Assembly (NCBI GenBank): GCA_018241505.1 | Contig: JAFEDS010000011.1 | Span: forward strand, 1-64,000 | Reading direction: 5' to 3' | From: Pseudomonadota bacterium | Lineage (GTDB): Bacteria; Pseudomonadota; Gammaproteobacteria; Steroidobacterales; Steroidobacteraceae | Length of the DNA: 64,000 nucleotides | In this document: positions 1-64,000 of the stretch, piece by piece | Layout of the letters: the number at the start of each line of letters is the position of its first letter | Numbering within the stretch: position 1 is the stretch's first letter | Notes under the pieces: generated by a model | Seen by the model: the letters and a program-made list of their open reading frames with translations, nothing else | Database searches by the model: none | Told to the model about the DNA's origin: nothing | Translations under genes and position numbers: made by a program

Positions 1-180
1 ACAATATGCGAGGCGTTACAGCTGCCTCTGTCTCACTGGTCTGAGGTTATCGGCGACCCGGTCATTGCCGATGCGATCCGCGGTCGTCTCGAACATGCCG
101 CCTTGGTCATCCAGATCACCGGCGAGAGCTACCGAGGCGTCAAAGCCCGAAAACTTGCCAGCAAGAAGAAGGAAAGCTGA
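1..180 (+). CDS. IstB-like ATP-binding protein of an IS21-family element, C-terminal 59 residues only
   Basis: The window begins inside this reading frame, which stops at 178-180. The visible tail (WSEVIGDPVIADAIRGRLEH, then a GESYRG segment) matches the end of IstB, the AAA+ helper ATPase that works with the IstA transposase of IS21-type elements. The N-terminal Walker motifs would lie left of the window, so intactness cannot be judged. It is followed at once by IS21-style terminal repeats, which supports the family call. It marks the left edge of the accessory island. Confidence 0.8.
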   Translation, partial: TICEALQLPLSHWSEVIGDPVIADAIRGRLEHAALVIQITGESYRGVKARKLASKKKES

Positions 181-219
181 GAATCGTCGCCTTCGGCTCC
201 GCCAGTGACCCGATCAGGT

Positions 220-262
220 GGTCCTCAACTGGGGAAATCGGCCGGTCCTCAACGCGGAAATC
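220..262. repeat. Tandem terminal repeats of the IS21-family element
   Basis: Two near-identical copies lie head to tail: GGTCCTCAACTGGGGAAATC at 220-239 and GGTCCTCAACGCGGAAATC at 244-262. IS21-family elements typically carry several such short direct repeats inside each end as transposase binding sites. Their position just after the istB stop fits the right end of the element. The exact terminal base and target duplication cannot be fixed without the left end. Confidence 0.65.
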
Positions 263-305
263 CTGCACCCCAAGTGCAATTGGATGTATCAGGCTTGATG
301 AGTCC

Positions 306-863
306 GTGTCGTTTCACGGTGCGATTAAGCTCGCCGCCGACCTTGGCGCGTCGCTCCACGACGTGTTGCGGGGGGACGTTAGGCAGAAATCGTTGCCTCT
401 TACATTTCCGTCGATACCTTCCATTCTTCAACGCACATTAGCGGAGCAGAGACCGAAGCGACGGCGAGTTAGACGGGATCGAAAGATAATTCTAACTAGG
501 ATAGCGGAGGAACTGGCTCGGCCTTTGGAGGAGGCACCGTCTCTCAAAGAGGTCACGCGTCGGCTCGGTGTATCGCACGGTTGCCTGCGTTACATCGCGC
601 CTGAGAGTGTTCGGAGGATTGTTGTCAGGCATTCAATTAGGGCGGCGCGTGAGGCAACCAACAGAAAGTTACGTGCAAAGATTGTCGTTTTCGAGTTTCT
701 CGCTGCGAGAGGTGATGAATTTCAGCTCGTATCTCGGAAAGGGGTGCTGCGTGCTTTGTACCCCTCTACGGGTCTGCCCAAGCACCTTCTAAGGCGTGAG
801 ATCAATAGAGCTCTGGGATGCCAACAGGAGGCCTGTGATGCGATCGGTCATCTTGGAGAGTAG
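306..863 (+). pseudogene. TniQ/TnsD-like transposition protein, C-terminal fragment truncated by the IS21 end
   Basis: The frame encodes about 185 residues rich in Arg/Lys, with a helix-turn-helix-like stretch (LKEVTRRLGVSHGCLRYIAP, near residues 79-98) of the kind repeated in the C-terminal half of TniQ/TnsD target-selection proteins. An upstream segment (GAIKLAADLGASLHDVL) also resembles that family. The same frame stays open leftward into the IS21 terminal repeats with no natural start, so the N-terminal zinc-binding half is missing and the first GTG at 306 is only nominal. It is probably a relic of a Tn7/Tn5053-type transposon. The family call is by motif only. Confidence 0.5.
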
Positions 864-892
864 GCAAGCGAGCATCGGGAACGGAAATTGAG

Positions 893-1321
893 TTGTCTGC
901 CTCAGACCTATCACAGTTTCTCGGCTGTCGGTACCGAACTGCGTTGGATCTGGCCGTGGTGCGTAGTCTGCACAGTGCGCCGCACTGGATTGATCCTGTG
1001 GCCGTGATCCTGCAACAGCTGGGTTTCGAGCACGAGTCCCGCTACGCGGACTCTCTGGCACAAGAAGGCGTGACGTTGCTCAATCTCTCAGAAAGTGCCA
1101 GCGAGGTTGCCGAGCAGGCCACCACCCAGGTCTGCGCGAGGGAGTGGATGTCCTGTTGTAGCCCGTCCTCCGACGCGGGCATTGGGTCGGACGGCTTGAT
1201 GTTCTCCGTCGCGGGGACACACCGAGCGACTTCGGTTCCTGGTCATACGAAATTTTCGATACCAAGCTCGCACGAGGCACGCGCGGGTGGGACCATTCTG
1301 CAGCTCGCTGCCCAACGTTAG
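893..1321 (+). pseudogene. TM0106-type RecB-like nuclease, frameshifted N-terminal remnant
   Basis: From the TTG at 893 the product reads LSASDLSQFLGCRYRTALDL, then about 50 more residues, matching the start of the large TM0106-family RecB-like nucleases (usually around 1,000 residues). Similarity fades after about residue 75. A downstream stretch in another frame (about 1237-1315: YEIFDTKLARGTRAG, then TILQLA) matches the family's metal-binding nuclease core, so at least one frameshift lies near 1,180-1,230. The rest of the gene is absent: the tail runs into the 3' end of the opposite-strand helicase gene. It is best read as a decayed relic. Confidence 0.6.
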
Positions 1322-2754
1322 CGGGACTTGCCTCGCTGGGGCAGTTGCGGGGTGAGCAGTGCTTGCAATATGTCGGGTTTTCGAAGTGCGAGATCATCCG
1401 CGTCAATATGGTCGACGTCCTTCTGGGTGAACCGAGCCAAGCGATGCTTTTGCTCCAAGGCGAAATCGATGAACTCATCGACCGTCTGCGCAGCCAAAAG
1501 CAGCACGATGTCACATTCGCGTGTCTGCGAGATCCGATGAATTCTATCTTGTGATTGCAGGTAATCGACTAGGTTGAACGTGCGATCGAGATAGATAGCG
1601 ACGTTGGCCTCAGTCAGCGTGAGACCTTCCCGCGCGGCAGCCGGGTTGGCGACTAGTAGCCGCACGCTAGGGTCGCCTCTGAAGGTTCGAACTGCATGAT
1701 CGCGAGCGGCGGAATCTTGTTCCCCATAGATCCTCACGGGTTTGAGGTGGGGGTAGCGAGCCGCGACTGCCTGGATGTTTCCAACGAAGGAACTCCAAAC
1801 GATGACTTTGCGCTCCGTCGTATATGCCTCCAGGAGGTCATCCAGCGCCGCCAACTTCGTGGGTACCTCATCGTAGCCGGCATCGATGAGCCCCGGATTA
1901 CTGGCAATTTGTGCCAGTCTCAATATTCGCGTAAAGATCAGTTCGCCGTGTTTCTGAACATCCTCGCCAGATAAGGAGCGCACCCACACCGCGAGTTCAT
2001 CACGCATCTGTTCGTAGAGCGCCCGCTGGCGGCCGGACAGCTCGACTGATACTCGGTGGAATTGCTTGGGCGGCAGTTCCAATGAACCTTCCTTGGTGCG
2101 CCGGAGCGCGAGGTGCATGATGCGCTCGCGCATCTCGTCAACGCTCTGATAGCCACCGCCAGTGCAAAATCGCCGTTGGAACTCTTCGAAAGTCGTCCCC
2201 AGCGCAACTCCGTCGTCCAAGAAAAACGCTTGGCTCCAGACATCTTCCGGTTTATTCGCGACCGGCGTCCCGGTGAGTATGTAGCGGCGGTGAGCTTCGG
2301 TTCGCAGCTGCAGTACGGCGCGGGTGACTTTGGAGTCCGGTGTCTTGATACGATGACTTTCGTCCAGCACCAGTGCCATCGGCTTGAAGCGCAGGAGCTG
2401 ACGGAGGGACGCGAGTTCAGCGTGGACGGCCTCATAGTTGATGATATAAAACGCTGCCCGCAGGCTCCGGAACGCGACACGCCGCGCCTTGCGCCCCGAG
2501 CCGAATACGGCATAGGGCAACGTGGAGAACCGCTCAACTTCTTCCGCCCACTTGGTCTTGAGCCCGTTGGGGCAGACGATCAAGGCGCCGCCCAGCGTGG
2601 CGTTGGCGACCTCAGCCGATACGGCATCGATCAACTGCTTGCTCTTGCCGAGACCTTGCTCGTCAAAGAGGGCCGCACGCTCGTTTTCGCGCAGGAATCT
2701 AGTGCCAGCGATTTGGTGGGGCAGGGACGCGGGCGGACGGTTGCCGCGCGACAT
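1318..2754 (-). CDS. SNF2-family helicase/translocase
   Basis: A 478-residue superfamily 2 ATPase of the SNF2 type that probably translocates along duplex DNA. Visible motifs: motif I DEQGLGKS (residues 31-38), motif II DESH (131-134), motif III TGTP (161-164) and motif VI QSQDRIHRISQT near residue 410. No extra DNA-binding or nuclease domain is seen. The ATG at 2754 has GAGGAG seven bases upstream, so it is preferred over an ATG 24 bases earlier. The gene start lies inside the 3' end of the ExK nuclease-like gene, implying translational coupling and a shared role. It is the last gene of the leftward operon of the island. Resembles the small SNF2 helicases of restriction and modification loci. 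Confidence 0.88.
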   Translation of the reverse strand: MSRGNRPPASLPHQIAGTRFLRENERAALFDEQGLGKSKQLIDAVSAEVANATLGGALIVCPNGLKTKWAEEVERFSTLPYAVFGSGRKARRVAFRSLRAAFYIINYEAVHAELASLRQLLRFKPMALVLDESHRIKTPDSKVTRAVLQLRTEAHRRYILTGTPVANKPEDVWSQAFFLDDGVALGTTFEEFQRRFCTGGGYQSVDEMRERIMHLALRRTKEGSLELPPKQFHRVSVELSGRQRALYEQMRDELAVWVRSLSGEDVQKHGELIFTRILRLAQIASNPGLIDAGYDEVPTKLAALDDLLEAYTTERKVIVWSSFVGNIQAVAARYPHLKPVRIYGEQDSAARDHAVRTFRGDPSVRLLVANPAAAREGLTLTEANVAIYLDRTFNLVDYLQSQDRIHRISQTRECDIVLLLAAQTVDEFIDFALEQKHRLARFTQKDVDHIDADDLALRKPDILQALLTPQLPQRGKSR

Positions 2755-3178
2755 GAGTGGACTCCTCAAGTAGGACATCAGGAATGTGCAATCGAATTAC
2801 GTGACGCGCACCGATGAGTCCGGTCGCGATCAGGGCGCGGTCGAGTTCGTACACCGCGGATCGCGGGACCGCGATGTACAAGCGGCAGAGGGCTCCCGAG
2901 CGTTTGTCGACGAGGCCGCCAAAAACACGGAGCTGACGATAACTGTGCTCAGTGGCCAGATCATCTGCAGTCTTTGCTTCACCCACGGCGATCTCGTCGG
3001 TCTCAGGCACTACGCCGCTGGCGTCGCAGCGCACCCCTGCGATCGAGAACGGCGGCGGCAACCGATTCCAAGCGCCGGCGTAGGGCGCAGGGCCATCGAA
3101 TCCGGTGAGTACGAGCCCGTCTCGCGTCATTCGACGTGCGACCCAAAGGAGCAGATGCTGGTGAGCAGTAGAGGGCAT
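2699..3178 (-). CDS. Small PD-(D/E)xK nuclease-like protein
   Basis: A 159-residue protein. The segment around residues 52-70 (an Asp, a short spacer, then IAVGEAKT with E67-x-K69) has the look of the PD-(D/E)xK core, followed by a helix containing the Gln/Arg-rich SYRQLRVFGG often seen in this fold. If correct, it would be a metal-dependent DNA endonuclease and the SNF2 protein its motor. The ATG at 3178 is chosen because it follows the upstream ParB-like stop by four bases. The C-terminus overlaps the helicase start by 56 bases. Fold assignment is by motif only; a non-catalytic member cannot be excluded. Confidence 0.55.
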   Translation of the reverse strand: MPSTAHQHLLLWVARRMTRDGLVLTGFDGPAPYAGAWNRLPPPFSIAGVRCDASGVVPETDEIAVGEAKTADDLATEHSYRQLRVFGGLVDKRSGALCRLYIAVPRSAVYELDRALIATGLIGARHVIRLHIPDVLLEESTHVARQPSARVPAPPNRWH

Positions 3179-3182
3179 TTTT

Positions 3183-4193
3183 TCAAAAGGCCTTGCGCAC
3201 CCGCGTCGCCGCCTGCGTGATGCGCTCGATCTCTGTCTGCAACGCGTGCAGAATTCTCTGACGGTCTTCGCTTTCACCTAACTCAACGAGCTCTGTCACG
3301 GTCATCGCCTGCAGCCGGCTGCGCGCGCGTTCCATGACGGCATACAGCTCGTGCTCTTCGGGATGTTGCTGCGCGAGGTACTCGTCTGCGGCCTCAAATC
3401 CGACGACATCCAGCAAACGCGTCGCTTCGGCAGAATCCAAGATGCGGGGCAGACGCCGCACGCGAGCACCGGTATCGACGCGTTCATCGAGCACCCAGCG
3501 CGCGAAACGCTGCGGCAGATCAGCGATCTGCTCGACATGCGTCTGGATGCGTCCGTTCTTTTGAAACTCCAGGAAATAGGAGAACTTGGTTTTATGCTCT
3601 GGATCAGTCGGGTCGGCGGTGATCGGAAAGTAAAGTTGGTCCATCAGTTCTACCGCGGCCAGCTGCTGGCGCACCTCCCGGGCCGTCATCCGGTAGCGTT
3701 CGGCGACCTCGTCCTCGATGAGTCCCCCGTCGATCAGGCCTCGCATCTGCAGCGCCTTCTCGTACGGCGCCCAACCTCTTACCGACCCCAGGTGAATCTC
3801 GTTGAGCAGGTCCTGGACGACGTGTTCCGGCGTGTCTGCGGGGATCATCCACGCCGGCATCTTCGAGAACCGCGCATCGTCCGGAAACTCTTCCTTGATT
3901 GCGCGAATTGCGACAACACGGCGATTACCCTCGGCCACTCGCCCGTCCGCACGCACGTAGATCGGTTCCTGGATCCCATTAGAGCGCATGATGGACCGGC
4001 GCAGGCCCTCGGTATCTTCCTGGCTTGTGAGTAGCAGTGAGCACGCGGCCTCGTTGCGCTCGCTGGCCTCTAGCTGGCGCATGGAGAAGCTCACCCGCGG
4101 ATTGCTCGGGTCGAGCCGCAGTTCGTTCGGATCGACTTCCACCAGTGTTAGCTCGACGGGTTGTCCTTGAATGTTTCGGATGTACGTTGCCAT
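3183..4193 (-). CDS. ParB-like nuclease-domain protein (paralogue 3)
   Basis: A 336-residue protein with a ParB/sulfiredoxin-fold N-terminal domain: LDPSNPRV (residues 27-34), a QEPIYVRADGRVAEGNRR segment (about 75-92) equivalent to the ParB nucleotide-binding boxes, then a helix-turn-helix-like region (DEVAERYRMTAREVRQQL) and a long helical C-terminus. It is clearly paralogous to the next two genes but the most divergent, lacking their HVAGKN motif. The ATG at 4193 is 13 bases after the preceding stop. Known relatives bind CTP or ATP and DNA; canonical chromosome-partition function is unlikely without a parA neighbour. It probably acts in a complex with its paralogues. Confidence 0.8.
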   Translation of the reverse strand: MATYIRNIQGQPVELTLVEVDPNELRLDPSNPRVSFSMRQLEASERNEAACSLLLTSQEDTEGLRRSIMRSNGIQEPIYVRADGRVAEGNRRVVAIRAIKEEFPDDARFSKMPAWMIPADTPEHVVQDLLNEIHLGSVRGWAPYEKALQMRGLIDGGLIEDEVAERYRMTAREVRQQLAAVELMDQLYFPITADPTDPEHKTKFSYFLEFQKNGRIQTHVEQIADLPQRFARWVLDERVDTGARVRRLPRILDSAEATRLLDVVGFEAADEYLAQQHPEEHELYAVMERARSRLQAMTVTELVELGESEDRQRILHALQTEIERITQAATRVRKAF

Positions 4194-4206
4194 GAGGATT
4201 TCCGAT

Positions 4207-5253
4207 TTAGTCGTCAATGCCACAGAGCTCGAGGAAGTGCCCGAGCGCCTTCTTTAGATCTTGGGTAATGCGTCGTGCCTTGCTGCCATTCGCCCGTCTC
4301 ACCCGCTGAATGTCGTCCATCTGCGCTTTGCGAAGTGCCTCTGTCATCTCTACCATGCGACGAAAGAGTTTCGAGTTGATCGCCGGATTGTCCTCGGACA
4401 ACACACGCTGTGCTGCTGTAATTCCTTCCTCGGACAGCGCCTTGATCGCATCTTCACTTTCGAGAATCGCGGGAAGCTGACGCACGTGCACTCCCTGCGG
4501 AAGCTTGTTGGTGCCTACCCACTCAACGAAGCGAGATTCGGCCTTGTTGTCCGAGGCAACCCAGTCGCGCAGCGCAGGACTCTTGAACAACTCATCGAAA
4601 TGGCTGAATTTGCGAATACTCGCGGCCCCCGGGTAGTAGGGCAGAAACTGATTCTTCATGACATCAAATGCACGAATGAGCTGATTAACTTTTGACTTCG
4701 ACATGCGCAGCCGTTGGGCGATCTCGTCCTGAGTTAACGCGAAGTCCTTGTGCATCCGGTAGACATGGCCTGCTTTCTCGAAGGCGGTCCAGGTGTTCTT
4801 GCCTGCGACGTGCATCTCGCCCAGTAGGATCGCGATCTCTCGATCGCCAATGTCTTCTGGAAGAAGCCGAGCCGGAATGCGCTGCCACCGGGGGTCGGTC
4901 TTGAACTTTTCACGCAGCTTGCGATACACGACCGTGCGGCAATTGCCTTCGACGGCTGTGCGGTCGGGGCGCACGATGATACGTTCGACAAGGCCCTTGT
5001 TGATCAGGACTTGCCGATAGAGGTCGCGGACGTCGTCATCTTCCCACAGCAAGTTCTCCAGCCGCTTTTGAAGCGCAGGGCCTTCTTCGGTGATGGATAC
5101 GGCCACTGTGTTGGCGATGCGCGGATTGCGAGGATCTAGGCGCACCTCATCGAGCGGCAGATCGACGTTCTGCACCTGAACCTTGCGGCCATCGAGAGTA
5201 ATCTCATCGACGACGAGGGGTTCGGCCGGCACAGTGTTGCGCAATGTAGCCAT
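4207..5253 (-). CDS. ParB-like nuclease-domain protein (paralogue 2)
   Basis: A 348-residue protein with the same plan as its neighbours: RLDPRNPRI (residues 38-46), an IIVRPDRTAVEGNCR segment (about 92-106), a TDPRWQRIPARLLP loop, the shared GEMHVAGKNTWTAFEKAGH motif, and a helix-turn-helix (DEIAQRLRMSKSKVNQLIRA) before a helical C-terminus. The ATG at 5253 lies four bases after the upstream stop, so the three genes are one transcription unit. The EGNCR form replaces the GERRxRA box of partition ParB, as in many stand-alone ParB-domain proteins of mobile or defence loci. The substrate is unknown. Confidence 0.82.
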   Translation of the reverse strand: MATLRNTVPAEPLVVDEITLDGRKVQVQNVDLPLDEVRLDPRNPRIANTVAVSITEEGPALQKRLENLLWEDDDVRDLYRQVLINKGLVERIIVRPDRTAVEGNCRTVVYRKLREKFKTDPRWQRIPARLLPEDIGDREIAILLGEMHVAGKNTWTAFEKAGHVYRMHKDFALTQDEIAQRLRMSKSKVNQLIRAFDVMKNQFLPYYPGAASIRKFSHFDELFKSPALRDWVASDNKAESRFVEWVGTNKLPQGVHVRQLPAILESEDAIKALSEEGITAAQRVLSEDNPAINSKLFRRMVEMTEALRKAQMDDIQRVRRANGSKARRITQDLKKALGHFLELCGIDD

Positions 5254-5257
5254 GGAC

Positions 5258-6295
5258 CTACAGCTCGAAGCCCGAGGTCTTCGCCACGTTGTTGATCGCG
5301 GCGAAAAGCTCACGCAGCAGTTGTTGCGGCTTGCGCTCTTGTCGGATGCGCTGAAGTTCGGTTGATGCGAGGCCGCGGAGAACCTCGGTCAGATCCTTCA
5401 CCTTGCGAAAGACGACTGAGTCGGCGGTCGGATCTGACTTGCCCACGACCGCCACGGCGTCTTTGAAACCGCTTTTCTTCAAGACCTTGGTGGCACGCTC
5501 GTGCTTGAGGATTTTTGGTAGGTCACGCACCTGTACTCCATGCTTGACCTTTTGATCGACCACCAGGGATACAAACTCGTCGATGTTGCTTTCGCTCTGG
5601 CGGTACTCCTCGAGGTCCTTGTTTTTGTAGAACTCCTCGACATGGCTCCATCGGTCGAGACCGCGACCACCCTTGATCTTCGGCAGGACCTTCTCGCGCA
5701 TGGTTTTGTAGGCCGCGAGGAGACGGGTCACTACGCGCTCCTGCATCCCGAGTGCTTTGGCGATCGCTGGCACAGTCATCTTCAGATCAGTGTGCATGGC
5801 GTGCAAGTGTCCGGCCTTCTCGTAGGCGCGCCACTTGTTCTTGCCGGCCACATGAAACTGCCCCTGCAAGACTGCCACTTGGCGGTCGGTAATTTTCGGC
5901 ACCATATATACGGGCACGGTGCGCCAGCGCGGGTCTGTCTTGTTTGGACCATGGAGCCGCATCATGGCAGCCGCGCGGCAGTTGCCTTCAATCACTCGAC
6001 CATCGGGTCGGACGTGGATCGGCTCGATGAGGCCGCCGTTGTCGCGGATCGCTTTGAACAAATCCGAAACGCCGGGCTGCTCAAGGATCAAGTCGCGGAG
6101 CTGCTCCTGTGTCAGCGGGGCCCCACCATTAGTTTTCTGTCGGACCGCGTGCTGGATTCGTGGGTTGTCGGAATCGAGGACGATGTCGTTGATAGCCATG
6201 TCGCGTCGCTCAACAACGATCGCCGCGCCTTCGATCGAAATCTGGCCAGTCCCCACCGTCGTGGTTGTTGATACCGCTGCTGCCTTTCGGCCCAT
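5258..6295 (-). CDS. ParB-like nuclease-domain protein (paralogue 1)
   Basis: A 345-residue ParB-domain protein: DSDNPRI (41-47), then EPIHVRPDGRVIEGNCR (about 91-107), a TDPRWRTVPVYMVP loop, the shared HVAGKNKWRAYEKAGH motif and a helix-turn-helix (IAKALGMQERVVTRLLAAY). The ATG at 6295 has GGGGAG nine bases upstream, which fixes the start. It is first in the leftward operon and abuts the divergent rightward operon with essentially no spacer, so its promoter must lie inside the small gene on the other strand. Closest in sequence to paralogue 2, suggesting tandem duplication and then specialisation within one complex. Confidence 0.82.
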   Translation of the reverse strand: MGRKAAAVSTTTTVGTGQISIEGAAIVVERRDMAINDIVLDSDNPRIQHAVRQKTNGGAPLTQEQLRDLILEQPGVSDLFKAIRDNGGLIEPIHVRPDGRVIEGNCRAAAMMRLHGPNKTDPRWRTVPVYMVPKITDRQVAVLQGQFHVAGKNKWRAYEKAGHLHAMHTDLKMTVPAIAKALGMQERVVTRLLAAYKTMREKVLPKIKGGRGLDRWSHVEEFYKNKDLEEYRQSESNIDEFVSLVVDQKVKHGVQVRDLPKILKHERATKVLKKSGFKDAVAVVGKSDPTADSVVFRKVKDLTEVLRGLASTELQRIRQERKPQQLLRELFAAINNVAKTSGFEL

Positions 6296-6650
6296 GACCA
6301 CATGCTCCCCGTATGAGGAAGCTTCACGTATCGTGCTGGAATTCTGGGCCGCGGTCGCGATGGCAATGCCCAAGGAATGGAGCAATCCCCGCAAGCATAT
6401 TCTTACCAAGGGAATTGGTGTCTATGCCTTGATGGACATCGCCGCGGACCTCTACCGAGAAGCGGGTGCCAAGGCAGCGTGTGACCACCAGTACTTCGCT
6501 GCTGCACTCGCCGACTTCTGTACGGAATTCGACTGGTCGACCAGCGGGCCACTCAAGGGCTTGGGAGGTGAAGGCGGGGTGAAAACGGCGGTGGAAAGGA
6601 TACGCGATGTGCGACGCAAGGCGCGGTTCAAGGTAATTGCAAATGGCTAA
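6294..6650 (+). CDS. Small protein resembling the C-terminal module of DGQHR/DndB-type proteins
   Basis: About 118 residues, read from the ATG at 6294; a GTG at 6333 or ATG at 6360 are alternatives, and none has a strong ribosome site. The order EFW, EWSNPRKHILTKGIGVYAL, then FDWSTSGPLKGLGGEGGVK near the end recalls the helical tail of DGQHR-domain proteins (ParB/sulfiredoxin superfamily, including DndB), but the DGQHR catalytic-fold portion is absent. Its last eight bases overlap the radical SAM start, so it is likely translated with that gene. Either an independently encoded subunit or a domain relic; I favour a real gene because composition and coupling look maintained. Confidence 0.5.
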   Translation: MTTCSPYEEASRIVLEFWAAVAMAMPKEWSNPRKHILTKGIGVYALMDIAADLYREAGAKAACDHQYFAAALADFCTEFDWSTSGPLKGLGGEGGVKTAVERIRDVRRKARFKVIANG

Positions 6651-8283
6651 CAAGAAAATTCTGCTCATCGAACCGGGCTACAAGAACAAGTACCCTCCGC
6701 TTGGCCTGATGAAGATCGCCCAGTATCACGGGCCGCGCGGGAAGCGAGACGAGGTCCGCTTCATTAAGGGCGAGAATCGTTCCGTGCTGGGTACCGCCTG
6801 GGATCGCATCTACATCACAACCTTGTTCTCGTTCGAGTATGACCGAATCGCAGCTTCGATCGATTTCGCGCTACAGGTCGCGAACGGCCACGCCGACAAG
6901 ATCTTTGTCGGTGGGATCGCTACTTCACTGATGCATCAGCGCTTTCTCGACGAACCTCGATGGCATGGAATTCGATTCATCAAAGGCCTCCTCAGTGCGT
7001 CGCCTGCCGCGTCGCTGAAGTTGGATGACTTCTCCGAGGAGCTCTACTCCGATGATATGAATGGAGTTCCGATTGAGGATCTTGTGCCGGACTACAGCAT
7101 CCTCGACCAGATTGACTACCCCTATCCGGTCCGGGATGCGTACTTCGCCTATACGTCTCGTGGATGCATACGCAAATGCGGATTCTGCGGCGTGCCGAAG
7201 CTCGAAGGTGCCCAGCGTGACACCGAGTCGCTCACTTCGCTCGTGAAGGCCATCGACAAGTACTACGGGGTCAAAAAAGACCTCATCCTGATGGACAACA
7301 ACGTCGTCGCCTCTCCACGATTCAAGGAAATCATCGCCGAGATCCGCGATCTTGGCTTCTTGCCCAATGTGAAGATTCGCCGGCCGCAAGAGCGCGTGGC
7401 TGTGCAGCGTCGCGTGGACTTCAACCAAGGGGTGGACGCCCGTATTCTGTGTAAGGACCCGATGTACTTGCGGGAGCTTGCGAGCATCTGCCTGAAGCCG
7501 CTGCGAATTGCATTCGATCACTTAGGACTGCGCGAGCCCTATGAGAAGGCGATTCGGTACGCGCATGAGTTCGGTTTGACCGAGCTCTCCAATTACATGC
7601 TCTACAACTTTCACGACTCGCCAGGCGATCTCTTTGAGCGTATGCGCCTCAACGTTGCGCTGAACGAGGAGCTTGGCGTGCGCATCTGGTCTTTCCCCAT
7701 GCGATTTCAGCCGACCGATCGTCCGGACCGCGGACACGTCGGCAAGCACTGGACGCGCTATCAACTACGATCGATGCAAATCATTCTGCAAGCAACGCAT
7801 GGAATCGTCAGCGGCGCGCCCGATTTCTTTAAGCGCGCGTTTGGTGATACACCCGGGGACTTCGAGTCGATCCTGTTGCACCCGCACGATTATATCTTCA
7901 ACCGCGAGTGGTACGAGCGGCACGACCAGAAGCAGGAGCTGCACTCCTATCGTGAAGCCGCCCAGCATCTAACTCCAGATGAGCGCGGGGAACTGCTGAA
8001 GCTCCTCTCATCGTGCGATCCGCGCGATTTCAGCGGCTTGAAAGCACACACACAAAACGAACACATCAGGTCGGTTCTGGCGTTCTACATTCCTAAACCA
8101 AAGAATGAGCTATTCGATATATGGGCACGGCAGAAGGTGCTCGCGCGTGAGTCGAATGACAAGCAGGATATGGTGGCGGAAGACGAACGTGTCGAGGACG
8201 CGGGTCTCGAGCAGGATCTCGACAATCTGACCGCAAGTATGAAACCCAAAGAATCAAGCCGTAGGACCAGGGCAGTAGCATGA
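6643..8283 (+). CDS. Radical SAM protein with a B12-binding-like N-terminal region
   Basis: A 546-residue protein. Residues 1-45 (KILLIEPGYKNKYPPLGLMK) resemble the start of cobalamin-binding-like modules found in many radical SAM enzymes, and the cluster-binding motif C175-x3-C179-x2-C182 (SRGCIRKCGFCG) is intact, so a 4Fe-4S/SAM radical reaction is expected. The C-terminal 100 residues are charged and probably non-catalytic. The ATG at 6643 overlaps the upstream stop, and its own stop overlaps the next start (ATGA at 8280-8283), so it is firmly within the operon. The substrate is unknown; in this setting a nucleic-acid base, a nucleotide or a partner protein are all possible. The fold call is firm, the role is not. 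Confidence 0.85.
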   Translation: MANKKILLIEPGYKNKYPPLGLMKIAQYHGPRGKRDEVRFIKGENRSVLGTAWDRIYITTLFSFEYDRIAASIDFALQVANGHADKIFVGGIATSLMHQRFLDEPRWHGIRFIKGLLSASPAASLKLDDFSEELYSDDMNGVPIEDLVPDYSILDQIDYPYPVRDAYFAYTSRGCIRKCGFCGVPKLEGAQRDTESLTSLVKAIDKYYGVKKDLILMDNNVVASPRFKEIIAEIRDLGFLPNVKIRRPQERVAVQRRVDFNQGVDARILCKDPMYLRELASICLKPLRIAFDHLGLREPYEKAIRYAHEFGLTELSNYMLYNFHDSPGDLFERMRLNVALNEELGVRIWSFPMRFQPTDRPDRGHVGKHWTRYQLRSMQIILQATHGIVSGAPDFFKRAFGDTPGDFESILLHPHDYIFNREWYERHDQKQELHSYREAAQHLTPDERGELLKLLSSCDPRDFSGLKAHTQNEHIRSVLAFYIPKPKNELFDIWARQKVLARESNDKQDMVAEDERVEDAGLEQDLDNLTASMKPKESSRRTRAVA

Positions 8284-9932
8284 GCGAGCAAGCCGCACTT
8301 CGAGTCGTCAACCCCTCTCGGGCCAGGGCAGGTGAAACCTCAACGGACTGGGGTCCCAGTTCTGCTCCCGTCGTGATTGGCAAAGACGTGCTGGAACTTC
8401 TCAGCACCTCAATGTACGTCGATGCAATGACAATCTATCGCGAGTACGTCCAAAATGCGGCTGACGCGGTCGATGAAGCTCGCGATAAGGGCCTGTTGGG
8501 AGATCGGAGTGCCGGTAAAGTCGATATCACGGTCGACGCGACGGCGCGCCTGATCCGAATTCAGGATAACGGCACCGGCATCGGGTGGCCCGAGTTCGCG
8601 GAGCGACTCAGCAACCTTGGCGCGAGCACCAAACGCGGGACGGCTGCTCGCGGCTTTCGAGGCGTGGGCCGACTGGCAGGACTTGGTTATTGCCAAGAGC
8701 TGATATTTCGCTCACGAGTGGACGGCGACTCCGACGTATCGGAGTTACGCTGGGACTGCCGGGCGCTCAAGACGGCCCTACGTTCGGCACGTCACACGCA
8801 GCCAATCGCCACTCTGATCCAGGACATCGTGTCGGTACGTCGAGTTCCAGCAGAACGTCAGCCCAAGCGGTTCTTCGAAGTCGAGCTACGAGGCGTCATT
8901 CGTCATCGCAATGACCGACTGCTGAGTCAAGTTGCCGTCGGCGAGTATCTGGCCCAAGTAGCGCCTCTCCCCTTCGCACCAGACTTCAAGTTTGGCGAGG
9001 AGATCGTAGCGGCATTGCGGCCTCATGTACGCCTGGGAGACTTGGAGGTCCGCATCAACGGTGCCGAGGAACCCCTCTATCGACCCCACAGAAATCGTGT
9101 CGAGGTCGGCGAGGGTCAGTTCGATAAAGTGACCGATCTTGAAATCCGAGAGTTGACCGGAGTTGATGGCGGTACCAGTGCGATCGCTTGGATTCTCCAC
9201 CATGGGTACACGGGGGCGCTACCCAACAGGGCGCTCGTGAAGGGCTTCCGCTTTCGTGCTGGTAACATGCAGGTCGGCGACAATAATCTCCTGGAGGAAT
9301 TGTTTCCTGAGCCTCGGTTCAACGGCTGGGCGATTGGGGAAATACATGTACTCGATGGGAAGGTGGTTCCGAATGGGCGGCGCGACCACTTCGAGCAAAG
9401 CGTTCATTATGACAATCTCATAAACCAGATTACCCCTTCCGCAAGGGAAATTGCGCGCCGATGTCGCCAAAGCTCCATTGGGCGCAAATGGATACGCGAG
9501 TTTGAATTGCACAGCGATGCAGCCCTTTCGCACGCGAAGGCTTGCGCACGGGGCGGCCTATCACGTGCAGCCAAGCGCACTCACTCAGATGCGGTGGCAA
9601 AAGCTCTCAAGGCCGTCAAGAAAGTGGTTACCACGCGCCATATCGGTGACGATACACGAACGGATCTGTCGGCCCAGGCGGCGGCACTCGAAGCCCGGGT
9701 GACCAAACTCATGGGGTCGGCGCCTGCGGAGAAGGATCCCCTGGAGGCTTTCAAGCCCCAGGTGCGGTCGGCGTACCAAAATGTAATATCACTCATCTAT
9801 GAGTTTGCAAGCAACTCAGCCGCCGCGGCGACGCTCGTAGAAAAAATCCTCTCAAGAATTGGCCAAGACATAACGCAATCCGGAGCCTCGGGCCCCAAGA
9901 AGAAACTGACGAAAAAGTCCAAACACCGATAG
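8280..9932 (+). CDS. GHKL (Hsp90-like) ATPase, first of two
   Basis: A 550-residue protein with the GHKL ATP-binding fold near its N-terminus: EYVQNAADA (residues 55-63, with the catalytic Glu and Mg-binding Asn), DNGTG (96-100) and a glycine-rich lid GFRGVGRLAG (125-134). The middle region has an Hsp90/MutL-like layout that ends with PNGRRDHFE, typical of the catalytic loop of Hsp90-like proteins in conflict systems. The C-terminal 150 residues are Lys/Ala-rich and helical. ATP-driven dimer clamping is the expected activity. The start overlaps the radical SAM stop. It shares its whole plan with the second GHKL gene and is probably a paralogue that works with it. Confidence 0.85.
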   Translation: MSEQAALRVVNPSRARAGETSTDWGPSSAPVVIGKDVLELLSTSMYVDAMTIYREYVQNAADAVDEARDKGLLGDRSAGKVDITVDATARLIRIQDNGTGIGWPEFAERLSNLGASTKRGTAARGFRGVGRLAGLGYCQELIFRSRVDGDSDVSELRWDCRALKTALRSARHTQPIATLIQDIVSVRRVPAERQPKRFFEVELRGVIRHRNDRLLSQVAVGEYLAQVAPLPFAPDFKFGEEIVAALRPHVRLGDLEVRINGAEEPLYRPHRNRVEVGEGQFDKVTDLEIRELTGVDGGTSAIAWILHHGYTGALPNRALVKGFRFRAGNMQVGDNNLLEELFPEPRFNGWAIGEIHVLDGKVVPNGRRDHFEQSVHYDNLINQITPSAREIARRCRQSSIGRKWIREFELHSDAALSHAKACARGGLSRAAKRTHSDAVAKALKAVKKVVTTRHIGDDTRTDLSAQAAALEARVTKLMGSAPAEKDPLEAFKPQVRSAYQNVISLIYEFASNSAAAATLVEKILSRIGQDITQSGASGPKKKLTKKSKHR

Positions 9933-9956
9933 CTTCCAGATCAGGGACGAATCTCG

Positions 9957-11834
9957 ATGCAACTCGATCCGTTCGTACGCGACTATCCGGTTTATGTTGA
10001 TGAGCTAATTCAAGCGCTCCAGAAACCGAGCACTCGGCTGTACCTCGACACCTCTCTCCTCATGTGGCTAATACGTCTGGGGTCGCAGGCTCGCGATGAG
10101 TTTCTTGAATGGTGCAAGGGACGGGCGCCTGCCTCAATCCGTGTTCCAGTGTGGGCTGCACATGAGTTGCATCGACACGTCATAGGCGGAACGATTCGCG
10201 CGAATGTCAAGCAGACGGTCAGCGAGACGCAACGCAAGTACGCCGAGTTCACCAGCATGGCCGCGGAGCGAGCCGACGATGAAGCGTGTCGCGCTCGGGG
10301 CTATACGGGCCGAAGCAGCTATGTCGGTGAGTTGGAGAAATCGGCCGCAGTTCTCAAAAACCTCTCCCAGATGTTCCAGTCAGACGACGAATCGTTACGC
10401 GGGGCAACCCAGGAAATTATTGAGTTCGTCAATCCTCATCTCCTGACATCCGATCTCAACCCGGCCGTCAGTGGCCTGAGCGTCACCGGAGAATTCCGAT
10501 TTGCACATCGCATGCCCCCCGGCTTCGAAGATAAAAAGGAAGAGAATGCCTTCGGGGATGCCATCATCTGGGAAGAGATCGTGCAAGACGTATCCGCGGC
10601 GTCATCAGGTGACGGTTCAGCACCTATTGACGCAATCATCGTCTCTCGAGACAAGAAAAAGGATTGGGTGTCGTCCGCACCGTTGGTTCGGAACGCTTAC
10701 GGGAAGACTCAGAATCCAGATCACGACACGAGCCTCGATGTCTCCCTTCCTCATCCGCTGCTCGTCCACGATTTCGCTAAGCGAGGTGGTGGGGGTCGCT
10801 TGTATGTCGCTACGCCTGCGTTTCTCGCTACGGCACTTCACCGTGACGCTCGCAAGAGTGGCCGCGTCAGTGGCGTCCAACATTGGTTGGCAGCATCCCA
10901 TCGCCCTGAGTTCTTGACGAGACTCATCGAGGACGAGAAGGGACCTGCCAGCAAGGACCAGGGGCCGGGTTCGCCACCAGGGTCTGCTTCCAACGTGGCG
11001 CCTCCGTCACCGTTGCCGCCATCGGCCAATAGTGACGAAGCGCTCAAAGGGGAAACATCCTCATCAGTGATGGGGGCGAACATCGGTGAGGAAGTCCGTC
11101 AATTGAGGGATGCTCTTCCGCAAGAACAGATGGCACTGATTGAAGGTTTGACCCAACAGCTCCTGAGTGGCGGGCTATCTGCGTTTGCGTTCGGGCGAGT
11201 ACTTGCCCAGATATCGCTTGAACGCGTCATCGGCTGGCCTGATCAGATCCCGGCGCTGTTGGAAATGCTTGCACCAAGAGTTCCCGGGCCGATGCTGAAT
11301 GGCATCACGCTCGCTGTGATTACATCGATCTATTTTGACCGCTACGGCGAGCCTCTGGGGCGGCCCATGGCTTCGCTCGGCGCAGTGTGCCTGTCACTTG
11401 AAAGCAATCCCGGATTGGAACCAGCCTTTCGCTGCCTCGCCCGGTTTCTTGCTGAGGCTGATGTGAAACTGCCATACGTTCCCGGCGGGTCAGCACGCAG
11501 TGTTAAATACACGGTTGACGCCATTGCAGGTGGTACGCCGCGAGTCTTGCGCGACGTCCGAATTGGCCAATTACCTGTCTTGGCCGATTCCCTGTCGGCT
11601 TCAAGTGCCCGTCGCTTGACGGCGGTCTTCGGTCGCTCAGAGACAGATGGTTGCACTGGGCAAGAGCTTCGATCGCTGTTGGCCAGAGAATATCTGATCC
11701 CCTTGGGTGCCCTTTCTACTCAGTACGACCAGACGAGATACACCTGGTCAGCCGACCGGGGGCTCGTCGTCATGGATACCGGTGTCGACGGCGGGCTGAG
11801 TGCTTTCGCAGACGAGGAAGACAACAATGAGTGA
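9957..11834 (+). CDS. PIN_8-type nuclease-like protein with a long C-terminal region
   Basis: A 625-residue protein. The N-terminal 240 residues carry the acidic set of the PIN_8 (PIN-like) family: LYLDTSLLMWL (D31), an ENAFGDAIIWEEI segment (D201) and IIVSRDKKKDWV (D232 plus KKDW), pointing to a metal-dependent RNA- or DNA-cutting domain. A Pro/Ser-rich linker (about 325-355) leads to a helical C-terminal half I do not recognise. It starts 24 bases after the first GHKL gene and its stop overlaps the second GHKL start by eight bases, so it sits between the two ATPases. Plausibly the toxic effector whose activity the ATPases gate. Confidence 0.75.
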   Translation: MQLDPFVRDYPVYVDELIQALQKPSTRLYLDTSLLMWLIRLGSQARDEFLEWCKGRAPASIRVPVWAAHELHRHVIGGTIRANVKQTVSETQRKYAEFTSMAAERADDEACRARGYTGRSSYVGELEKSAAVLKNLSQMFQSDDESLRGATQEIIEFVNPHLLTSDLNPAVSGLSVTGEFRFAHRMPPGFEDKKEENAFGDAIIWEEIVQDVSAASSGDGSAPIDAIIVSRDKKKDWVSSAPLVRNAYGKTQNPDHDTSLDVSLPHPLLVHDFAKRGGGGRLYVATPAFLATALHRDARKSGRVSGVQHWLAASHRPEFLTRLIEDEKGPASKDQGPGSPPGSASNVAPPSPLPPSANSDEALKGETSSSVMGANIGEEVRQLRDALPQEQMALIEGLTQQLLSGGLSAFAFGRVLAQISLERVIGWPDQIPALLEMLAPRVPGPMLNGITLAVITSIYFDRYGEPLGRPMASLGAVCLSLESNPGLEPAFRCLARFLAEADVKLPYVPGGSARSVKYTVDAIAGGTPRVLRDVRIGQLPVLADSLSASSARRLTAVFGRSETDGCTGQELRSLLAREYLIPLGALSTQYDQTRYTWSADRGLVVMDTGVDGGLSAFADEEDNNE

Positions 11835-13416
11835 ACGCACCCCTGGCGACGAAAAGCGAAGCCCGCACATTGGTGCGTTTGTACTCGAGACCCTGACGCT
11901 GGGCATGTATGGTGATCCTAGGCACACGCTACGCGAATATGTCCAGAATGCATACGACTCGATCCGTGCGGCGCAGAGAACGAAGTTCCTCAATGATCGA
12001 GGTCGGGTCGATGTCACGATAGCATCCGATGCGATCACTATTCGCGATAATGGGTTGGGAGTGAGGGCAGATCTGGCGTGGGTCACTCTGACTTCGATTG
12101 GCGCATCGAGAAAGGACCGCGCCCGAGATGCGGGTTTTCGGGGAATCGGCAGGCTGGCTGGAATGGCGTATTGCGAGGAGCTGACGTTTCGCACCACATT
12201 TCCCGGTGAGACAACGCTTTCGACTGTACGTTTCGACTGCAATAAGCTTTTGGCAGCGATGAGTCCCGACGAAGGCGGCGAAACTGAGCTGGCAACCTTA
12301 CTGTCCAGTGCTGTGACAATCGAGCAACAGGAAGGCGGCGCCACATCTGATGAGCACTTCTTTGAGGTGCATTTAAATGGTCTAGCGAGAGCTCCCGAGG
12401 CACTCACCAATCCCGTTGAAGTAGGAGCGTATCTATCCGAGACGGTGCCCGTCGGGTTTTCCTCGGAGTGGACGCGTCGCGAGGAGATCGAAGCTGATTA
12501 CAGGTCATACTTCGGGGTGCCGCTGGAGACCGTCGACGTTTACGTGTCAGCGAATGACACTACCACGCAGCTATTCAAACCATACGGTGATACTTACCAA
12601 CAACAAAAAGGTATTGCGCAACTGCAGAGCGTGGAATTTCACCGTGGAGAAGACCAGCGATATTGGGGTTGGGTAGGTTACCTATCCGAGTCGGGCGCAG
12701 TTACAGATTGGAAAACCCGTGGTCTGCGTGTTCGTACGCGGAACATTCAAGTCGATGGCACCCAAGTCTTTGAGAGTATGTTTACGGACGTTAAGCCATC
12801 GTATGGGCGCTTCAGCACTTACTTTGTAGGTGAAATACACATTGACCCCGAAAAGGTCATACCCAACGCGAGGCGCGACGGTTTCGAAGAGAACGAGGCT
12901 TGGCTCTCCATCAAGAGAAGTCTGATCGCCCAGATCTGTGAACCTCTGGCGAAGCATGCCTATCAAGCTTCCCAAGACCAGCAGGCCGATGTTGACAAAG
13001 TGATTGCCGAAATCGACCGACTGGTCGACCGCAGCCACAGCATCGCGGACAACTCAAAGTCCACCTATGACCAGGTCGTGGACCTGATGAACACGGCCAA
13101 GCGTTTGCGTCGAAAAGCGAGCTCAGCTTTAAAGTCGGTATCCGATCTGGATGATACCGCCGTCGACCAGGGTGCTTCGCGAACGGATCTGCACGCCAGC
13201 AAGCTTCAGGATGCTGCGAAGAATGTTGAAGGCGTCGAGACGCAGGCCCGCATGTTGATTGGGCGCTTCCTGGAGGAAGACGAGCGCCTGGCAGCGCTCA
13301 AGAAGCGGATACGAGAAGAACTCATCGCAGAGTTGCTGGAGATCGTGAATGCCTTCGTTGACGCAGGGACCTACCAACGCATCAAACGGCAATTAGTCAA
13401 GAACACCCAAGGCTGA
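11827..13416 (+). CDS. GHKL (Hsp90-like) ATPase, second of two
   Basis: A 529-residue protein with the same architecture as the first GHKL protein: EYVQNAYDS (37-45), DNGLG (74-78), lid GFRGIGRLAG (103-112), the PNARRDGFE loop, and a long coiled C-terminal region. The ATG at 11827 overlaps the PIN gene stop (ATGAGTGA), which decides the start over an upstream alternative at 11800. Two related but distinct ATPases in one operon suggest a heterodimer or two stages of one ATP-dependent switch. An Hsp90-like chaperone role is the family expectation; the client is unknown. Confidence 0.85.
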   Translation: MSERTPGDEKRSPHIGAFVLETLTLGMYGDPRHTLREYVQNAYDSIRAAQRTKFLNDRGRVDVTIASDAITIRDNGLGVRADLAWVTLTSIGASRKDRARDAGFRGIGRLAGMAYCEELTFRTTFPGETTLSTVRFDCNKLLAAMSPDEGGETELATLLSSAVTIEQQEGGATSDEHFFEVHLNGLARAPEALTNPVEVGAYLSETVPVGFSSEWTRREEIEADYRSYFGVPLETVDVYVSANDTTTQLFKPYGDTYQQQKGIAQLQSVEFHRGEDQRYWGWVGYLSESGAVTDWKTRGLRVRTRNIQVDGTQVFESMFTDVKPSYGRFSTYFVGEIHIDPEKVIPNARRDGFEENEAWLSIKRSLIAQICEPLAKHAYQASQDQQADVDKVIAEIDRLVDRSHSIADNSKSTYDQVVDLMNTAKRLRRKASSALKSVSDLDDTAVDQGASRTDLHASKLQDAAKNVEGVETQARMLIGRFLEEDERLAALKKRIREELIAELLEIVNAFVDAGTYQRIKRQLVKNTQG

Positions 13417-13460
13417 GTCCAGCCGGACGAGACGCTTTGTAATCGACGGTAGCTGCACGA

Positions 13461-14000
13461 ATGAAGGCTCTCTACTACCTCGCATATGGCTCCAATCTGC
13501 ACCCGCTCCGACTGATGCAGCGCGTGCCGTCAGCCAAATCGGTTGACGTGATAGAGCTAGCCGGAAAGAGGGTCAACTTTCACAAGCGCAGCGTAGATCG
13601 GTCCGGTAAATGCAACCTTATCGATGAGAATTCGGTCTCCTCATACGGAGTGCTCTATGAGTTCGCAGCCAACGAGCGACCGGCGTTGGATGCTGCAGAA
13701 GGGTTAGGCAGTGGTTATCGAGAGGCTCTGCTTCAGTTTACGTGTCGCGGAGAACTCTACACGCCCTACGTTTACGTGGCGGAGTCTGCTTTCATTGATC
13801 CAAGCCTAAAACCCTATCATTGGTATCGGCAGCTGGTGATCGCGGGAGCCCAATATCATGGATTTCCCAGTGCATACCTCAGTGCATTGGAGAAGGTTGA
13901 GGCCATCCCCGATCCCGATTCCGAGCGAGCCACCCGAAATGCCGAGCTCCTCGTACAACTCGCTCAATACTCCGCCGTCGTGCCGATGCCGCCGCGCTAA
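13461..14000 (+). CDS. Gamma-glutamylcyclotransferase-like (AIG2-type) protein
   Basis: A 179-residue protein with the GGCT fold signature YGSNL at residues 9-13 and the likely catalytic Glu in AAEGLGSGYRE (about residue 80). Enzymes of this family release 5-oxoproline from gamma-glutamyl substrates, but many small bacterial members have unknown substrates and are common in accessory loci. It follows the second GHKL gene by 44 bases on the same strand and is probably the last gene of the operon. Whether it belongs to the system or is a passenger is unclear. Confidence 0.75.
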   Translation: MKALYYLAYGSNLHPLRLMQRVPSAKSVDVIELAGKRVNFHKRSVDRSGKCNLIDENSVSSYGVLYEFAANERPALDAAEGLGSGYREALLQFTCRGELYTPYVYVAESAFIDPSLKPYHWYRQLVIAGAQYHGFPSAYLSALEKVEAIPDPDSERATRNAELLVQLAQYSAVVPMPPR

Positions 14001-14294
14001 AATCGTAAAGGCTTGGTCCTCTTCAGGGCCGCGCGATGCGAAGTGCCGACGGCGCACGGCCCGAGGTAGGAGGTTGGCATGAGCGGTAAATCTCGGCAGC
14101 TGAGAATACATTCAGCGGGAGGCTCTTCGACAATCAGCTCTGTCGCACACAAGAGCCGGAGGCCCCTTCGAGCACAAAAGGCCCCTGAAGCCTCGGATTT
14201 CGTGTGCTACATGGTCAACTTTTGCTATCGCGTCAGCATAAATTGAGCAAAAAAGACCAACTTATGCTGATGGTCCTATCTCAACGGAAGTCAG
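14001..14294. other. Gene-free stretch between the operon and the IS481 element, holding a nested inverted repeat
   Basis: No credible gene is seen. Between 14211 and 14277 lie two sets of inverted repeats: a perfect 9-base pair TCAGCATAA (14233-14241) / TTATGCTGA (14262-14270), and an outer imperfect pair beginning TGGTCAACTTTTGCT near 14212 and ending AGCAAAAAAGACCA near 14258. The layout could be the end of a degraded insertion element, an operator or a small structured RNA. There is no U-run of the kind expected for a simple terminator. Confidence 0.45.
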
Positions 14295-15306
14295 TGTGAA
14301 GTCCCAGAGCTAAGGTGACATTCTGGCTCCCTTCGTATTCCGGAGAGAGCACCATGACAAAAACTGAACAGAATCGCGTGGTTGCCTGGCGATTGAAGCT
14401 ACTACGACAGGCCAGCGACGCCCCGAGGGGCGTGGCGCGGGCGTGCCGGCATTTCGGCCTCTCTCGCAAGACCTTCTACAAGTGGAAAGCCCGTTACAAG
14501 AACCACGGTGAGGCGGGCCTGTGCGATCGCCCTCGGGCCCCTCTGCACTCACCACGAACGACGTCCCGAACAGTGATCTCAAAGATTCTGTACTTGCGAG
14601 AACGCTACCGATTCGGGCCAGCCCGGATTACCAGCTACCTGCATCGCTTCCATAACATGGACGTAGCGCGTTCCACGGTACACCGCATACTGATCCGGTA
14701 TGGAATGAATCATCTGCCGGTCAATCAGCGGCGACAGTCGACAGGTCGTCCCTGGCAGCGTTACGAGAAGCCACAGCCTGGTCATCGCTTGCAGATCGAC
14801 GTGAAATTCCTGGAGCGAATCGCTGGCTCCAGAAAGCGGCTTTATCAGTTCACGGCCATTGATGACTGTACGCGCATTCGTGTGTTGAAGATCTACGACG
14901 TCTGTAATCAGAAGTCGGCGATTAGCTTCGTTGATGAGGTCGTCCGGCGACTGCCCTTCAGAGTGCTCGTAATACAGACAGACAACGGCGCGGAGTTCCA
15001 GTCCAACTTCCACTGGCACTTGGAGGAACATGACATTCGCCATGTATATATCCGGCCAAGAACCCCTCGGCTTAACGGAAAGGTCGAGCGATCACATCGT
15101 GTGGATGAGCAGGAGTTCTACCAACTCCTCGACAAAGACGGGATTGCCGATGACATCCATTTATTCAACGACAAGCTTCAAGAATGGGAGGACTATTACA
15201 ACTGCCACAGGCCTCACGGAGGCCTGGACGGACAGACTCCTTACGAGCGACTCCTGGAGAGAAAAGCCTCTGCCAAGGTATCACCGAAGTCCTGAGACCT
15301 TACACA
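14295..15306 (+). mobile_element. IS481-family insertion sequence
   Basis: About 1.0 kb, the usual size for the family. The left end begins TGTGAAGTCCCAGAGCTAAG at 14295. The right end, read on the other strand from 15306, begins TGTGTAAGGTCTCAGGACTT, giving an imperfect inverted repeat with small indels. A single transposase gene fills the element. No target duplication is obvious (flanks AGTCAG and GCGGGT), so the ends are provisional or flanking sequence has rearranged. It sits 12 bases from the 3' end of the tRNA gene. Confidence 0.7.
14354..15295 (+). CDS. IS481-family DDE transposase
   Basis: A 313-residue transposase. The N-terminal helix-turn-helix (SRKTFYKWKARYKNHGEAGL) is followed by an integrase-type catalytic core with the DDE triad in QIDVKFLERI, QTDNGAEFQSN and LNGKVERSHRVDEQEF, and the usual C-terminal HRPHGGLDGQTPYE motif. 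The ATG at 14354 has a GGAGAGAG purine stretch upstream and is preferred over the GTG at 14315. The frame is intact, so the element may still be active. Confidence 0.9.
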   Translation: MTKTEQNRVVAWRLKLLRQASDAPRGVARACRHFGLSRKTFYKWKARYKNHGEAGLCDRPRAPLHSPRTTSRTVISKILYLRERYRFGPARITSYLHRFHNMDVARSTVHRILIRYGMNHLPVNQRRQSTGRPWQRYEKPQPGHRLQIDVKFLERIAGSRKRLYQFTAIDDCTRIRVLKIYDVCNQKSAISFVDEVVRRLPFRVLVIQTDNGAEFQSNFHWHLEEHDIRHVYIRPRTPRLNGKVERSHRVDEQEFYQLLDKDGIADDIHLFNDKLQEWEDYYNCHRPHGGLDGQTPYERLLERKASAKVSPKS

Positions 15307-15318
15307 GCGGGTAGGTTC

Positions 15319-15658
15319 TGGGCCCGGTAGGATTCGAACCTACGACCAAGGGATTCACTATTCCCCGACGTTTCCGCCAGGAGTGGACTATCTCTTCACC
15401 CGTGCCCGAAAGCACTGCCAAGAGGCAGCGCCCACGGACGTGTGGGTGCGGGATGCTCGTGCCTGTGATTAAGGGCCCTATAGCCCACAGGTAGTCTCTG
15501 CACCTTCCGCCGGTGTACCGGCGGCTCGGCTCAGGATTGCCATGAGCGCCTCAGCGCTCGAAGGTTTCCCTGAATTCATCCCGTCCACTTCGCGCGTTTC
15601 CGCGCGAAGGCACCATTTATCGATGAGTCCCCTGCACTAACCGCTGTGCTACAGGCCC
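15319..15658 (-). tRNA. tRNA-Ile(CAU), interrupted by a group I intron
   Basis: Exon 1 (15658-15623, 36 nt) and exon 2 (15355-15319, 37 nt) join to a 73-nt cloverleaf: acceptor GGGCCTG/CGGGCCC, D stem GCAC/GTGC, anticodon stem GGGGA/TCCCT with loop CTCATAA, T stem GTAGG/CCTAC with TTCGAAT. The anticodon CAU plus the CATAATCCCTTGGTC context is that of tRNA-Ile2, whose C34 is modified to lysidine to read AUA, rather than tRNA-Met. CCA is not encoded. The 3' end faces the accessory island, the usual polarity for tRNA-associated integration. Standard tRNA scans may miss or mis-type it because of the intron. Confidence 0.92.
15356..15622 (-). ncRNA. Group I self-splicing intron in the anticodon loop of tRNA-Ile(CAU)
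   Basis: A 267-nt insertion immediately after anticodon base 36. The 5' exon ends CAU and can pair with an internal guide GUG at 15613-15611, giving the U.G pair at the splice site; the last intron base is G, as required. P2 is a 9-bp hairpin with a GAAA loop (15588-15609). The conserved core is present: AATTCAGGGAAACC (P3/P4), GAAGGTGCAGAGACTA (15507-15492, P7 side) and AAGAGATAGTCCA (P7' side, 15396-15384). These match the Azoarcus tRNA-Ile(CAU) intron (subgroup IC3) at the same insertion site. No ORF lies inside. Self-splicing is inferred. Confidence 0.9.
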
Positions 15659-15984
15659 AACCGGGGCGGATTGTACCAAGCAGCGAAGCGCCGCGGGTCG
15701 GAACCGATGGGGCTTTGCGGGCGCTGAGGCCGCGGCCCGAGATACCGCGGCAGCGTCCCGCCGCAGCGTGGCGAGCCGAAAAGGCGGCCTGATCGTGGAT
15801 CAGAAAAAGCCTGGATAAAGCCCGCAATTCCGCTGCGCCGGGCCGGGGAACGGCGCTAAACCAAAGGCCTCCTCACCGTCCCCGCATGCGAAGGCGAGGG
15901 CGACCGACTACGCGCCCGCGAGAGGTCCGGCGTCAGCGGCGTCATATGCGGCGCCCGCTCCATTGAACAAGTAACGTGAACGCC
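15659..15984. other. Gene-free stretch beside the tRNA gene
   Basis: Between the tRNA 5' end and the thioredoxin-like remnant I see no convincing gene, only short frames without family features. It should contain the leftward promoter for the tRNA gene, but no clear -35/-10 pair was identified by eye. Confidence 0.4.
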
Positions 15985-16170
15985 GGGCCGGGCGAAGGCC
16001 TCGTCCAGGCTCCCCTGAAACCACGCAATACCGGCCGCCTGGGGATGGCCCATCCCCACCGACGTCGCCTTGGGTCCCGGTATGGGCTCGGGGCTCTTTT
16101 GCTTGCAGCCTTCAGTGGCCCAAATGGCCACCAATCCCCAGCAAGCCATCCAATACGCTCTCATCGGCAA
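15985..16170 (-). pseudogene. Thioredoxin-fold lipoprotein, N-terminal remnant
   Basis: From the ATG at 16170 (or 16164) the frame gives a signal-peptide-like start (YWMACWGLVAIWATEGC, a possible but non-canonical lipobox Cys) and then GIAWFQGSLDEAFA, which matches the region just before the CxxC active site in a family of periplasmic thioredoxin-like proteins. Similarity ends abruptly near 15985, before any CxxC, and the frame continues into unrelated sequence. The rest of the gene seems to have been lost by deletion next to the tRNA/island boundary. Confidence 0.45.
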
Positions 16171-16309
16171 GCTCCTTTCGTTCAGGATCCGAGCACCGTC
16201 GCACTGGGCTGTGAATCGCCCGAGACACTGGCGTGACGCATGCTCCCTACCCCCTTGCCATTCAGGGGCGCAACGTTAGCATGGCCCCTCGCGCTAGAGG
16301 GAGCACAAG

Positions 16310-16912
16310 ATGAAACTGTACCTGACGCCGGGCACCTGCTCGCTGGCCTCAAACATCGCATTGCACGAGGCCGGCCTCCCATTCGAGCTGGTCAAGGTGG
16401 ACAAGCGTACGAAACGTGCCAACGGCATAGATTTTCTAACTATCAACCCGAAAGGTTATGTGCCCGCGCTGCAACTCGACGATGGTCAGGTGTTGACTGA
16501 GAACGTGGTGGTTCTGCAGTACATCGCGGACCTGAATCCTGCGGCAAAACTCGCGCCGCCGCCGGGTACGATGCAGCGCTGGAGGTTGCAGGAATGGCTG
16601 AGTTTCATCAACTCCGAGGTCCATAAATCCTTCTCGCCGTTGTTTTCCTCCGAGGCACCGGAGGACATGAAAACTTATGCACGCAACATCCTCGCCAAAC
16701 GTCTCGCGTACGTTGAGAAAGCGTTGGGTGATAACAAATATCTGATGGGCGAGCAGTTCACGATTGCGGATGCCTATTTGTCCACGGTTCTCGGCTGGGG
16801 TTCACACGTCGCGGTAGAAATTGGTCCCCGCCTGAAAGCCTATTTAGACGGGGTCCGGGCGCGCCCGCACGTCATCGAAGCCATGACCGCGGAAGGGCTG
16901 ATCCGGAAGTAG
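16310..16912 (+). CDS. Beta-class glutathione S-transferase
   Basis: A 200-residue protein of typical length. The N-terminal thioredoxin-like domain starts MKLYLTPGTCSLAS, with the beta-class active-site Cys at position 10; the glutathione-binding NPKGYVPAL (cis-Pro) and LTENVVVLQYI follow. The all-helical C-terminal domain contains FTIADAYLSTVLGW. It conjugates or reduces electrophiles with glutathione in the cytosol. GGAG lies seven bases before the ATG. It is single, with no partner in the same direction nearby. Confidence 0.92.
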   Translation: MKLYLTPGTCSLASNIALHEAGLPFELVKVDKRTKRANGIDFLTINPKGYVPALQLDDGQVLTENVVVLQYIADLNPAAKLAPPPGTMQRWRLQEWLSFINSEVHKSFSPLFSSEAPEDMKTYARNILAKRLAYVEKALGDNKYLMGEQFTIADAYLSTVLGWGSHVAVEIGPRLKAYLDGVRARPHVIEAMTAEGLIRK

Positions 16913-17146
16913 CTGGCGAACACGCCGAGCCCGCAGCGGCCGTTGGCACGACGCGAGCATCCGGCCATCCGGCGAACCTGCGCCGCGAGCGCCTACAGCC
17001 AAGCCACAGGCGCGACTCTTGCGTAAGGGATAAAGTCACGCGGCACGGGTATCCGCCCGGAGCGGTGGGACCCGACCTAGGCGGACGGCGGGGCCTCGGG
17101 CTAAAGGTGCCGCGCTGCCCCTCGTCTTCAATTCCCGGAGCAACAT

Positions 17147-19990
17147 GTGGCCAAGGCCAACCGCAAGCTGTCCAAATATCGCGAAAAACGCGACTTCCAA
17201 AAGACTGCGGAGCCCAGTGGCGCGCGGGCGGTGGCGCCCGGCAAGGCACTGCGGTTTGTCATTCAGAAGCACGCCGCCCGGCGTCTTCACTATGACCTCA
17301 GGCTGGAGCTGGATGGGGTGTTCAAGTCCTGGGCGGTCACGCGTGGGCCCTCGCTCGATCCTGCTGACAAGAGGTTGGCGGTCGAGGTCGAGGACCACCC
17401 ACTGGATTACGGTGATTTCGAGGGCACCATCCCGCGTGGCGAGTACGGCGGTGGCACTGTGCAGCTCTGGGATCGTGGTTACTGGACCCCGGAAGGGGAC
17501 GAATCGCCCGAGCACGGACTCGAGTCGGGGGATCTGAAGTTCAATTTGGACGGCGACAAGTTGCACGGGAGCTGGGTGCTCGTGCGCATCAAGAATAATC
17601 GCTTCGGCGACGGCAAGCGTACCAACTGGCTGTTGATCAAACATCGCGATGAGTTTGCCCGCCCGGGTGATCATGATGAGGTTCTCCAGGAAGACCGCTC
17701 GGTTGCCTCCGGGCGTCCCATGGCACAGATTGCAGCGGGCGAGGGGCGTGCCCCGAAGCCCTTCATGTTGGCCAAGGCTGGCAAGGCGAAGGCCAATGCC
17801 GTGTGGCATTCCAACAAAAGCAACGGCGATGCCGGAGCGGCAACGGCCGCAGGCAGCGCCGGCAAATCTCATGCGCAGCCAGCTCGAGAGAAAGTCGCGC
17901 CAAAACACCTCCGCGGCCCCATCCCCGCCTTCATCCCGCCGCAACTCGCAAAGTTGGTGGATCGTCCGCCGAGCGGTGAGGGCTGGGGTCACGAATTGAA
18001 GCTCGACGGCTACCGACTGCAATTGCGTGTCGCGAACGGCAAGGCCACCCTCAAGACCCGGACAGGTCTCGACTGGACAACCAAGTTCCCCGACATCGCG
18101 GCCGCCGCGAACGTCTTGCCTGATTGCATGTTGGATGGCGAAGTCTGTGCGTTGAACGACAAGGGGGTGCCGAGCTTCTCGGCGCTGCAGGACGCTTTGT
18201 CGCAGGAAGACACTGAAAAGCTGGTGTTTTTTGTATTCGACATGTTGTTCTTCGAGCACGGCGACCTGCGCGCAATGCCGCTCGTCGACCGCAAGGAGGC
18301 ACTGAAAGAGCTGCTTCACTCCCAGTCGAAACAGTTCGGCGATTGGATCCGCTACCTGGAGCATGTGGTCACGGAGGGCGATGCTGTCCTCAATTCCGCC
18401 TGTCAAATGAATATGGAAGGCATCGTCTCCAAGCGACTCGAGGCCAGGTACTCATCTGATAGGAATAGCGGTTGGCAGAAGGCCAAGTGCCGCGCCGGCC
18501 ACGAAGTCGTGATCGGCGGCTGGTCTGCCGACAAGCGCGAGCTCAGCTCGCTGATTGTTGGCGTCTACAAGGATAAAGATTTTGTGCCCGTGGGACGCGT
18601 TGGAACCGGGTTTGGAAGTGACAACCTGACGCAGTTGATGAAGCGGCTGAAGCCGCTGGAAATCAAAGCGAGTCCGTTCCACGGCAAAGTGGAATTGCCG
18701 CGGGCTCGCACCATCCATTGGGTCAAACCCGAGTTGGTGGCCGAAATCGAGTTCGCCGGCTGGACGGACGGAGGTAACGTGCGCCAAGCAGCCTTCAAGG
18801 GTTTGCGTGAAGACAAGCCCGCCAAGCAAGTCCGCGCTGAGAAGCCGGAGTTTGTATCAGTCGATGAATCGACAGCGCGGCGCGGCGCTGCTGGAAGCGG
18901 CGACGGCGCGGGAAGCGGGTCCACGAAGGCTGGCAAGAAGGCGGGCGCCAAAAGCTCACGGACCAGCGGCGCCTCGCGCGCGACGGCCAAACCGCCCGCG
19001 GCTCGTGGCAAGTCAACCGGTCGTGCCAGTGCCAAGAGCGACAGCGGCGAGAACCGCGCGGCACCCAACTCCGTATTGGGCGTCACCATCTCCAAACCCG
19101 ACAAACCGCTCTGGCCAAACGCCAACGACAGCAAACCCGTCACCAAGCTCGACCTCGCCGGATATTTCGAAGCCATCGGCGACTGGATGATTCCCCACAT
19201 CACCGGCCGCCCATGCTCCATTGTCCGCGCGCCTGATGGCATTGGCGGACAGCGGTTCTTTCAGCGGCACGCCATGGCGGGCCAATCCAACCTGGTGGAT
19301 CTCATCAAGGTATCCGGCGATCGCCAGAGCTATGTTGCCATCAACAGTGTCGAGGGGCTGATTGCCATTGCGCAGATTGGAGGGCTCGAGCTGCATCCAG
19401 GCGGTTGTGAGCCCGAGTTGCCCGATGTCCCCGGCCGCTTGGTATTCGATCTCGATCCGGCTCCGAATGTCGGTTTCGACGCTGTGATTGCCGCAGCCAC
19501 GGAGTTGCGCGATCGGCTCGATGCCATAGGGCTCGTGAGCTTTTGCAAAACAACCGGCGGTAAGGGACTGCACGTTGTCACACCGCTCGCGCGCGACAGG
19601 AAAGCCGATGTCGACTGGACTGTGGCGAAGGCATTTGCGCGCGAAGTGTGCCGTCAGATGGCGGACGATTCGCCCGACAAATACCTGTTGAACATGGCCA
19701 AGAATGAACGAGTGGGGCGCATTTTCCTCGACTATCTGCGCAATGATCGCCTGTCGACAGCAGTGGCGCCGTTGTCACCGCGGGCTCGCGAAGGAGCGCC
19801 CGTTTCCATGCCGTTGCAGTGGTCCCAGGTACGCCGCGGCCTGGACCCCACCAAGTTCACTGTGCGAACGGCTCCCGGCTTGCTTGCGAAGGGGAAACCT
19901 TGGGCCGACTACGACAAGGGCGCTCGCTCGCTGGTCACGGCTGTGCAGAAATTCACGAACAACACACCGAAGCGTCGCTCCCACAAGTGA
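17147..19990 (+). CDS. ligD: Multidomain DNA ligase D (non-homologous end joining)
   Basis: A 947-residue LigD in the order 3'-phosphoesterase, ligase, polymerase. The phosphoesterase domain (about 1-190) has [18 protein letters not shown] and [11 protein letters not shown]. The ATP-dependent ligase (about 260-560) has its nucleotidyl Lys in [11 protein letters not shown] Ser/Ala/Lys/Arg-rich linker (about 590-660) precedes the primase-like polymerase with FDLDPAP as metal ligands. It seals double-strand breaks with Ku; no ku gene lies in this window. The GTG at 17147 has CCCGGAG upstream, which supports that start. Confidence 0.95.
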
Positions 19991-20041
19991 TTGTCAGCAT
20001 GCGCTAAGATCGCAGCCCACATAGACTAAGAGGTTAAGCGC

Positions 20042-20398
20042 ATGCGGGCGATTGCCATCACCATCGGACTCTTGTGCATCAGCAATGTGTTCATGACCTT
20101 CGCCTGGTACGCGCACCTCAAGGAGCTCATCAATAAGCCCTGGTTTATCGCGGTTCTCGTCAGTTGGGGAATTGCGTTCTTCGAGTACACCTTTCAGGTG
20201 CCTGCGAACCGCATCGGGTTCACGGCTCTGAATGTGGCGCAACTGAAGATCCTGCAGGAAGTCATCACCCTGTCAGTGTTCGTGCCCTTCGCCATCTTCT
20301 ACTTGAAGGAACCTCTCAAACTCGACTACCTGTGGGCGGCGCTGTGCATCCTTGCCGCGGTGTACTTTGTCTTCCGCGGTAAGTTAGCGGGTGCGTGA
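20042..20398 (+). CDS. DUF486-family small membrane protein
   Basis: A 118-residue protein with about four hydrophobic segments and the family hallmarks TFAWYAHLK and WGIAFFEYTFQVPANRIG. It resembles a half-size DMT-type transporter, but the substrate of DUF486 proteins is not established. AGAGG precedes the ATG. It converges with the molybdopterin oxidoreductase gene, with only eight bases between the stops. Confidence 0.85.
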   Translation: MRAIAITIGLLCISNVFMTFAWYAHLKELINKPWFIAVLVSWGIAFFEYTFQVPANRIGFTALNVAQLKILQEVITLSVFVPFAIFYLKEPLKLDYLWAALCILAAVYFVFRGKLAGA

Positions 20399-20406
20399 CC
20401 TCTCGA

Positions 20407-22704
20407 TCAGCTAGATACTGACTTGACCAAGCGAACCGGGATCGACTTGGCGGCTGGAACAAAGCTGCTCTTGGCATGATGCCAGAGTGGAATGAGAGGA
20501 TTACACTCGGGGTAGTATCCAGCCAGGCATCCTTTCGGAATGTCGTATGCCGTCAGGCGCATGTCTTTTACAACGCGCTGCACGCCATCTGAGACCGCCG
20601 TGAACACGCTGACCATATCTCCGTCCGCGAATCCAAACTGGAGGAAATCGGTGGGATTCATGAAGATCACGCGGCGCGTTCCCTCGACACCCCGAAAGCG
20701 ATCATTCAGTGTGTACACGGTTGTGTTGAATTGATCGTCGCTGCGCATCGTCATCAGGCGAAGCACGTCCGGGTCGTCGGACTGCGCGACGTCGGGATCC
20801 TCAACCAGACCCTCGGGCGCAATGAAGTTGGCCTTGCCGTTCTTGGTTTTCCACACGCGCTGTGCAGCCGGCATCGGGCGCCGAAAGCCGCCTTGGGACT
20901 CGCGACGCTCATTGAAGTCGTGAAAGATCTCGGCATAGATTGCGGCGATTTCGTCACGAATCCGACTATAGTCGGCGACCCAGTGTTCCCACGGCAGCGC
21001 GGCATTGGCAGGCAAAGTCGCCTTCGCCAGGCCGGCCACAATGGCCGTTTCTGACAGCAGATGTTCGGAGGCGGGCGCTGCGACACCGCTGGAGGGATGC
21101 ATGACTCCGGTGCTGTCTTCAGTGGTCACGGACTGCTCGCCGGAGAGTTGCCGATCAATCTCAATTCGCCCCAGACAGGGCAGCAGATAGGCCACCCTGC
21201 CATGTACGAGATGGCTTCGATTGAGTTTCGTCGCAATCTGAACCGTGAGCTCCAGCCCTCGCCAGCCGGCCTCAATGCAGTCGGTGTCCGGAACCGCGCG
21301 CACAAAGTTGCCGCCCAGGCCGATAAACGCCTTAACGCTGCCCGCGATCACTCCTTGGCACGTCTCGACAGTATTGAGCCCTTTATCGCGCGGAGCCTTG
21401 AACCCGTAGCGTTCCTCGAGTTTGTCCAGGGGGGCCAGCTCCGGCTTCTCGGTTATACCCACGGTGCGTTGTCCCTGGACGTTTGAATGTCCCCGCACCG
21501 GGCAAATGCCGGCACCGGGTTTCCCGATGTTCCCGCGTAGCAACAGGAGGTTGGTCAGCATCTGGACGGCCTCGACGCCACGACGGTGCTGAGTGAGCCC
21601 CATTCCGTAGATGGCCATCACCCGGTTCGCCCGGGCATATTCGTTCGCGGCATCTTCCAACGCCACACGAGGTAGTCCTGACTCGGTTTCAATCTGTTCC
21701 CACGCGCACGAGCTCACGTACTGCCTGAACTCGTCCAGCCCGTGTGTATGTTCATCAATGAACTCAACATCCAGAACGCGGGGCGCCCCGGAGCCCATGG
21801 CCTGATCATCGGCTGCCAGGAGCGCTTTGCAGATTCCGGTTACAGCGGCAATGTCGCCACCCACCCTTACCTGGTTGTAGCGGGTGCTGATCTGGGTTTC
21901 CAGGCCCAGAGCCATTTGCGACACCGACAGGGGATTCCTGAAGCTCACCAGGCCGCGTTCGCGCAGTGGGTTGAACGTGATGATCGGCACATCCCTTTCG
22001 CGTGCTTCCTGAAGCTGGTGCAGCATCCGTGGGCTGTTGGTCCCTACATTCTGACCGAAGAAAAATATACAGTCCGTATGCTTGAAATCATCCAGGTCCA
22101 CGGTCCCTATGCCTACGCCGATCGTCTGAGGGAGCGCCACCGATGTGCTTTCGTGGCACATGTTGGAACTGTCGGGCAGGTTGTTGGTGCCGTAAACGCG
22201 CGCAAACAGTTGATAGAGGAACGAAGCCTCGAGGGATGCGCGCCCCGATGTGTAGAACACCACCGTCTCCGGCGCGAGCTTCTGCAACCGGGTGCCGATG
22301 TCGGCGAATGCGTCATTCCACGAGACAGGCACATATTTGTCGGAGGTCGCATCCCATCTTAGCGGCTCCGTGAGCCGGCCTTCATCCTCCAGTTCGAGAT
22401 CCGACCAGCTCAGCAGTTCGGTGACTGAATGCGCCGCGAAGAACTCAGGCGTATTGCGCTTGGACGTCAGCTCCCAAGCGGTCGCCTTGATGCCATTTTC
22501 ACAGGCTTCGATTGAATGAGGGTGTGCCGGCTTGGCCCAGGAGCAGCTCACACAGGTAAATCCTTCCTGCTTATTCTGCTTCAGAATGGCCTTACCAGCC
22601 GCCAAGCTGGCATGCTCCTGCTGAAAAATCGACAGCGTCGCCTTGGCAGACCCCCAGCCGCCGGCAGGGATCTCCACATCGTGGGTCGGTGGCGGCTTGT
22701 TCAT
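20407..22704 (-). CDS. FdhF/YdeP-type molybdopterin oxidoreductase
   Basis: A 765-residue protein of the formate-dehydrogenase-like YdeP family. The N-terminus carries GFTCVSCSW, the short Cys motif of this group, followed by the molybdopterin domains (FYTSGRASLEASFLYQLFAR, NMCHESTSVALPQTIG, GQNVGTNSPRMLHQL) and the C-terminal dinucleotide-binding domain (YTLNDRFRGVEGTRR). No signal peptide, so it is cytoplasmic. E. coli YdeP is linked to acid resistance; the substrate is unsettled. A LysR gene lies 101 bases upstream on the same strand and may regulate it. Confidence 0.88.
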   Translation of the reverse strand: MNKPPPTHDVEIPAGGWGSAKATLSIFQQEHASLAAGKAILKQNKQEGFTCVSCSWAKPAHPHSIEACENGIKATAWELTSKRNTPEFFAAHSVTELLSWSDLELEDEGRLTEPLRWDATSDKYVPVSWNDAFADIGTRLQKLAPETVVFYTSGRASLEASFLYQLFARVYGTNNLPDSSNMCHESTSVALPQTIGVGIGTVDLDDFKHTDCIFFFGQNVGTNSPRMLHQLQEARERDVPIITFNPLRERGLVSFRNPLSVSQMALGLETQISTRYNQVRVGGDIAAVTGICKALLAADDQAMGSGAPRVLDVEFIDEHTHGLDEFRQYVSSCAWEQIETESGLPRVALEDAANEYARANRVMAIYGMGLTQHRRGVEAVQMLTNLLLLRGNIGKPGAGICPVRGHSNVQGQRTVGITEKPELAPLDKLEERYGFKAPRDKGLNTVETCQGVIAGSVKAFIGLGGNFVRAVPDTDCIEAGWRGLELTVQIATKLNRSHLVHGRVAYLLPCLGRIEIDRQLSGEQSVTTEDSTGVMHPSSGVAAPASEHLLSETAIVAGLAKATLPANAALPWEHWVADYSRIRDEIAAIYAEIFHDFNERRESQGGFRRPMPAAQRVWKTKNGKANFIAPEGLVEDPDVAQSDDPDVLRLMTMRSDDQFNTTVYTLNDRFRGVEGTRRVIFMNPTDFLQFGFADGDMVSVFTAVSDGVQRVVKDMRLTAYDIPKGCLAGYYPECNPLIPLWHHAKSSFVPAAKSIPVRLVKSVSS

Positions 22705-22805
22705 GAAAGCGTTTCCGGCAAGGGGCCAAACTCCTATTTAAACCTCCCGGAGGGAAACCGCAGCCGCCGCCAGTCCGACTTTCTTGTAGTCTCAATCCTT
22801 CATTT

Positions 22806-23723
22806 TCAAACCAACTCGAGACCGGTAACGCCCCGCATCCGGCTCAGGTCGTTCGCCATCAGCTCCACGAACTCGTGGGCCACTGCCGGCAGATGCTGCC
22901 AGCGGCGGAAGGCCCAGCCGATGGAAATGGGCGGCAGGTCGGTAATGAGAATGGCCTTGACGGTGCCGGTTCTCTCGAAGTTGTGCGCATGGACCGCCGG
23001 TACAATGGCCTGGCCGAGATCGAGCTCCACAAAGATCTTGGCTGTGTCGAAGTCATCGAACACAACCTCCGGTTTCAGTTGAATTCCGTGTTCCAGCGCT
23101 GCCTGCTCGATCGCGCCATGATGCGTGGTGGTGCCGGACAGTCCGAGATAGCGGATGCCTGCGATATCCTTCAACGTCACGCGCTTGTGTTTGGCGAGCG
23201 GGTCCGATTTGGACACCAACAAGAACAGGCGTTGACGTGCTACGGTCTTCTCGCTGAAACCGCGCACGGGATCACCCGTGGTCACAAATCCCAGGTCGGC
23301 CTGACTCAGTCGCAGGATTTCAAAGCACCGCCTGCTGGAGCTTGCCGGCAGGAAGCGGAGATTGACATTGGGATGCGCGCGTTTGAATTTGACTACGGCA
23401 CCCTGCATGAAGTGCCGGACGGTCGTGCCACCCGTAGTAATCGTCAGCGTCTGGGCCTCATCCTGATTCATCGTTCGCACGCGGCGAATACCAACCTCGA
23501 TGGCGTCCAGGCCTTCGAGCGCTGAGTCCTTGAGTGCCTTGCCGGCTGCGGTGGGAGTCACCCCCCGAGCATGACGCTCGAGCAGCTTGACTCCCAACTC
23601 GGCCTCGAGGCGTGCGATGTGCTGACTAATGGATGACTGCGTCCGGCGCAACTCACGCGCCAGCGAGCTGAGATTCCCCGCCTCGCAAGCAGCAACCAGG
23701 ATACGAAGGTCTTCGAGCGTCAT
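22806..23723 (-). CDS. LysR-family transcriptional regulator
   Basis: A 305-residue regulator with an N-terminal winged helix-turn-helix (LARELRRTQSSISQHIARLEAELG, residues 20-43) and the periplasmic-binding-like effector domain to the C-terminus. It lies just upstream of, and in line with, the YdeP-type gene and divergent from panB, so either could be its target. The AT-rich 23724-23770 gap is the likely site of control. The inducer is not predictable. Confidence 0.9.
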   Translation of the reverse strand: MTLEDLRILVAACEAGNLSSLARELRRTQSSISQHIARLEAELGVKLLERHARGVTPTAAGKALKDSALEGLDAIEVGIRRVRTMNQDEAQTLTITTGGTTVRHFMQGAVVKFKRAHPNVNLRFLPASSSRRCFEILRLSQADLGFVTTGDPVRGFSEKTVARQRLFLLVSKSDPLAKHKRVTLKDIAGIRYLGLSGTTTHHGAIEQAALEHGIQLKPEVVFDDFDTAKIFVELDLGQAIVPAVHAHNFERTGTVKAILITDLPPISIGWAFRRWQHLPAVAHEFVELMANDLSRMRGVTGLELV

Positions 23724-23818
23724 ATAAGGATTATCTACTGTTCATACTAAATACCTTAGCGTTGACTAATGTTACACCGCGGTGGAATCTTGTGCCTGAC
23801 CTACCGGAATCAGCACAT

Positions 23819-24673
23819 ATGAAGACGGCTCGGCTCACTGCCAGAGATATCGTGGCTATGAAACGCGAGGGCAGGCGCATTGCGGCGCTGACCGCGTACG
23901 ACTACACCTCGGCTCGAATGATCGATGCGGCGGGCGTTCCGGTCATTCTCATTGGCGACACGCTGGGAATGGTGGTTCAGGGCGAGGACACGACCCTTCC
24001 GGTCACCCTCGATCAGGTCATCTATCACTCGCGCATGGTTTCACGAGGGTCGCAGCGGGCCGTGCTGATTGGCGATATGCCCTTCATGACCTACCAGATC
24101 TCTCCTGAAGAGGCGCTGCGCAACGCCGCCCGACTCCTGACCGAGGGCAAGGTGGGCGCCGTGAAGGTCGAGGGCGGGACAGAGGTTGCGCCTACGGTCG
24201 AGCGAATGGTCAAAGCAGGTATTCCGGTGTGCGGTCACCTGGGTTTCACGCCGCAGTCGGCCCACACCTTGGGCGGTCCCAGAATCCAGGCGCGCGAGCC
24301 GGCTGCGGCCATGGCGCTCATTGCCGACGCCAAGGCGTTGGAGTCCGCCGGTGCGTTCGCTGTGGTGTTGGAGTTGGTTCCAGACATGGTGGCCGAAGCG
24401 ATCACCCGGCGAACATCCATACCGACCATCGGTATCGGTTCGGGGCCACGGTGTGACGGCGAGATCCAGGTCTTTCACGATCTCTTCGGCTTGTATACCG
24501 ACTTCCAGCCCGTCCATACACGCCGCTACCTGAATGTTGCTGAGCAGATATCCACGGCGGCGCGTCACTATGTGGATGATGTGAGTGCAAGAAAGTTTCC
24601 CGGACCGGATCAAACTCGCGACCTGAACACGGAGTCCGCGGAAGCTTTCGGCTCGCTCCTGAAGTCAGCGTGA
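23819..24673 (+). CDS. panB: 3-methyl-2-oxobutanoate hydroxymethyltransferase
   Basis: A 284-residue enzyme that makes ketopantoate from alpha-ketoisovalerate and methylene-tetrahydrofolate, the first committed step of pantothenate and CoA synthesis. Family signatures: IAALTAYDYTSARMID, ILIGDTLGMVVQG, AVKVEGG, CGHLGFTPQS and TIGIGSGPRCDGEIQV. The ATG at 23819 matches the family N-terminus (MKTARLTARDI), so an upstream ATG at 23762 is rejected. panC and panD are not adjacent. The 3' end overlaps the convergent VOC gene by nine bases. Confidence 0.96.
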   Translation: MKTARLTARDIVAMKREGRRIAALTAYDYTSARMIDAAGVPVILIGDTLGMVVQGEDTTLPVTLDQVIYHSRMVSRGSQRAVLIGDMPFMTYQISPEEALRNAARLLTEGKVGAVKVEGGTEVAPTVERMVKAGIPVCGHLGFTPQSAHTLGGPRIQAREPAAAMALIADAKALESAGAFAVVLELVPDMVAEAITRRTSIPTIGIGSGPRCDGEIQVFHDLFGLYTDFQPVHTRRYLNVAEQISTAARHYVDDVSARKFPGPDQTRDLNTESAEAFGSLLKSA

Positions 24674-25081
24674 GGTAAGGCCCCTGCAGACCGCGGCTAT
24701 CTTGTTTCCATCCGGGTCCCGGGCATAGGCTGCATAGAAATCCGGCGAGTACTGCAACCGCAGGCCCGGCGGTCCCTCACACACTCCGCCGCCCGCCAGT
24801 GCCGCGGCATGGAAGTCATCCACCTCCTTCCACGAACGCGCACTGAACGCAACCATGCTGCCGTTCCCAACCGTTGCGGGCTGCTGATTGAACGGCGTAC
24901 CCACCCAGAACGCCAACTCCCGCACCCCGCCGCTTTCGTAGATTCCCCAGCCGGCCGCAACGCGATCCCACTCGGGATCGCCTGTAGCGCACCGCTTCAT
25001 CCCCAGCGCCCCTAACACGGCACCATAGAACGCAATTGACCTTTCGAGATTGTTGGTGCCGAAGTAGACGTTGCTCAGCAT
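24665..25081 (-). CDS. VOC-family (glyoxalase-like) protein
   Basis: A 138-residue single-module vicinal-oxygen-chelate protein: NVYFGTNNLERSIAFYGAVL at the start, GGVRELAFWVG in the middle and YARDPDGNKIAAVCRG at the end, with a plausible Glu/His metal ligand set. Homologues act as lactoylglutathione-lyase-like, dioxygenase or resistance proteins; the specific reaction cannot be read. It is transcribed alone. Confidence 0.88.
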   Translation of the reverse strand: MLSNVYFGTNNLERSIAFYGAVLGALGMKRCATGDPEWDRVAAGWGIYESGGVRELAFWVGTPFNQQPATVGNGSMVAFSARSWKEVDDFHAAALAGGGVCEGPPGLRLQYSPDFYAAYARDPDGNKIAAVCRGLTSR

Positions 25082-25144
25082 GGCTGGCTCCCTCTCGTCG
25101 CCTCAGCTTCAGCCATTTTTGCGCAAAATGCCATCAAACACTGA

Positions 25145-25366
25145 ATTGATCGCACTTCGCCAGAGGCTGGCGATGACCCGGTTTATATCGCCGTGGCGCT
25201 GGGGAACGTTGCTCGTGCGCGTGGCATGGTGCAGTTGGCGAAAGAGACTGGTCTCACGCGCGAGGGCCTGTACAAGGCGTTGTCCGCTGACGGTAACCCG
25301 AGTCTGGGCACCGTTCTGAAGGTATTGAAAGCGCTCGGATTGAAATTGACGCCACAACTTGCTTGA
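25145..25366 (+). pseudogene. HigA-type addiction-module antidote protein, C-terminal remnant
   Basis: This open frame has no good start: an in-frame TGA sits at 25142-25144 just before it. From about 25172 it encodes DDPVYIAVALGNVARARGM and an Xre-type helix-turn-helix (LAKETGLTREGLYKALSADG), then NPSLGTVLKVLKALGL, the signature of the probable addiction-module antidote family. About 30 N-terminal residues and any partner toxin gene are missing. A GTG at 25193 could yield a 57-residue DNA-binding protein, so residual function is possible. Confidence 0.6.
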
Positions 25367-25461
25367 CCGGCCTGCCGGAAGGCGACGTACGCAAAGGCAA
25401 ATAGCCCTCTGTCGCGCGGTCCGTAAGTGCACAGGCCGCGCGGCCGTAATATCATCCCCCG

Positions 25462-26235
25462 ATGATATTCAACTTCACAAAAGCACTCGTACGGGCCCCC
25501 GGGCGCAGCGTAGTCAACGGCCTCAGCAGCCAAACCGGCCCCCGTCCTTCCTTTGAAACCATCGCGGCTGAGCATGCCCGCTATATCGAGGCGCTCAAAT
25601 CCTGCGGGCTCGGCGTCGAAATTCTTCCGCCCCTGGAAAATTACCCGGACTCCATCTTCGTCGAGGATCCCGCGCTGGTCTTTACGGGAGCGGCCATTCT
25701 GCTTCGTCCCGGCGCTCCTTCGCGTCAGGGCGAAGTGAAGGAAATTGAAGGCGCTCTGCGCAAGCGTTTTGCGCGAGTTCTCGCCATTGAGGAAGGCTTT
25801 GCCGACGGCGGGGATATGTTGCTGACGCCGGCCGGAATGTTCATCGGGCTGTCGAGCCGCACCGATCAGGCCGGAGCCAGGCAGCTCGGTGGTTTGCTTC
25901 GGCAACTCGGCATGGATTCTCGCGTAGTCAAAACGCCTCCCGGCACCTTACACCTGAAGACCGATTGTTCCCTGATCGCCGAGGACCACGTCCTGTGTAC
26001 GGCTGCCTTGGCGGCGTCGGATATCTTCGAGGGCTACCGCAAGTTGGTGGTGCCCGAAAGCGAGCGGGCGGCAGCGAACGCGCTCCGTTTGAACGACACC
26101 CTCCTGGTTGGCGGCAGGTTTCCTGAGACAATCCGATTGCTCAAAGGGGCTGGCTACAAGGTCGAGCCCGTGCCGAACGAGGGCGTCGGCCGAATCGACG
26201 CCGGACTGTCGTGTATGTCGTTGAGGTGGAACTAG
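25462..26235 (+). CDS. Dimethylarginine dimethylaminohydrolase-like amidinotransferase-fold enzyme
   Basis: A 257-residue protein of the DDAH family, which hydrolyses methylated arginine to citrulline and amine. Seen: FVEDPALVF and DGGDML (substrate-binding acids), TLHLKTDCSL (catalytic His region) and the nucleophile Cys in IDAGLSCMSLRW at the C-terminus. The set of catalytic residues looks complete. Arginine deiminase-like activity is a less likely alternative because of the short length. It stands alone. Confidence 0.9.
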   Translation: MIFNFTKALVRAPGRSVVNGLSSQTGPRPSFETIAAEHARYIEALKSCGLGVEILPPLENYPDSIFVEDPALVFTGAAILLRPGAPSRQGEVKEIEGALRKRFARVLAIEEGFADGGDMLLTPAGMFIGLSSRTDQAGARQLGGLLRQLGMDSRVVKTPPGTLHLKTDCSLIAEDHVLCTAALAASDIFEGYRKLVVPESERAAANALRLNDTLLVGGRFPETIRLLKGAGYKVEPVPNEGVGRIDAGLSCMSLRWN

Positions 26236-26276
26236 CCGACGGCACGCGGGCGCCAAGCCTTGCCCGCGGCCATCGC

Positions 26277-26774
26277 CTACTTCCTTCCCCGGCGCGCAGC
26301 CAGCGCGGCCGGCACCTTGGTGAGCTGACTCCCAAATCCTTCCAGGGCCCGCTGTGTCCACTCAGGGCTGGAGTGTTCTTCGATGGTCACCACCATGTTG
26401 ATGTTCTTACCTTCGGGCACGAACTCCACCAACATGCGGTTCTCATACGGCTTCAGGCCCGGTATGAAATCAATCGTGTGATTGATTCCCAACCGCTGCA
26501 GCGGCGCGATTTCCACAAACTTGCCGCGCGTCCCATGTGACACCGGCATGTTGTTCTGCTTCATCCATGCAATCTGTGCCGGATCGGCCGCGATCATGTC
26601 ATAGATCAGGTCGCCGCCCACGCGCAGATCGAGCTTGTGCACAGCGACGCGGAAGCCCTCCGGTCCCCACCAGGATTCGAATCCTTCTTTCGTGGTCCAC
26701 AGCCACCACAAGTCATCGACCGGACCTTCGTATTGCCGCTCGACGCGGACCACAGGCTTATTCGTCACCTTCAT
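26277..26774 (-). CDS. SRPBCC (AHSA1-like) domain protein
   Basis: A 165-residue START-like domain protein (VERQYEGPVDDLWWLWTTKE; WWGPEGFRVAVHKLDLRVGG; the amphipathic C-terminal helix near GFGSQLTKVP). Such proteins bind hydrophobic ligands in a deep cavity. The ATG at 26774 overlaps the end of the upstream ArsR gene by 17 bases, a very common pairing in which the ArsR protein controls its AHSA1 partner. The ligand is unknown. Confidence 0.9.
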   Translation of the reverse strand: MKVTNKPVVRVERQYEGPVDDLWWLWTTKEGFESWWGPEGFRVAVHKLDLRVGGDLIYDMIAADPAQIAWMKQNNMPVSHGTRGKFVEIAPLQRLGINHTIDFIPGLKPYENRMLVEFVPEGKNINMVVTIEEHSSPEWTQRALEGFGSQLTKVPAALAARRGRK

Positions 26775-27090
26775 TCTCCTTTCTTCGCGATCGTCGCTTC
26801 TCCAGGGCCGCGCCAAAGCGTGTCAGGCGCGCATCCCAAATCTGCTGGTAGCTGGCAACCCAGGCTTCCAGCTCGCGGAACGGCTCCGGCCGCAACGAAT
26901 ACAACCGCATCTGCCCAGCAGGCCGAACCTGCACAAACCCCGCTTTCAAGAGCAGCCGCAGGTGCCGCGACACGCCCGATTGGTGGATGTCGAGCGCATC
27001 AACGATATCGTTGACCTGCTGCTCGCCACTTCGCAGCGTCTCCACGATCTGGCGCCGGGTCGGATCTGACAGCGTCTGAAAAGCGTCCAT
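26758..27090 (-). CDS. ArsR-family transcriptional regulator
   Basis: A 110-residue winged-helix repressor: FQTLSDPTRRQIVETLRSGE at the start and the recognition helix in QSGVSRHLRLLLKAGFV. No metal-binding Cys pair is seen, as expected for the SRPBCC-linked subgroup. The start is taken as the ATG at 27090; an ATG at 27096 is equally possible. The upstream AT-rich stretch (27088-27110) has an imperfect dyad ATGCATCATAATACAT that could be an autoregulatory operator. Confidence 0.92.
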   Translation of the reverse strand: MDAFQTLSDPTRRQIVETLRSGEQQVNDIVDALDIHQSGVSRHLRLLLKAGFVQVRPAGQMRLYSLRPEPFRELEAWVASYQQIWDARLTRFGAALEKRRSRRKENEGDE

Positions 27091-27166
27091 ATGCATCATA
27101 ATACATATACACGTGAGCGCATACAAGAGGGCGCCGCGGTCAGCGGCGGGGCGCTAAACTCATGCA

Positions 27167-27658
27167 ATGAAGCAACTTCTGATCGTCTACCACTCGCAGA
27201 CCGGCGGCACCCTGCAAATGGCCCAGGCCGCCGCGGATGCAGCAGCTCGGGAGTCGAGCCTCTCGGTTCGCCTGCAAGCGGCACAGGACACAGGCGCTGA
27301 CGCGATGCTCGAAGCGAGCGGCTATCTGTTTGCCTGCCCCGAGAATCTTGCGGCCATGTCAGGCCTGATGAAGGATTTTTTCGATCGAACCTACTACCCG
27401 GTGTTGGATCGGATCCAGGGACGGCCGTATGCGATCCTGATCTGCGCCGGTAGCGATGGCACCAACGCGGCACGGCAGATTGAGCGGATTGCCACGGGTT
27501 GGCGGCTGAAGGCGATTGCAGACCCGCTGATTGTTTGTACCCATGCCCAGGTACCCGAACGCATCCTGGCTCCCAAGCAGATCGGCGCCGAGGATCTCGC
27601 CCGGTGCGCGGAGCTGGGTGCCACCCTCGCAGCCGGTATCGACCTCGGCATTTACTGA
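27167..27658 (+). CDS. Flavodoxin-family NAD(P)H-dependent oxidoreductase
   Basis: A 163-residue flavodoxin-like protein: LLIVYHSQTGGTLQMA is the FMN phosphate-binding loop, FACPENLAAMSGLMKDFFDRTYYP is the flavin-contacting loop of the NADPH-dependent FMN reductase group, and ILICAGSDGTNA follows. It probably reduces quinones or similar acceptors, or acts in stress defence. It is divergent from the ArsR gene and may share its promoter region. Confidence 0.85.
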   Translation: MKQLLIVYHSQTGGTLQMAQAAADAAARESSLSVRLQAAQDTGADAMLEASGYLFACPENLAAMSGLMKDFFDRTYYPVLDRIQGRPYAILICAGSDGTNAARQIERIATGWRLKAIADPLIVCTHAQVPERILAPKQIGAEDLARCAELGATLAAGIDLGIY

Positions 27659-27666
27659 TCCTGAAG

Positions 27667-28689
27667 TCAGGCCAGGGGCAGATGGTGCGGCCGGACCAGC
27701 AGGTTCCAGTCCTGATGCTCTTCGAGTATGAGCGCGAGCGCCCCTTCAATCGCACCCTTCACGGCAACCAACGAATCGCCCAGGCTGTGTTGAATTCGAG
27801 CGATGGCGTCCGCGAGGTCCCGCGCCAGGCGCTCCGATGTCGTCCCCACCCTGTAGGCCTCGGATTGCGCCAGCGCGCCGTGGAGTGACGCACCCAGGGC
27901 GGGGAAGAATGTCGTCACGAGCGATAGCCACAGCTCGTGGATCACCAGGTGCATCAGCGCGCCCAGGGCAGTGAGTCCAAACAACGCCCCGTTGATGGCA
28001 TGAACCCGATGGAGCAGGGCGTGCTGCTTGGCGGCGACCCGAACATGATAGCGACGCTGCTGTTCGAGCGTGTCGATCGTCCATTGAACGTAGCTGCGCA
28101 CAAACTCGGGATCGGACCAGGCTCCCGCCAACAAAGTCCGTGCTTCCGGCTCCAGTTGGGCACACAGAACCGATACATCATCCGCCGTCCGCAAGTGTTG
28201 GCCGGGGTCGAACGCGCGCACGTACCAGTTGGGTTCCAAGCCCGGAGCGTTGAAATCGAGTAGGGGAGCGAGCATGGGCAGATACGATGAGAGCTCCGCG
28301 GTTGTACGGGCTCGCAACCACTCTCCCTGCCAGTCGCTACGGTGTCCCAACCAATAAATCAGGAGAACAATGCCGATGATGCCTACTTCGCTGATCGCCC
28401 ATACGCGGGCATAAGGATGGAAGACGTGCTGTGGGCTGTCCCATCCCAACGCCAGAGGCAGTACCGCACAGAGCACCGCAATGGCGCTGAGCAGATAGAT
28501 GCCCCAGAAACCGCTGCGATATCGATTGCCGTAGTGCAGGGCTCGTTGGTCGAAGCGGCGATGGGCGGACTCAACGGCGGCGAACAGCGGTGCCAACCGC
28601 TCGGGTTTCGCCGGCGCGGCCTGTGGAGGAAACGCCTCCAACCGGACCCCGATCAACAGCAGGCGTTGAATGAGCTGGTGGAGCGCCAT
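27667..28689 (-). CDS. SLATT-like multi-pass membrane protein
   Basis: A 340-residue protein with hydrophobic hairpins near residues 60-125 (FWGIYLLSAIAVLCAVLP; ISEVGIIGIVLLIYWLG) and again near 230-275 (LFGLTALGALMHLVIHELW). The stretch after the first hairpin (WLRARTTAELSSYLPMLAPL) resembles the helix of SLATT-type effectors, membrane proteins tied to nucleotide-signalling conflict systems. The ATG at 28689 is eight bases past the PGDYG gene stop, so the pair is translationally linked. Family placement is by topology and short motifs; the pore-forming role is inference. Confidence 0.5.
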   Translation of the reverse strand: MALHQLIQRLLLIGVRLEAFPPQAAPAKPERLAPLFAAVESAHRRFDQRALHYGNRYRSGFWGIYLLSAIAVLCAVLPLALGWDSPQHVFHPYARVWAISEVGIIGIVLLIYWLGHRSDWQGEWLRARTTAELSSYLPMLAPLLDFNAPGLEPNWYVRAFDPGQHLRTADDVSVLCAQLEPEARTLLAGAWSDPEFVRSYVQWTIDTLEQQRRYHVRVAAKQHALLHRVHAINGALFGLTALGALMHLVIHELWLSLVTTFFPALGASLHGALAQSEAYRVGTTSERLARDLADAIARIQHSLGDSLVAVKGAIEGALALILEEHQDWNLLVRPHHLPLA

Positions 28690-28697
28690 CGCCACGG

Positions 28698-29159
28698 CTA
28701 CCCAACAATCTCGTACGTTGCTGAGAATATGGCGGCTGCCACAATCCCGAGACTTCCGTCGCCATAGTCGACCAGCCAATCGCCCGGTTGACCGCGCAGC
28801 CGCGACACTCCGTCGGACAGCAGAACTTCAAACGCACCGGTCATGGGGACTGCCATGATTGAGTTGGTCAGGCTTACATACCGCCCGTCCCGGCCATCGA
28901 CAGTCGGGGCCAGCGCCCGATATTTCTGCGGAAAGTGCGCCCGTGACACCCGCCATTGTTCGCCTGCGGCACCGGTCACGATGGCATCGCCCTCATGCGC
29001 CTGCACTGTCCCCTCCCTGGTGTGGATGGCGGACGGCTGCAAGGCAAAATGGACATTCACCTCGAGGGCGCGCTTGCGGGCCAGAATCCGTCCCGGATAC
29101 GTGCTCACTTCCGTTGAGAATCCCCGGCGGGTCGATGAATGGAACAGTGGTTGAGTCAT
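28698..29159 (-). CDS. PGDYG-domain protein
   Basis: About 153 residues from the ATG at 29159 (an upstream ATG at 29237 would add 26). The C-terminal half carries QPGDWLVDYGDGSLGIVAA, close to the PGDYG domain named for this motif, preceded by a repeated beta-rich module with GDAIVTGAAGEQWRVSRAHF. PGDYG domains occur with RyR, SLOG and SLATT modules in predicted nucleotide-sensing systems, which fits the linked membrane protein downstream. No enzymatic residues are evident. Confidence 0.6.
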   Translation of the reverse strand: MTQPLFHSSTRRGFSTEVSTYPGRILARKRALEVNVHFALQPSAIHTREGTVQAHEGDAIVTGAAGEQWRVSRAHFPQKYRALAPTVDGRDGRYVSLTNSIMAVPMTGAFEVLLSDGVSRLRGQPGDWLVDYGDGSLGIVAAAIFSATYEIVG

Positions 29160-29258
29160 CAGCAGCGGCCCGCGCGCGAGGAGCGTTTTGTTCTTTAAGC
29201 AGCGCTCGAGTGTGCCTCGAGGTATCTCGCACCGCAATGCATGCTACTCTGCCGTTTC

Positions 29259-30215
29259 ATGCGCTTACCTCTCGCTTTAGTCCTGTGTTTGCTGGCCGCG
29301 GCTGGTTGGGCTCAGGCGCCGCGCACCGAGGTGCCGGATTGGCTGTTTCCCCGTAACCCGCCGGCGCCTGCGAATCCACCGCCGGCAGACGATACCAAAC
29401 CGATTCACCTCCCCAACAGTGATGCTGCGTTCACGGCCGCTCAGCTTCTGAATCGATTCTCCGCGCCGGACTGGCATCCGGCGGCTCATACGCCCATGCC
29501 TGAAGTCGTGGCACACGGGCGTCCCCCGAAAGTGTTCGCCTGCGGCTTTTGCCACATGCCCCAGGGGCAGGGTCGCCCTGAGAACGCGCCCCTGGCAGGC
29601 CTGCCGGCGCAGTACATCATTCAGCAGGTCGAAGATTTGAAAAGCGGCGCACGGCGCGGCGTTGCGGTGAATGGCTATCTCCCGACGGACTTGATGATCG
29701 AGCTGGTCCAAAGTCTGACGGCTGAGGATTTGAAAGCCGCCGCCGAGTACTTCGCGGCGCAGCGAATGACCCCTCGCACCCGTGTGGTCGAGACCGTGCG
29801 TGTCCGGAAAATGGACGTTGTTGGATGGGTCTATGCTTCGAGCACCTCGGGCGCCACGGAGCCCCTCGACGAACGTCTGCTCGAAATGACACAGGCTGCC
29901 GAATTGCACGAGCGCCGCGCCGATGGTCCGCTGTACATCGCCTATGTCCCGAAGGGAAGCATCGCTCGCGGTAAGACTTTGGCCCATGCGCCGGGCACGG
30001 GGTGTGTGGCGTGTCATGGCGAGGGGTTGCGCGGTGTTGGGTTGATTCCGCCGCTGGCCGGTCGGTCGCCGACTTACATTTTGCGGCAGTTGCTGGGTTT
30101 CAAGACGGGGGCTCGCGCCGGCGCGACCAGTGGCCCCATGCAGGCGGTCGTTGCACAGCTACAGCTCAATAACATGATTGACGCGGCTGCCTACGCAGGC
30201 TCGCTGCAACCCTGA
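29259..30215 (+). CDS. Dihaem cytochrome c, exported
   Basis: A 318-residue periplasmic protein. A Sec signal peptide (MRLPLALVLCLLAAAGWAQA) is followed by two haem c sites, CGFCH (about residue 95) and CVACH (about residue 253), each in a class I-type domain with likely axial Met in the following segment. Lines such as PPLAGRSPTYILRQL are typical of cytochromes that feed terminal oxidases or dehydrogenases. The redox partner is not encoded next to it. The ATG at 29259 is chosen for the signal peptide. Confidence 0.88.
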   Translation: MRLPLALVLCLLAAAGWAQAPRTEVPDWLFPRNPPAPANPPPADDTKPIHLPNSDAAFTAAQLLNRFSAPDWHPAAHTPMPEVVAHGRPPKVFACGFCHMPQGQGRPENAPLAGLPAQYIIQQVEDLKSGARRGVAVNGYLPTDLMIELVQSLTAEDLKAAAEYFAAQRMTPRTRVVETVRVRKMDVVGWVYASSTSGATEPLDERLLEMTQAAELHERRADGPLYIAYVPKGSIARGKTLAHAPGTGCVACHGEGLRGVGLIPPLAGRSPTYILRQLLGFKTGARAGATSGPMQAVVAQLQLNNMIDAAAYAGSLQP

Positions 30216-30216
30216 C

Positions 30217-33200
30217 TCAACGGAAATCACGCGATCCCGCCTTGATCCGCCCCAGCCAGTGCGAGTAGTCGCGGACCTTGTCCGCGATGATGTGGATGAC
30301 TCCCATCTCGCTTTGCAACTCTCCCTGCACCACCATCAGCCGCGCTCCGAAGATGGCTTCGCGTTGAGTGTGTTGTACCCTGGGCCACACAATCAGGTTG
30401 CTCGTGCCGGTCTCGTCTTCCAGTGACATGAAAATCACACCAGAAGCGGTCTCCGGCCGCTGCCGGTGCGTCACAATACCGGCGACCCGGATGGTCCGGC
30501 CACTGTTGAGTTTCGGGAGGTCGGCGGCCCGGTAGACCTGCAGCCGCCCGAGCTTGCCGCGAATGAGCGCAAGGGGATGGCGCCCCAACGTCAATCCCAT
30601 CCCCCGATAGTCCGCGACAATATTTTCGCCTTCGCTCGGCGCTGCGAGCCCCAAGTCCTTTTCGCGCGCGGATGCGCCTGCGAGCGCACCTGGCAGACGC
30701 TCAACTCCGATCGCACCCCAATGTGCCTGCCGGCGATGCCCGGCGAGTGTTGCAAGGGCCCCCGCTCGTGCCAGCAGTTCCATTGATCGCTGCGGCAACC
30801 GGACCCGATGTGCAAGCTCATCTATGTCCTCATACGGGCGTGCAGCCGCGATCGCCCGTCCCTGCGCCTCCACCAACCCTGAAACCATACGTAGGCCCAG
30901 ACGAACCTGGGGCTCACTGTCCGGTCCTGCCTCCAGTGTGCAATCCCACTCACTGCTCTGCACATCCACAGGACGAAACACAACACCATTGCGGCGGGCA
31001 TCGTTCACCAACTGTGCGGGAGCGTAAAACCCCATCGGCCAGCTATTGAGCAATCCGGCAACAAAGGCGGCTGGTGCATGGCACCGCAGCCACGCGGACG
31101 CATAGACCAACAGAGCGAACGAGGCGCTGTGGCTCTGAGGAAAGCCATACGACCCAAACCCCAGAATCTGGCGGTAGATCGCTTCCGCAAATTGCGCGCT
31201 GTAACCTCTTTCCAACATGCCCGCCATGAGCTTGTCACGATAGTCAGCCAGGCCGCCCTTGCGCTGCCAGGCGGCCATGGAGCGCCGCACCTTGTCGGCT
31301 TCTCCGGCCGAAAATCCCGCGGCCACCATGGCGATTTCCATCACCTGTTCCTGGAACAACGGCACTCCGCAGGTGGGGCTCAGGATTTTCTCCAGCGCCG
31401 GGTTGGGGTAGGTCACTTTCTCCAGGCCCTGGCGCCGCCGCAGGTAGGGATGCACCATGCCGCCTTGAATGGGGCCGGGGCGGATGATGGCCACTTCAAT
31501 GACCAGGTCGAAATAACAGCGCGGTTTGAGCCGCGGCAGCATGGTCATCTGTGCCCTGGATTCAACCTGGAATACGCCGACCGATTCGGCTTTGCACAGC
31601 ATGTCGTAGGTGGCCGGGTCCTCCGGCGGAATGTCCTGCATGCGAAAGGTCCGCCCCTCGAATTGTCCCTGCAGCTCCAGCGCTCGCCGGATGGCCGACA
31701 TCATGCCGAGCGCGAGGCAGTCGACCTTCAGCAACCCCAGCGAGTCGAGGTCATTCTTGTCCCATTGAATGATCGTACGGTCCGGCATGGCCGCATTTTC
31801 AACAGGCACCAGCGTTGACAGCGGCTGCTGGGACATGACAAAGCCTCCTACGTGCTGGGACAGGTGCCGCGGAAAGCCTACGATCTGCGCTACCAGTGTC
31901 ATCAGGAGCCGGGCAATGGGCGATTGGGGGTTGAATCCCAGTTTGATGAGTTGCGTCGGGACTTCTGTCGCACCATCAAACCATTGCAGGGATTTCGCCA
32001 GTGCGTCCACGAGATCCAGGGGCAATCCCAGCGCCCAGGCCACATCACGGATGGCCATCCGGCGCCGGTAGGTGATGACGGTCGCGGCCAGCGCGGCCCG
32101 ATGCCGGCCATACTTGTCGTAGATGTGCTGCAGAACTTCTTCGCGCCGCTGATGCTCAAAATCAATATCAATGTCGGGCGGTTCGTGGCGCTCCTTGGAA
32201 ATGAAGCGCTCCAACAGGAGATTCATTCGAGCCGGGTCGACTTCGGTTATGCCGAGTGCGTAACAAACCGCGGAGTTGGCCGCGCTCCCGCGGCCTTGGC
32301 ACAGGATGCGCTTGCCTCGCGCGAAGCTCACGATTTCCTCCACCGTCAGGAAATAGTGTTCGAAGCGCAGCTCCTTGATCAGAACCAACTCCCTTTCGAT
32401 CAGCTCCCTGACTGCTTCAGTGGGACCCTGTGGCCACCGGCGTCGGATGCCTTTCTCAGTCAACACCCGCAGGTGCTGGGAAGCTGTCGTTCCCGCCGGT
32501 ACCAGCTCTTCGGGGTATTCATAGTGGAGGTTCCGCAGAGAGAAACTGCACCGTTGCGCGATCTCCACCGAGGCTGCCAGTAGCTCGGGTGGGTATAGCT
32601 TGCGCAAAGTGCTCAACGGCCGCAGATGACGTTCGCCATTGGCAAAACCCTTTCGGCCGATCTTGTCGACAGTTGTCTTGAGACGAATGGCAGTCAGGAC
32701 GTCATGCAAACGGCGCCGGTCGCGGACGTGGTAGTGGACATCACCCACGGCCGTAACTGACAGAGAGAGCTGCCGGCCATAGACCAACAGCGTAGCCAGC
32801 TTTTTGGCGCTGTCCTGTTCCAGATGATGCGCATAGGCCAGATGCGCGCTGACTACCGGAAGCTGTGCAAACCATTCGACCGCGGTGGCTGTGATCTGCG
32901 GACCGGGAATCCACAGGGCTATGGTTTCGGAGGCCGTGCCGCTTTCGAAGTCTTCGCGGCTGATGCTGTAAGCGCCTTTGGGGGCGGCGCGGCGTGACCG
33001 GGTGATGATCTGGCAGATCTGAGAGTACCCGGCCTGCGTAGGTGCGAGCAGGGCGATGCGGTCACCTTCCTCAAACCTGAACTGACTGCCGACAATGAGA
33101 GGCAGCCCAACCGTTTCGGCCGCTTCGTGCGCTCTGACTATGCCCGCGAGAGAGCATTCATCCGCAATGGCCAGCGCCGCATATCCCAGCTCCTTGGCTC

Positions 33201-33279
33201 TTTCCACCAGCTCGCGCGGATGCGAAGCCCCCCGTTGGAAGCTGAAGTTGGTCAGACACAGCAGCTCTGCGTAAGTCAC
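30217..33279 (-). CDS. dnaE2: Error-prone DNA polymerase III alpha subunit of the mutasome
   Basis: A 1,020-residue C-family polymerase. The N-terminal PHP domain (YAELLCLTNFSFQRGASHP) is followed by the palm with GRGSAANSAVCYALG and the catalytic PDIDIDF, then fingers and an OB-fold (RIRVAG region near residue 910). It lacks the proofreading-associated features of DnaE1 and is slightly shorter. It works with ImuA and ImuB in SOS-induced translesion synthesis. The GTG at 33279 lies nine bases past the imuB stop, in the same operon. Confidence 0.95.
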   Translation of the reverse strand: MTYAELLCLTNFSFQRGASHPRELVERAKELGYAALAIADECSLAGIVRAHEAAETVGLPLIVGSQFRFEEGDRIALLAPTQAGYSQICQIITRSRRAAPKGAYSISREDFESGTASETIALWIPGPQITATAVEWFAQLPVVSAHLAYAHHLEQDSAKKLATLLVYGRQLSLSVTAVGDVHYHVRDRRRLHDVLTAIRLKTTVDKIGRKGFANGERHLRPLSTLRKLYPPELLAASVEIAQRCSFSLRNLHYEYPEELVPAGTTASQHLRVLTEKGIRRRWPQGPTEAVRELIERELVLIKELRFEHYFLTVEEIVSFARGKRILCQGRGSAANSAVCYALGITEVDPARMNLLLERFISKERHEPPDIDIDFEHQRREEVLQHIYDKYGRHRAALAATVITYRRRMAIRDVAWALGLPLDLVDALAKSLQWFDGATEVPTQLIKLGFNPQSPIARLLMTLVAQIVGFPRHLSQHVGGFVMSQQPLSTLVPVENAAMPDRTIIQWDKNDLDSLGLLKVDCLALGMMSAIRRALELQGQFEGRTFRMQDIPPEDPATYDMLCKAESVGVFQVESRAQMTMLPRLKPRCYFDLVIEVAIIRPGPIQGGMVHPYLRRRQGLEKVTYPNPALEKILSPTCGVPLFQEQVMEIAMVAAGFSAGEADKVRRSMAAWQRKGGLADYRDKLMAGMLERGYSAQFAEAIYRQILGFGSYGFPQSHSASFALLVYASAWLRCHAPAAFVAGLLNSWPMGFYAPAQLVNDARRNGVVFRPVDVQSSEWDCTLEAGPDSEPQVRLGLRMVSGLVEAQGRAIAAARPYEDIDELAHRVRLPQRSMELLARAGALATLAGHRRQAHWGAIGVERLPGALAGASAREKDLGLAAPSEGENIVADYRGMGLTLGRHPLALIRGKLGRLQVYRAADLPKLNSGRTIRVAGIVTHRQRPETASGVIFMSLEDETGTSNLIVWPRVQHTQREAIFGARLMVVQGELQSEMGVIHIIADKVRDYSHWLGRIKAGSRDFR

Positions 33280-33288
33280 TGGACGGAC

Positions 33289-34695
33289 TCACGCCCACAA
33301 TCCTTGTAGATACCAAAGGTGGGTTCCGACTTCGCGGAACAACCACCAGTGCGCGCCTTCTTCGGTCCGCGCGAGATAATAGTCGCGGCTCGAGTCCTGG
33401 CTGCTCCACCATCCCGCCTCGATGCGCTCGGGTGTGCCGAGCAACTGGGGAAGATCAGTGATCTGTTGAGGCTCGTGCAGAAACCATAACGGCCGATCCG
33501 GAAAGTCGGCGCTGAGAGTGCTGCCTGTCTCGTCAGTCAGAACGCACCAGGCGTTTTCAGGCCGATGGTCGTCGCTCAATCCCAGGCGGCGAATGGCATC
33601 CGCCCCGAGCCGGGCACGGAGCTTGTCGAGCAGCGCGGACCAGTTGTCGTTTTCCTGATGGGGATCGGCGAAGAAATCGGCCTGTGTAATCCGGGGCTCC
33701 ACAAACTCAGCCGCGTCCAGTTGAATGGCCATGACCGGTTCGGCGAGGGTCGTGCGCTCCAACTTTTCGCGCAACAGCGCAAAGAGGTGTGCCGCATTTC
33801 TTTGCGGCGCGCTGGTGAGGAGCCGCAGGACGGTTGGCGTTGTTTCCCGGTGCAGTAACGTGATCGCCAGATGCTGAATGGCCACATCGCGGCCGCGCAG
33901 GTAACCCGCAAACTCCTGCAGTATGCGTCGCAATGGAAACAGCAGGCCATCCATCGACTCGACGCCCTCCATGAAGTCAAATCGGCGGCGATAGATGGCG
34001 GGCACACGGTGGCGCCGTCTCACGTCGGGCCGCTCCGCCAACAGCCGCAGCAGATAGTGCGGCAATTCCTCGCCAAACCGGCGGGCCAGGGCGTCGGACG
34101 GAACGCCGAGCAGATCCTCGATAGTCCGCAGGCCCGTGGTGTGTAGTTGGTCGATGGCTTTGTCCCCGATAGCCAATCCGGCGAGGGGCAGGGGCCCCAC
34201 TCTGCGGCGTAGTTCCGACTTGTTGATAATCGGCAGAATGTCCGGGTGCCGGGTCAACAGCGCCGCAGCCTCGATGCTCGGCGCAACACCTAAGGAGGCG
34301 GTGTAGCCCAATCGTTCGATGCCGGTCCTGATTTGCCGGTGCAGGGTGGTGAGACTGTTGAAATATCTCAGGCTCGAGCCGACCTCCAGCCACACCATCC
34401 AGCGCGCGGCATCCAGGCAGACGTCGCTGGTGAATTGATGGGCCCAGGAGGCGATGGCGAGCGTTGCACGCCGCTCCTGCGCCTTGGACCGATCAAACAT
34501 GCGCAGCTCCGGCTCGCGCATCATGGCCGACGGGGCATCCATGCCGATGGCAACTCCTGACTGCAGGGCTGCTGTGTTGCACGCGATTATGCGGCGGCGG
34601 GCGCCGGTGCCGTCTGTGACTACGGCTGGGCCGGGTTGCTGCGGCTGACGCAGCTCCATTGCCAGATGCGGCAGGTAGACATTGATCCACAGCAT
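33289..34695 (-). CDS. imuB: Y-family polymerase-like mutasome adaptor ImuB
   Basis: A 468-residue Y-family homologue. The N-terminus reads LWINVYLPHLAME where active Y-family enzymes have an Asp-x-Asp metal motif, so it should be catalytically dead, as known for ImuB, which instead recruits DnaE2 and the beta clamp. Thumb-type helix-hairpin-helix (TTGLRTIEDLLGVPSDALARRF) and little-finger regions are present. The ATG at 34695 is seven bases after the imuA stop. Confidence 0.93.
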   Translation of the reverse strand: MLWINVYLPHLAMELRQPQQPGPAVVTDGTGARRRIIACNTAALQSGVAIGMDAPSAMMREPELRMFDRSKAQERRATLAIASWAHQFTSDVCLDAARWMVWLEVGSSLRYFNSLTTLHRQIRTGIERLGYTASLGVAPSIEAAALLTRHPDILPIINKSELRRRVGPLPLAGLAIGDKAIDQLHTTGLRTIEDLLGVPSDALARRFGEELPHYLLRLLAERPDVRRRHRVPAIYRRRFDFMEGVESMDGLLFPLRRILQEFAGYLRGRDVAIQHLAITLLHRETTPTVLRLLTSAPQRNAAHLFALLREKLERTTLAEPVMAIQLDAAEFVEPRITQADFFADPHQENDNWSALLDKLRARLGADAIRRLGLSDDHRPENAWCVLTDETGSTLSADFPDRPLWFLHEPQQITDLPQLLGTPERIEAGWWSSQDSSRDYYLARTEEGAHWWLFREVGTHLWYLQGLWA

Positions 34696-34702
34696 GAGCG
34701 TT

Positions 34703-35323
34703 TCACGCCGCGGGCCGTTGGAGAGGCAGCACCAACGTGCCGGGCTGCCCACCCCGAACTTTGACGAGATCCACATTGAGGCCGCCATCCACTGCGGACA
34801 GCCCGATTCGCAGGGCTGCGGGCGAGGCATGACTCAACACGGGCGGTCTGTACAGGAACGCGCATGCCTTGCCCGTTTCCGCGGCGAGTTGTAACCGGCG
34901 CAGTGTGCGATCCTCCTGGGCCGAGCTCCAAAGCAACACCGCCGCCGCTCCATCGCGAAGAAGTTGTTCGGCAGCCCAACAGCCGTCCTTGTCAGAGTCA
35001 GCAGCGACCCACAGCAGCGAGCTCAGTGTCAGGCCGTGCCGCACCAGAGCGGGCGCGTAGGGCACGTGGGGCGGCCGTACGAAGGCCACGCTTCTGCCGT
35101 CCTGGCACCAGGATTTCAGGGCCGGAAGCGTCAATCTCAGTTCTCCACACCCGTCGGATTTGGGTGCAATCTCAATCAAAGCGCCAATCGGCCATCCACC
35201 GCCCGGCAATCGCGCGTCCAAAGCTGCGTAGCCGCTGCTTCGGGCCACAACGCGCGCGGTCTCTCCACCGCGCCACACGTGCTGAGAGCTTTGAAGTAGG
35301 GCCTGGAGTGATTCGACCGTCAT
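34703..35323 (-). CDS. imuA: ImuA, SOS-induced mutasome protein
   Basis: A 206-residue SulA/RecA-like protein that opens the imuA-imuB-dnaE2 cassette. Family features: SGYAALDARLPGGGWPIGAL and the PHVPYAPALVRHGL stretch. It is required for the mutasome and interacts with ImuB. Start ATG at 35323. A near-perfect LexA box sits 29 bases upstream, so damage induction is expected. Confidence 0.92.
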   Translation of the reverse strand: MTVESLQALLQSSQHVWRGGETARVVARSSGYAALDARLPGGGWPIGALIEIAPKSDGCGELRLTLPALKSWCQDGRSVAFVRPPHVPYAPALVRHGLTLSSLLWVAADSDKDGCWAAEQLLRDGAAAVLLWSSAQEDRTLRRLQLAAETGKACAFLYRPPVLSHASPAALRIGLSAVDGGLNVDLVKVRGGQPGTLVLPLQRPAA

Positions 35324-35351
35324 GAGCCCAGCCTAGGGGAGGCTGTTTTCT

Positions 35352-35367
35352 CTGTACAGATGTACAG
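35352..35367 (-). promoter_or_regulatory. LexA (SOS) box controlling imuA-imuB-dnaE2
   Basis: CTGTACAGATGTACAG fits the proteobacterial LexA consensus CTGT-N8-ACAG exactly and is a near-perfect palindrome. It lies 29 bases upstream of the imuA start, where LexA would block transcription. No clear -35/-10 pair was assigned. Confidence 0.88.
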
Positions 35368-35484
35368 TGCTCGCATTGACGGCAGTCTTAGCCGTTTCCC
35401 TTTTCAGATTAGGCGCTTACGCATGCACAGATTTTTTTGGACTCCTAACCCCACTAATTGCGTATTGTCTTAATTAAGCAATAG

Positions 35485-35574
35485 GGCGTCGACGAGCTCG
35501 CCCGCTGGATCAACCGCATTCGCAGCTTCTGGACCCCGAAGCTCGATGCCCTGGAACGGGAGCTGCGCAAATGA
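35485..35574 (+). pseudogene. ArsR-type regulator, C-terminal remnant
   Basis: The frame DELARWINRIRSFWTPKLDA, then LERELRK, ends at the TGA 35572-35574 and matches the last helix of ArsR regulators that precede AHSA1-type genes (compare the intact pair at 26277-27090). An in-frame TAG at 35482 and the AT-rich SOS region replace the rest of the gene, including the DNA-binding domain. The remnant still overlaps the next start as ATGA, preserving the junction of the lost operon. Confidence 0.7.
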
Positions 35575-36074
35575 ACGCGACATTCCTCAAGACACCGGGT
35601 GTACGAATGGAGCGCCTTCTGCCCGGGCCCATTGAGCGTGTCTGGGAGCACCTGACCAACACAACGCTGCTCGCCGCGTGGTTCGGGGACAAAAGCAGTA
35701 TCGAGCCTCGTCAAGGCGGCGCGGTTCGCCTGCTGGATGGCCACATCCGGGGTACTGTCACCCAGTGGCATCCGCCCAAACTGTTAACTTACACCTGGAA
35801 TGTCTTCAACCCCTCCGACCCGCCCGATACCGCGTCCGCCTACCCCGAGTCCTACCTGACCCTGGCGCTCGAGCCGCGCGGCGACAATGTGCTGTTGGTT
35901 CTCAATCACCTGCCGGTCCTCGAGCGCTTCGAGAAGCAGAATGCCATGGGTTGGCACACCTTCCTCGACATCCTCACCGATGCCCTCGCGGGCCGCAAAG
36001 TGCGGACGCGGCAGGAATATTCAGTCGAGAACGCGGCCCGCTATGGAGTTGATTTGAACAACTTGCAGCGCTGA
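35571..36074 (+). CDS. SRPBCC (AHSA1-like) domain protein
   Basis: A 167-residue START-like domain protein (MERLLPGPIERVWEHLTNTT; AAWFGDKSSIEPRQGGAVRL; then a C-terminal amphipathic helix around GWHTFLDILTDAL). Its start ATG overlaps the stop of the truncated ArsR remnant, so it has lost its usual upstream repressor and probably its native promoter. A hydrophobic ligand is expected; its identity is unknown. Confidence 0.88.
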   Translation: MNATFLKTPGVRMERLLPGPIERVWEHLTNTTLLAAWFGDKSSIEPRQGGAVRLLDGHIRGTVTQWHPPKLLTYTWNVFNPSDPPDTASAYPESYLTLALEPRGDNVLLVLNHLPVLERFEKQNAMGWHTFLDILTDALAGRKVRTRQEYSVENAARYGVDLNNLQR

Positions 36075-36650
36075 TCCGGGAATAAGCGGCCGAGTGACGG
36101 CGTCTGGGTATACAGACCCAGGCAAGAGCGCCCTGCGCCATAAAAACGAATCACTCCCGTGTCACCTTTCCACTGCGCATTCCGATTGCATAGTCGGAGC
36201 AGGCAGCGCGTCCGCTGTCATATTGTCGAGTCGAGCCTGACCCGTGTTGCAAACACCCGAAAAACAGATCCGCGCTACGCGGACCCCCTCCCCGCAACGA
36301 ACATCCTGGATCCCCGAGTGGGCGCCACGATATGAGGCCGGAACCGGCGGACTCTCGTACCACTGGCAACAACAACGCTACGGACGGCTACAAATTGGCT
36401 GGGAACAGCAAAATCGATTGGTTCATTGCCGGCGGACTGGCGCTTTCCGTCCTACTGGCGGTCATTACCGGTTACGAGCTGACCGATAGGGTGCCCTACG
36501 GGAGCGCGCCTCCCGCGGGCGATCCCCCGGGCATCCCGCAGTCGACCTTGAGCATTGCACCTGTGGCCTCGACCACAGTGCATAATCCACGCGCTGAAAA
36601 ACCATCGCGTGACGCCGCGGCCGAAGACCGCCGGCGCAAGGTGCCCGAGA
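36075..36650. other. Region without a confident gene; possible small membrane protein gene at 36332
   Basis: From the ATG at 36332 a 147-residue rightward frame has one clear hydrophobic segment (DWFIAGGLALSVLLAVITGY) and otherwise polar, low-complexity sequence. It would overlap the start of the S9 peptidase gene by 125 bases and lacks a recognisable family, so I do not call it as a gene. The rest (36075-36330) holds nothing I can name. Confidence 0.35.
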
Positions 36651-39008
36651 ATGCAAAAATCGACCGGTCTGATTGCTCTGTCCATCCTCGCTCTGAGCCA
36701 GGTCCAGGCGGCGGACGCTCCGTCGTCCCGGCGACCGCTGACACCCGACGACTTCTACAACCTGCAGGTTGTTAGCGATCCGCAGGTATCGCCTGACGGG
36801 AAGTGGGTGGCCTATGTTGTCAGTGCTGACGATCGCGAAGCGGATGAAAGCCGCAGCGCCCTCTGGATGGCGAGCTGGGATGGCACTCAGCAGGTACAGC
36901 TTACCAACCCCGGACACGACATCAACTCGCCGCGCTGGAGCCGGGACGGCCGCTACCTCTCCTACCTCAACACGCCCGCCGGCGCTGACAAAAGTCAGGT
37001 CATGCTGTTCGATCGTCGGGGCGGTGAGGCGAGGGCGCTGACCAACGTCACTGACGATATCCAGGGCTACGAGTGGTCCCCGGACAGCAAACGGATCGTA
37101 CTGGTGATGGAACCGGGCGCTCCCAAAGCGCCCCCGGCTGCTGGCGGCGAATCGGCCCAGCCCAACGGCGCCGCGCCTGGCGCCGGACCTGCGACCAGTC
37201 CCGGCGCGGCTCCAGACACAACCAAACAAACCCCCGACCCCGGTAAGGCTGCTCCGCCGCCTGCTTCCGGGTCCAAAGGGGACGCGCCGCCCAAACCCAT
37301 TGTCATCGACTCCCTGCACTTCAAGGAGGACAAGGAGGGTTACCTCGGCACTGGCCACAACCGCCACCTATACCTGCTCGATGTCGACACTCAGGCAGTC
37401 CAACCTCTGACCAATGCCGCCGGCCTCAACGAGGACCTGCCGGCGTGGTCTCCCGACAGCCGCCGAATCGCCTTTGTTCAGAGCCACGAGAAAGGCATGG
37501 ATCCGGATGGAATGACGGACCTGGACGTAATTGATGTGCCGCCGCCAGCGGCCTCGGGCACGCGATCGGCCAGCACCTCGCCAGCAGCATGGCCGTCTCC
37601 GAAGATTCCGCCGTCCTACAGCCAATCACCCACAACCGGCCCATCCGCGCTGAACCCACAGCTACCCACTCCAGCGCCCGCGCACGCGGGCAAGCCGGCC
37701 CCAACTCCGGCGGCACCCCCGGCGCCCGCCCCGTTATTGTCAACTCACCCAACCAAACTTCTGCGCATCTATGCCCCCAACCAACAGAAGCTGACCTGGA
37801 GCCCCGATGGTGCGACGCTCGCCTTCCTGCAAGGTGTTGAGCCCAAGTACGGCCAATACGGCCAGGATCGCCTCGCCATCACCAAGGTCAATGCCGGAGC
37901 GACCGCTCAGGTCCTGACGGAGTCCCTCGACCGTGCCATCTCGTCGTACGTTTTCAACAAGGACTCAACGACGATCACGGCCACCATATTTGACGACACA
38001 ACCTCCTACCCGATAACCATCAACACCCGGACCCGCGCCATCAAGAAGATGAGCCAGGGCCTCGCTGTTGTTTCGGACCTCAATGCCAGCGCGGGGCATG
38101 TCGTTGCGCTCTCGTCCAATGACACTTCCGCCACGGAGATTTACGCTCTCGAGGGTGAGCACCTGCGCAAGCTCACCAAGCACACCGATGCTTTCGTTGC
38201 ACAGTTGAAGATCGGCGCGGTGCATGATCTGCAGTTCAAGAGTGCGGATGGAACACCCATTCACGGCTTGGTGGTCGAGCCACCCGACTTTCAGCCCGGC
38301 CGGAAATATCCCACCATCCTCTATATTCACGGCGGACCGAATTTGCAGGACGAACACTCGTTCGCCTACGACGGCTACCAGTTCAAACGGCAGATGCTGG
38401 CAGCCGGCGGGTTTGTTGTGCTGGGCGTGAACTACCGCGGTAGCAGCGGCAAGGGGGATGCGTTCTCCCGGGCGATCGCGGCTGACTGGGGACACAAGGA
38501 GGTTGAGGATCTCATGGCGGGTGTTGACGCCGTGATACAGGAAGGAATTGCCGATCCGACCCGGTTGGGCATCGGCGGTTGGAGCTACGGTGGCATGCTG
38601 ACCGACTACACGATCGGCTCAAACACGCGCTTCAAGGCGGCTGTCAGTGGAGCGGGAACTGCGAACCCACTCGGTCTGTATGCCGTGGACCAATACTACA
38701 TTCAATACAACAAGGAGCTGGGCGATCCGTGGCGCAACCCTGACTTGTACGTCAAGCTCGCCTATCCGCTGTTGCACGCGGACCGGATTCGTACACCCAC
38801 CCTGTTCATGGGCGGCGACAAGGACTTCAACGTCCCAATTGCCGGCGGCGAGCAGATGTATCTGGCGTTACGAACCCTCGGCGTTCCCACGCAGCTCATT
38901 GTCTACCCGGGGCAGTACCACACACTGACTCGGCCGAGTTTTCTGCAGGACCGGGTTGAGCGCATGGCTGCCTGGTATACGCACTACCTGATAAGCTCTG
39001 CGCCCTAA
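36651..39008 (+). CDS. Exported S9-family (prolyl oligopeptidase-like) serine peptidase
   Basis: A 785-residue protein with a signal peptide (MQKSTGLIALSILALSQVQA), an N-terminal beta-propeller (DPQVSPDGKWVAYVVSADD and similar blades) and a C-terminal alpha/beta-hydrolase. The triad is visible: Ser in GGWSYGGM, Asp in GGDKDFNVPI and His in GQYHTL. Two Pro/Ala-rich insertions interrupt the propeller (near residues 160-210 and 300-365). The start at 36651 is set by the signal peptide. It probably trims peptides in the periplasm and is followed 15 bases on by the exported methyltransferase-like gene. Confidence 0.92.
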   Translation: MQKSTGLIALSILALSQVQAADAPSSRRPLTPDDFYNLQVVSDPQVSPDGKWVAYVVSADDREADESRSALWMASWDGTQQVQLTNPGHDINSPRWSRDGRYLSYLNTPAGADKSQVMLFDRRGGEARALTNVTDDIQGYEWSPDSKRIVLVMEPGAPKAPPAAGGESAQPNGAAPGAGPATSPGAAPDTTKQTPDPGKAAPPPASGSKGDAPPKPIVIDSLHFKEDKEGYLGTGHNRHLYLLDVDTQAVQPLTNAAGLNEDLPAWSPDSRRIAFVQSHEKGMDPDGMTDLDVIDVPPPAASGTRSASTSPAAWPSPKIPPSYSQSPTTGPSALNPQLPTPAPAHAGKPAPTPAAPPAPAPLLSTHPTKLLRIYAPNQQKLTWSPDGATLAFLQGVEPKYGQYGQDRLAITKVNAGATAQVLTESLDRAISSYVFNKDSTTITATIFDDTTSYPITINTRTRAIKKMSQGLAVVSDLNASAGHVVALSSNDTSATEIYALEGEHLRKLTKHTDAFVAQLKIGAVHDLQFKSADGTPIHGLVVEPPDFQPGRKYPTILYIHGGPNLQDEHSFAYDGYQFKRQMLAAGGFVVLGVNYRGSSGKGDAFSRAIAADWGHKEVEDLMAGVDAVIQEGIADPTRLGIGGWSYGGMLTDYTIGSNTRFKAAVSGAGTANPLGLYAVDQYYIQYNKELGDPWRNPDLYVKLAYPLLHADRIRTPTLFMGGDKDFNVPIAGGEQMYLALRTLGVPTQLIVYPGQYHTLTRPSFLQDRVERMAAWYTHYLISSAP

Positions 39009-39023
39009 CCAAGGGGTCCTGCA

Positions 39024-39857
39024 ATGAAAATTCAGTTCGCCGCAAAATCCGCTCTGTTCGTCTCACTCTGTCTGCTCGCCGGTGGAGTTGCCGCTGCGGC
39101 GGATGCTCAGAAAGCGCCTGATCCCGCACTCGTGAAGGCGGTGAAGGATCCTGCACGCACTCCGAAGAATGTTGCGCGCGATGCTGCCCGTCATCCGGCC
39201 GAAGAGCTCACTTTCTTCGGTCTCACTCCCAAGATGACCGTGGTCGAGGTGTGGCCGGGCGGTGGTTACTGGACCGAAATTCTGGGCCCGTACCTCAAGA
39301 CCTCCGGCCACCTCATTGCCGCCGTGCCGGTGCGCGGTGAAAGCTCGGAAGAAGACAAGGGGACCCTTGCCTGGCGCACCCGTATGGAAGCGCAGAAGGA
39401 TCACATCGGAACCATTCAGGAAACCGGTCTCGGCAAGGGTCACTACGATGTGGCGCCTCCCAACTCCGCGGACCTGATTGTCACTTTCCGCAACCTCCAC
39501 AACTGGATGGATGGCGGTTATGCCGAGGAGGCGTTGAAGGGCTTCTACACGGCGTTGAAGCCGGGTGGGATCCTCGGCATCGAGGAGCATCGCGGCTCCG
39601 ACAAAACGCCCCAGGATCCGAAGGCCAAGTCAGGTTATGTGCGCCAGGACTACACCCTCGAGCTGGCCAAGAAGGCCGGCTTTGAATTCGTAGGCGCCTC
39701 GGAAATCAATGCCAACCCGAAGGATACCAAGGATTATGCGGAGGGTGTCTGGACCCTGCCGCCCACGCTGGCCCTGGGTGACAAGGACCGCGCGAAGTAT
39801 GTGGCCATCGGCGAGTCCGACCGCTACACCCTGAAGTTCCGCAAACCCGCGAAATAA
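39024..39857 (+). CDS. Exported class I methyltransferase-like protein
   Basis: A 277-residue protein with a Sec signal peptide (SALFVSLCLLAGGVAAAA) and a Rossmann methyltransferase-type core: VVEVWPGGGYWTEILGPYL is the SAM-binding loop and ADLIVTFRNLHNW follows. A periplasmic location is odd for a SAM enzyme, but this group of predicted methyltransferases with signal peptides is widespread in proteobacteria and has no proven substrate. AAGGGG precedes the ATG. Probably co-transcribed with the S9 peptidase. Confidence 0.87.
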   Translation: MKIQFAAKSALFVSLCLLAGGVAAAADAQKAPDPALVKAVKDPARTPKNVARDAARHPAEELTFFGLTPKMTVVEVWPGGGYWTEILGPYLKTSGHLIAAVPVRGESSEEDKGTLAWRTRMEAQKDHIGTIQETGLGKGHYDVAPPNSADLIVTFRNLHNWMDGGYAEEALKGFYTALKPGGILGIEEHRGSDKTPQDPKAKSGYVRQDYTLELAKKAGFEFVGASEINANPKDTKDYAEGVWTLPPTLALGDKDRAKYVAIGESDRYTLKFRKPAK

Positions 39858-39901
39858 TTTTATTGGCGCGGCACTGGCCGCGCGGAGCCGGGTTCTTTGC
39901 C

Positions 39902-39930
39902 GCCGCCAAAAAGCGTGGTTTTTTGGCGGC
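39902..39930. terminator. Hairpin between convergent genes, likely terminator
   Basis: An 11-bp perfect stem GCCGCCAAAAA (39902-39912) / TTTTTGGCGGC (39920-39930). The A/T part of the stem gives a U-rich stretch in either direction, suited to ending both the rightward methyltransferase gene and the leftward hypothetical gene. A second G/C hairpin (39866-39883) lies just before it. Confidence 0.6.
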
Positions 39931-39948
39931 TGCTCCGGCGGCCAGCAA

Positions 39949-41157
39949 TCACTCGCGCCCGATACTGCGCTTCAGCACCCCAAACAACACCGCCTGGCTC
40001 TGCTGCAGCTTCTTGCGCAAAGCCATTTCCTCCTGCTGCTGATGCGCCCGGTGCGCATGAATCCACCGATGCACGCAGCGGTAATTTCCCTCCCCCGGCG
40101 ACTCGCCGCGGGGTAAATCGACACTCAACTGCCGCGCCAGTCCAGGCTCGTGCAACAGCAACCAGGCGGGGAAGTCTCCCACCGTCAGTGTCCCTTCATC
40201 GTCCTCACACTCCATGAACGCCTGCCACAATCCGCTCAAGTCAGGCTGTTTGAGACGCGAAACGCCGGCGGCGGCTTCATCAGGAGCCAACCAGCACAAA
40301 TGACACCAGGCGGTCAGTGCCTCAGCGCGCCTTCGACGCTTGAATGAGCTGTCCGTCAGGCGCAAGCACAGCGGCGCATGCAGCCACCACTCCTTCTCAC
40401 TAACAATACTCTCGCTCACCCCGCTCCAGTCCTGGGCCTGGCTCAACGCAAAACTGCGGTGCAAATTCGGTTGGTCAGGGGAAAACCCAAGGCCGTTGAG
40501 CGCATCGGCGAGGTGCCGCCACAGCGGCGACAGGTAGTCGCGCGACCCGGAACCGAGTAAGTGGCGGGCAGTGGGTGCTATTGCGGTGAGAAATTCCAGC
40601 CGGGCCGCCGCGTCCTCAATGGGCCGATTCAGATCGTCCAGCGCCTCGACGAGTTGATCGAATGCCGCCAGATCCGAATGATTGGGCGCCTGAACATACA
40701 GGCGATCGAGTTGCCGCCGACTTTCAACCCCATTTCGCGCCGACAGCGAGCGTGCGATCCCGTTTGTCAGTGCCACCACCGGATTATCGAAGAACAAATC
40801 CATTTGCGGCGCGTTTTGCGACGGCAGGTAGCGAGTGCCCACGAGCCGCTGCAACTTCGAGTCCATGCTGACGCGTAGTGAAGGCGCTGAGGCACCCGAG
40901 GCTCCCCACGCAGAGAATTCCTGCGGTTGCTCCACCAATCCGATGCTGCGCGCGTATGAGACGGCCCGCTCCATCTCCGCCACAATGTTGGCGCGATCGC
41001 CCATCAGGACCTCGTCCAGCAGATCGATCTCGCGGCGGCGCCAGGCTTCATAGTCGCTGTAGAACAGCCGACCCGAATTGAAGAGAAGGTCGAGAGGTGC
41101 AAACGCACCCTGTTCCATGAGTTGCGCGTCCACCTGCGCCTGCAGTTCTGTATTCAT
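39949..41157 (-). CDS. Conserved hypothetical protein paired with an SNF2/SWIM helicase
   Basis: About 402 residues, helical, with no motif I recognise. Noticeable are a Trp/Cys-rich central part (EALTAWCHLCWLAPDEAAAG) and a Gln-rich C-terminus (RAHQQQEEMALRKKLQQSQA). The start lies inside or just beyond the SNF2 gene stop (ATGs at 41163 and 41157), so the two are a translationally coupled pair. It probably works with the helicase; nothing in its own sequence predicts how. Confidence 0.75.
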   Translation of the reverse strand: MNTELQAQVDAQLMEQGAFAPLDLLFNSGRLFYSDYEAWRRREIDLLDEVLMGDRANIVAEMERAVSYARSIGLVEQPQEFSAWGASGASAPSLRVSMDSKLQRLVGTRYLPSQNAPQMDLFFDNPVVALTNGIARSLSARNGVESRRQLDRLYVQAPNHSDLAAFDQLVEALDDLNRPIEDAAARLEFLTAIAPTARHLLGSGSRDYLSPLWRHLADALNGLGFSPDQPNLHRSFALSQAQDWSGVSESIVSEKEWWLHAPLCLRLTDSSFKRRRRAEALTAWCHLCWLAPDEAAAGVSRLKQPDLSGLWQAFMECEDDEGTLTVGDFPAWLLLHEPGLARQLSVDLPRGESPGEGNYRCVHRWIHAHRAHQQQEEMALRKKLQQSQAVLFGVLKRSIGRE

Positions 41158-41162
41158 TCCCA

Positions 41163-44100
41163 TCACGGTGCCAATAACATTTCGAGGTCTTCAACTCCGA
41201 GCGCGGTTGGGGAAGCGCTCTTTTGCGTGTAAAGATGCTCTGCGAGCACACGCTTGTCCGCTTGTAATTGCAGCATTCTTTCTTCGACGGTGTCCTGGGC
41301 AATGAGTTTGTACACAAAAACGGATTTGGTCTGGCCGATGCGATGAGCCCGATCGGTTGCCTGCGCTTCTACGGCTGGATTCCACCAGGGATCGTAGTGA
41401 ATGACCGTATCCGCGGCGGTCAGATTGAGCGCGGTGCCGCCCGCTTTCAGGCTGATGAGAAACAGGGGCACTTCGCCCGATTGAAACCGCTCCACAACAG
41501 CCGTGCGATCGGTGGTTGCGCCTGTCAGCAGGCAATGAGGAATGCCCAGCGCCGTCACCGTCGCCTCAATCAACCGCAACATGGACGTGAACTGTGAGAA
41601 CAGCAAAATCCGCCGCCCCTCGGCAATCAATTCCGGCAGTACCGTGGACAACCATTCCAACTTTGCGGAAGGCACGGCCTCTTCGGACTTCACCAGCCGT
41701 GGATCACAACACACCTGCCTCAGTTTCAGCAGCGCGTCCAGGATGGTGATCTGACTTCGCGCCAGCCCCTGCTCGCGAACGACTTCCAGGATGCGCTGGT
41801 GCATCGCCAGGCGCACGCCGTCGTAGAAGTCGCGCTGCTTCTCATCGAGCGTAATGGACTCAATGATCTCCACCTTTGGCGGCAGCTCCTTGGCAACAGC
41901 ATCCTTGGTACGCCGCAGTAGAAACGGGGCCAGGCGTGCGCCGAGTGAGGCGGCGCGTGCGCGGTCGCCGTTCTTTTCAATGGGAGTGCGGTACAGCCGC
42001 TGAAAATGGCGTTCGTCGCCCAACAGTCCCGGCTGCAGGAAGTCAAACAATGACCAGAGCTCGCCCAGGTGGTTCTCGACCGGCGTGCCGCTCAAACACA
42101 ATCTCGAGTCCGCGCGCAGTGTCCGCGCCATTTGCGACACCTTCGAGGCGGGATTCTTGATCATCTGCGCTTCATCGAGAATGGCCAGCCCGAAGTCGCG
42201 GGCCATCCAGATTTCGCTGTCAATCAACAGCAGAGGATAGGCGGTGATGATCACTTGCATGTCTTTGAGGCGTGCCAGGGACTTGCGACGCTGTGCGCCG
42301 TGCCATGTGAAGACACTCAAACCCGGTGCGAAACGAGTCAGCTCCTGCTTCCAGTTTCCCAGCGCACTGACAGGCGCGACAATCAACACGGGTTTCCGCA
42401 GGCGGCCGCTTTCGATTTCCGTGGCGATGTGGGCGATGGTCTGCACGGTCTTGCCCAGGCCCATGTCGTCGGCGAGGATTCCACCCAGGCGGAACCTGCG
42501 CAGAAACTGCAGCCAACCGAGTCCTTCCTGTTGATAGTGGCGTAGCGACCCATGGAAACTCGCGGGCGGTTGCAGTGCCTGGATGCCCGAAAAGTTGCGC
42601 AGATCCTCGGCTAGCTCGGTGAGGGAGGCGTCTCGCGCGGTTACCGAATGCAGATTCAAGGCCGCCAACCGCCCACTCTGACTCCGGGGCAGCGACAGGC
42701 TGTCCGAATCATCCCGCTCCAGAAGCTCGATCAGGGTATGGGCGATTCGTTGGATGCGCTCGATTTCGATAGGCAGGTAGCGGCCATCGGCCAAGCGCAC
42801 GAGCCAGTGTTCCCCGACACGGCAGCCATCCGCGTCCGCGTCTCCTTCCAGCGAGGACTTCAAATAGCGGGTGAGGGCGGGTAACAGGTTGATAGGCTGC
42901 CCGTCGACCATCACACCCAACCGCAAGTTGAACCATGCGGCCTGACGTTGGTCGGTACCCAGGTCGCCATACCACTGAGTTGCGGTCACGATGCGATAGG
43001 GAAAGCTATCTTCGACTTCAACAGTCCAACCGAGCGCCTGAAGCGCGGGCACTCGCTTCATCATGAATTCGAGCCAGGCCAATCGGCCGCTGGGCATCTC
43101 GGTGAGTTGAGAACGGAACGTTGCTTCGGCCGCAAGATCGCGAGGGATCTCGTACAGCACAGCGTCGGCCACGAAGCGCACGGGTCCGGGTTGATCGCTC
43201 AGCCTTCGGCTGTCAACCGGTGTGCCGTTGTAGACGAAGTAAAGTATCGCCTGCTCATCGCCGGCCAGCACCAGACGCGGCGCGACTGCCCGCAACGAGT
43301 CAGTAACCGGCGTAAACGTCCGCAGCCGCGGAAAATCCGCACCCGCGGCGAACCCATCGCCAGCGCCCATCGCACCGGCACCACCACCCACACCGGCGCC
43401 GCCATCCACACCGGCGCCACCACCCACACCGGTGCTGCCGCAAACGTCCTCAATCCGCCCATTCACCTCACCAACCCACTCCGGCGCCACACTCCCCAAC
43501 AACCCCATCTCCCGCGCGAACGCCACATCGCAGGCCAACTCGACACTCCCAACGACCCCGGCGCGAGCGTCCACATACAGCGGCGGTTCCATCCCCAGCA
43601 GAACCTCTTGCTCCCCCTCCCATCCCAGAACCTGGTCGCCCCCTGCCAGCGTCTTCCAAATCAACGCTACCGCGCGCGATTCCCCAACCCGCAAGGGCAT
43701 CCCGTCCAAAGTGCCGAGAAATGCCCGCCCGGTCGAAACGATGCGAATCAACGCATCCGCCCCAACTTCTCCCTCAACCCCAACGGGCAGTGCCGGCAGA
43801 ATTTCCCGGTCGGCCTGATCGACATAGCGTGGAAACTCAAACGCACTCGCAATCGACGCGCGTCGCAGCGCAAACGCACACGCAGTTCCGGGCACAAGCG
43901 ATCCAACACTGCTGCCTCTTTGAGCAACCCAGACGGAAACGCGAATTCCGCAGAGCGGCTTCCCGGGTGTTGGATCCGCATTCAGCAAGTAGCAAATCTG
44001 CTGTGCCGGCCCCATCGGCGGCGCATAGACCTGCGCCCCCGCCGCATCCCCCGCAGCCAGCCCGACGCTCACACCGGCGCCCGCAGCAACGCCCGCACCG

Positions 44101-44447
44101 GCGCTGGTCCCAACTCCGGCGCCCGCCTGCGCCCCCACCAGCGCGCCCCGCAACCCAGCACCGCGCGGCGCCGCCACACCCGAGATCGGCCCCGTCCGAG
44201 CCGCCACAATCGACACCGCAGCTATGTGCACGCAATCCCCGCGCGCCCCGCAACTGCATTCCCGCTGTGCCCCACGGATATACACACGAAACTTCGCAGC
44301 GCCGGACTTGGCAGTTCCGTCCGCGCCCACGATCCCCGTAACGATCTGCCCACCCTGGAGCACGCGAATCTCGAGCACGCCCCCGCTCTGAACCAGCCGA
44401 TCGGCCGCGCTGTGCAGAGTCTCACCCAATTCAGTCACCAGATTCAT
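41163..44447 (-). CDS. SNF2-family helicase with SWIM zinc finger
   Basis: A 1,094-residue protein. A SWIM-type zinc site C-x-C-x(n)-C-x-H (RECSCGARGDCVHIAA, about residues 77-92) precedes Gly/Ala/Val-rich low-complexity stretches (near 105-145 and 330-355), a middle region, and the SNF2 motor: LADDMGLGKT (motif I), LDEAQMIKN (motif II), LSGTPVENH (motif III) and QATDRAHRIGQT (motif VI). The family remodels protein-DNA complexes. It is the first gene of a two-gene unit. The low-complexity insertions appear unusual for the family. Confidence 0.92.
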   Translation of the reverse strand: MNLVTELGETLHSAADRLVQSGGVLEIRVLQGGQIVTGIVGADGTAKSGAAKFRVYIRGAQRECSCGARGDCVHIAAVSIVAARTGPISGVAAPRGAGLRGALVGAQAGAGVGTSAGAGVAAGAGVSVGLAAGDAAGAQVYAPPMGPAQQICYLLNADPTPGKPLCGIRVSVWVAQRGSSVGSLVPGTACAFALRRASIASAFEFPRYVDQADREILPALPVGVEGEVGADALIRIVSTGRAFLGTLDGMPLRVGESRAVALIWKTLAGGDQVLGWEGEQEVLLGMEPPLYVDARAGVVGSVELACDVAFAREMGLLGSVAPEWVGEVNGRIEDVCGSTGVGGGAGVDGGAGVGGGAGAMGAGDGFAAGADFPRLRTFTPVTDSLRAVAPRLVLAGDEQAILYFVYNGTPVDSRRLSDQPGPVRFVADAVLYEIPRDLAAEATFRSQLTEMPSGRLAWLEFMMKRVPALQALGWTVEVEDSFPYRIVTATQWYGDLGTDQRQAAWFNLRLGVMVDGQPINLLPALTRYLKSSLEGDADADGCRVGEHWLVRLADGRYLPIEIERIQRIAHTLIELLERDDSDSLSLPRSQSGRLAALNLHSVTARDASLTELAEDLRNFSGIQALQPPASFHGSLRHYQQEGLGWLQFLRRFRLGGILADDMGLGKTVQTIAHIATEIESGRLRKPVLIVAPVSALGNWKQELTRFAPGLSVFTWHGAQRRKSLARLKDMQVIITAYPLLLIDSEIWMARDFGLAILDEAQMIKNPASKVSQMARTLRADSRLCLSGTPVENHLGELWSLFDFLQPGLLGDERHFQRLYRTPIEKNGDRARAASLGARLAPFLLRRTKDAVAKELPPKVEIIESITLDEKQRDFYDGVRLAMHQRILEVVREQGLARSQITILDALLKLRQVCCDPRLVKSEEAVPSAKLEWLSTVLPELIAEGRRILLFSQFTSMLRLIEATVTALGIPHCLLTGATTDRTAVVERFQSGEVPLFLISLKAGGTALNLTAADTVIHYDPWWNPAVEAQATDRAHRIGQTKSVFVYKLIAQDTVEERMLQLQADKRVLAEHLYTQKSASPTALGVEDLEMLLAP
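43381..43434. repeat. Three 18-base in-frame repeats inside the SNF2/SWIM gene
   Basis: Three tandem units of 18 bases (43381-43398, 43399-43416, 43417-43434) with the core CCACCACCCACACCGGCG and a few changes each. In the encoded protein they give a GGGAGV-type hexapeptide repeat, so they keep the frame. Slippage would change linker length rather than break the gene. Confidence 0.75.
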
Positions 44448-44514
44448 TTACCCAGGGCATGCCTTCGATTTGGCCGAGCATGCTAGCATCGCGCACGCAT
44501 CCACGAGCCCTCCC

Positions 44515-45966
44515 ATGCACATCCGAATTCCCGCGCTGTTCGCCGCAATGCTGCTGCTCGCCTCGACCGGCGTTGCGCAAGCCGCTCATTCCAAGTCCAC
44601 TCTGTTGCGCGACGTGCGCGTAATCGACGGTAACGGTGGGCAACCGCTGGAGCACGCGGACGTTCTCATCACAGGCTCGCGAATCAAGGCGGTCGAGTCC
44701 CAGCCGATCGATGCCAAGAAGCTCCCGCCCAACACCACCATCATTACAGCGGACGGCAAGACCGTCTTGCCGGGACTCATCTCGGATCACTCCCATCTGG
44801 GCCTGACCAAGGGAACGTCGCAGTCGGGGAGCAATGCGACGCGCGCGAATATATTGCGGCAGTTGCGGCAATACACGGCGTACGGAGTGACGACCGTCAC
44901 CTCGCTGGGGCTCAATCTGAAGCCCTTCTACGATCTCCAGCCGCAAGCCCATAGCGGAGCCACGCGCACGGCCGACATGTTTGGCGCCGACCGGGGATTC
45001 GGTACGGTCAACAGTGTGCCGCCTGCATCCATGGGTCTGCTTGATACACAGGTGTATAGACCGCAGACACCTGAGGAAGCGCGCGCCGAGGTCCGAGAAA
45101 CCGCGCAGCGCCATCCCGATCTCATCAAGATCTGGGTGGATGACGCGCACCACACCATGCCGGCGAAAATGAACCCGGAGGTCTATAAGGCCATCATCGA
45201 TGAGGCCCACGCCAACGGCCTGCGCGTCGCTGCTCACGTCTTTTATCTGGACGACGCCAAATCGCTGGTCGGCGACAGTGTCGACATTCTCGCGCATGGC
45301 GTGCGCGACACGGCCGTGGACCCGGAGTTCGTCAAGTCAATCAAGGGGCGTGGCGCCTGGTATGTCCCAACTCTGAGCCTCGACGAGTCCGCATACGTTT
45401 TCGCTGAGCATCCCGAGTGGCTGCAGCAGCCTTTTCTGCGCCACGCACTGCAGCCGTCGTTATTCGCGCAACTGAATAATCCGGCCTGGCGTTCCAAAGT
45501 TCTGAATGACAGTAAAACGCTCGCCGCTCAGAAGCAGGCAGTCGCGACCAACATGAAGAATGTGAAAGCTCTGTTTGATGCCGGTGTCAACGTTGGATTC
45601 GGCACGGACTCCGGCGCGACGCCGCTGCGTATTGCCGGTTTCGCTGAGCACCGTGAGCTGAAGCTTCTAACAGAGGCGGGCCTGACGCCGGTGCAAGCCA
45701 TTCAAACAGCTACGAAGAACGCGGCTGCGCTGCTTCACCTGGATGATCGGGGAGTGATTGCACCAGGCAAGCTCGCCGACCTGCTGGTGGTGGACGGCGA
45801 TCCATCGAAGGACATCACGGCGGTGGATAACATCGAGTCCGTCTGGCGCCGCGGCAGGAAGGTCTCCGACGCGAAGTGGTTCAAACCCCGCCCGGCGGCA
45901 CAAAAGGCAACCGCCGGCCCAGCGGCGCCCGGGCGACCTCAACCCCAACCTCAGCCCCCCAACTAA
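44515..45966 (+). CDS. Exported amidohydrolase-family protein
   Basis: A 483-residue protein with a signal peptide (IPALFAAMLLLASTGVAQA) and the metal-dependent hydrolase fold: DGKTVLPGLISDHSH (metal-binding His region; the usual HxH reads DHSH), VAAHVFYLDD, FGTDSGATPLRI (Asp ligand) and a C-terminal beta-sandwich return PGKLADLLVVDGDP. The first pair of metal His looks atypical, so activity is likely but altered. A Pro/Ala/Gln-rich tail ends the protein. The ATG at 44515 gives the signal peptide. Substrate unknown; imidazolonepropionase-like exported hydrolases are the nearest type. Confidence 0.88.
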   Translation: MHIRIPALFAAMLLLASTGVAQAAHSKSTLLRDVRVIDGNGGQPLEHADVLITGSRIKAVESQPIDAKKLPPNTTIITADGKTVLPGLISDHSHLGLTKGTSQSGSNATRANILRQLRQYTAYGVTTVTSLGLNLKPFYDLQPQAHSGATRTADMFGADRGFGTVNSVPPASMGLLDTQVYRPQTPEEARAEVRETAQRHPDLIKIWVDDAHHTMPAKMNPEVYKAIIDEAHANGLRVAAHVFYLDDAKSLVGDSVDILAHGVRDTAVDPEFVKSIKGRGAWYVPTLSLDESAYVFAEHPEWLQQPFLRHALQPSLFAQLNNPAWRSKVLNDSKTLAAQKQAVATNMKNVKALFDAGVNVGFGTDSGATPLRIAGFAEHRELKLLTEAGLTPVQAIQTATKNAAALLHLDDRGVIAPGKLADLLVVDGDPSKDITAVDNIESVWRRGRKVSDAKWFKPRPAAQKATAGPAAPGRPQPQPQPPN

Positions 45967-46952
45967 CCTGCCGCCCCCTCCCGCAGCCGCTCCGCCGCCG
46001 CAATAACCCGGTAAAACCCATCCAACAACGGCATCTCTATACCTAAGGATGCCCCCTTGCGCACGGCATACCCCAGCGTCTCATGCACCTCCAGCGGCCG
46101 CCCCGCAAGCAGATCCTGTAGCGACGACAGCCGATGCTCCGGAGCGTGAGCTTCAAACACACGCCCGCGTTTCACCACTTCAGCAACAGCTTCCGCCTCG
46201 GTGCCGCGAAGCATCGATGCGGCAGGCATATTCGCCTCATCGGTGACCTCAACCCCCCGTGCCGCCGCCAGGCGCCCCATCTCCCGTGTGAGCCTGACAA
46301 GTACCGTGGCAGCATCCGGGTCGGTCAGATAACGCCAGGTCACCGTGCGGGTAGTCACCGCCAAGGCGAACATTCCCACCCAGGTCACGTACTTCGACCA
46401 TTCCAGGCTCAGTACATTCTCGACCGCAACCGCGCGAACTCCGGACGTGTCAATTGTGGCGGCGACGTTACGAGCCCGGTCACTCAGCTCACCGGACAGC
46501 TCGCCCAGTATCAACCGGACATTCCGGGAAAACAGCACGCGGCCGTCGGCTAACACCTCGCCACTCGTATCCGCCAACGAGCCCAGCACACGGTCCGCGC
46601 CGAATACTGAAGTCAGCAGGTCATTCTTCATGACGCCGTTCTGGACGGAGAACGCCAGGCCCACGTCCACATGTCGGAGGCGGGCAAGCGCCTCTTCCGT
46701 TCCCGGCGTTTTGGTGGCAACGATCAGGACACCCGCACTGCGCAATGCGGCCGGGTCCGTCATAACGTCGACAGGTGTCGAGAGCTCGGTCAATCCGGTC
46801 AAGACCACGCCATTGCGAGCGATCAACTCGGCCCGCCGGCCACGGGCCAGCATGGCCACCGAGTGCCCGGCCCGTGCCAGGTGCCCGCCGATAATGGAAC
46901 CGAGGGCGCCGGGCCCGAGAATCGCGAATTCATATTGACGCTGCATACTCAT
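45963..46952 (-). CDS. Ketopantoate reductase-like protein
   Basis: A 329-residue NAD(P)-dependent reductase of the PanE/ApbA group: FAILGPGALGSIIGGHLARAG is the Rossmann loop, with VATKTPGTEEAL and SVQNGVMKND next. The C-terminal domain ends LGIEMPLLDGFYRVI, as in PanE, and a Lys in SLEWSKYVTW is in the usual catalytic position. It could make pantoate, but many paralogues act on other 2-oxo acids, so I withhold the symbol. The gene converges with the amidohydrolase (four-base overlap). Confidence 0.85.
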   Translation of the reverse strand: MSMQRQYEFAILGPGALGSIIGGHLARAGHSVAMLARGRRAELIARNGVVLTGLTELSTPVDVMTDPAALRSAGVLIVATKTPGTEEALARLRHVDVGLAFSVQNGVMKNDLLTSVFGADRVLGSLADTSGEVLADGRVLFSRNVRLILGELSGELSDRARNVAATIDTSGVRAVAVENVLSLEWSKYVTWVGMFALAVTTRTVTWRYLTDPDAATVLVRLTREMGRLAAARGVEVTDEANMPAASMLRGTEAEAVAEVVKRGRVFEAHAPEHRLSSLQDLLAGRPLEVHETLGYAVRKGASLGIEMPLLDGFYRVIAAAERLREGAAG

Positions 46953-46989
46953 GGCGCGAGTCTACCTGTCTGCAAGGAGGACCACGGCT

Positions 46990-47475
46990 TTGATCACGAA
47001 GAACAGGGCTGACGAAGTACGTATTGTCGATTTTCTGCCGACGCGAGTGGCTACGCTCGAGCATCGGGGTGATCCGTCCGGACTCGACGATACGGTCCAG
47101 AAGTTCATTCTATGGCGCAGGCAAAACGGCCTGCCGCCAGCTATCAGCGCGACCTTCAACATTCTGTATGACAAGCTGCCGGCCTCCGATCCGGACGATT
47201 TCCGGTTTGGCCTGTGCGCAGCGACGGATGGCGAGATCGCCGCGAATGAGCTCGGGGTGGTGGAGCGGACCATCCCGGGTGGAAAGTGCGCCGTCCTGAG
47301 GCATGTGGGTTCCGAGGCGGGGCTCGGTGAGACCATCTATTGCCTTTATGCCCAATGGTTGCCCGACAGCGGCGCGGAGCTGCGGGACTACCCGGTGTTC
47401 TTTCAGCGTGTCAGCTTCGGTCCGAATGTGCCTGCGAACGAAGCAATCACCGATGTCTTTCTGCCGTTGAAGTAG
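46990..47475 (+). CDS. GyrI-like small-molecule-binding domain protein
   Basis: About 161 residues from the TTG at 46990, which has AGGAGG nine bases upstream and beats the ATG at 46951 that would overlap the divergent gene. Family features: VRIVDFLPTRVATLEHRGDP at the start and a YPVFFQRVSFGP end, with two repeats of a beta-alpha-beta unit that form the SHS2-type ligand cleft. No DNA-binding domain is present. The next gene follows three bases on, so an operon with the aldo/keto reductase is expected. Confidence 0.85.
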   Translation: MITKNRADEVRIVDFLPTRVATLEHRGDPSGLDDTVQKFILWRRQNGLPPAISATFNILYDKLPASDPDDFRFGLCAATDGEIAANELGVVERTIPGGKCAVLRHVGSEAGLGETIYCLYAQWLPDSGAELRDYPVFFQRVSFGPNVPANEAITDVFLPLK

Positions 47476-47477
47476 CC

Positions 47478-48299
47478 ATGGAGTGGCTCACTTCAACAGC
47501 GGGCGTCCGCGTACCCAAGATCATCTACGGCACCGCCTGGAAACAGTCGGCGACGCAGAGCCTGGTGGCCCAGGCCCTCAAACTGGGGTTTCGGGGTGTT
47601 GATACCGCCTGCCAACCCAAACACTACGAGGAGCCCGGCGTGGGGGCCGCCCTCAAAGGCTTCCCGCGCCAGGACCTGTTTCTACAGACCAAGTACACAC
47701 CGCTTTCCGGCCACGATCCCACCCGCATTCCCTACAACGCTCAGGCCCCTATCGCCGAGCAAGTGGCCCAGTCCTGCGCGATCTCACTCAAGAATCTTCG
47801 TACCGACTACATAGACTCGCTGGTCCTGCATTCGCCCTTGCCGTCCGCGAAACAAACCCAGGAAGCCTGGCACGCGATGGAGACCCTGGTGGATTCGGGC
47901 AAGGTGCGGCAGATTGGTATCAGCAACTGCTACCAACTGTCGATGCTGGACAAGCTGTATGATCTGGCCGGGATCAAACCCGCCGTAGTTCAGAACCGCT
48001 TCTACGCGGATACTCGATTCGACACTGGCATCCGTGCCTGGTGTCGCCAGCGGAAGATCATCTACCAGAGCTTCTGGACCCTGACGGCGAATCCGAAGGC
48101 CCTGGCGAGCATCATGATCACCAGGCTGGCCGCCAAATACCAACGGACTGCGCCGCAGATCCTGTTTCGCTATCTCACGCAGTTGGATGTGGCTCCGCTG
48201 ACTGGCACGTCCTCCGAGCAGCACATGCGGGAGGACCTGGCCATTTTCGAATTCCAGCTCGACGACGCCGAAATCGCAGCAATCACCGAGCTGTTCTAG
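47478..48299 (+). CDS. Aldo/keto reductase
   Basis: A 273-residue TIM-barrel reductase. Signatures include FRGVDTACQPKHYEEPGVGA (catalytic Asp and Tyr region), DYIDSLVLHSPLP and RQIGISNC, and an NADP-binding region near the C-terminus (TGTSSEQHMRED). The catalytic Lys is expected in FLQTKYTPL. It reduces an aldehyde or ketone with NADPH; the substrate is unknown. It begins three bases after the GyrI-like gene. Confidence 0.9.
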   Translation: MEWLTSTAGVRVPKIIYGTAWKQSATQSLVAQALKLGFRGVDTACQPKHYEEPGVGAALKGFPRQDLFLQTKYTPLSGHDPTRIPYNAQAPIAEQVAQSCAISLKNLRTDYIDSLVLHSPLPSAKQTQEAWHAMETLVDSGKVRQIGISNCYQLSMLDKLYDLAGIKPAVVQNRFYADTRFDTGIRAWCRQRKIIYQSFWTLTANPKALASIMITRLAAKYQRTAPQILFRYLTQLDVAPLTGTSSEQHMREDLAIFEFQLDDAEIAAITELF

Positions 48300-48378
48300 C
48301 CGGGCAGGTGCCGCGACCCCAGGCTTTCACCGCCTGCGGCCGCAAACCCCAGGCGCCGCCGCCGGCGCCCGCGAGACA

Positions 48379-49596
48379 TCAGGCTTGCACCGCCTGCGCA
48401 CCGCGGCTTCGCACCCGGTGCAACCACAACGCCCCGATGGCGGCCGCCAGCGCCACACCAAACACCCCTGCGATGGTCACAACAGGCGCTCCAGCCCGAA
48501 CGGCCACGGTATACAACCCAATCATCACCAGCATCGCCGAGTTCTCAACGAGGTTTTGTACGGCAATCGCATTGCCCGATCCCACAGTCTCCCGTCCCCG
48601 CTCCTGCAGCAGCGCGTTCAACGGGACGACAAAGAACCCGCCGCAAGCGCCCACCAGGGCCATTACCGCATAGGCAGTCGGCGCATTGGTTGTCACCGCC
48701 AGGAAGCAGACCGAGAGTCCAATCAATACACCGGCAGGCAACGCCCGGTCGGCTCTTTCCAACTTGATAAACTTCGAGGCGAGGCCCGCGCCGATGACAA
48801 TGCCCACCGCCACCGTGCCGTTGAGATAGGCGGGCGTGCTGATATCTGTCACACCCAGCGCCACGGGAACCCACGCCACCAATAGAAATCGCATGGTTCC
48901 GCCCGTGCCCCAGAACAAACTCGTGCCGATCATTGAAAAGCGCGTGTCCTGAGTCTTGACCATCGCCCGGACAGCCGCACCAAAGTTACGCAGCACAGTG
49001 CCGATCGATATCGAGCTCAGCGCACGCGCGGGCGGCAACCGCGGAATCAACAAGTTCGCAACTGCCGCGGCGCCGTAACACGCCGTGACTACGCCCAGAG
49101 TGCCCCAAACGCTCCAGTCGGCCAGCATGCCACCCGCGACCGCGCCCACCAGGATCGCAGCGATGGTCGACGACTCGAGCAAGCCATTGGCCTTCACGAG
49201 CAGGTCCGTGGTGACCAGCTCCGATAGAATGCCGTACTTGGCCGGCGAGTAGGCGGCGGCTCCCACTCCCACCAACCCGTATGTCAGGAAGGGGTTGAGC
49301 CCGACCCACATGCCCAGTGCGCCGGCGAGCTTCAGGCCGTTGGAAATCAACATCACGCGACCCTTTGGCAATCCGTCAGCAAACGGGCCGGCGAAAGGCG
49401 CCAGGATAATGAACGCGCCGACAAAGAACTCCTGCAACAGGGGTTCCGTCCAGGCCGGATAGTGGCCGGCCCGCAGCAAGGCCAGGGCGCCGAACAACAG
49501 CGCGTTGTCCGCCATGGCGGACAGGAACTGCGCCACCACGACAGCCAGCATACCGCGCGAAAACAACGAATCAGTCCGCTGAGAATCCATTTTCAT
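48379..49596 (-). CDS. lplT: Lysophospholipid transporter (MFS)
   Basis: A 405-residue MFS permease with about 12 hydrophobic segments. Family cues: VVAQFLSAMADNALLFGALA at the start and AAYSPAKYGILSEL after TM4. LplT flips lysophospholipids inward for reacylation by Aas. It starts five bases after the aas stop, and the two together with the upstream rhombotarget lipoprotein gene form one leftward operon. Confidence 0.93.
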   Translation of the reverse strand: MKMDSQRTDSLFSRGMLAVVVAQFLSAMADNALLFGALALLRAGHYPAWTEPLLQEFFVGAFIILAPFAGPFADGLPKGRVMLISNGLKLAGALGMWVGLNPFLTYGLVGVGAAAYSPAKYGILSELVTTDLLVKANGLLESSTIAAILVGAVAGGMLADWSVWGTLGVVTACYGAAAVANLLIPRLPPARALSSISIGTVLRNFGAAVRAMVKTQDTRFSMIGTSLFWGTGGTMRFLLVAWVPVALGVTDISTPAYLNGTVAVGIVIGAGLASKFIKLERADRALPAGVLIGLSVCFLAVTTNAPTAYAVMALVGACGGFFVVPLNALLQERGRETVGSGNAIAVQNLVENSAMLVMIGLYTVAVRAGAPVVTIAGVFGVALAAAIGALWLHRVRSRGAQAVQA

Positions 49597-49601
49597 ATCC
49601 T

Positions 49602-51773
49602 TCAGGCCGCCGCGGCCGTCGTCTCTTCCGCCATCTTCTTCAACTGCACGTAGTCCGTCTTGCCGGTGCCGAGCAGTGGAATTTCCTCCAGGACCTGGAT
49701 GACCCGGGGCACCGCCAACTCAGGCGCCCCGGCGCTCTTGGCCGCCGCCTGCAGTTGTTCGCGCTTCAGGGCAGGATCGGTGGTGAACAACACCAACGCC
49801 TCACCCTTGGCGGCATCAACCCGTGTCGATGCCGCGTGGATAAATCCAGGCGAAGCCGCAGCGGCTATCCGCTCGACAACCTCCAACGAAATCATCTCAC
49901 CGGCGATCTTGGCAAAGCGCTTCACGCGCCCGCGTATGTGAATGAAGTCGTCCTGATCGACATGCACGATGTCGCCTGTCGAATACCACCCGTCGTGAAT
50001 GGACTTCGGTGGTTGAATGACACCGGGCTTGTCGTACAGCAGGTAGCCTTTCATGACATTCGGCCCTGCCACATGCAGGACACCGGCGTCCTCGATTCCG
50101 GGTACCGGCTCCAGCTCATACTGCATGCCCGGCGCAATCTGACCCACGCTGCCAATGCGGCACGCCATCGGCACATTGACCGCAATCACAGGAGCACACT
50201 CAGTCACCCCATACCCTTCGAGCACCCGAATACCGAATTTCTCAATCCACAGGCGGCGCACCTCATCGGAGAGTTTTTCGGCGCCGGCCACCACATAGCG
50301 CAGCCTGCCGAAGTCATACGGATGGGCGAACTTGCCGTAGTTGCCAAGGAACGTCGAGGTTCCAAACAACACAGTGCAATTGCGGTCGTACACCAGCTCC
50401 GGAATGATCCGGTAGTGCAGGGGGCTGGGATACAGGAACGCTTTGCAACCCGACACCAGGGGAAGAACGATGCCGCTCGTCATGCCAAATGAATGGAAGA
50501 CGGGCAGGGCGATCATGAATTTGTCCAACGGATTGAAGTCGGCTATTGCGCGGATCTGCGCCACATTGGACAGGAGCGAGTTGTGCGAGTGAACCACACC
50601 TTTCGGGCGGCCCTCCGATCCTGACGTGAACAACACGATGGCCGCATCGTCCGGCTGCTGGCCCGAGGCCAGTGAGCCTGGAAACACCTTGTGCCACAGG
50701 ATCCACAGCTTGTCTGAAAGACCGACGCGGGCTTTCAGGTCCTCGAGATAGTGCACCTTGATGCCGGACAGTTTCTCGACGAGATGAGTCAGGCGTGCCT
50801 TTTCCAGGAAGGCCCGCGACGTGACGATGTTGGAAATCTGGGCCACGGTGCACGCGGCCCGCAGTCCCTCCACGCCGGCTGTGTAATTCAACATCGCCGG
50901 CACCCGGCCGGTTGCCGACAGACCCAGGACAAGGCCCAATGTGGGTGCGGCGTTGGGTGTCATTACGCCGACCATTTCCCCAGGGCGCGTGTCCGCGGCC
51001 ATCAATCGACCCAATCCCAACGCCATGCGCAGCAACGATCCGTAGGACTCCTCCTTGAGCCGCACATCTTCCACGAGCTTGTAGCCCGAGCCGAAGGTTG
51101 ATTTGGCATCCAAAAACGCCTGGAAGAAGGTGCGGCGCGGCCGGGTCGCAACCAACATATCGAGAAGAATGCGCCGCATGAGCTCGCCCGCGCGCCGGCG
51201 CCGCATCTTTGCGGACGGCAGTTGCGGCATCGGGATGTGGCGCCTGGGCTGGATCATGATGCGGATCTTGGGGAGTAGCTGCAGGGGATACACACCCGCC
51301 AGCCGCCCAAAGTAGCTGCGCCCGGCACCCTCAATCCGGACCGGCACAACAGTCGCCCCGGTCTTGGCAGCCACGAACGCGGCGCCGTCATACACCTTCA
51401 TCAATGAGCCGGTGATGGTCAGGCGCCCCTCCGGGAAGATGACGACCGGCACACCGGTCTCCACCAGCCGGCAGATGACCTTCATGGCCAACGGGCTGGT
51501 GGAATCAACGGCCAGGTGGGGCACGAGCTGCAACACCCAGCGGAAATACCACTTGTCCATGACCTGCGAATGAACCACAAACACGGCGCCCACCGGCAGG
51601 AAGCCCCCGAGCAGCACGCCGTCCAGAAAGGACTCGTGGTTGGCCACAATGAGGGTCCGCTCGTTGGCAAACTCCCCGGCATCGCCGCTCAGCTCGACCC
51701 GGAACAGGGGCCGCAGAATGAGCCGGAAGAAGGCTCGAACCAGCCGCGGCCCCAGGTCGTTTGGGTTCTTCAT
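49602..51773 (-). CDS. aas: Bifunctional acyl-ACP synthetase / 2-acylglycerophosphoethanolamine acyltransferase
   Basis: A 723-residue two-domain enzyme. The N-terminal acyltransferase (about 1-200) carries the NHESFLDGVLLG motif (HxxxxD variant) and FPEGRLTITG; the C-terminal AMP-forming synthetase carries LFTSGSEGRPKGVVHSH, GYGVTECAP and YSTGDIVHVDQDDF. It reacylates lysophosphatidylethanolamine at the inner membrane. The ATG at 51773 overlaps the upstream lipoprotein gene stop (ATGA). Confidence 0.94.
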   Translation of the reverse strand: MKNPNDLGPRLVRAFFRLILRPLFRVELSGDAGEFANERTLIVANHESFLDGVLLGGFLPVGAVFVVHSQVMDKWYFRWVLQLVPHLAVDSTSPLAMKVICRLVETGVPVVIFPEGRLTITGSLMKVYDGAAFVAAKTGATVVPVRIEGAGRSYFGRLAGVYPLQLLPKIRIMIQPRRHIPMPQLPSAKMRRRRAGELMRRILLDMLVATRPRRTFFQAFLDAKSTFGSGYKLVEDVRLKEESYGSLLRMALGLGRLMAADTRPGEMVGVMTPNAAPTLGLVLGLSATGRVPAMLNYTAGVEGLRAACTVAQISNIVTSRAFLEKARLTHLVEKLSGIKVHYLEDLKARVGLSDKLWILWHKVFPGSLASGQQPDDAAIVLFTSGSEGRPKGVVHSHNSLLSNVAQIRAIADFNPLDKFMIALPVFHSFGMTSGIVLPLVSGCKAFLYPSPLHYRIIPELVYDRNCTVLFGTSTFLGNYGKFAHPYDFGRLRYVVAGAEKLSDEVRRLWIEKFGIRVLEGYGVTECAPVIAVNVPMACRIGSVGQIAPGMQYELEPVPGIEDAGVLHVAGPNVMKGYLLYDKPGVIQPPKSIHDGWYSTGDIVHVDQDDFIHIRGRVKRFAKIAGEMISLEVVERIAAAASPGFIHAASTRVDAAKGEALVLFTTDPALKREQLQAAAKSAGAPELAVPRVIQVLEEIPLLGTGKTDYVQLKKMAEETTAAAA

Positions 51774-52675
51774 GACATCATCCCTTTGAGCCGCCCACGG
51801 CGACGAAAATTGCTTATTAACCGCGGCACCGGCCGCGCGGCAACCAACCCCAACAATGCCAAAATCCACGGCCAACTCAACGCACCGCCGCCACCGGCGC
51901 CGCTGCTCCCTGGCCGCCCCGCACCATTTTTGCGCACCACCTGTACCGCCGCCTTGCCGGACCTCACATCTGCTTCGAAACGGGTGAGGGCGATGTCGAA
52001 ATTGTCGATCATCCGGGTGGTGGCTGCGTCGTAACCGCTCGCTGCTTCGACGCGGGTTTCGCGGTCCGCATCAATCAAGGTCGTATTGCCGTGACCCGTG
52101 CTGGGTGCGCCGGCTCTCAACACCAGGGAACGGCTGACCGGATCAACAACGGCCAGGTCCACCAACGTGGATACATCGTGCCGGCTGCCCTTGAGCACAT
52201 AGGCACCCACAATTGTCAGGTACCCCAACGACCAGTTGCTTTCGTCGGAGTGCACAACCTGGTCATACGAAACGAGCGCCATGACATCCACGCCATACAG
52301 CCGTTGTACTCCCTCCAAGCCGTCAAAGCCCTTGTGGCCGCGGAGGTAGTAGTCCGGGATGGTCACGATTTCGGCCACAAACGGCCGGCTGGAGAACCGC
52401 TGACGGATTCGCTCGAGCAGCGCTTCCTGGTGTGCGGCATCCAGGCCGCCCGTCGCAGCGCCTTCCGCCGAGGGTAAAAAGGCGAGGCCCACGCGCAGCG
52501 GAATCCGCAACTGCGGCAGAGAATTCTGCACGGGCGGCGCTTCCCCGTGGGGATACAGGAATTCCACCAGGCTGGATGAATTGTGGGTATGCGCACCGCA
52601 CCCCGGCCAGCAGCCCAGGTTGGCACAGCCCGACAACAGCACTACCAGAAGCACGCACCACCACCACCTGACCAT
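51770..52675 (-). CDS. Rhombotarget lipoprotein (putative rhombosortase substrate)
   Basis: A 301-residue lipoprotein. Signal: MVRWWWCVLLVVLLSGC with the lipobox LSGC, followed by NLGCWPGCGAHTHN. The C-terminus has the GlyGly-CTERM pattern: GSSGAGGGGAL, a hydrophobic segment (WPWILALLGLVAA), then a basic RRRGR patch, all expected of proteins cleaved by rhombosortase. The body has a conserved beta-rich domain of unknown function. GGGAGG is seven bases before the ATG at 52675. It leads the aas-lplT operon, hinting at a role in envelope lipid care. Confidence 0.85.
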   Translation of the reverse strand: MVRWWWCVLLVVLLSGCANLGCWPGCGAHTHNSSSLVEFLYPHGEAPPVQNSLPQLRIPLRVGLAFLPSAEGAATGGLDAAHQEALLERIRQRFSSRPFVAEIVTIPDYYLRGHKGFDGLEGVQRLYGVDVMALVSYDQVVHSDESNWSLGYLTIVGAYVLKGSRHDVSTLVDLAVVDPVSRSLVLRAGAPSTGHGNTTLIDADRETRVEAASGYDAATTRMIDNFDIALTRFEADVRSGKAAVQVVRKNGAGRPGSSGAGGGGALSWPWILALLGLVAARPVPRLISNFRRRGRLKGMMS

Positions 52676-52794
52676 CTCGCACCTCCCATTGACGTTGCTG
52701 AATGGGGCGTCAATGTCGGCCAAGGTCGTTTCCTGCGCCACTTTGACCGGAAAAGTCGCAATAAATCGCCCATCAGGTATCATTGGGCAATACC

Positions 52795-53547
52795 ATGGCG
52801 CAAAAATCACAGATCGTGGCGGAATTGAAGCGGGCCTTACGCGCTTCGGGGCACACCTACACGGATGTAGCCCGATCCCTGGATCTCAGTGTGGCGAGCG
52901 TGAAGCGGCTGTTCTCGACCGAGGATTTGTCGCTGCACCGGGTGGACCAGATCTGCGAGCTCATCGGGCTCGACCTGCGGGAAATCCTCAACCGCGCCCT
53001 GGATCGGGCCGAACCGGCCAATCAGCTCACGGCGGCCCAGGAGAGTGAGTTGATTTCCGATCCGAAGCTGCTCTTCATGACGTGGCTGGTGCTGATCCGC
53101 ACTCCGTTTGAGGAGATGGTGAAGGAATACAAGTTCACCGAGCGCGAGGCGCTGCAGTTCCTGATCCGGCTCGATCGGTTGAAAGTGATTGAGCTGCAGC
53201 CCGGGAATCGGGTGCGCCTGCTGGTCAGCCGTCATTTCAGTTGGCGGCCGGGCGGCCCGGTGCAGAAGTACATTCACCAGAAGCTACTGCGCGAGTTCTT
53301 CGCCAGTGCGTTCGCGGGTCCGCTCGAAGAGTTCTTCTTTCACGGCGGCCGGGTGTCTGACGATGCGTTGGGTCAGATCAAACGAGCGCTACGGGCTGCC
53401 TCGCGCGAGTGCGCCGAGATCATCGAGCGCGACCGTAGCACTACACAGCCACGAAACGGAGCGGCGTTTGTTTTGGCCTTGCGCCCGTGGAACTACAGCG
53501 GCTTCGCCGAATTCGACCGCAACCCACGCAACTCGAGCTCTCAGTAA
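52795..53547 (+). CDS. Xre-type helix-turn-helix regulator with a conserved C-terminal domain
   Basis: A 250-residue protein. The N-terminal DNA-binding domain (about 5-60) contains GHTYTDVARSLDLSVASVKR; the remainder (FTEREALQFLIRLDRLKVIE, then SRHFSWRPGGPVQ) is of a recurring but unnamed type. It is divergent from the rhombotarget-aas-lplT operon across a 119-base gap that includes an AT-rich stretch, so regulation of that operon is likely but unproven. Confidence 0.8.
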   Translation: MAQKSQIVAELKRALRASGHTYTDVARSLDLSVASVKRLFSTEDLSLHRVDQICELIGLDLREILNRALDRAEPANQLTAAQESELISDPKLLFMTWLVLIRTPFEEMVKEYKFTEREALQFLIRLDRLKVIELQPGNRVRLLVSRHFSWRPGGPVQKYIHQKLLREFFASAFAGPLEEFFFHGGRVSDDALGQIKRALRAASRECAEIIERDRSTTQPRNGAAFVLALRPWNYSGFAEFDRNPRNSSSQ

Positions 53548-53842
53548 CCTCGTTTGTTCAGGTTCTGCTCAGCATCCATGAGCGATCCTATTCCCGACGA
53601 CGAAGACTGACAGACTCGAGGAACCTTCCAAACGACTCCACATTGGAGCGAACCTGAGCAAGCCGACGCGCTTACAAAGGTGGACAGGATTTCCGAACCC
53701 GACCTGCTTCGGTGTGTCACTGGGCTCCCGACGGGCGCTTTAAAGCCCGCGGATTTGGGCCCCGGGCACATCGGGGTGGGTCAAATTATCATCCGCACGG
53801 TACTCCCGGGACCTAAAAGGCGTACATTGGCGCCCAACCAAC

Positions 53843-54244
53843 ATGAAACTCGGCCCCATCAGTACCGAATCAGCCCGTCAGCAACGCTACGATCGCCTGC
53901 GTCGCGATCGTGCCGCGGCCAAGGCCATCCGCTCCGCGTATCCGACCATCGCGACGCTGGGCTTGCAATTGCATTTCGAAGGCTCGGGCACGCGAGTCCC
54001 GGCAGATCAGGTCCACACAATGCATCCGCCGGCGCGGGCATTCTTCCAGTTTCAGTGCCCCTACGCCGACTGTGACGGCCAATTCGATCTGGCGGATGAC
54101 GTCCGCCAGGCGCTGGCTGCTTCCAGAAAGTCGACAGTGGGTGTGTTGGAGTGCTCAGGATCGCGTATCAAGGACCATACAGGGCGGCAGCCGTGCGGAC
54201 TGCACCTGCATTACACGATCACTCCTCAGTATTCGCGCGCGTGA
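53843..54244 (+). CDS. Conserved hypothetical protein
   Basis: A 133-residue protein without a recognised domain. A CPYADCDGQFDLADDV segment gives a closely spaced Cys pair; a third Cys and two His-containing motifs (CGLHLHYTI) follow, so metal binding is possible. Its 3' end overlaps the convergent gene by 26 bases. The 295 bases before it (53548-53842) contain only a ten-codon frame at 53578 and a G/C-rich dyad near 53742; no gene is seen there. Confidence 0.6.
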   Translation: MKLGPISTESARQQRYDRLRRDRAAAKAIRSAYPTIATLGLQLHFEGSGTRVPADQVHTMHPPARAFFQFQCPYADCDGQFDLADDVRQALAASRKSTVGVLECSGSRIKDHTGRQPCGLHLHYTITPQYSRA

Positions 54245-54614
54245 AATCGACGACGTAACTCTCGCCGTCAAAGCTCACCAGCTTGCCAATCAGGTCCGGC
54301 CGTACGTGGAAACTGCGGCTCACCTTGTTGCGGGCGGCATCTTCAACTGAAGTCATCACCACCAGCCGGATCGGCAGGTTCCCGTCACGCGCCTGTTGCA
54401 GATGTTGGCCGAGCAGATCGTTGACCGCGGCTTCCTCGCCACCCTTCACCACCTTGCCCTCGTAACGCAACACACCGGCGGCCGGGTGGCCGAACTTGGC
54501 GTATGAGCAACTCAACACCAGGGCGCCGTCAGATGCGATCGCCGACTGGCCGCGCAGACGGTTGGCAGGCTTCGCGCCGAATCGTGCAAACGCATCTACC
54601 AGGCTCAGGTTCAT
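54219..54614 (-). CDS. Conserved hypothetical protein
   Basis: A 131-residue protein, beta-rich at its centre (ALVLSCSYAKFGHPAAGVLR) and ending DGESYVVDFTRANTEE. The start is the ATG at 54614 rather than 54707, because the upstream part is Arg-rich and lacks coding character. No domain is recognised. It overlaps the previous gene tail to tail. Confidence 0.65.
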   Translation of the reverse strand: MNLSLVDAFARFGAKPANRLRGQSAIASDGALVLSCSYAKFGHPAAGVLRYEGKVVKGGEEAAVNDLLGQHLQQARDGNLPIRLVVMTSVEDAARNKVSRSFHVRPDLIGKLVSFDGESYVVDFTRANTEE

Positions 54615-54912
54615 GACCTCGCTCCTTCGCCGCCGAAATCGGGCGAAAAGTCCTCGATCATACGCACATCGACCGGCAAACAGGGGTCGAATCGCCTGAC
54701 GGCGCACGGAAATGCGCGAAATTCCGGCAGCGTGGCCGCATTTGCGCTATTGTGCCGGCTGGTTCGTACTCTTTCGGCTTGTCTGCCCTTGGCCCACGCG
54801 CTTCCCAGGCGCCACCGCGGCCAAAAGCTCTCACCTCCCTAAGCTCGGCGCGATCCCCCCCGTTGGCAGGGCATTCCTGCCACGTATCTCATTATTTCTG
54901 TAAGGCATTACT

Positions 54913-55188
54913 GTGACTAAATTGTATGTTGGAAATCTTCCCTTTACGGCCACGGAAGACGGCGTTCGTACGCTGTTCGCGGCCCACGGTACCGTGGAGA
55001 AGGTGTCCCTGATCACCGACCGTGATACCGGTCAGCCGCGTGGTTTTGGGTTCGTGGAAATGTCGGGATCGGACGCATCGCGCGCCATGCAGGCGCTGAA
55101 CGGCAAGGACTTCAACGGCCGTGCGCTGAAAGTTAACGAAGCGCTGGACAAGGGCGGCGGCGGTCGCGGCGGCCCACGCCGGTTCTGA
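54913..55188 (+). CDS. RNA-recognition-motif (RRM) protein
   Basis: A 91-residue single-RRM protein: LYVGNL (RNP2) and RGFGFVEM (RNP1) are intact, and the tail is Gly/Arg-rich (GGGGRGGPRRF). Such proteins bind single-stranded RNA and are often cold-induced in proteobacteria. The GTG at 54913 is the only start that keeps RNP2 complete. The preceding 298 bases (54615-54912) contain no gene and probably hold its promoter and leader. Confidence 0.92.
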   Translation: MTKLYVGNLPFTATEDGVRTLFAAHGTVEKVSLITDRDTGQPRGFGFVEMSGSDASRAMQALNGKDFNGRALKVNEALDKGGGGRGGPRRF

Positions 55189-55205
55189 TCGGTTGATGAG
55201 CTTCA

Positions 55206-55232
55206 GCCCGGCCGGGTTCGCCTCGGCCGGGC
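55206..55232. terminator. G/C hairpin between convergent genes, possible terminator
   Basis: A 9-bp perfect stem GCCCGGCCG (55206-55214) / CGGCCGGGC (55224-55232) with a 9-base loop lies after the RRM gene. There is no U-run, so it is either a Rho-dependent stop aid or an RNA stabiliser. Confidence 0.4.
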
Positions 55233-55284
55233 CGTGAGCCACGAGACCTTGACCGCTCGAGGCCGCGCATGCGGGACTGCTCCC

Positions 55285-56118
55285 CTACTGCCCCCTCAAC
55301 CCATACTGCATCTGCCGCGCGAACCGGGGGAACGCCAGCCCAAAACGCTCTTGCAGGCGCCGAGAATGGGCGTCCAGCTCGACCCCATCCCAGACCTGCG
55401 GCTCGCGCCTGAATCCCAGCACAATCAGGTTCCCATCCTCCCGGGCCGGCAGGGTCACCAGCCGCTGCTGCCCGAAAACCCCGCGCATGCGTGCCATGTG
55501 ACTTTCAACTTCGTCTTCGTCACCGCAGATGTTGACGACCAACACCCCGTTCAGCGTCAAACGCCGCCTCAGATTCGAATACAACTCAGAGGCCAACAAT
55601 GTCGGGGACAGTCCATCGCGATCACACGCATCCACAATCACGACATCATCCCGAGGGCCCGCCTGGCTGATGTACTCGGCCCCGTTACCCTCCACGACGC
55701 GAAACCGCTCGTCATCGGCCGGCACCTGGAACTCGTCCCGTAACGCCAACACGTCGCGGTCGATTTCAACCACGGTGAGGGTGGCGTCCGGCAGGTGCTT
55801 GTAGCAGAACTTCGCCAGCGACCCGCCACCCAGCCCCAGTTGCAGAATTCGCCGCGGCGCGGAGTTGAACAGCAGGAACGCCATCATCTTGCGCGTGTAG
55901 GCGAGGCACAGCGCGTACGGGTCGTCCAACCGCATCACGCTCTGCACATTGTCCAGGTCGAAATGCAGGTAGCGCAGCGGACCGCAGTCCTCAATGAAGG
56001 GCTTCAGGTAGCTGCCGTCGATAAGCTGTTGGAGCAGCTCGTGCGGCGCGCAGCCGGCCGGTTCGAGCAGGCGCAACCGACCCGCCGCCAGGGGAGGCGG
56101 GGAGGGGATCTCCAGCAC
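55285..56118 (-). CDS. Spermidine synthase-like methyltransferase-fold protein
   Basis: A 277-residue protein with the spermidine-synthase/SAM fold: RRILQLGLGGGSLAKFCYKH, TVVEIDRDVLAL, FRVVEGNGAEYI and VVIVDACDRDGLSP (acidic catalytic region). The usual N-terminal beta-strand domain is reduced. Many such proteins are not true spermidine synthases, so the reaction is open. It is transcribed leftward, 36 bases from the end of minE. Confidence 0.82.
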   Translation of the reverse strand: MLEIPSPPPLAAGRLRLLEPAGCAPHELLQQLIDGSYLKPFIEDCGPLRYLHFDLDNVQSVMRLDDPYALCLAYTRKMMAFLLFNSAPRRILQLGLGGGSLAKFCYKHLPDATLTVVEIDRDVLALRDEFQVPADDERFRVVEGNGAEYISQAGPRDDVVIVDACDRDGLSPTLLASELYSNLRRRLTLNGVLVVNICGDEDEVESHMARMRGVFGQQRLVTLPAREDGNLIVLGFRREPQVWDGVELDAHSRRLQERFGLAFPRFARQMQYGLRGQ

Positions 56119-56153
56119 TAGCCGATCTTAGGCACCGGGACTTTCTCCGGCAC

Positions 56154-56411
56154 CTAGCGCGCTTTTTCAGGCAGAGCGACGGAGAACTCCAGGATCTCCT
56201 GTCCGTCCTCGCGCTCCACGTTGATCTGCACGGCAGCGGGATCGACGTTCACGTACTTGCGGATGACTTCCAGCAGCTCACGGCGCATCAGAGGAATGTA
56301 GTCAGGGCCGCCGCCGCGTTTATCGCGCTCCTGCTGGATGATGATGCGCAAACGCTCCTTGGCGACATGGGCAGAGGGGGGCGAGCGACGAAATAAAGCA
56401 AGTAGCCCCAT
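56154..56411 (-). CDS. minE: Cell division topological specificity factor MinE
   Basis: An 85-residue protein. The N-terminal MinD-contacting helix (LRIIIQQERDKRGG) and the dimeric C-terminal domain (MRRELLEVIRKYVNVDP) are present. It stimulates MinD ATPase and drives pole-to-pole oscillation. It starts two bases after minD. Confidence 0.96.
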   Translation of the reverse strand: MGLLALFRRSPPSAHVAKERLRIIIQQERDKRGGGPDYIPLMRRELLEVIRKYVNVDPAAVQINVEREDGQEILEFSVALPEKAR

Positions 56412-56413
56412 GA

Positions 56414-57226
56414 TTACCCTCCGAACATGCGTGCGAAGAACCCTTTCTTCGGCTCGTCAATGAACCGCAGCGGCACGGTCTCACCGAGCAGGCGCGACAC
56501 GGCGTCTTCATAGGCGCGCGAGACGTCGCTGTCCTCGTTCAGGATTACCGGTGTGCCGGCGTTGGATGCGGCGAGCACATCCACGGACTCGGGGACTACG
56601 CCCACGACATCGAGACCGAGAATTTCCTTCACATCGCCGACGCTCATCATCTCGCCGACCGCTACGCGCTTTGGACTGTAGCGAGTGAGCAGAAGATGTT
56701 CTCTGACCTTCCCGTCACCGTTCTCCGCACGCTTCGTTTTGCTGGAGAGCAGACCCAGAATGCGGTCCGAGTCACGCACCGAGGACACTTCGGGATTCAC
56801 GACAACCACGGCTCGATCGGCGAAGTACATGGCCAGATGCGCGCCTTTCTCGATTCCCGCCGGGGAGTCGCAGACGATGTAGTCGAAGCCCTCTGCCGTC
56901 AGCTCGTCGAACACGCGACGGACGCCTTCGGAAGTGAGCGCATCCTTGTCACGGGTCTGCGAAGCGGCGAGTACGAAGAGGGTGTCGAGCCTCTTGTCCT
57001 TGATCAACGCCTGCTTGAGTGTGCATTCGCCCTGGATGACGTTGACGAAGTCATAGACCACGCGGCGCTCGCATCCCATGATGAGATCGAGGTTGCGCAG
57101 GCCGATGTCGAAGTCGATGACCGCGACTTTCTTGCCGCGGCGTGCGAGGCCGCAGGACAGACTAGCCGAGGTCGTCGTCTTGCCGACGCCCCCCTTGCCT
57201 GAGGTGACAACGATGATTTCGGTCAA
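56414..57226 (-). CDS. minD: Septum site-determining ATPase MinD
   Basis: A 270-residue ParA/MinD-type ATPase. The deviant Walker A SGKGGVGKTTTSA (about residues 9-21) and DFDIGLRNLDLIMG are intact, and the C-terminal amphipathic membrane-targeting helix (PKKGFFARMFGG) is complete. It recruits MinC to the membrane and oscillates with MinE. Confidence 0.97.
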   Translation of the reverse strand: MTEIIVVTSGKGGVGKTTTSASLSCGLARRGKKVAVIDFDIGLRNLDLIMGCERRVVYDFVNVIQGECTLKQALIKDKRLDTLFVLAASQTRDKDALTSEGVRRVFDELTAEGFDYIVCDSPAGIEKGAHLAMYFADRAVVVVNPEVSSVRDSDRILGLLSSKTKRAENGDGKVREHLLLTRYSPKRVAVGEMMSVGDVKEILGLDVVGVVPESVDVLAASNAGTPVILNEDSDVSRAYEDAVSRLLGETVPLRFIDEPKKGFFARMFGG

Positions 57227-57265
57227 TGGTGGCCTCCCATCTTTGAATTTGGCCTGATCATTTAA

Positions 57266-58075
57266 TTACTCGCCAATTTTGGCGAACTTCAAATCGTCGC
57301 CGGATAGCCACGCCTGGACCGGCATCCCGGCGAGCTCCGCAGGAATCGTTTCGAACACACGGAACACGCCCGCAATGGAAACCAGCTCGGCATGAAACGC
57401 CTGGCAGAACACCCGCGCGTCTGTGTCGCCGTGCGCGCCCGCCATGACCCGGCCCCGCAGCGGACCATAGACATGCACGCAGCCATCGGCCATCACTTCC
57501 GCGCCAGCAGCAACTGTAGCCGTGACGATCAAGTCGCGGTTACGCGCATAGACGCGTTGGCCTGAGCGAACCGGCTGCTGCTGCATGAGCGCCGTTTGTA
57601 CGGGGGCAGGCTCGGGAGCGGGTGCTGCGACGGGGGTCGGAGCGGGCGCTGGCGTCGGAGGTGGCGCGGCCTGTACCACGGGCGCAGTTTTGGTCGACGC
57701 TCGTATGTGATGAATGACGGGCAGGTCGAGCTTGCTTGCGAGCTCTTCGACCGCAGTTCCGCCATGAGCCAGGCCTGTTGTCATCATGCCCGCACGGCGC
57801 ACCACTTCAATCACGCCCCGGACTTCGTCCGCGGACGGCATTTTGGGCAGCGAGCTCAGATCCAGGCAAACGGGTGTGCGATCGAAGAAATGCGGCGCGG
57901 TGGCGGTTTTTCCCGTCAGCTCATCGAGAATCTCGCCAGGCTGGGTGGTGCGAAGCCTCACCTGCAGGATTCCGACCTGGCCGAAACGGACCTCGACAGC
58001 TTGCTCACGCGCGGCATCGGCTGGGTGTTTCATCAAGAGACCGGTATTTTTTAGAATGGGCGCTTGTGTAGTCAT
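57266..58075 (-). CDS. minC: Septum site-determining inhibitor MinC
   Basis: A 269-residue FtsZ antagonist. The N-terminal domain is joined by a long Pro/Ala-rich linker (about residues 130-165, with PPPTPAPAPTPVAAPAPEPA) to the C-terminal beta-helix (RVYARNRDLIVTATV, DGCVHVYGPLRGRVMAG) that binds MinD. The ATG at 58075 is preferred to 58081 because GGGG lies at proper spacing only for it. minD follows after 39 bases. Confidence 0.95.
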   Translation of the reverse strand: MTTQAPILKNTGLLMKHPADAAREQAVEVRFGQVGILQVRLRTTQPGEILDELTGKTATAPHFFDRTPVCLDLSSLPKMPSADEVRGVIEVVRRAGMMTTGLAHGGTAVEELASKLDLPVIHHIRASTKTAPVVQAAPPPTPAPAPTPVAAPAPEPAPVQTALMQQQPVRSGQRVYARNRDLIVTATVAAGAEVMADGCVHVYGPLRGRVMAGAHGDTDARVFCQAFHAELVSIAGVFRVFETIPAELAGMPVQAWLSGDDLKFAKIGE

Positions 58076-58113
58076 AGACATCCCCGGCCCGCAGTCTACC
58101 GGGAGAGCGCTCA

Positions 58114-58866
58114 TCAATGAATGGCCTGCAGCGCTCGTTCGAGCCGTGCGGCCCACTGTTCGCGGCCATCTTCGGCACTGATGGTGTCGGAGCGCAGCTC
58201 GAGCAGAACCGAGCGCAGGTTCCGGCTCTCGCAGTGCCTGTGCAGCGTGTGATACACCCCGTCTGTTGGCGCGTACGGCTGATTATCTCCAACACAAAAC
58301 TCGCCATTCGCGCGCAATAACTCCAGCAGAGGTTGCGACAACCGCTTGTCCTCCCCGGACAGCACACCGATGTGCCACGGGCGCTGCTCCTGTCTGTACA
58401 CGGGTGTGAAGCTGTGGACCGAGACGATCTGCGGCGACGGGTCGTGCGTAACACTGCGTTCAATCACAGCATCGAGCGCGCGATGGTACGGCTCGTAAAT
58501 CGATTGAACGCGTCGTGCGCGGTCTTCGGCGCCGATCTCTTGGTTGCCCGGAATGTCCGTATCCTCGCTGCGAGTGACCACTGAACCCGGATGCGTCGGG
58601 TCTCGATTCACGTCCAGGACGAGGCGGGACACGGTCGCGTGCACCAGCGGGGCGTCCAACAGATTCGACAAAAGGCGCGCGAGCTCCAGTGCCCCGGGGT
58701 CCCACGCGATGTGGCGCTCCAGCTCTCCGGGTGGCAATCCCAGTCCCTTCAGCGCTGAGGGCACCCAGTTCGACGCGTGATCGCAGACGAGGACAAATTT
58801 TCCGCGCCCGTCAGGATTGTCAACGGCCACGGCCTCTCGGCCGAGCCAATCAGATTGTTCCATCAC
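58114..58866 (-). CDS. N-formylglutamate amidohydrolase-family protein
   Basis: A 250-residue protein: LVCDHASNWVP near the start, RDPTHPGSV and IVSVHSFTPVYR with the His residues of the metal site, and VLLELRSDTI near the end. Family members hydrolyse N-formyl- or N-acyl-amino acids, as in histidine breakdown, but no hut genes are nearby. The gene is 38 bases upstream of minC; a shared transcript is possible. Confidence 0.87.
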   Translation of the reverse strand: MMEQSDWLGREAVAVDNPDGRGKFVLVCDHASNWVPSALKGLGLPPGELERHIAWDPGALELARLLSNLLDAPLVHATVSRLVLDVNRDPTHPGSVVTRSEDTDIPGNQEIGAEDRARRVQSIYEPYHRALDAVIERSVTHDPSPQIVSVHSFTPVYRQEQRPWHIGVLSGEDKRLSQPLLELLRANGEFCVGDNQPYAPTDGVYHTLHRHCESRNLRSVLLELRSDTISAEDGREQWAARLERALQAIH

Positions 58867-58923
58867 GGTGGCTGGACATTCTACCGGGTTCGGGGTGAAC
58901 CTTTACGGTGACTCGCGAGTTTC

Positions 58924-60498
58924 ATGATGATGCTGCGCATAGCCCGAATGTTCCCCTTGGCCGTCTGCGCTCTGCTCGCCGCCGCTTGCGGGGGAGGCAA
59001 AGACAACGCTTCGGATTCCGGATCAAAGACCCCGCCCCCGCCGCCCCAACGGGGTGCCTTGCTGATTGAGCCCGCCCCGCTGGTGAAATCCTATTCCACC
59101 TCCGAGCTCCTGGGGCTGCTCGGCGGCATTGACATCGACAAGGAGTTGTTGACCCTCGTCGCGTCCAATCTGCAGTGTGGCGTGGACGTCTATCAGTTGA
59201 CTTACGAGACCGTTGGCGGCAAGGGCGAAGCCGTTAAAGCGTCCGGCGCTCTCATGGTGCCGACCGGCGCCGCCAGCGGCTGTCAGGGGCCGCGGCCCAT
59301 CCTGGCGTATGCACACGGGACCAACGCTGACAAAACCTACAACATCGCCCTGATTCAAAACTCCAATGCGATTGAAGGGTTGCTGTTGGCGGCGGTGTTT
59401 GCGTCACGCGGTTACATTGTGATCGCGCCGAACTATGCGGGCTACGACACGTCGGATCTTCCGTACCATCCTTATTTGAATGCGGATCAGCAGTCAAAGG
59501 AGATGATTGACGTTGTGACCGCGGGCCGCAGTGCTTTGCCGGTCGCGACGGCTACCAGCGTGACCGACAACTCCAAGCTCTTTGTGACAGGTTATTCACA
59601 AGGAGGGTTTGTTGCCATGGCTGCGCACAAAGCCATGCAGAGCGCGGGCATGGCGGTCACCGCATCGGCACCCATGTCGGGCCCATACGCCCTTGAAGCA
59701 TTCTGTGATGCCATCTTCGCGGGCGAGGTCAACAGCAGCGGCTCATTGAATCTGGCGTTGATTACCTCGAGCTATCAAAGCTCCTACGGCAATCTCTACA
59801 GCCAGCCGACCGACATGTTCGAGGCGCAGTACGCGCCCACCATTGGAACGCTGTTGCCGAGCGCGACTCCCATCACAACCATCTACGCCAATAACCAGTT
59901 GACCCAGGACGTTGTGTTCAGCAGCACGCCGCCCGCGCCGGAGTTTGCCGCACAGACGCCGGCCACCCAGCCCGCCGCCCTGGCGCCGGTTTTTGCCAAA
60001 GGATTCGGCACACCCAACCTGGTCACCAACACCTACCGCCTCGCTTACCTCCGCGATGCGCAAGCCAATCCCGATGGCGGCTTCCCGACGGTCAGTACCG
60101 GTGTTCCTGCCCCGACACCCACCAACACGTTGCGGCAGGATTTGAATAAAAACGACCTGCGCAATTGGGCACCGAAGGCACCGGTGCTGCTGTGTGGCGG
60201 CGGGGGCGACCCGACGGCATTTTTCCTGAATACTCAGTTGATGCAAAACTACTGGACCAGCGTCAACCCACCGACCGGGGCCGGGAGTTTCACTGTACTG
60301 GATGTGGACTCGGCCGTGGCCGTTGGCGATCCGTACAAAGATATCAAGCTCGGTTTTGCTGCGGCGAAAGCACTAGTTGCCGCCAGCGCTGGGGGTGGCG
60401 CAGCCGGCGATTTAGCCGTATTGGCCCACTACCATGCGGGACTCGTACCGCCCTTCTGCCTGAGTGCGGTAAAATCCTTCTTCGACGCATTCCAATGA
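58924..60498 (+). CDS. Exported lipase-like alpha/beta-hydrolase, probable lipoprotein
   Basis: A 524-residue protein. The N-terminus (MFPLAVCALLAAACGGGKD) is a signal with a Cys in a loose lipobox. The hydrolase core has AYAHGTNADKTYN (oxyanion region), VIAPNYAGYDTSDLPYHPYL and the nucleophile Ser in TGYSQGGFVA, like secreted fungal-type (LIP) lipases. Asp is expected in CGGGGDPTAFF and His in LAHYHAGLV. It probably hydrolyses short esters or lipids in the periplasm or at the surface. A conserved small gene follows eight bases on. Confidence 0.88.
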   Translation: MMMLRIARMFPLAVCALLAAACGGGKDNASDSGSKTPPPPPQRGALLIEPAPLVKSYSTSELLGLLGGIDIDKELLTLVASNLQCGVDVYQLTYETVGGKGEAVKASGALMVPTGAASGCQGPRPILAYAHGTNADKTYNIALIQNSNAIEGLLLAAVFASRGYIVIAPNYAGYDTSDLPYHPYLNADQQSKEMIDVVTAGRSALPVATATSVTDNSKLFVTGYSQGGFVAMAAHKAMQSAGMAVTASAPMSGPYALEAFCDAIFAGEVNSSGSLNLALITSSYQSSYGNLYSQPTDMFEAQYAPTIGTLLPSATPITTIYANNQLTQDVVFSSTPPAPEFAAQTPATQPAALAPVFAKGFGTPNLVTNTYRLAYLRDAQANPDGGFPTVSTGVPAPTPTNTLRQDLNKNDLRNWAPKAPVLLCGGGGDPTAFFLNTQLMQNYWTSVNPPTGAGSFTVLDVDSAVAVGDPYKDIKLGFAAAKALVAASAGGGAAGDLAVLAHYHAGLVPPFCLSAVKSFFDAFQ

Positions 60499-60505
60499 GG
60501 GTGAA

Positions 60506-60745
60506 ATGGCAACCAAGCTTGACAAGCTGCTGAAGCGCGAAATCGACATCGACGGCAAGCCGTACATGATCACATTGTCCCCGGACGGGGTGAAACTCAC
60601 AGAAAAAGGCAAACGCAAAGGGCTCGGAGTTTCCTGGAAGGGGCTGTCCAACGGCGAATCGGCGACGGCGCTGTCGTTGACGGGCGGCTCGTCAGACGCT
60701 GAGTCGGATTCCGAGGCGGAGTCCGCCGCCGAACATACTTCCTAG
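60506..60745 (+). CDS. Conserved small hypothetical protein
   Basis: A 79-residue protein (DIDGKPYMITLSPDGVKLTE, then a Lys-rich GKRKGLGVSWKGLSNGE) with a Ser/Glu-rich tail. It looks like a short soluble DNA- or RNA-associated protein of a recurring type, but no named domain is seen. GAGGGTG precedes the ATG, seven bases after the lipase stop; co-transcription is likely. Confidence 0.7.
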   Translation: MATKLDKLLKREIDIDGKPYMITLSPDGVKLTEKGKRKGLGVSWKGLSNGESATALSLTGGSSDAESDSEAESAAEHTS

Positions 60746-60799
60746 TCGGAAAACCTTGGCGGGGGTACGGCGCGCGTATCCCTGCCAGTGTCAGGTTGT

Positions 60800-61252
60800 T
60801 CAGCGCAGGCAACCGGTAATCGGCGCGCGGCGCTTGATCGTCTTCATACACACCGTGGTTTCGATCTTCTGCACGCCGGGCAATTGCGAAATCTCCATGC
60901 GCAGAAGGCTGTCCAGCTCTGCGATTCCCTCCACGAGGACATGCATCAGGTAGTCCGCCTGGCCTGCGGTGGTGAAGCACTGAAGGACCGACGGATGCTG
61001 CAGCACCGCCGCTTCAAACTCCGCGTGTTGGCCGGAGCTCAGTGTCACCTGCACGAAGGCCTCCACCTCCAAACCGAGCCGCCGCGAATCGATTTCCGCC
61101 CGGTAGCCCCGGATCACTCCCGTGCGTTCCAGCTCACGGACCCGCTGCCAGCAGGGGGTCTTCGACAGAGCGACTCGCTCACCTAATTCCGCGAATGACT
61201 GACGCGCGTCGTCCTCCAGCAGCGTCAGGATCTGGTGGTCAATCTTGTCCAT
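60800..61252 (-). CDS. Lrp/AsnC-family regulator
   Basis: A 150-residue regulator with an N-terminal helix-turn-helix (DKIDHQILTLLEDDARQSFA; ALSKTPCWQRVRELERTG) and the C-terminal RAM domain (FVQVTLSSGQHAEFEAAVLQ). Lrp proteins respond to amino acids. It is divergent from the MFS transporter, whose promoter region (61253-61353) it may control. Confidence 0.93.
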   Translation of the reverse strand: MDKIDHQILTLLEDDARQSFAELGERVALSKTPCWQRVRELERTGVIRGYRAEIDSRRLGLEVEAFVQVTLSSGQHAEFEAAVLQHPSVLQCFTTAGQADYLMHVLVEGIAELDSLLRMEISQLPGVQKIETTVCMKTIKRRAPITGCLR

Positions 61253-61353
61253 CTCGTTCCTGTGTGCGGGGCCATCGCAGGCTATTGTTCTTTGATATTA
61301 CCCGATTTTAGAACGGCTGACATTTCCAAAGAAAACTGCTGTAGTCGGGACAC

Positions 61354-63021
61354 GTGGCCACACCAGCACAATACGCCCAAGACAGCACCACCTCGGGAAT
61401 CGACCGCGCGCACCGCACTGTCATCTTTGCGTCATCGTTGGGAACAGTGTTCGAGTGGTACGACTTCTATCTGTATGGGTCGTTGTCGGCGGTCATTACC
61501 AAACAGTTCTTTTCCGGCGTCAACGAAACAACCGGGTTCATTTTCGCGCTGCTCGCCTTCGCAGCCGGATTCTTTGTGCGCCCGTTTGGCGCCTTGGTGT
61601 TTGGCCGCATCGGTGACCTCGTCGGCCGCAAATACACGTTCCTCGTCACGATCATCATCATGGGCAGCTCGACGGCATTGGTCGGCCTGTTACCCAACTA
61701 CGCCACCATCGGCGTTGCAGCGCCGATCATTCTGATCACGTTGCGTTTGTTGCAAGGTCTTGCGTTGGGTGGTGAGTACGGAGGGGCCGCGTGTTACGTC
61801 GCGGAGCATGCACCACCGGGCCGCCGCGGTTTCTACACGAGTTGGATCCAGATCACCGCCACCTTCGGCCTGTTCCTGTCCCTGCTCGTGATTCTCATCT
61901 GCCGGATTTCCATGGGCGATCGGTTCGACGCCTGGGGCTGGCGCATCCCGTTCCTCGTGTCCCTCATCCTGCTGGCCATCTCGGTCTACATCCGGCTGCA
62001 ACTGAAAGAGTCGCCGGCCTTCATTGACCTGAAGAACCAGGGCGCGCTGTCCAAGGCCCCGTTGACGGAGGCGTTTGCCACCTGGTCGAACCTCGAGCTC
62101 GTCATTCTTGCGCTGTTGGGAGCCACCGCCGGTCAGGCGGTTGTCTGGTACGGCGGTCAGTTCTACGCACTGTTCTTCCTGGAGAAGGTGTTGCAACTCG
62201 ACTCCAAGGCCGCCAACCTCATCATCGCCGCCGGGTTGCTCATCGCGACCCCGTTCTTTGTTGTCTGGGGCTCGGTGTCGGATCGCATCGGCCGCAAGAC
62301 CGTGGTGCTCGCCGGCTGCCTGTTGGCTGCGCTCACCTATTTCCCGGTCTTCAAGGCCCTGACCCACTTTGGCAACCCGGGACTGGAAGCCGCCGTGGCC
62401 ACCAATCCGGTCGTGGTCGTGGCCGACCCGGGCGACTGCTCGTTCCAGTTCGACCCGATCGGCAAGAAGACCTTCACCAACTCATGCGACGTTGCGAAGT
62501 CCGCACTTGCGAAGGCCGGTGTACCGTATTCCGGGGAGGATGCACCGGCAGGGACGGTTGCGCATTTGAAGATTGGCTCCAGTGCCACGGTGGATTCATT
62601 CGCGGGCAACACGATGTCCAAGCCTGACTTCAAGGCGGCGAGCGAAGCTTTCGGCAAGAGCCTGAAGTCTGCGTTGGTGACCGCGGGTTACCCTGCGAAA
62701 GCGGATATGTCGAAGGTGTCGTATCCGGCGCTCGTGGCGTTGTGCGCGTATCTCGTGTTCCTCGTGACCATGGTCTACGGCCCGATCGCGGCCTGGCTCG
62801 TTGAGATGTTCCCAACGCGGATTCGCTACTCGTCGATGTCACTGCCATATCACATCGGCAATGGGTGGTTTGGCGGGTTCCTGCCCGTAACATCCTTTGC
62901 CATCGTTGCGGCAACGGGTGGCATCTACAACGGGTTGTGGTATCCGGTCATTGTCGCGGCGTTCACGACCGTCATCGGATTCTTCTTCTTGAGTGAGACG
63001 AAAGGAACCACGCTCAAATAA
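61354..63021 (+). CDS. MFS transporter (metabolite:proton symporter type) with an extra loop domain
   Basis: A 555-residue transporter with MFS signatures (FEWYDFYLYG at TM1, GRIGDLVGRKYTF after TM2, GLALGGEYGGAACYVAEHAP, and DRIGRKTVVLAG in the second half). It resembles the metabolite:H+ symporter group that includes alpha-ketoglutarate permease. A region of about 110 residues (roughly 345-450, with two Cys in DPGDCSFQFDP and TNSCDVAKSAL) between TM8 and TM9 is not part of the standard fold. Start is the GTG at 61354. Confidence 0.9.
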   Translation: MATPAQYAQDSTTSGIDRAHRTVIFASSLGTVFEWYDFYLYGSLSAVITKQFFSGVNETTGFIFALLAFAAGFFVRPFGALVFGRIGDLVGRKYTFLVTIIIMGSSTALVGLLPNYATIGVAAPIILITLRLLQGLALGGEYGGAACYVAEHAPPGRRGFYTSWIQITATFGLFLSLLVILICRISMGDRFDAWGWRIPFLVSLILLAISVYIRLQLKESPAFIDLKNQGALSKAPLTEAFATWSNLELVILALLGATAGQAVVWYGGQFYALFFLEKVLQLDSKAANLIIAAGLLIATPFFVVWGSVSDRIGRKTVVLAGCLLAALTYFPVFKALTHFGNPGLEAAVATNPVVVVADPGDCSFQFDPIGKKTFTNSCDVAKSALAKAGVPYSGEDAPAGTVAHLKIGSSATVDSFAGNTMSKPDFKAASEAFGKSLKSALVTAGYPAKADMSKVSYPALVALCAYLVFLVTMVYGPIAAWLVEMFPTRIRYSSMSLPYHIGNGWFGGFLPVTSFAIVAATGGIYNGLWYPVIVAAFTTVIGFFFLSETKGTTLK

Positions 63022-63054
63022 TGACCGCTATGGCTGACCTGCTATGATCCCTTC

Positions 63055-63360
63055 ATGACCGACGAGACCCTCCGCCAGCTCCTGGCGCGCGTTCACGAGC
63101 GATTGAGCTCCACGCGCACCATCGACCCCGAAGCTCGCGAAATGCTGGCGACCGTCATGAGCGACATCGACGGCGCCCTCCGCGGCGACTCAACGAGTTC
63201 CGACGCGGTCTCCACAGTCTCGGTGTCCCCCGAGGCACGTGTCGCCGCCACCGCCGCGCCGCGGATTGAAGAGCTCGCAGTGCGCTTTGAGGCCGAGCAT
63301 CCCGCAATTGCGCAATTGCTGCGCCAAATCGGCGCTCTGCTGGGTCAGGCCGGAATCTGA
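63055..63360 (+). CDS. DUF4404-family small protein
   Basis: A 101-residue helical protein (ETLRQLLARVHERLSSTRTI at the start, EELAVRFEAEHPAIAQLLRQ at the end) matching DUF4404. Its function is unknown. It lies between the transporter and the rpoD terminator; ATG at 63055. Confidence 0.85.
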   Translation: MTDETLRQLLARVHERLSSTRTIDPEAREMLATVMSDIDGALRGDSTSSDAVSTVSVSPEARVAATAAPRIEELAVRFEAEHPAIAQLLRQIGALLGQAGI

Positions 63361-63376
63361 CCTCGGCGCCGCAATG

Positions 63377-63415
63377 AAAAAGGCCCGGGTTCTTGTGAAC
63401 GCCGGGCCCTTTTTT
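63377..63415. terminator. Bidirectional Rho-independent terminator
   Basis: AAAAAGGCCCGG, then GTTC-TTGT-GAAC, then CCGGGCC and CTTTTTT. The stem is about 11 bp with one bulged base; an A-run on the left and T-run on the right make it able to end both the DUF4404 gene and rpoD. Confidence 0.9.
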
Positions 63416-63434
63416 CAAACGAAGCAACCGTCAA

Positions 63435-64000
63435 TCAGTCATCCATCAGGAAGCTGCGCAACTGCTCGCTGCGGCTCGGATGACGCAGCTTGCGCAGCGC
63501 CTTCGCCTCTATCTGGCGGATGCGCTCGCGAGTCACATCAAACTGCTTGCCCACTTCCTCCAGCGTGTGGTCGGTATTCATATCGATACCAAACCGCATG
63601 CGCAGGACCTTGGCCTCCCGAGGGGTCAGTTGCGCAAGTACCGAGTGAGTAGTCTCGCGCAGCGACTCCATGGTCGCCTGGTCGATCGGGGACGCCACCG
63701 AGGTGTCCTCGATGAAGTCGCCAAGGTGTGAATCCTCATCGTCACCGATCGGAGTCTCCATTGAGATGGGCTCCTTGGCGATCTTGAGAACCTTGCGCAC
63801 CTTGTCCTCGGGCATTTCCATCCGCACCGCCAGCTCTTCCGGAGTCGGCTCGCGGCCCATCTCCTGCAACATCTGCCGGGAAATGCGATTCAACTTGTTG
63901 ATTGTCTCAATCATGTGCACCGGAATACGAATGGTGCGCGCCTGGTCGGCGATCGAGCGCGTAATCGCCTGGCGGATCCACCACGTTGCATACGTGGAGA
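63435..64000 (-). CDS. rpoD: RNA polymerase sigma-70 factor RpoD, C-terminal part
   Basis: The gene runs off the right edge; about 188 C-terminal residues are seen. Region 2.4 ([20 protein letters not shown]), region 3 ([20 protein letters not shown]) and region 4 with the -35 recognition helix ([20 protein letters not shown]) all match the primary sigma factor, including the exact [20 protein letters not shown] ending. It directs transcription of housekeeping genes. The terminator at 63377-63415 follows its stop. Confidence 0.97.

What the first reader, a model, noticed from the sequence alone, without database searches (positions are those of the whole stretch)
1318..14000. Unrecognised eleven-gene divergent system: three ParB-like proteins, ExK nuclease, SNF2 helicase, radical SAM enzyme, two Hsp90-like ATPases, PIN-like nuclease
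Two compact operons with start/stop overlaps meet head to head. The left one has three ParB paralogues, a small ExK protein and an SNF2 motor; the right one has a DGQHR-like tail, a radical SAM protein, GHKL ATPase, PIN_8 protein, GHKL ATPase and GGCT-like protein. Nuclease, motor, nucleotide-dependent switch and a putative modifying enzyme together suggest a DNA modification/restriction or abortive-defence system. It lies in an island flanked by transposon relics and a tRNA gene. I do not recognise this set as BREX, DISARM, Dnd/Ssp, Dpd or Zorya. The function is inference.
Basis: partly seen in the sequence, partly recalled or inferred. Interest (0 to 1): 0.87.

Follow-up and report, generated by a model that had tools for sequence, protein, structure and literature searches.

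The report
Radical-SAM/Hsp90-like system with swappable nucleases
The locus is a slightly damaged copy of a widespread, apparently unnamed bacterial gene system, probably for defence against foreign DNA, in which a radical-SAM enzyme and an Hsp90-like ATPase form a constant core beside interchangeable sets of DNA- or RNA-cutting genes.

Summary
Largely right. Nine intact genes lie at 1318-13416: SNF2 motor, PD-(D/E)xK-type nuclease, three ParB-like proteins, radical-SAM enzyme, Hsp90-like ATPase, PIN_8 protein, second Hsp90-like ATPase. The 'DGQHR-like tail' is a remnant: about the last 110 of 341 codons of a DndB/DpdB-like gene; the divergent intergenic region is gone too, so this copy may be crippled. 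The GGCT-like gene does not belong; no tRNA was found. The set recurs: an Hsp90-like ATPase directly follows the radical-SAM gene in 66 of 71 testable loci. Beside this core, ParB-nuclease-SNF2 and PIN_8-ATPase modules come and go; in Bacillota the neighbour is NurA-HerA. Two Sphingomonas loci share only the DGQHR-rSAM-ATPase cassette (81% DNA identity) and carry different nuclease modules. The core enzyme and its ATPase have no PADLOC 2.0 hit, and my paper searches listed no description. Best reading: a restriction-modification-like defence family whose core marks or senses DNA while plug-in modules destroy unmarked DNA. Defence is inferred from context; DNA modification by the radical-SAM enzyme is a hypothesis that DNA mass spectrometry can test.

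The parts
1318..2778 (-). SNF2-family SF2 motor (core helicase only, 486 aa; Walker A GLGKS and LDESH in the window sequence)
   Evidence: Pfam SNF2-rel_dom 8.7e-31, Helicase_C 3e-12; GLGK and LDE conserved at 95% or more in 40 rows
2699..3178 (-). small PD-(D/E)xK-type protein, probable nuclease; ORF opens at 3277, start that fits the relatives is about 3178
   Evidence: D85, E100, K102, Q115 invariant in 32 rows; no Pfam hit; fold not predicted
3183..4223 (-). ParB-like protein 1 (EGNRR motif)
   Evidence: EGNRR invariant in 6 rows; weak ParB-type PHROG and PADLOC hits
4207..5313 (-). ParB-like protein 2 (EGNCR, ParB-type HTH)
   Evidence: HTH_ParB 3e-4, TIGR00180 5e-5
5258..6295 (-). ParB-like protein 3 (EGNCR); ORF opens at 6409, start that fits the relatives is 6295
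   Evidence: TIGR00180 5.9e-6; alignment of relatives
6276..6650 (+). 3' remnant of a DGQHR (DndB/DpdB-like) gene, about the last 110 of 341 codons; deletion junction between about 6295 and 6314
   Evidence: 58% identity to residues 219-341 of the L079 protein
6637..8283 (+). radical-SAM enzyme, B12-domain-like N-terminus, C177-C181-C184, FNQGVDAR motif (start that fits the relatives: ATG 6643)
   Evidence: AlphaFold model pLDDT 86.9, near folds AprD4, MgmA, TsrM, MiaB
8280..9932 (+). Hsp90/MORC-like GHKL ATPase a (core partner)
9957..11834 (+). PIN_8-domain protein, probable nuclease
   Evidence: PF18476 5.4e-19; acidic D31, E70, D201, D232 conserved at 92% or more in 27 rows
11800..13416 (+). 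Hsp90-like GHKL ATPase b, partner of PIN_8
   Evidence: HATPase_c_3 7.5e-7; next to PIN8 in 27 of 27 loci with PIN8, window included
13461..14000 (+). GGCT/AIG2-like protein, judged NOT part of the system
   Evidence: AIG2_2 4.5e-8; no homologue in the other loci by blastp at E 1e-10

Best explanation
A mobile restriction-modification-like defence system. SHOWN: an rSAM enzyme plus an Hsp90/MORC-like ATPase (GHKLa), in most full loci with a DndB/DpdB-like DGQHR protein, form a conserved core, and nuclease-motor modules beside it are exchanged. INFERRED: the rSAM enzyme, helped by the DGQHR ATPase, marks host DNA (or a DNA-linked substrate). GHKLa acts as an ATP-driven clamp that couples marking or mark-sensing to the effectors. 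The ParB/PD-(D/E)xK/SNF2 module (NurA-HerA in Bacillota) recognises, translocates on and cuts unmarked invader DNA. PIN_8-GHKLb is a second, possibly RNA-cutting, abortive effector. The window copy has lost two thirds of DGQHR and the divergent intergenic region, so it may be weakly active or dead.
For: Recurrence: 76 loci in the genome collection, 12 of 18 plasmid records cover at least 80% of the rSAM protein (some are near-duplicates), 15 IMG/VR loci. GHKL directly follows rSAM in 66 of 71 testable loci and lies upstream in 2 more. Of 52 loci with at least 6.5 kb on both sides, 40 carry the SNF2 module (18), the PIN_8 module (15) or both (7). SNF2 presence needs 19 and PIN_8 presence 15 changes on a 77-row rSAM tree. 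L024 and L036 share one 4.2 kb block (81%) from DGQHR to GHKLa and have different nuclease modules. NurA-HerA-GHKL-rSAM in L076, L077 and in 5 of 7 regions of the same bacterial family and in viral records. Patchy: 1 of 60, 3 of 247 and 8 of 299 genomes, centres included. DGQHR of L079 matches TIGR03187 2e-41 and the DpdB model 8e-18. DpdB is reported to drive insertion of a modified base into DNA (PMC12839542, passages). GHKL ATPases with SNF2 helicases and RE-fold nucleases are described in R-M operons (PMC2292703, half of the main text read).
Against: No experiment. No function is shown for the rSAM: sequence similarity to solved enzymes is E 0.015 at best, and the near folds include tRNA, protein and small-molecule enzymes. 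DGQHR was found next to rSAM in only 32 of 52 full loci (at least L019 is an ORF-picking miss), so it is not essential. 12 of 52 full loci show neither main module, and in 7 of these I labelled no other nuclease or motor module either. L066, L074 and L075 have no GHKL gene, nor has the Marinitoga virus rSAM a labelled one. Defence-island evidence is thin: of 20 flanking proteins 8 match PADLOC at 1e-8, but 4 are accessories of this system and one looks like ClpB; the rest are UzuA, a dCTPase model and one candidate family; 0 of 10 control proteins match.
Confidence: 0.5

Rival explanations
1. Defence system without DNA marking: the rSAM enzyme makes an antiviral nucleotide analogue (viperin-like) or modifies RNA or a protein of the complex; the modules are abortive effectors triggered through the Hsp90-like switches.
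For: Same gene context as the best reading. Near folds include MiaB (tRNA), MgmA (protein), AprD4 and TsrM (small molecules). PIN_8-GHKLb in 22 of 52 full loci. DGQHR often absent.
Against: Nuclease-translocase pairs (PD-(D/E)xK-SNF2, NurA-HerA) and the DGQHR partner point to DNA as the substrate.
Confidence: 0.27
2. DNA repair or genome maintenance cassette: NurA-HerA and GHKL (MutL/MORC-like) with an rSAM that reverses or tags lesions.
For: HerA-NurA is described as an end-resection complex (PMC12977600, start of abstract in the search listing); rSAM repair enzymes exist (recalled: spore photoproduct lyase).
Against: Patchy distribution, plasmid, recombinase-flanked and viral contexts, module swapping.
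Confidence: 0.1
3. Selfish or plasmid-maintenance element (partition-like ParB genes, post-segregational killing by PIN_8).
For: ParB-like proteins; presence on plasmids, one with an annotated ParA gene about 1.6 kb from DGQHR (L080); PIN domains are common toxins (recalled).
Against: Five of 76 genome loci lie on contigs over 1 Mb, two of them titled chromosome; the nuclease-motor module is unexplained. ParA genes were not searched for.
Confidence: 0.08

Closest known systems
Dpd (7-deazaguanine in DNA) system
   Same: DGQHR protein (DpdB models, E 8e-18 and 8e-19) and SNF2 motor similar to the DpdE helicase region
   Different: No DpdA/TGT, DpdC or other Dpd model hit among the 20 proteins scanned; an rSAM enzyme and Hsp90-like ATPases instead
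Dnd/Ssp phosphorothioation systems
   Same: DndB-family protein (PF14072 7.7e-8); HerA-like ATPase similar to DndH in some relatives; modification core with separable restriction module
   Different: No DndA, C, D or E hit; [quoted passage not shown]
MORC/paraMORC restriction-modification operons (Iyer et al. 2008)
   Same: GHKL+S5 ATPase with SNF2-type helicase and an ExK nuclease
   Different: No DNA methylase recognised; rSAM, ParB and DGQHR genes; the words radical, ParB and Fe-S do not occur in that paper's main text
DISARM, Zorya, BREX
   Same: Similarity of the SNF2 core to DrmD, ZorD and BrxHI
   Different: No other component matched, apart from weak coiled-coil-type hits of GHKLb to ZorA (0.005 and 0.024)
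HerA-NurA and HerA-effector systems
   Same: In Bacillota and some viral records the core sits beside HerA (PDB 7f6d HerA, E 1.2e-38) and a NurA-like gene
   Different: Here linked to GHKL and rSAM; the window itself has no HerA

Membership tests
Dpd | DpdA (TGT-like transglycosylase) with DpdB | tested here: not met
   PADLOC scans of 10 window and 10 further proteins (one of them again from the window) hit, of Dpd models, only DpdB and DpdE
Dpd | DGQHR/DpdB protein | tested here: inconclusive
   In the relative L079 TIGR03187 is met (2.1e-41, 142.5 of 58.85 bits) but the DpdB equivalog cutoff is not (64.4 of 300 bits); in the window only a remnant
Dnd | DndC, DndD, DndE modification genes | tested here: not met
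   No such PADLOC hit
DISARM / Zorya / BREX | further core components beside the helicase (recalled: DrmA/B/C; ZorA/B; BrxC, PglX, PglZ) | tested here: not met
   Helicase-core hits only, plus weak GHKLb to ZorA hits at 0.005 and 0.024
paraMORC-type R-M operon | GHKL+S5 ATPase, SF2 helicase, RE-fold nuclease | tested here: met
   nuclease by motif only
paraMORC-type R-M operon | DNA methylase | tested here: not met
   None among the 10 window proteins scanned with Pfam; frequent rather than universal in that class
paraMORC-type R-M operon | membership of a named MORC or paraMORC subfamily | not tested
   Only fold similarity to MORC and Hsp90 was seen
Radical-SAM superfamily | CxxxCxxC cluster motif and rSAM barrel | tested here: met
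   C177, C181, C184 invariant in 44 rows; fold
B12-dependent rSAM methylases | cobalamin binding | not testable with these tools
   N-terminal fold is B12-domain-like; the top match AprD4 is titled a diol dehydratase
Anti-phage defence system | protection from phage or other foreign DNA | not testable with these tools
   needs a phage challenge

The most novel reading that the evidence does not exclude
The FNQGxDxR radical-SAM family is a DNA-modifying enzyme: with its Hsp90/MORC-like partner and a DGQHR ATPase it installs a so far undescribed DNA mark that plug-in nuclease modules read as self. That would be, as far as I know, the first restriction-modification class whose modification step is done by a radical-SAM enzyme, with phages carrying minimal versions of the same enzyme.
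Probability: 0.35. Interest if true: 0.92.

Novelty: new variant of a known kind. Interest (0 to 1): 0.74.

Why it matters
If right, this is a widespread defence family with a constant core and interchangeable killing modules, built on chemistry (radical SAM) not known to me in restriction-modification. It predicts a new DNA modification that one mass-spectrometry comparison can look for, and it gives prokaryotic Hsp90/MORC-like ATPases a concrete partner enzyme.

Tried and rejected
Rejected: the GGCT-like gene as a part (no relatives in the other loci); a tRNA beside the island; an intact DGQHR elsewhere in the same genome; an obvious sigma-70 promoter at the junction (0 found against 0.3 in shuffles, a weak test). 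Led nowhere: PDB sequence search with the nuclease alignment gave chance hits only; the NurA-like protein has no Pfam, NCBIfam or PDB sequence hit, so 'NurA' rests on the annotation of its homologue in Marinitoga camini virus 1 and its place beside HerA; the u2, u10 and u18 proteins have no Pfam hit. Papers: DGQHR with radical SAM gave one paper on another topic; DGQHR alone occurs in 6 papers, and none of those titles concerns this set; searches listed no description of it, but 17, 61, 73 and 95 showed only the top 30 of 8,017, 25 of 228, 15 of 38 and 5 of 3,405. The library holds open-licence PMC papers only and PADLOC is of 2023, so a newer or closed description may exist.
Full report
WHAT IS THERE. 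The two head-to-head operons exist as described. Left, on the minus strand: SNF2 motor, small PD-(D/E)xK-type protein and three ParB-like proteins. Right: radical-SAM (rSAM) enzyme, Hsp90-like ATPase (GHKLa), PIN_8 protein and a second Hsp90-like ATPase (GHKLb). Active-site motifs are conserved in alignments of relatives: CxxxCxxC in the rSAM (44 rows); E55, N59, D62 and D96 invariant and G98, G100 nearly so in GHKLa (42 rows); D85, E100, K102, Q115 in the nuclease (32 rows); GLGK and LDE in SNF2 (95% or more of 40 rows).

THE WINDOW COPY IS DAMAGED. The 'DGQHR-like tail' is the 3' end of a gene that is complete in relatives: window 6276-6647 aligns at 58% to residues 219-341 of a 341-residue protein, and nothing else in the 7.9 Mb genome matches at E 1. 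In four relatives with the same divergent layout (L029, L060, L063, L069) the distance from the ParB3 start to the rSAM start is about 1207-1283 bp; here it is 348 bp. The deletion removed about two thirds of DGQHR and the intergenic region; the junction lies between about 6295 and 6314. No sigma-70-like site was found there, which is weak evidence. An assembly error is possible; the genome is given as 93.9% complete with 5.67% contamination.

RECURRENCE. One scan of the genome collection gave 76 loci, plasmids 18 records of which 12 cover at least 80% of the protein, and IMG/VR 15 loci. A GHKL gene directly follows rSAM in 66 of 71 loci with 1.5 kb downstream; in 2 more (L076, L078) it lies upstream; L066, L074 and L075 have none. 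Of 52 loci with 6.5 kb on both sides, 18 have the SNF2 module, 15 PIN_8, 7 both and 12 neither. Of the 12, L045, L052 and L062 carry a HerA-like ATPase, L010 a large DndB-domain protein and L076 NurA-HerA; in the other 7 (L022, L034, L049, L056, L066, L074, L078) I labelled no nuclease or motor module, though L078 has a NurA-like stretch by eye and L022 a second DGQHR-like gene. DGQHR is next to rSAM in 32 of 52; at least L019 was missed by my ORF choice but is seen by tblastn. PIN_8 is next to GHKLb in all 27 loci that have it, the window included. The window's own module order (SNF2, nuclease, three ParB) is shared by L029, L060, L063, L069 and L082, in L082 pointing towards the core instead of away from it.

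MODULES ARE EXCHANGED. On an rSAM tree of 77 rows, SNF2 presence (40 rows) needs 19 changes and PIN_8 presence (27 rows) 15 (quick tree, short contigs inflate absences, and no shuffle control was run on these two labels). Two Sphingomonas loci, L024 and L036, share at blastn E 1e-10 exactly one 4.2 kb block, 81% identical, from the DGQHR start to 28 bp before the GHKLa end; L024 has PIN_8-GHKLb beside it, L036 ParB-nuclease-SNF2-ParB.

DIVERGENT FORM. In L076 (Lachnoclostridium) and L077 (Lachnospiraceae) the order is NurA-HerA-GHKL-rSAM. The phage record L086 has it too. HerA of L076 matches a solved HerA at 1.2e-38. Marinitoga camini virus 1 has a 360-residue rSAM beside HerA and NurA as annotated, without a labelled GHKL gene. 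Two Bacteroidales phages carry a 305-residue rSAM near annotated DNA methyltransferase genes. All four viral records checked share the FNQG(I/L)D(A/S)R motif. Among 15 IMG/VR loci, 13 have GHKL next to rSAM, 8 the SNF2/ParB module (in L088 without a labelled nuclease) and 2 NurA-HerA; whether these contigs are truly viral was not checked.

DISTRIBUTION. Found in 1 of 60 relatives of the window genome (itself), 3 of 247 genomes of the family of a Sinorhizobium host and 8 of 299 of the family of a Lachnoclostridium host, the centres included. The two further Rhizobiaceae-family regions both hold ParB-nuclease-SNF2-ParB and rSAM-GHKLa, one without DGQHR (L118, L119). Patchiness with a wide range suggests lateral transfer; phylum labels need 10 changes on the tree where 6 is the least possible, which is not proof.

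KNOWN SYSTEMS. PADLOC 2.0 gives no hit up to E 0.1 for rSAM, GHKLa, PIN_8 or the nuclease and only weak hits (0.0016 at best, TmtA) for GHKLb. SNF2 hits helicase regions (ZorD 7e-47, DpdE, DrmD and others); ParB proteins hit parts of PDC-M38A (3e-14 at best) and PD-Lambda-5_A. DGQHR of L079 hits DpdB. The nearest published idea is the MORC/paraMORC R-M operons (PMC2292703, about half of the main text read). DpdB as the ATPase of base insertion is taken from PMC12839542 passages; DndB/ParB discussion from PMC10853773 abstract and passages. Literature limits are in Tried and rejected.

MECHANISM AND CONFIDENCE. Shown: gene set, motifs, recurrence, modularity. Inferred: defence (about 0.77 over both defence readings), DNA marking by the rSAM enzyme (0.35 for the strict novel case, 0.5 for the R-M-like reading including mark sensing). 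A flank sample (20 taken at even steps from 97 nearest unlabelled ORFs) is weakly supportive: 8 of 20 match PADLOC at 1e-8, but 4 are the system's own accessories (L007, L024, L037, L052), one looks like ClpB (L074), and the rest are UzuA (L015), a dCTPase model (L060) and PDC-S33 (L010). Controls: 0 of 10, being 10 of the 12 ORFs of 380 aa or more at 20-64 kb, two overlapping ones left out.

Noticed in passing
window 17147-19990: Long ORF that looks to me like a multi-domain LigD-type NHEJ DNA ligase (by eye, not searched).
   Followed up: no
window 14315-15295: IS481-like transposase (rve, LZ_Tnp_IS481 hits) just right of the island.
   Followed up: partly
L081:17183-19492, L003:2045-4612: Large DndB-domain proteins beside the core; the pNL1 one also has a weak Swt1-like HEPN match (8e-4, below the cutoff), a possible RNase effector.
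   Followed up: partly
L085, L087 (Bacteroidales phages): Minimal rSAM relatives with the FNQGLDAR motif near annotated DNA methyltransferase and PAPS-reductase genes.
   Followed up: partly
L084:7998-11824 (Marinitoga camini virus 1): rSAM relative beside annotated HerA and NurA on a phage.
   Followed up: partly
L004, L024, L032, L036, L040, L069 (cluster u2): Unknown protein of about 470 aa near the core in 6 loci; the one searched (L024) has no Pfam hit.
   Followed up: no
L065, L066: rSAM gene split over two overlapping tblastn pieces, possible frameshifted or decaying copies.
   Followed up: no
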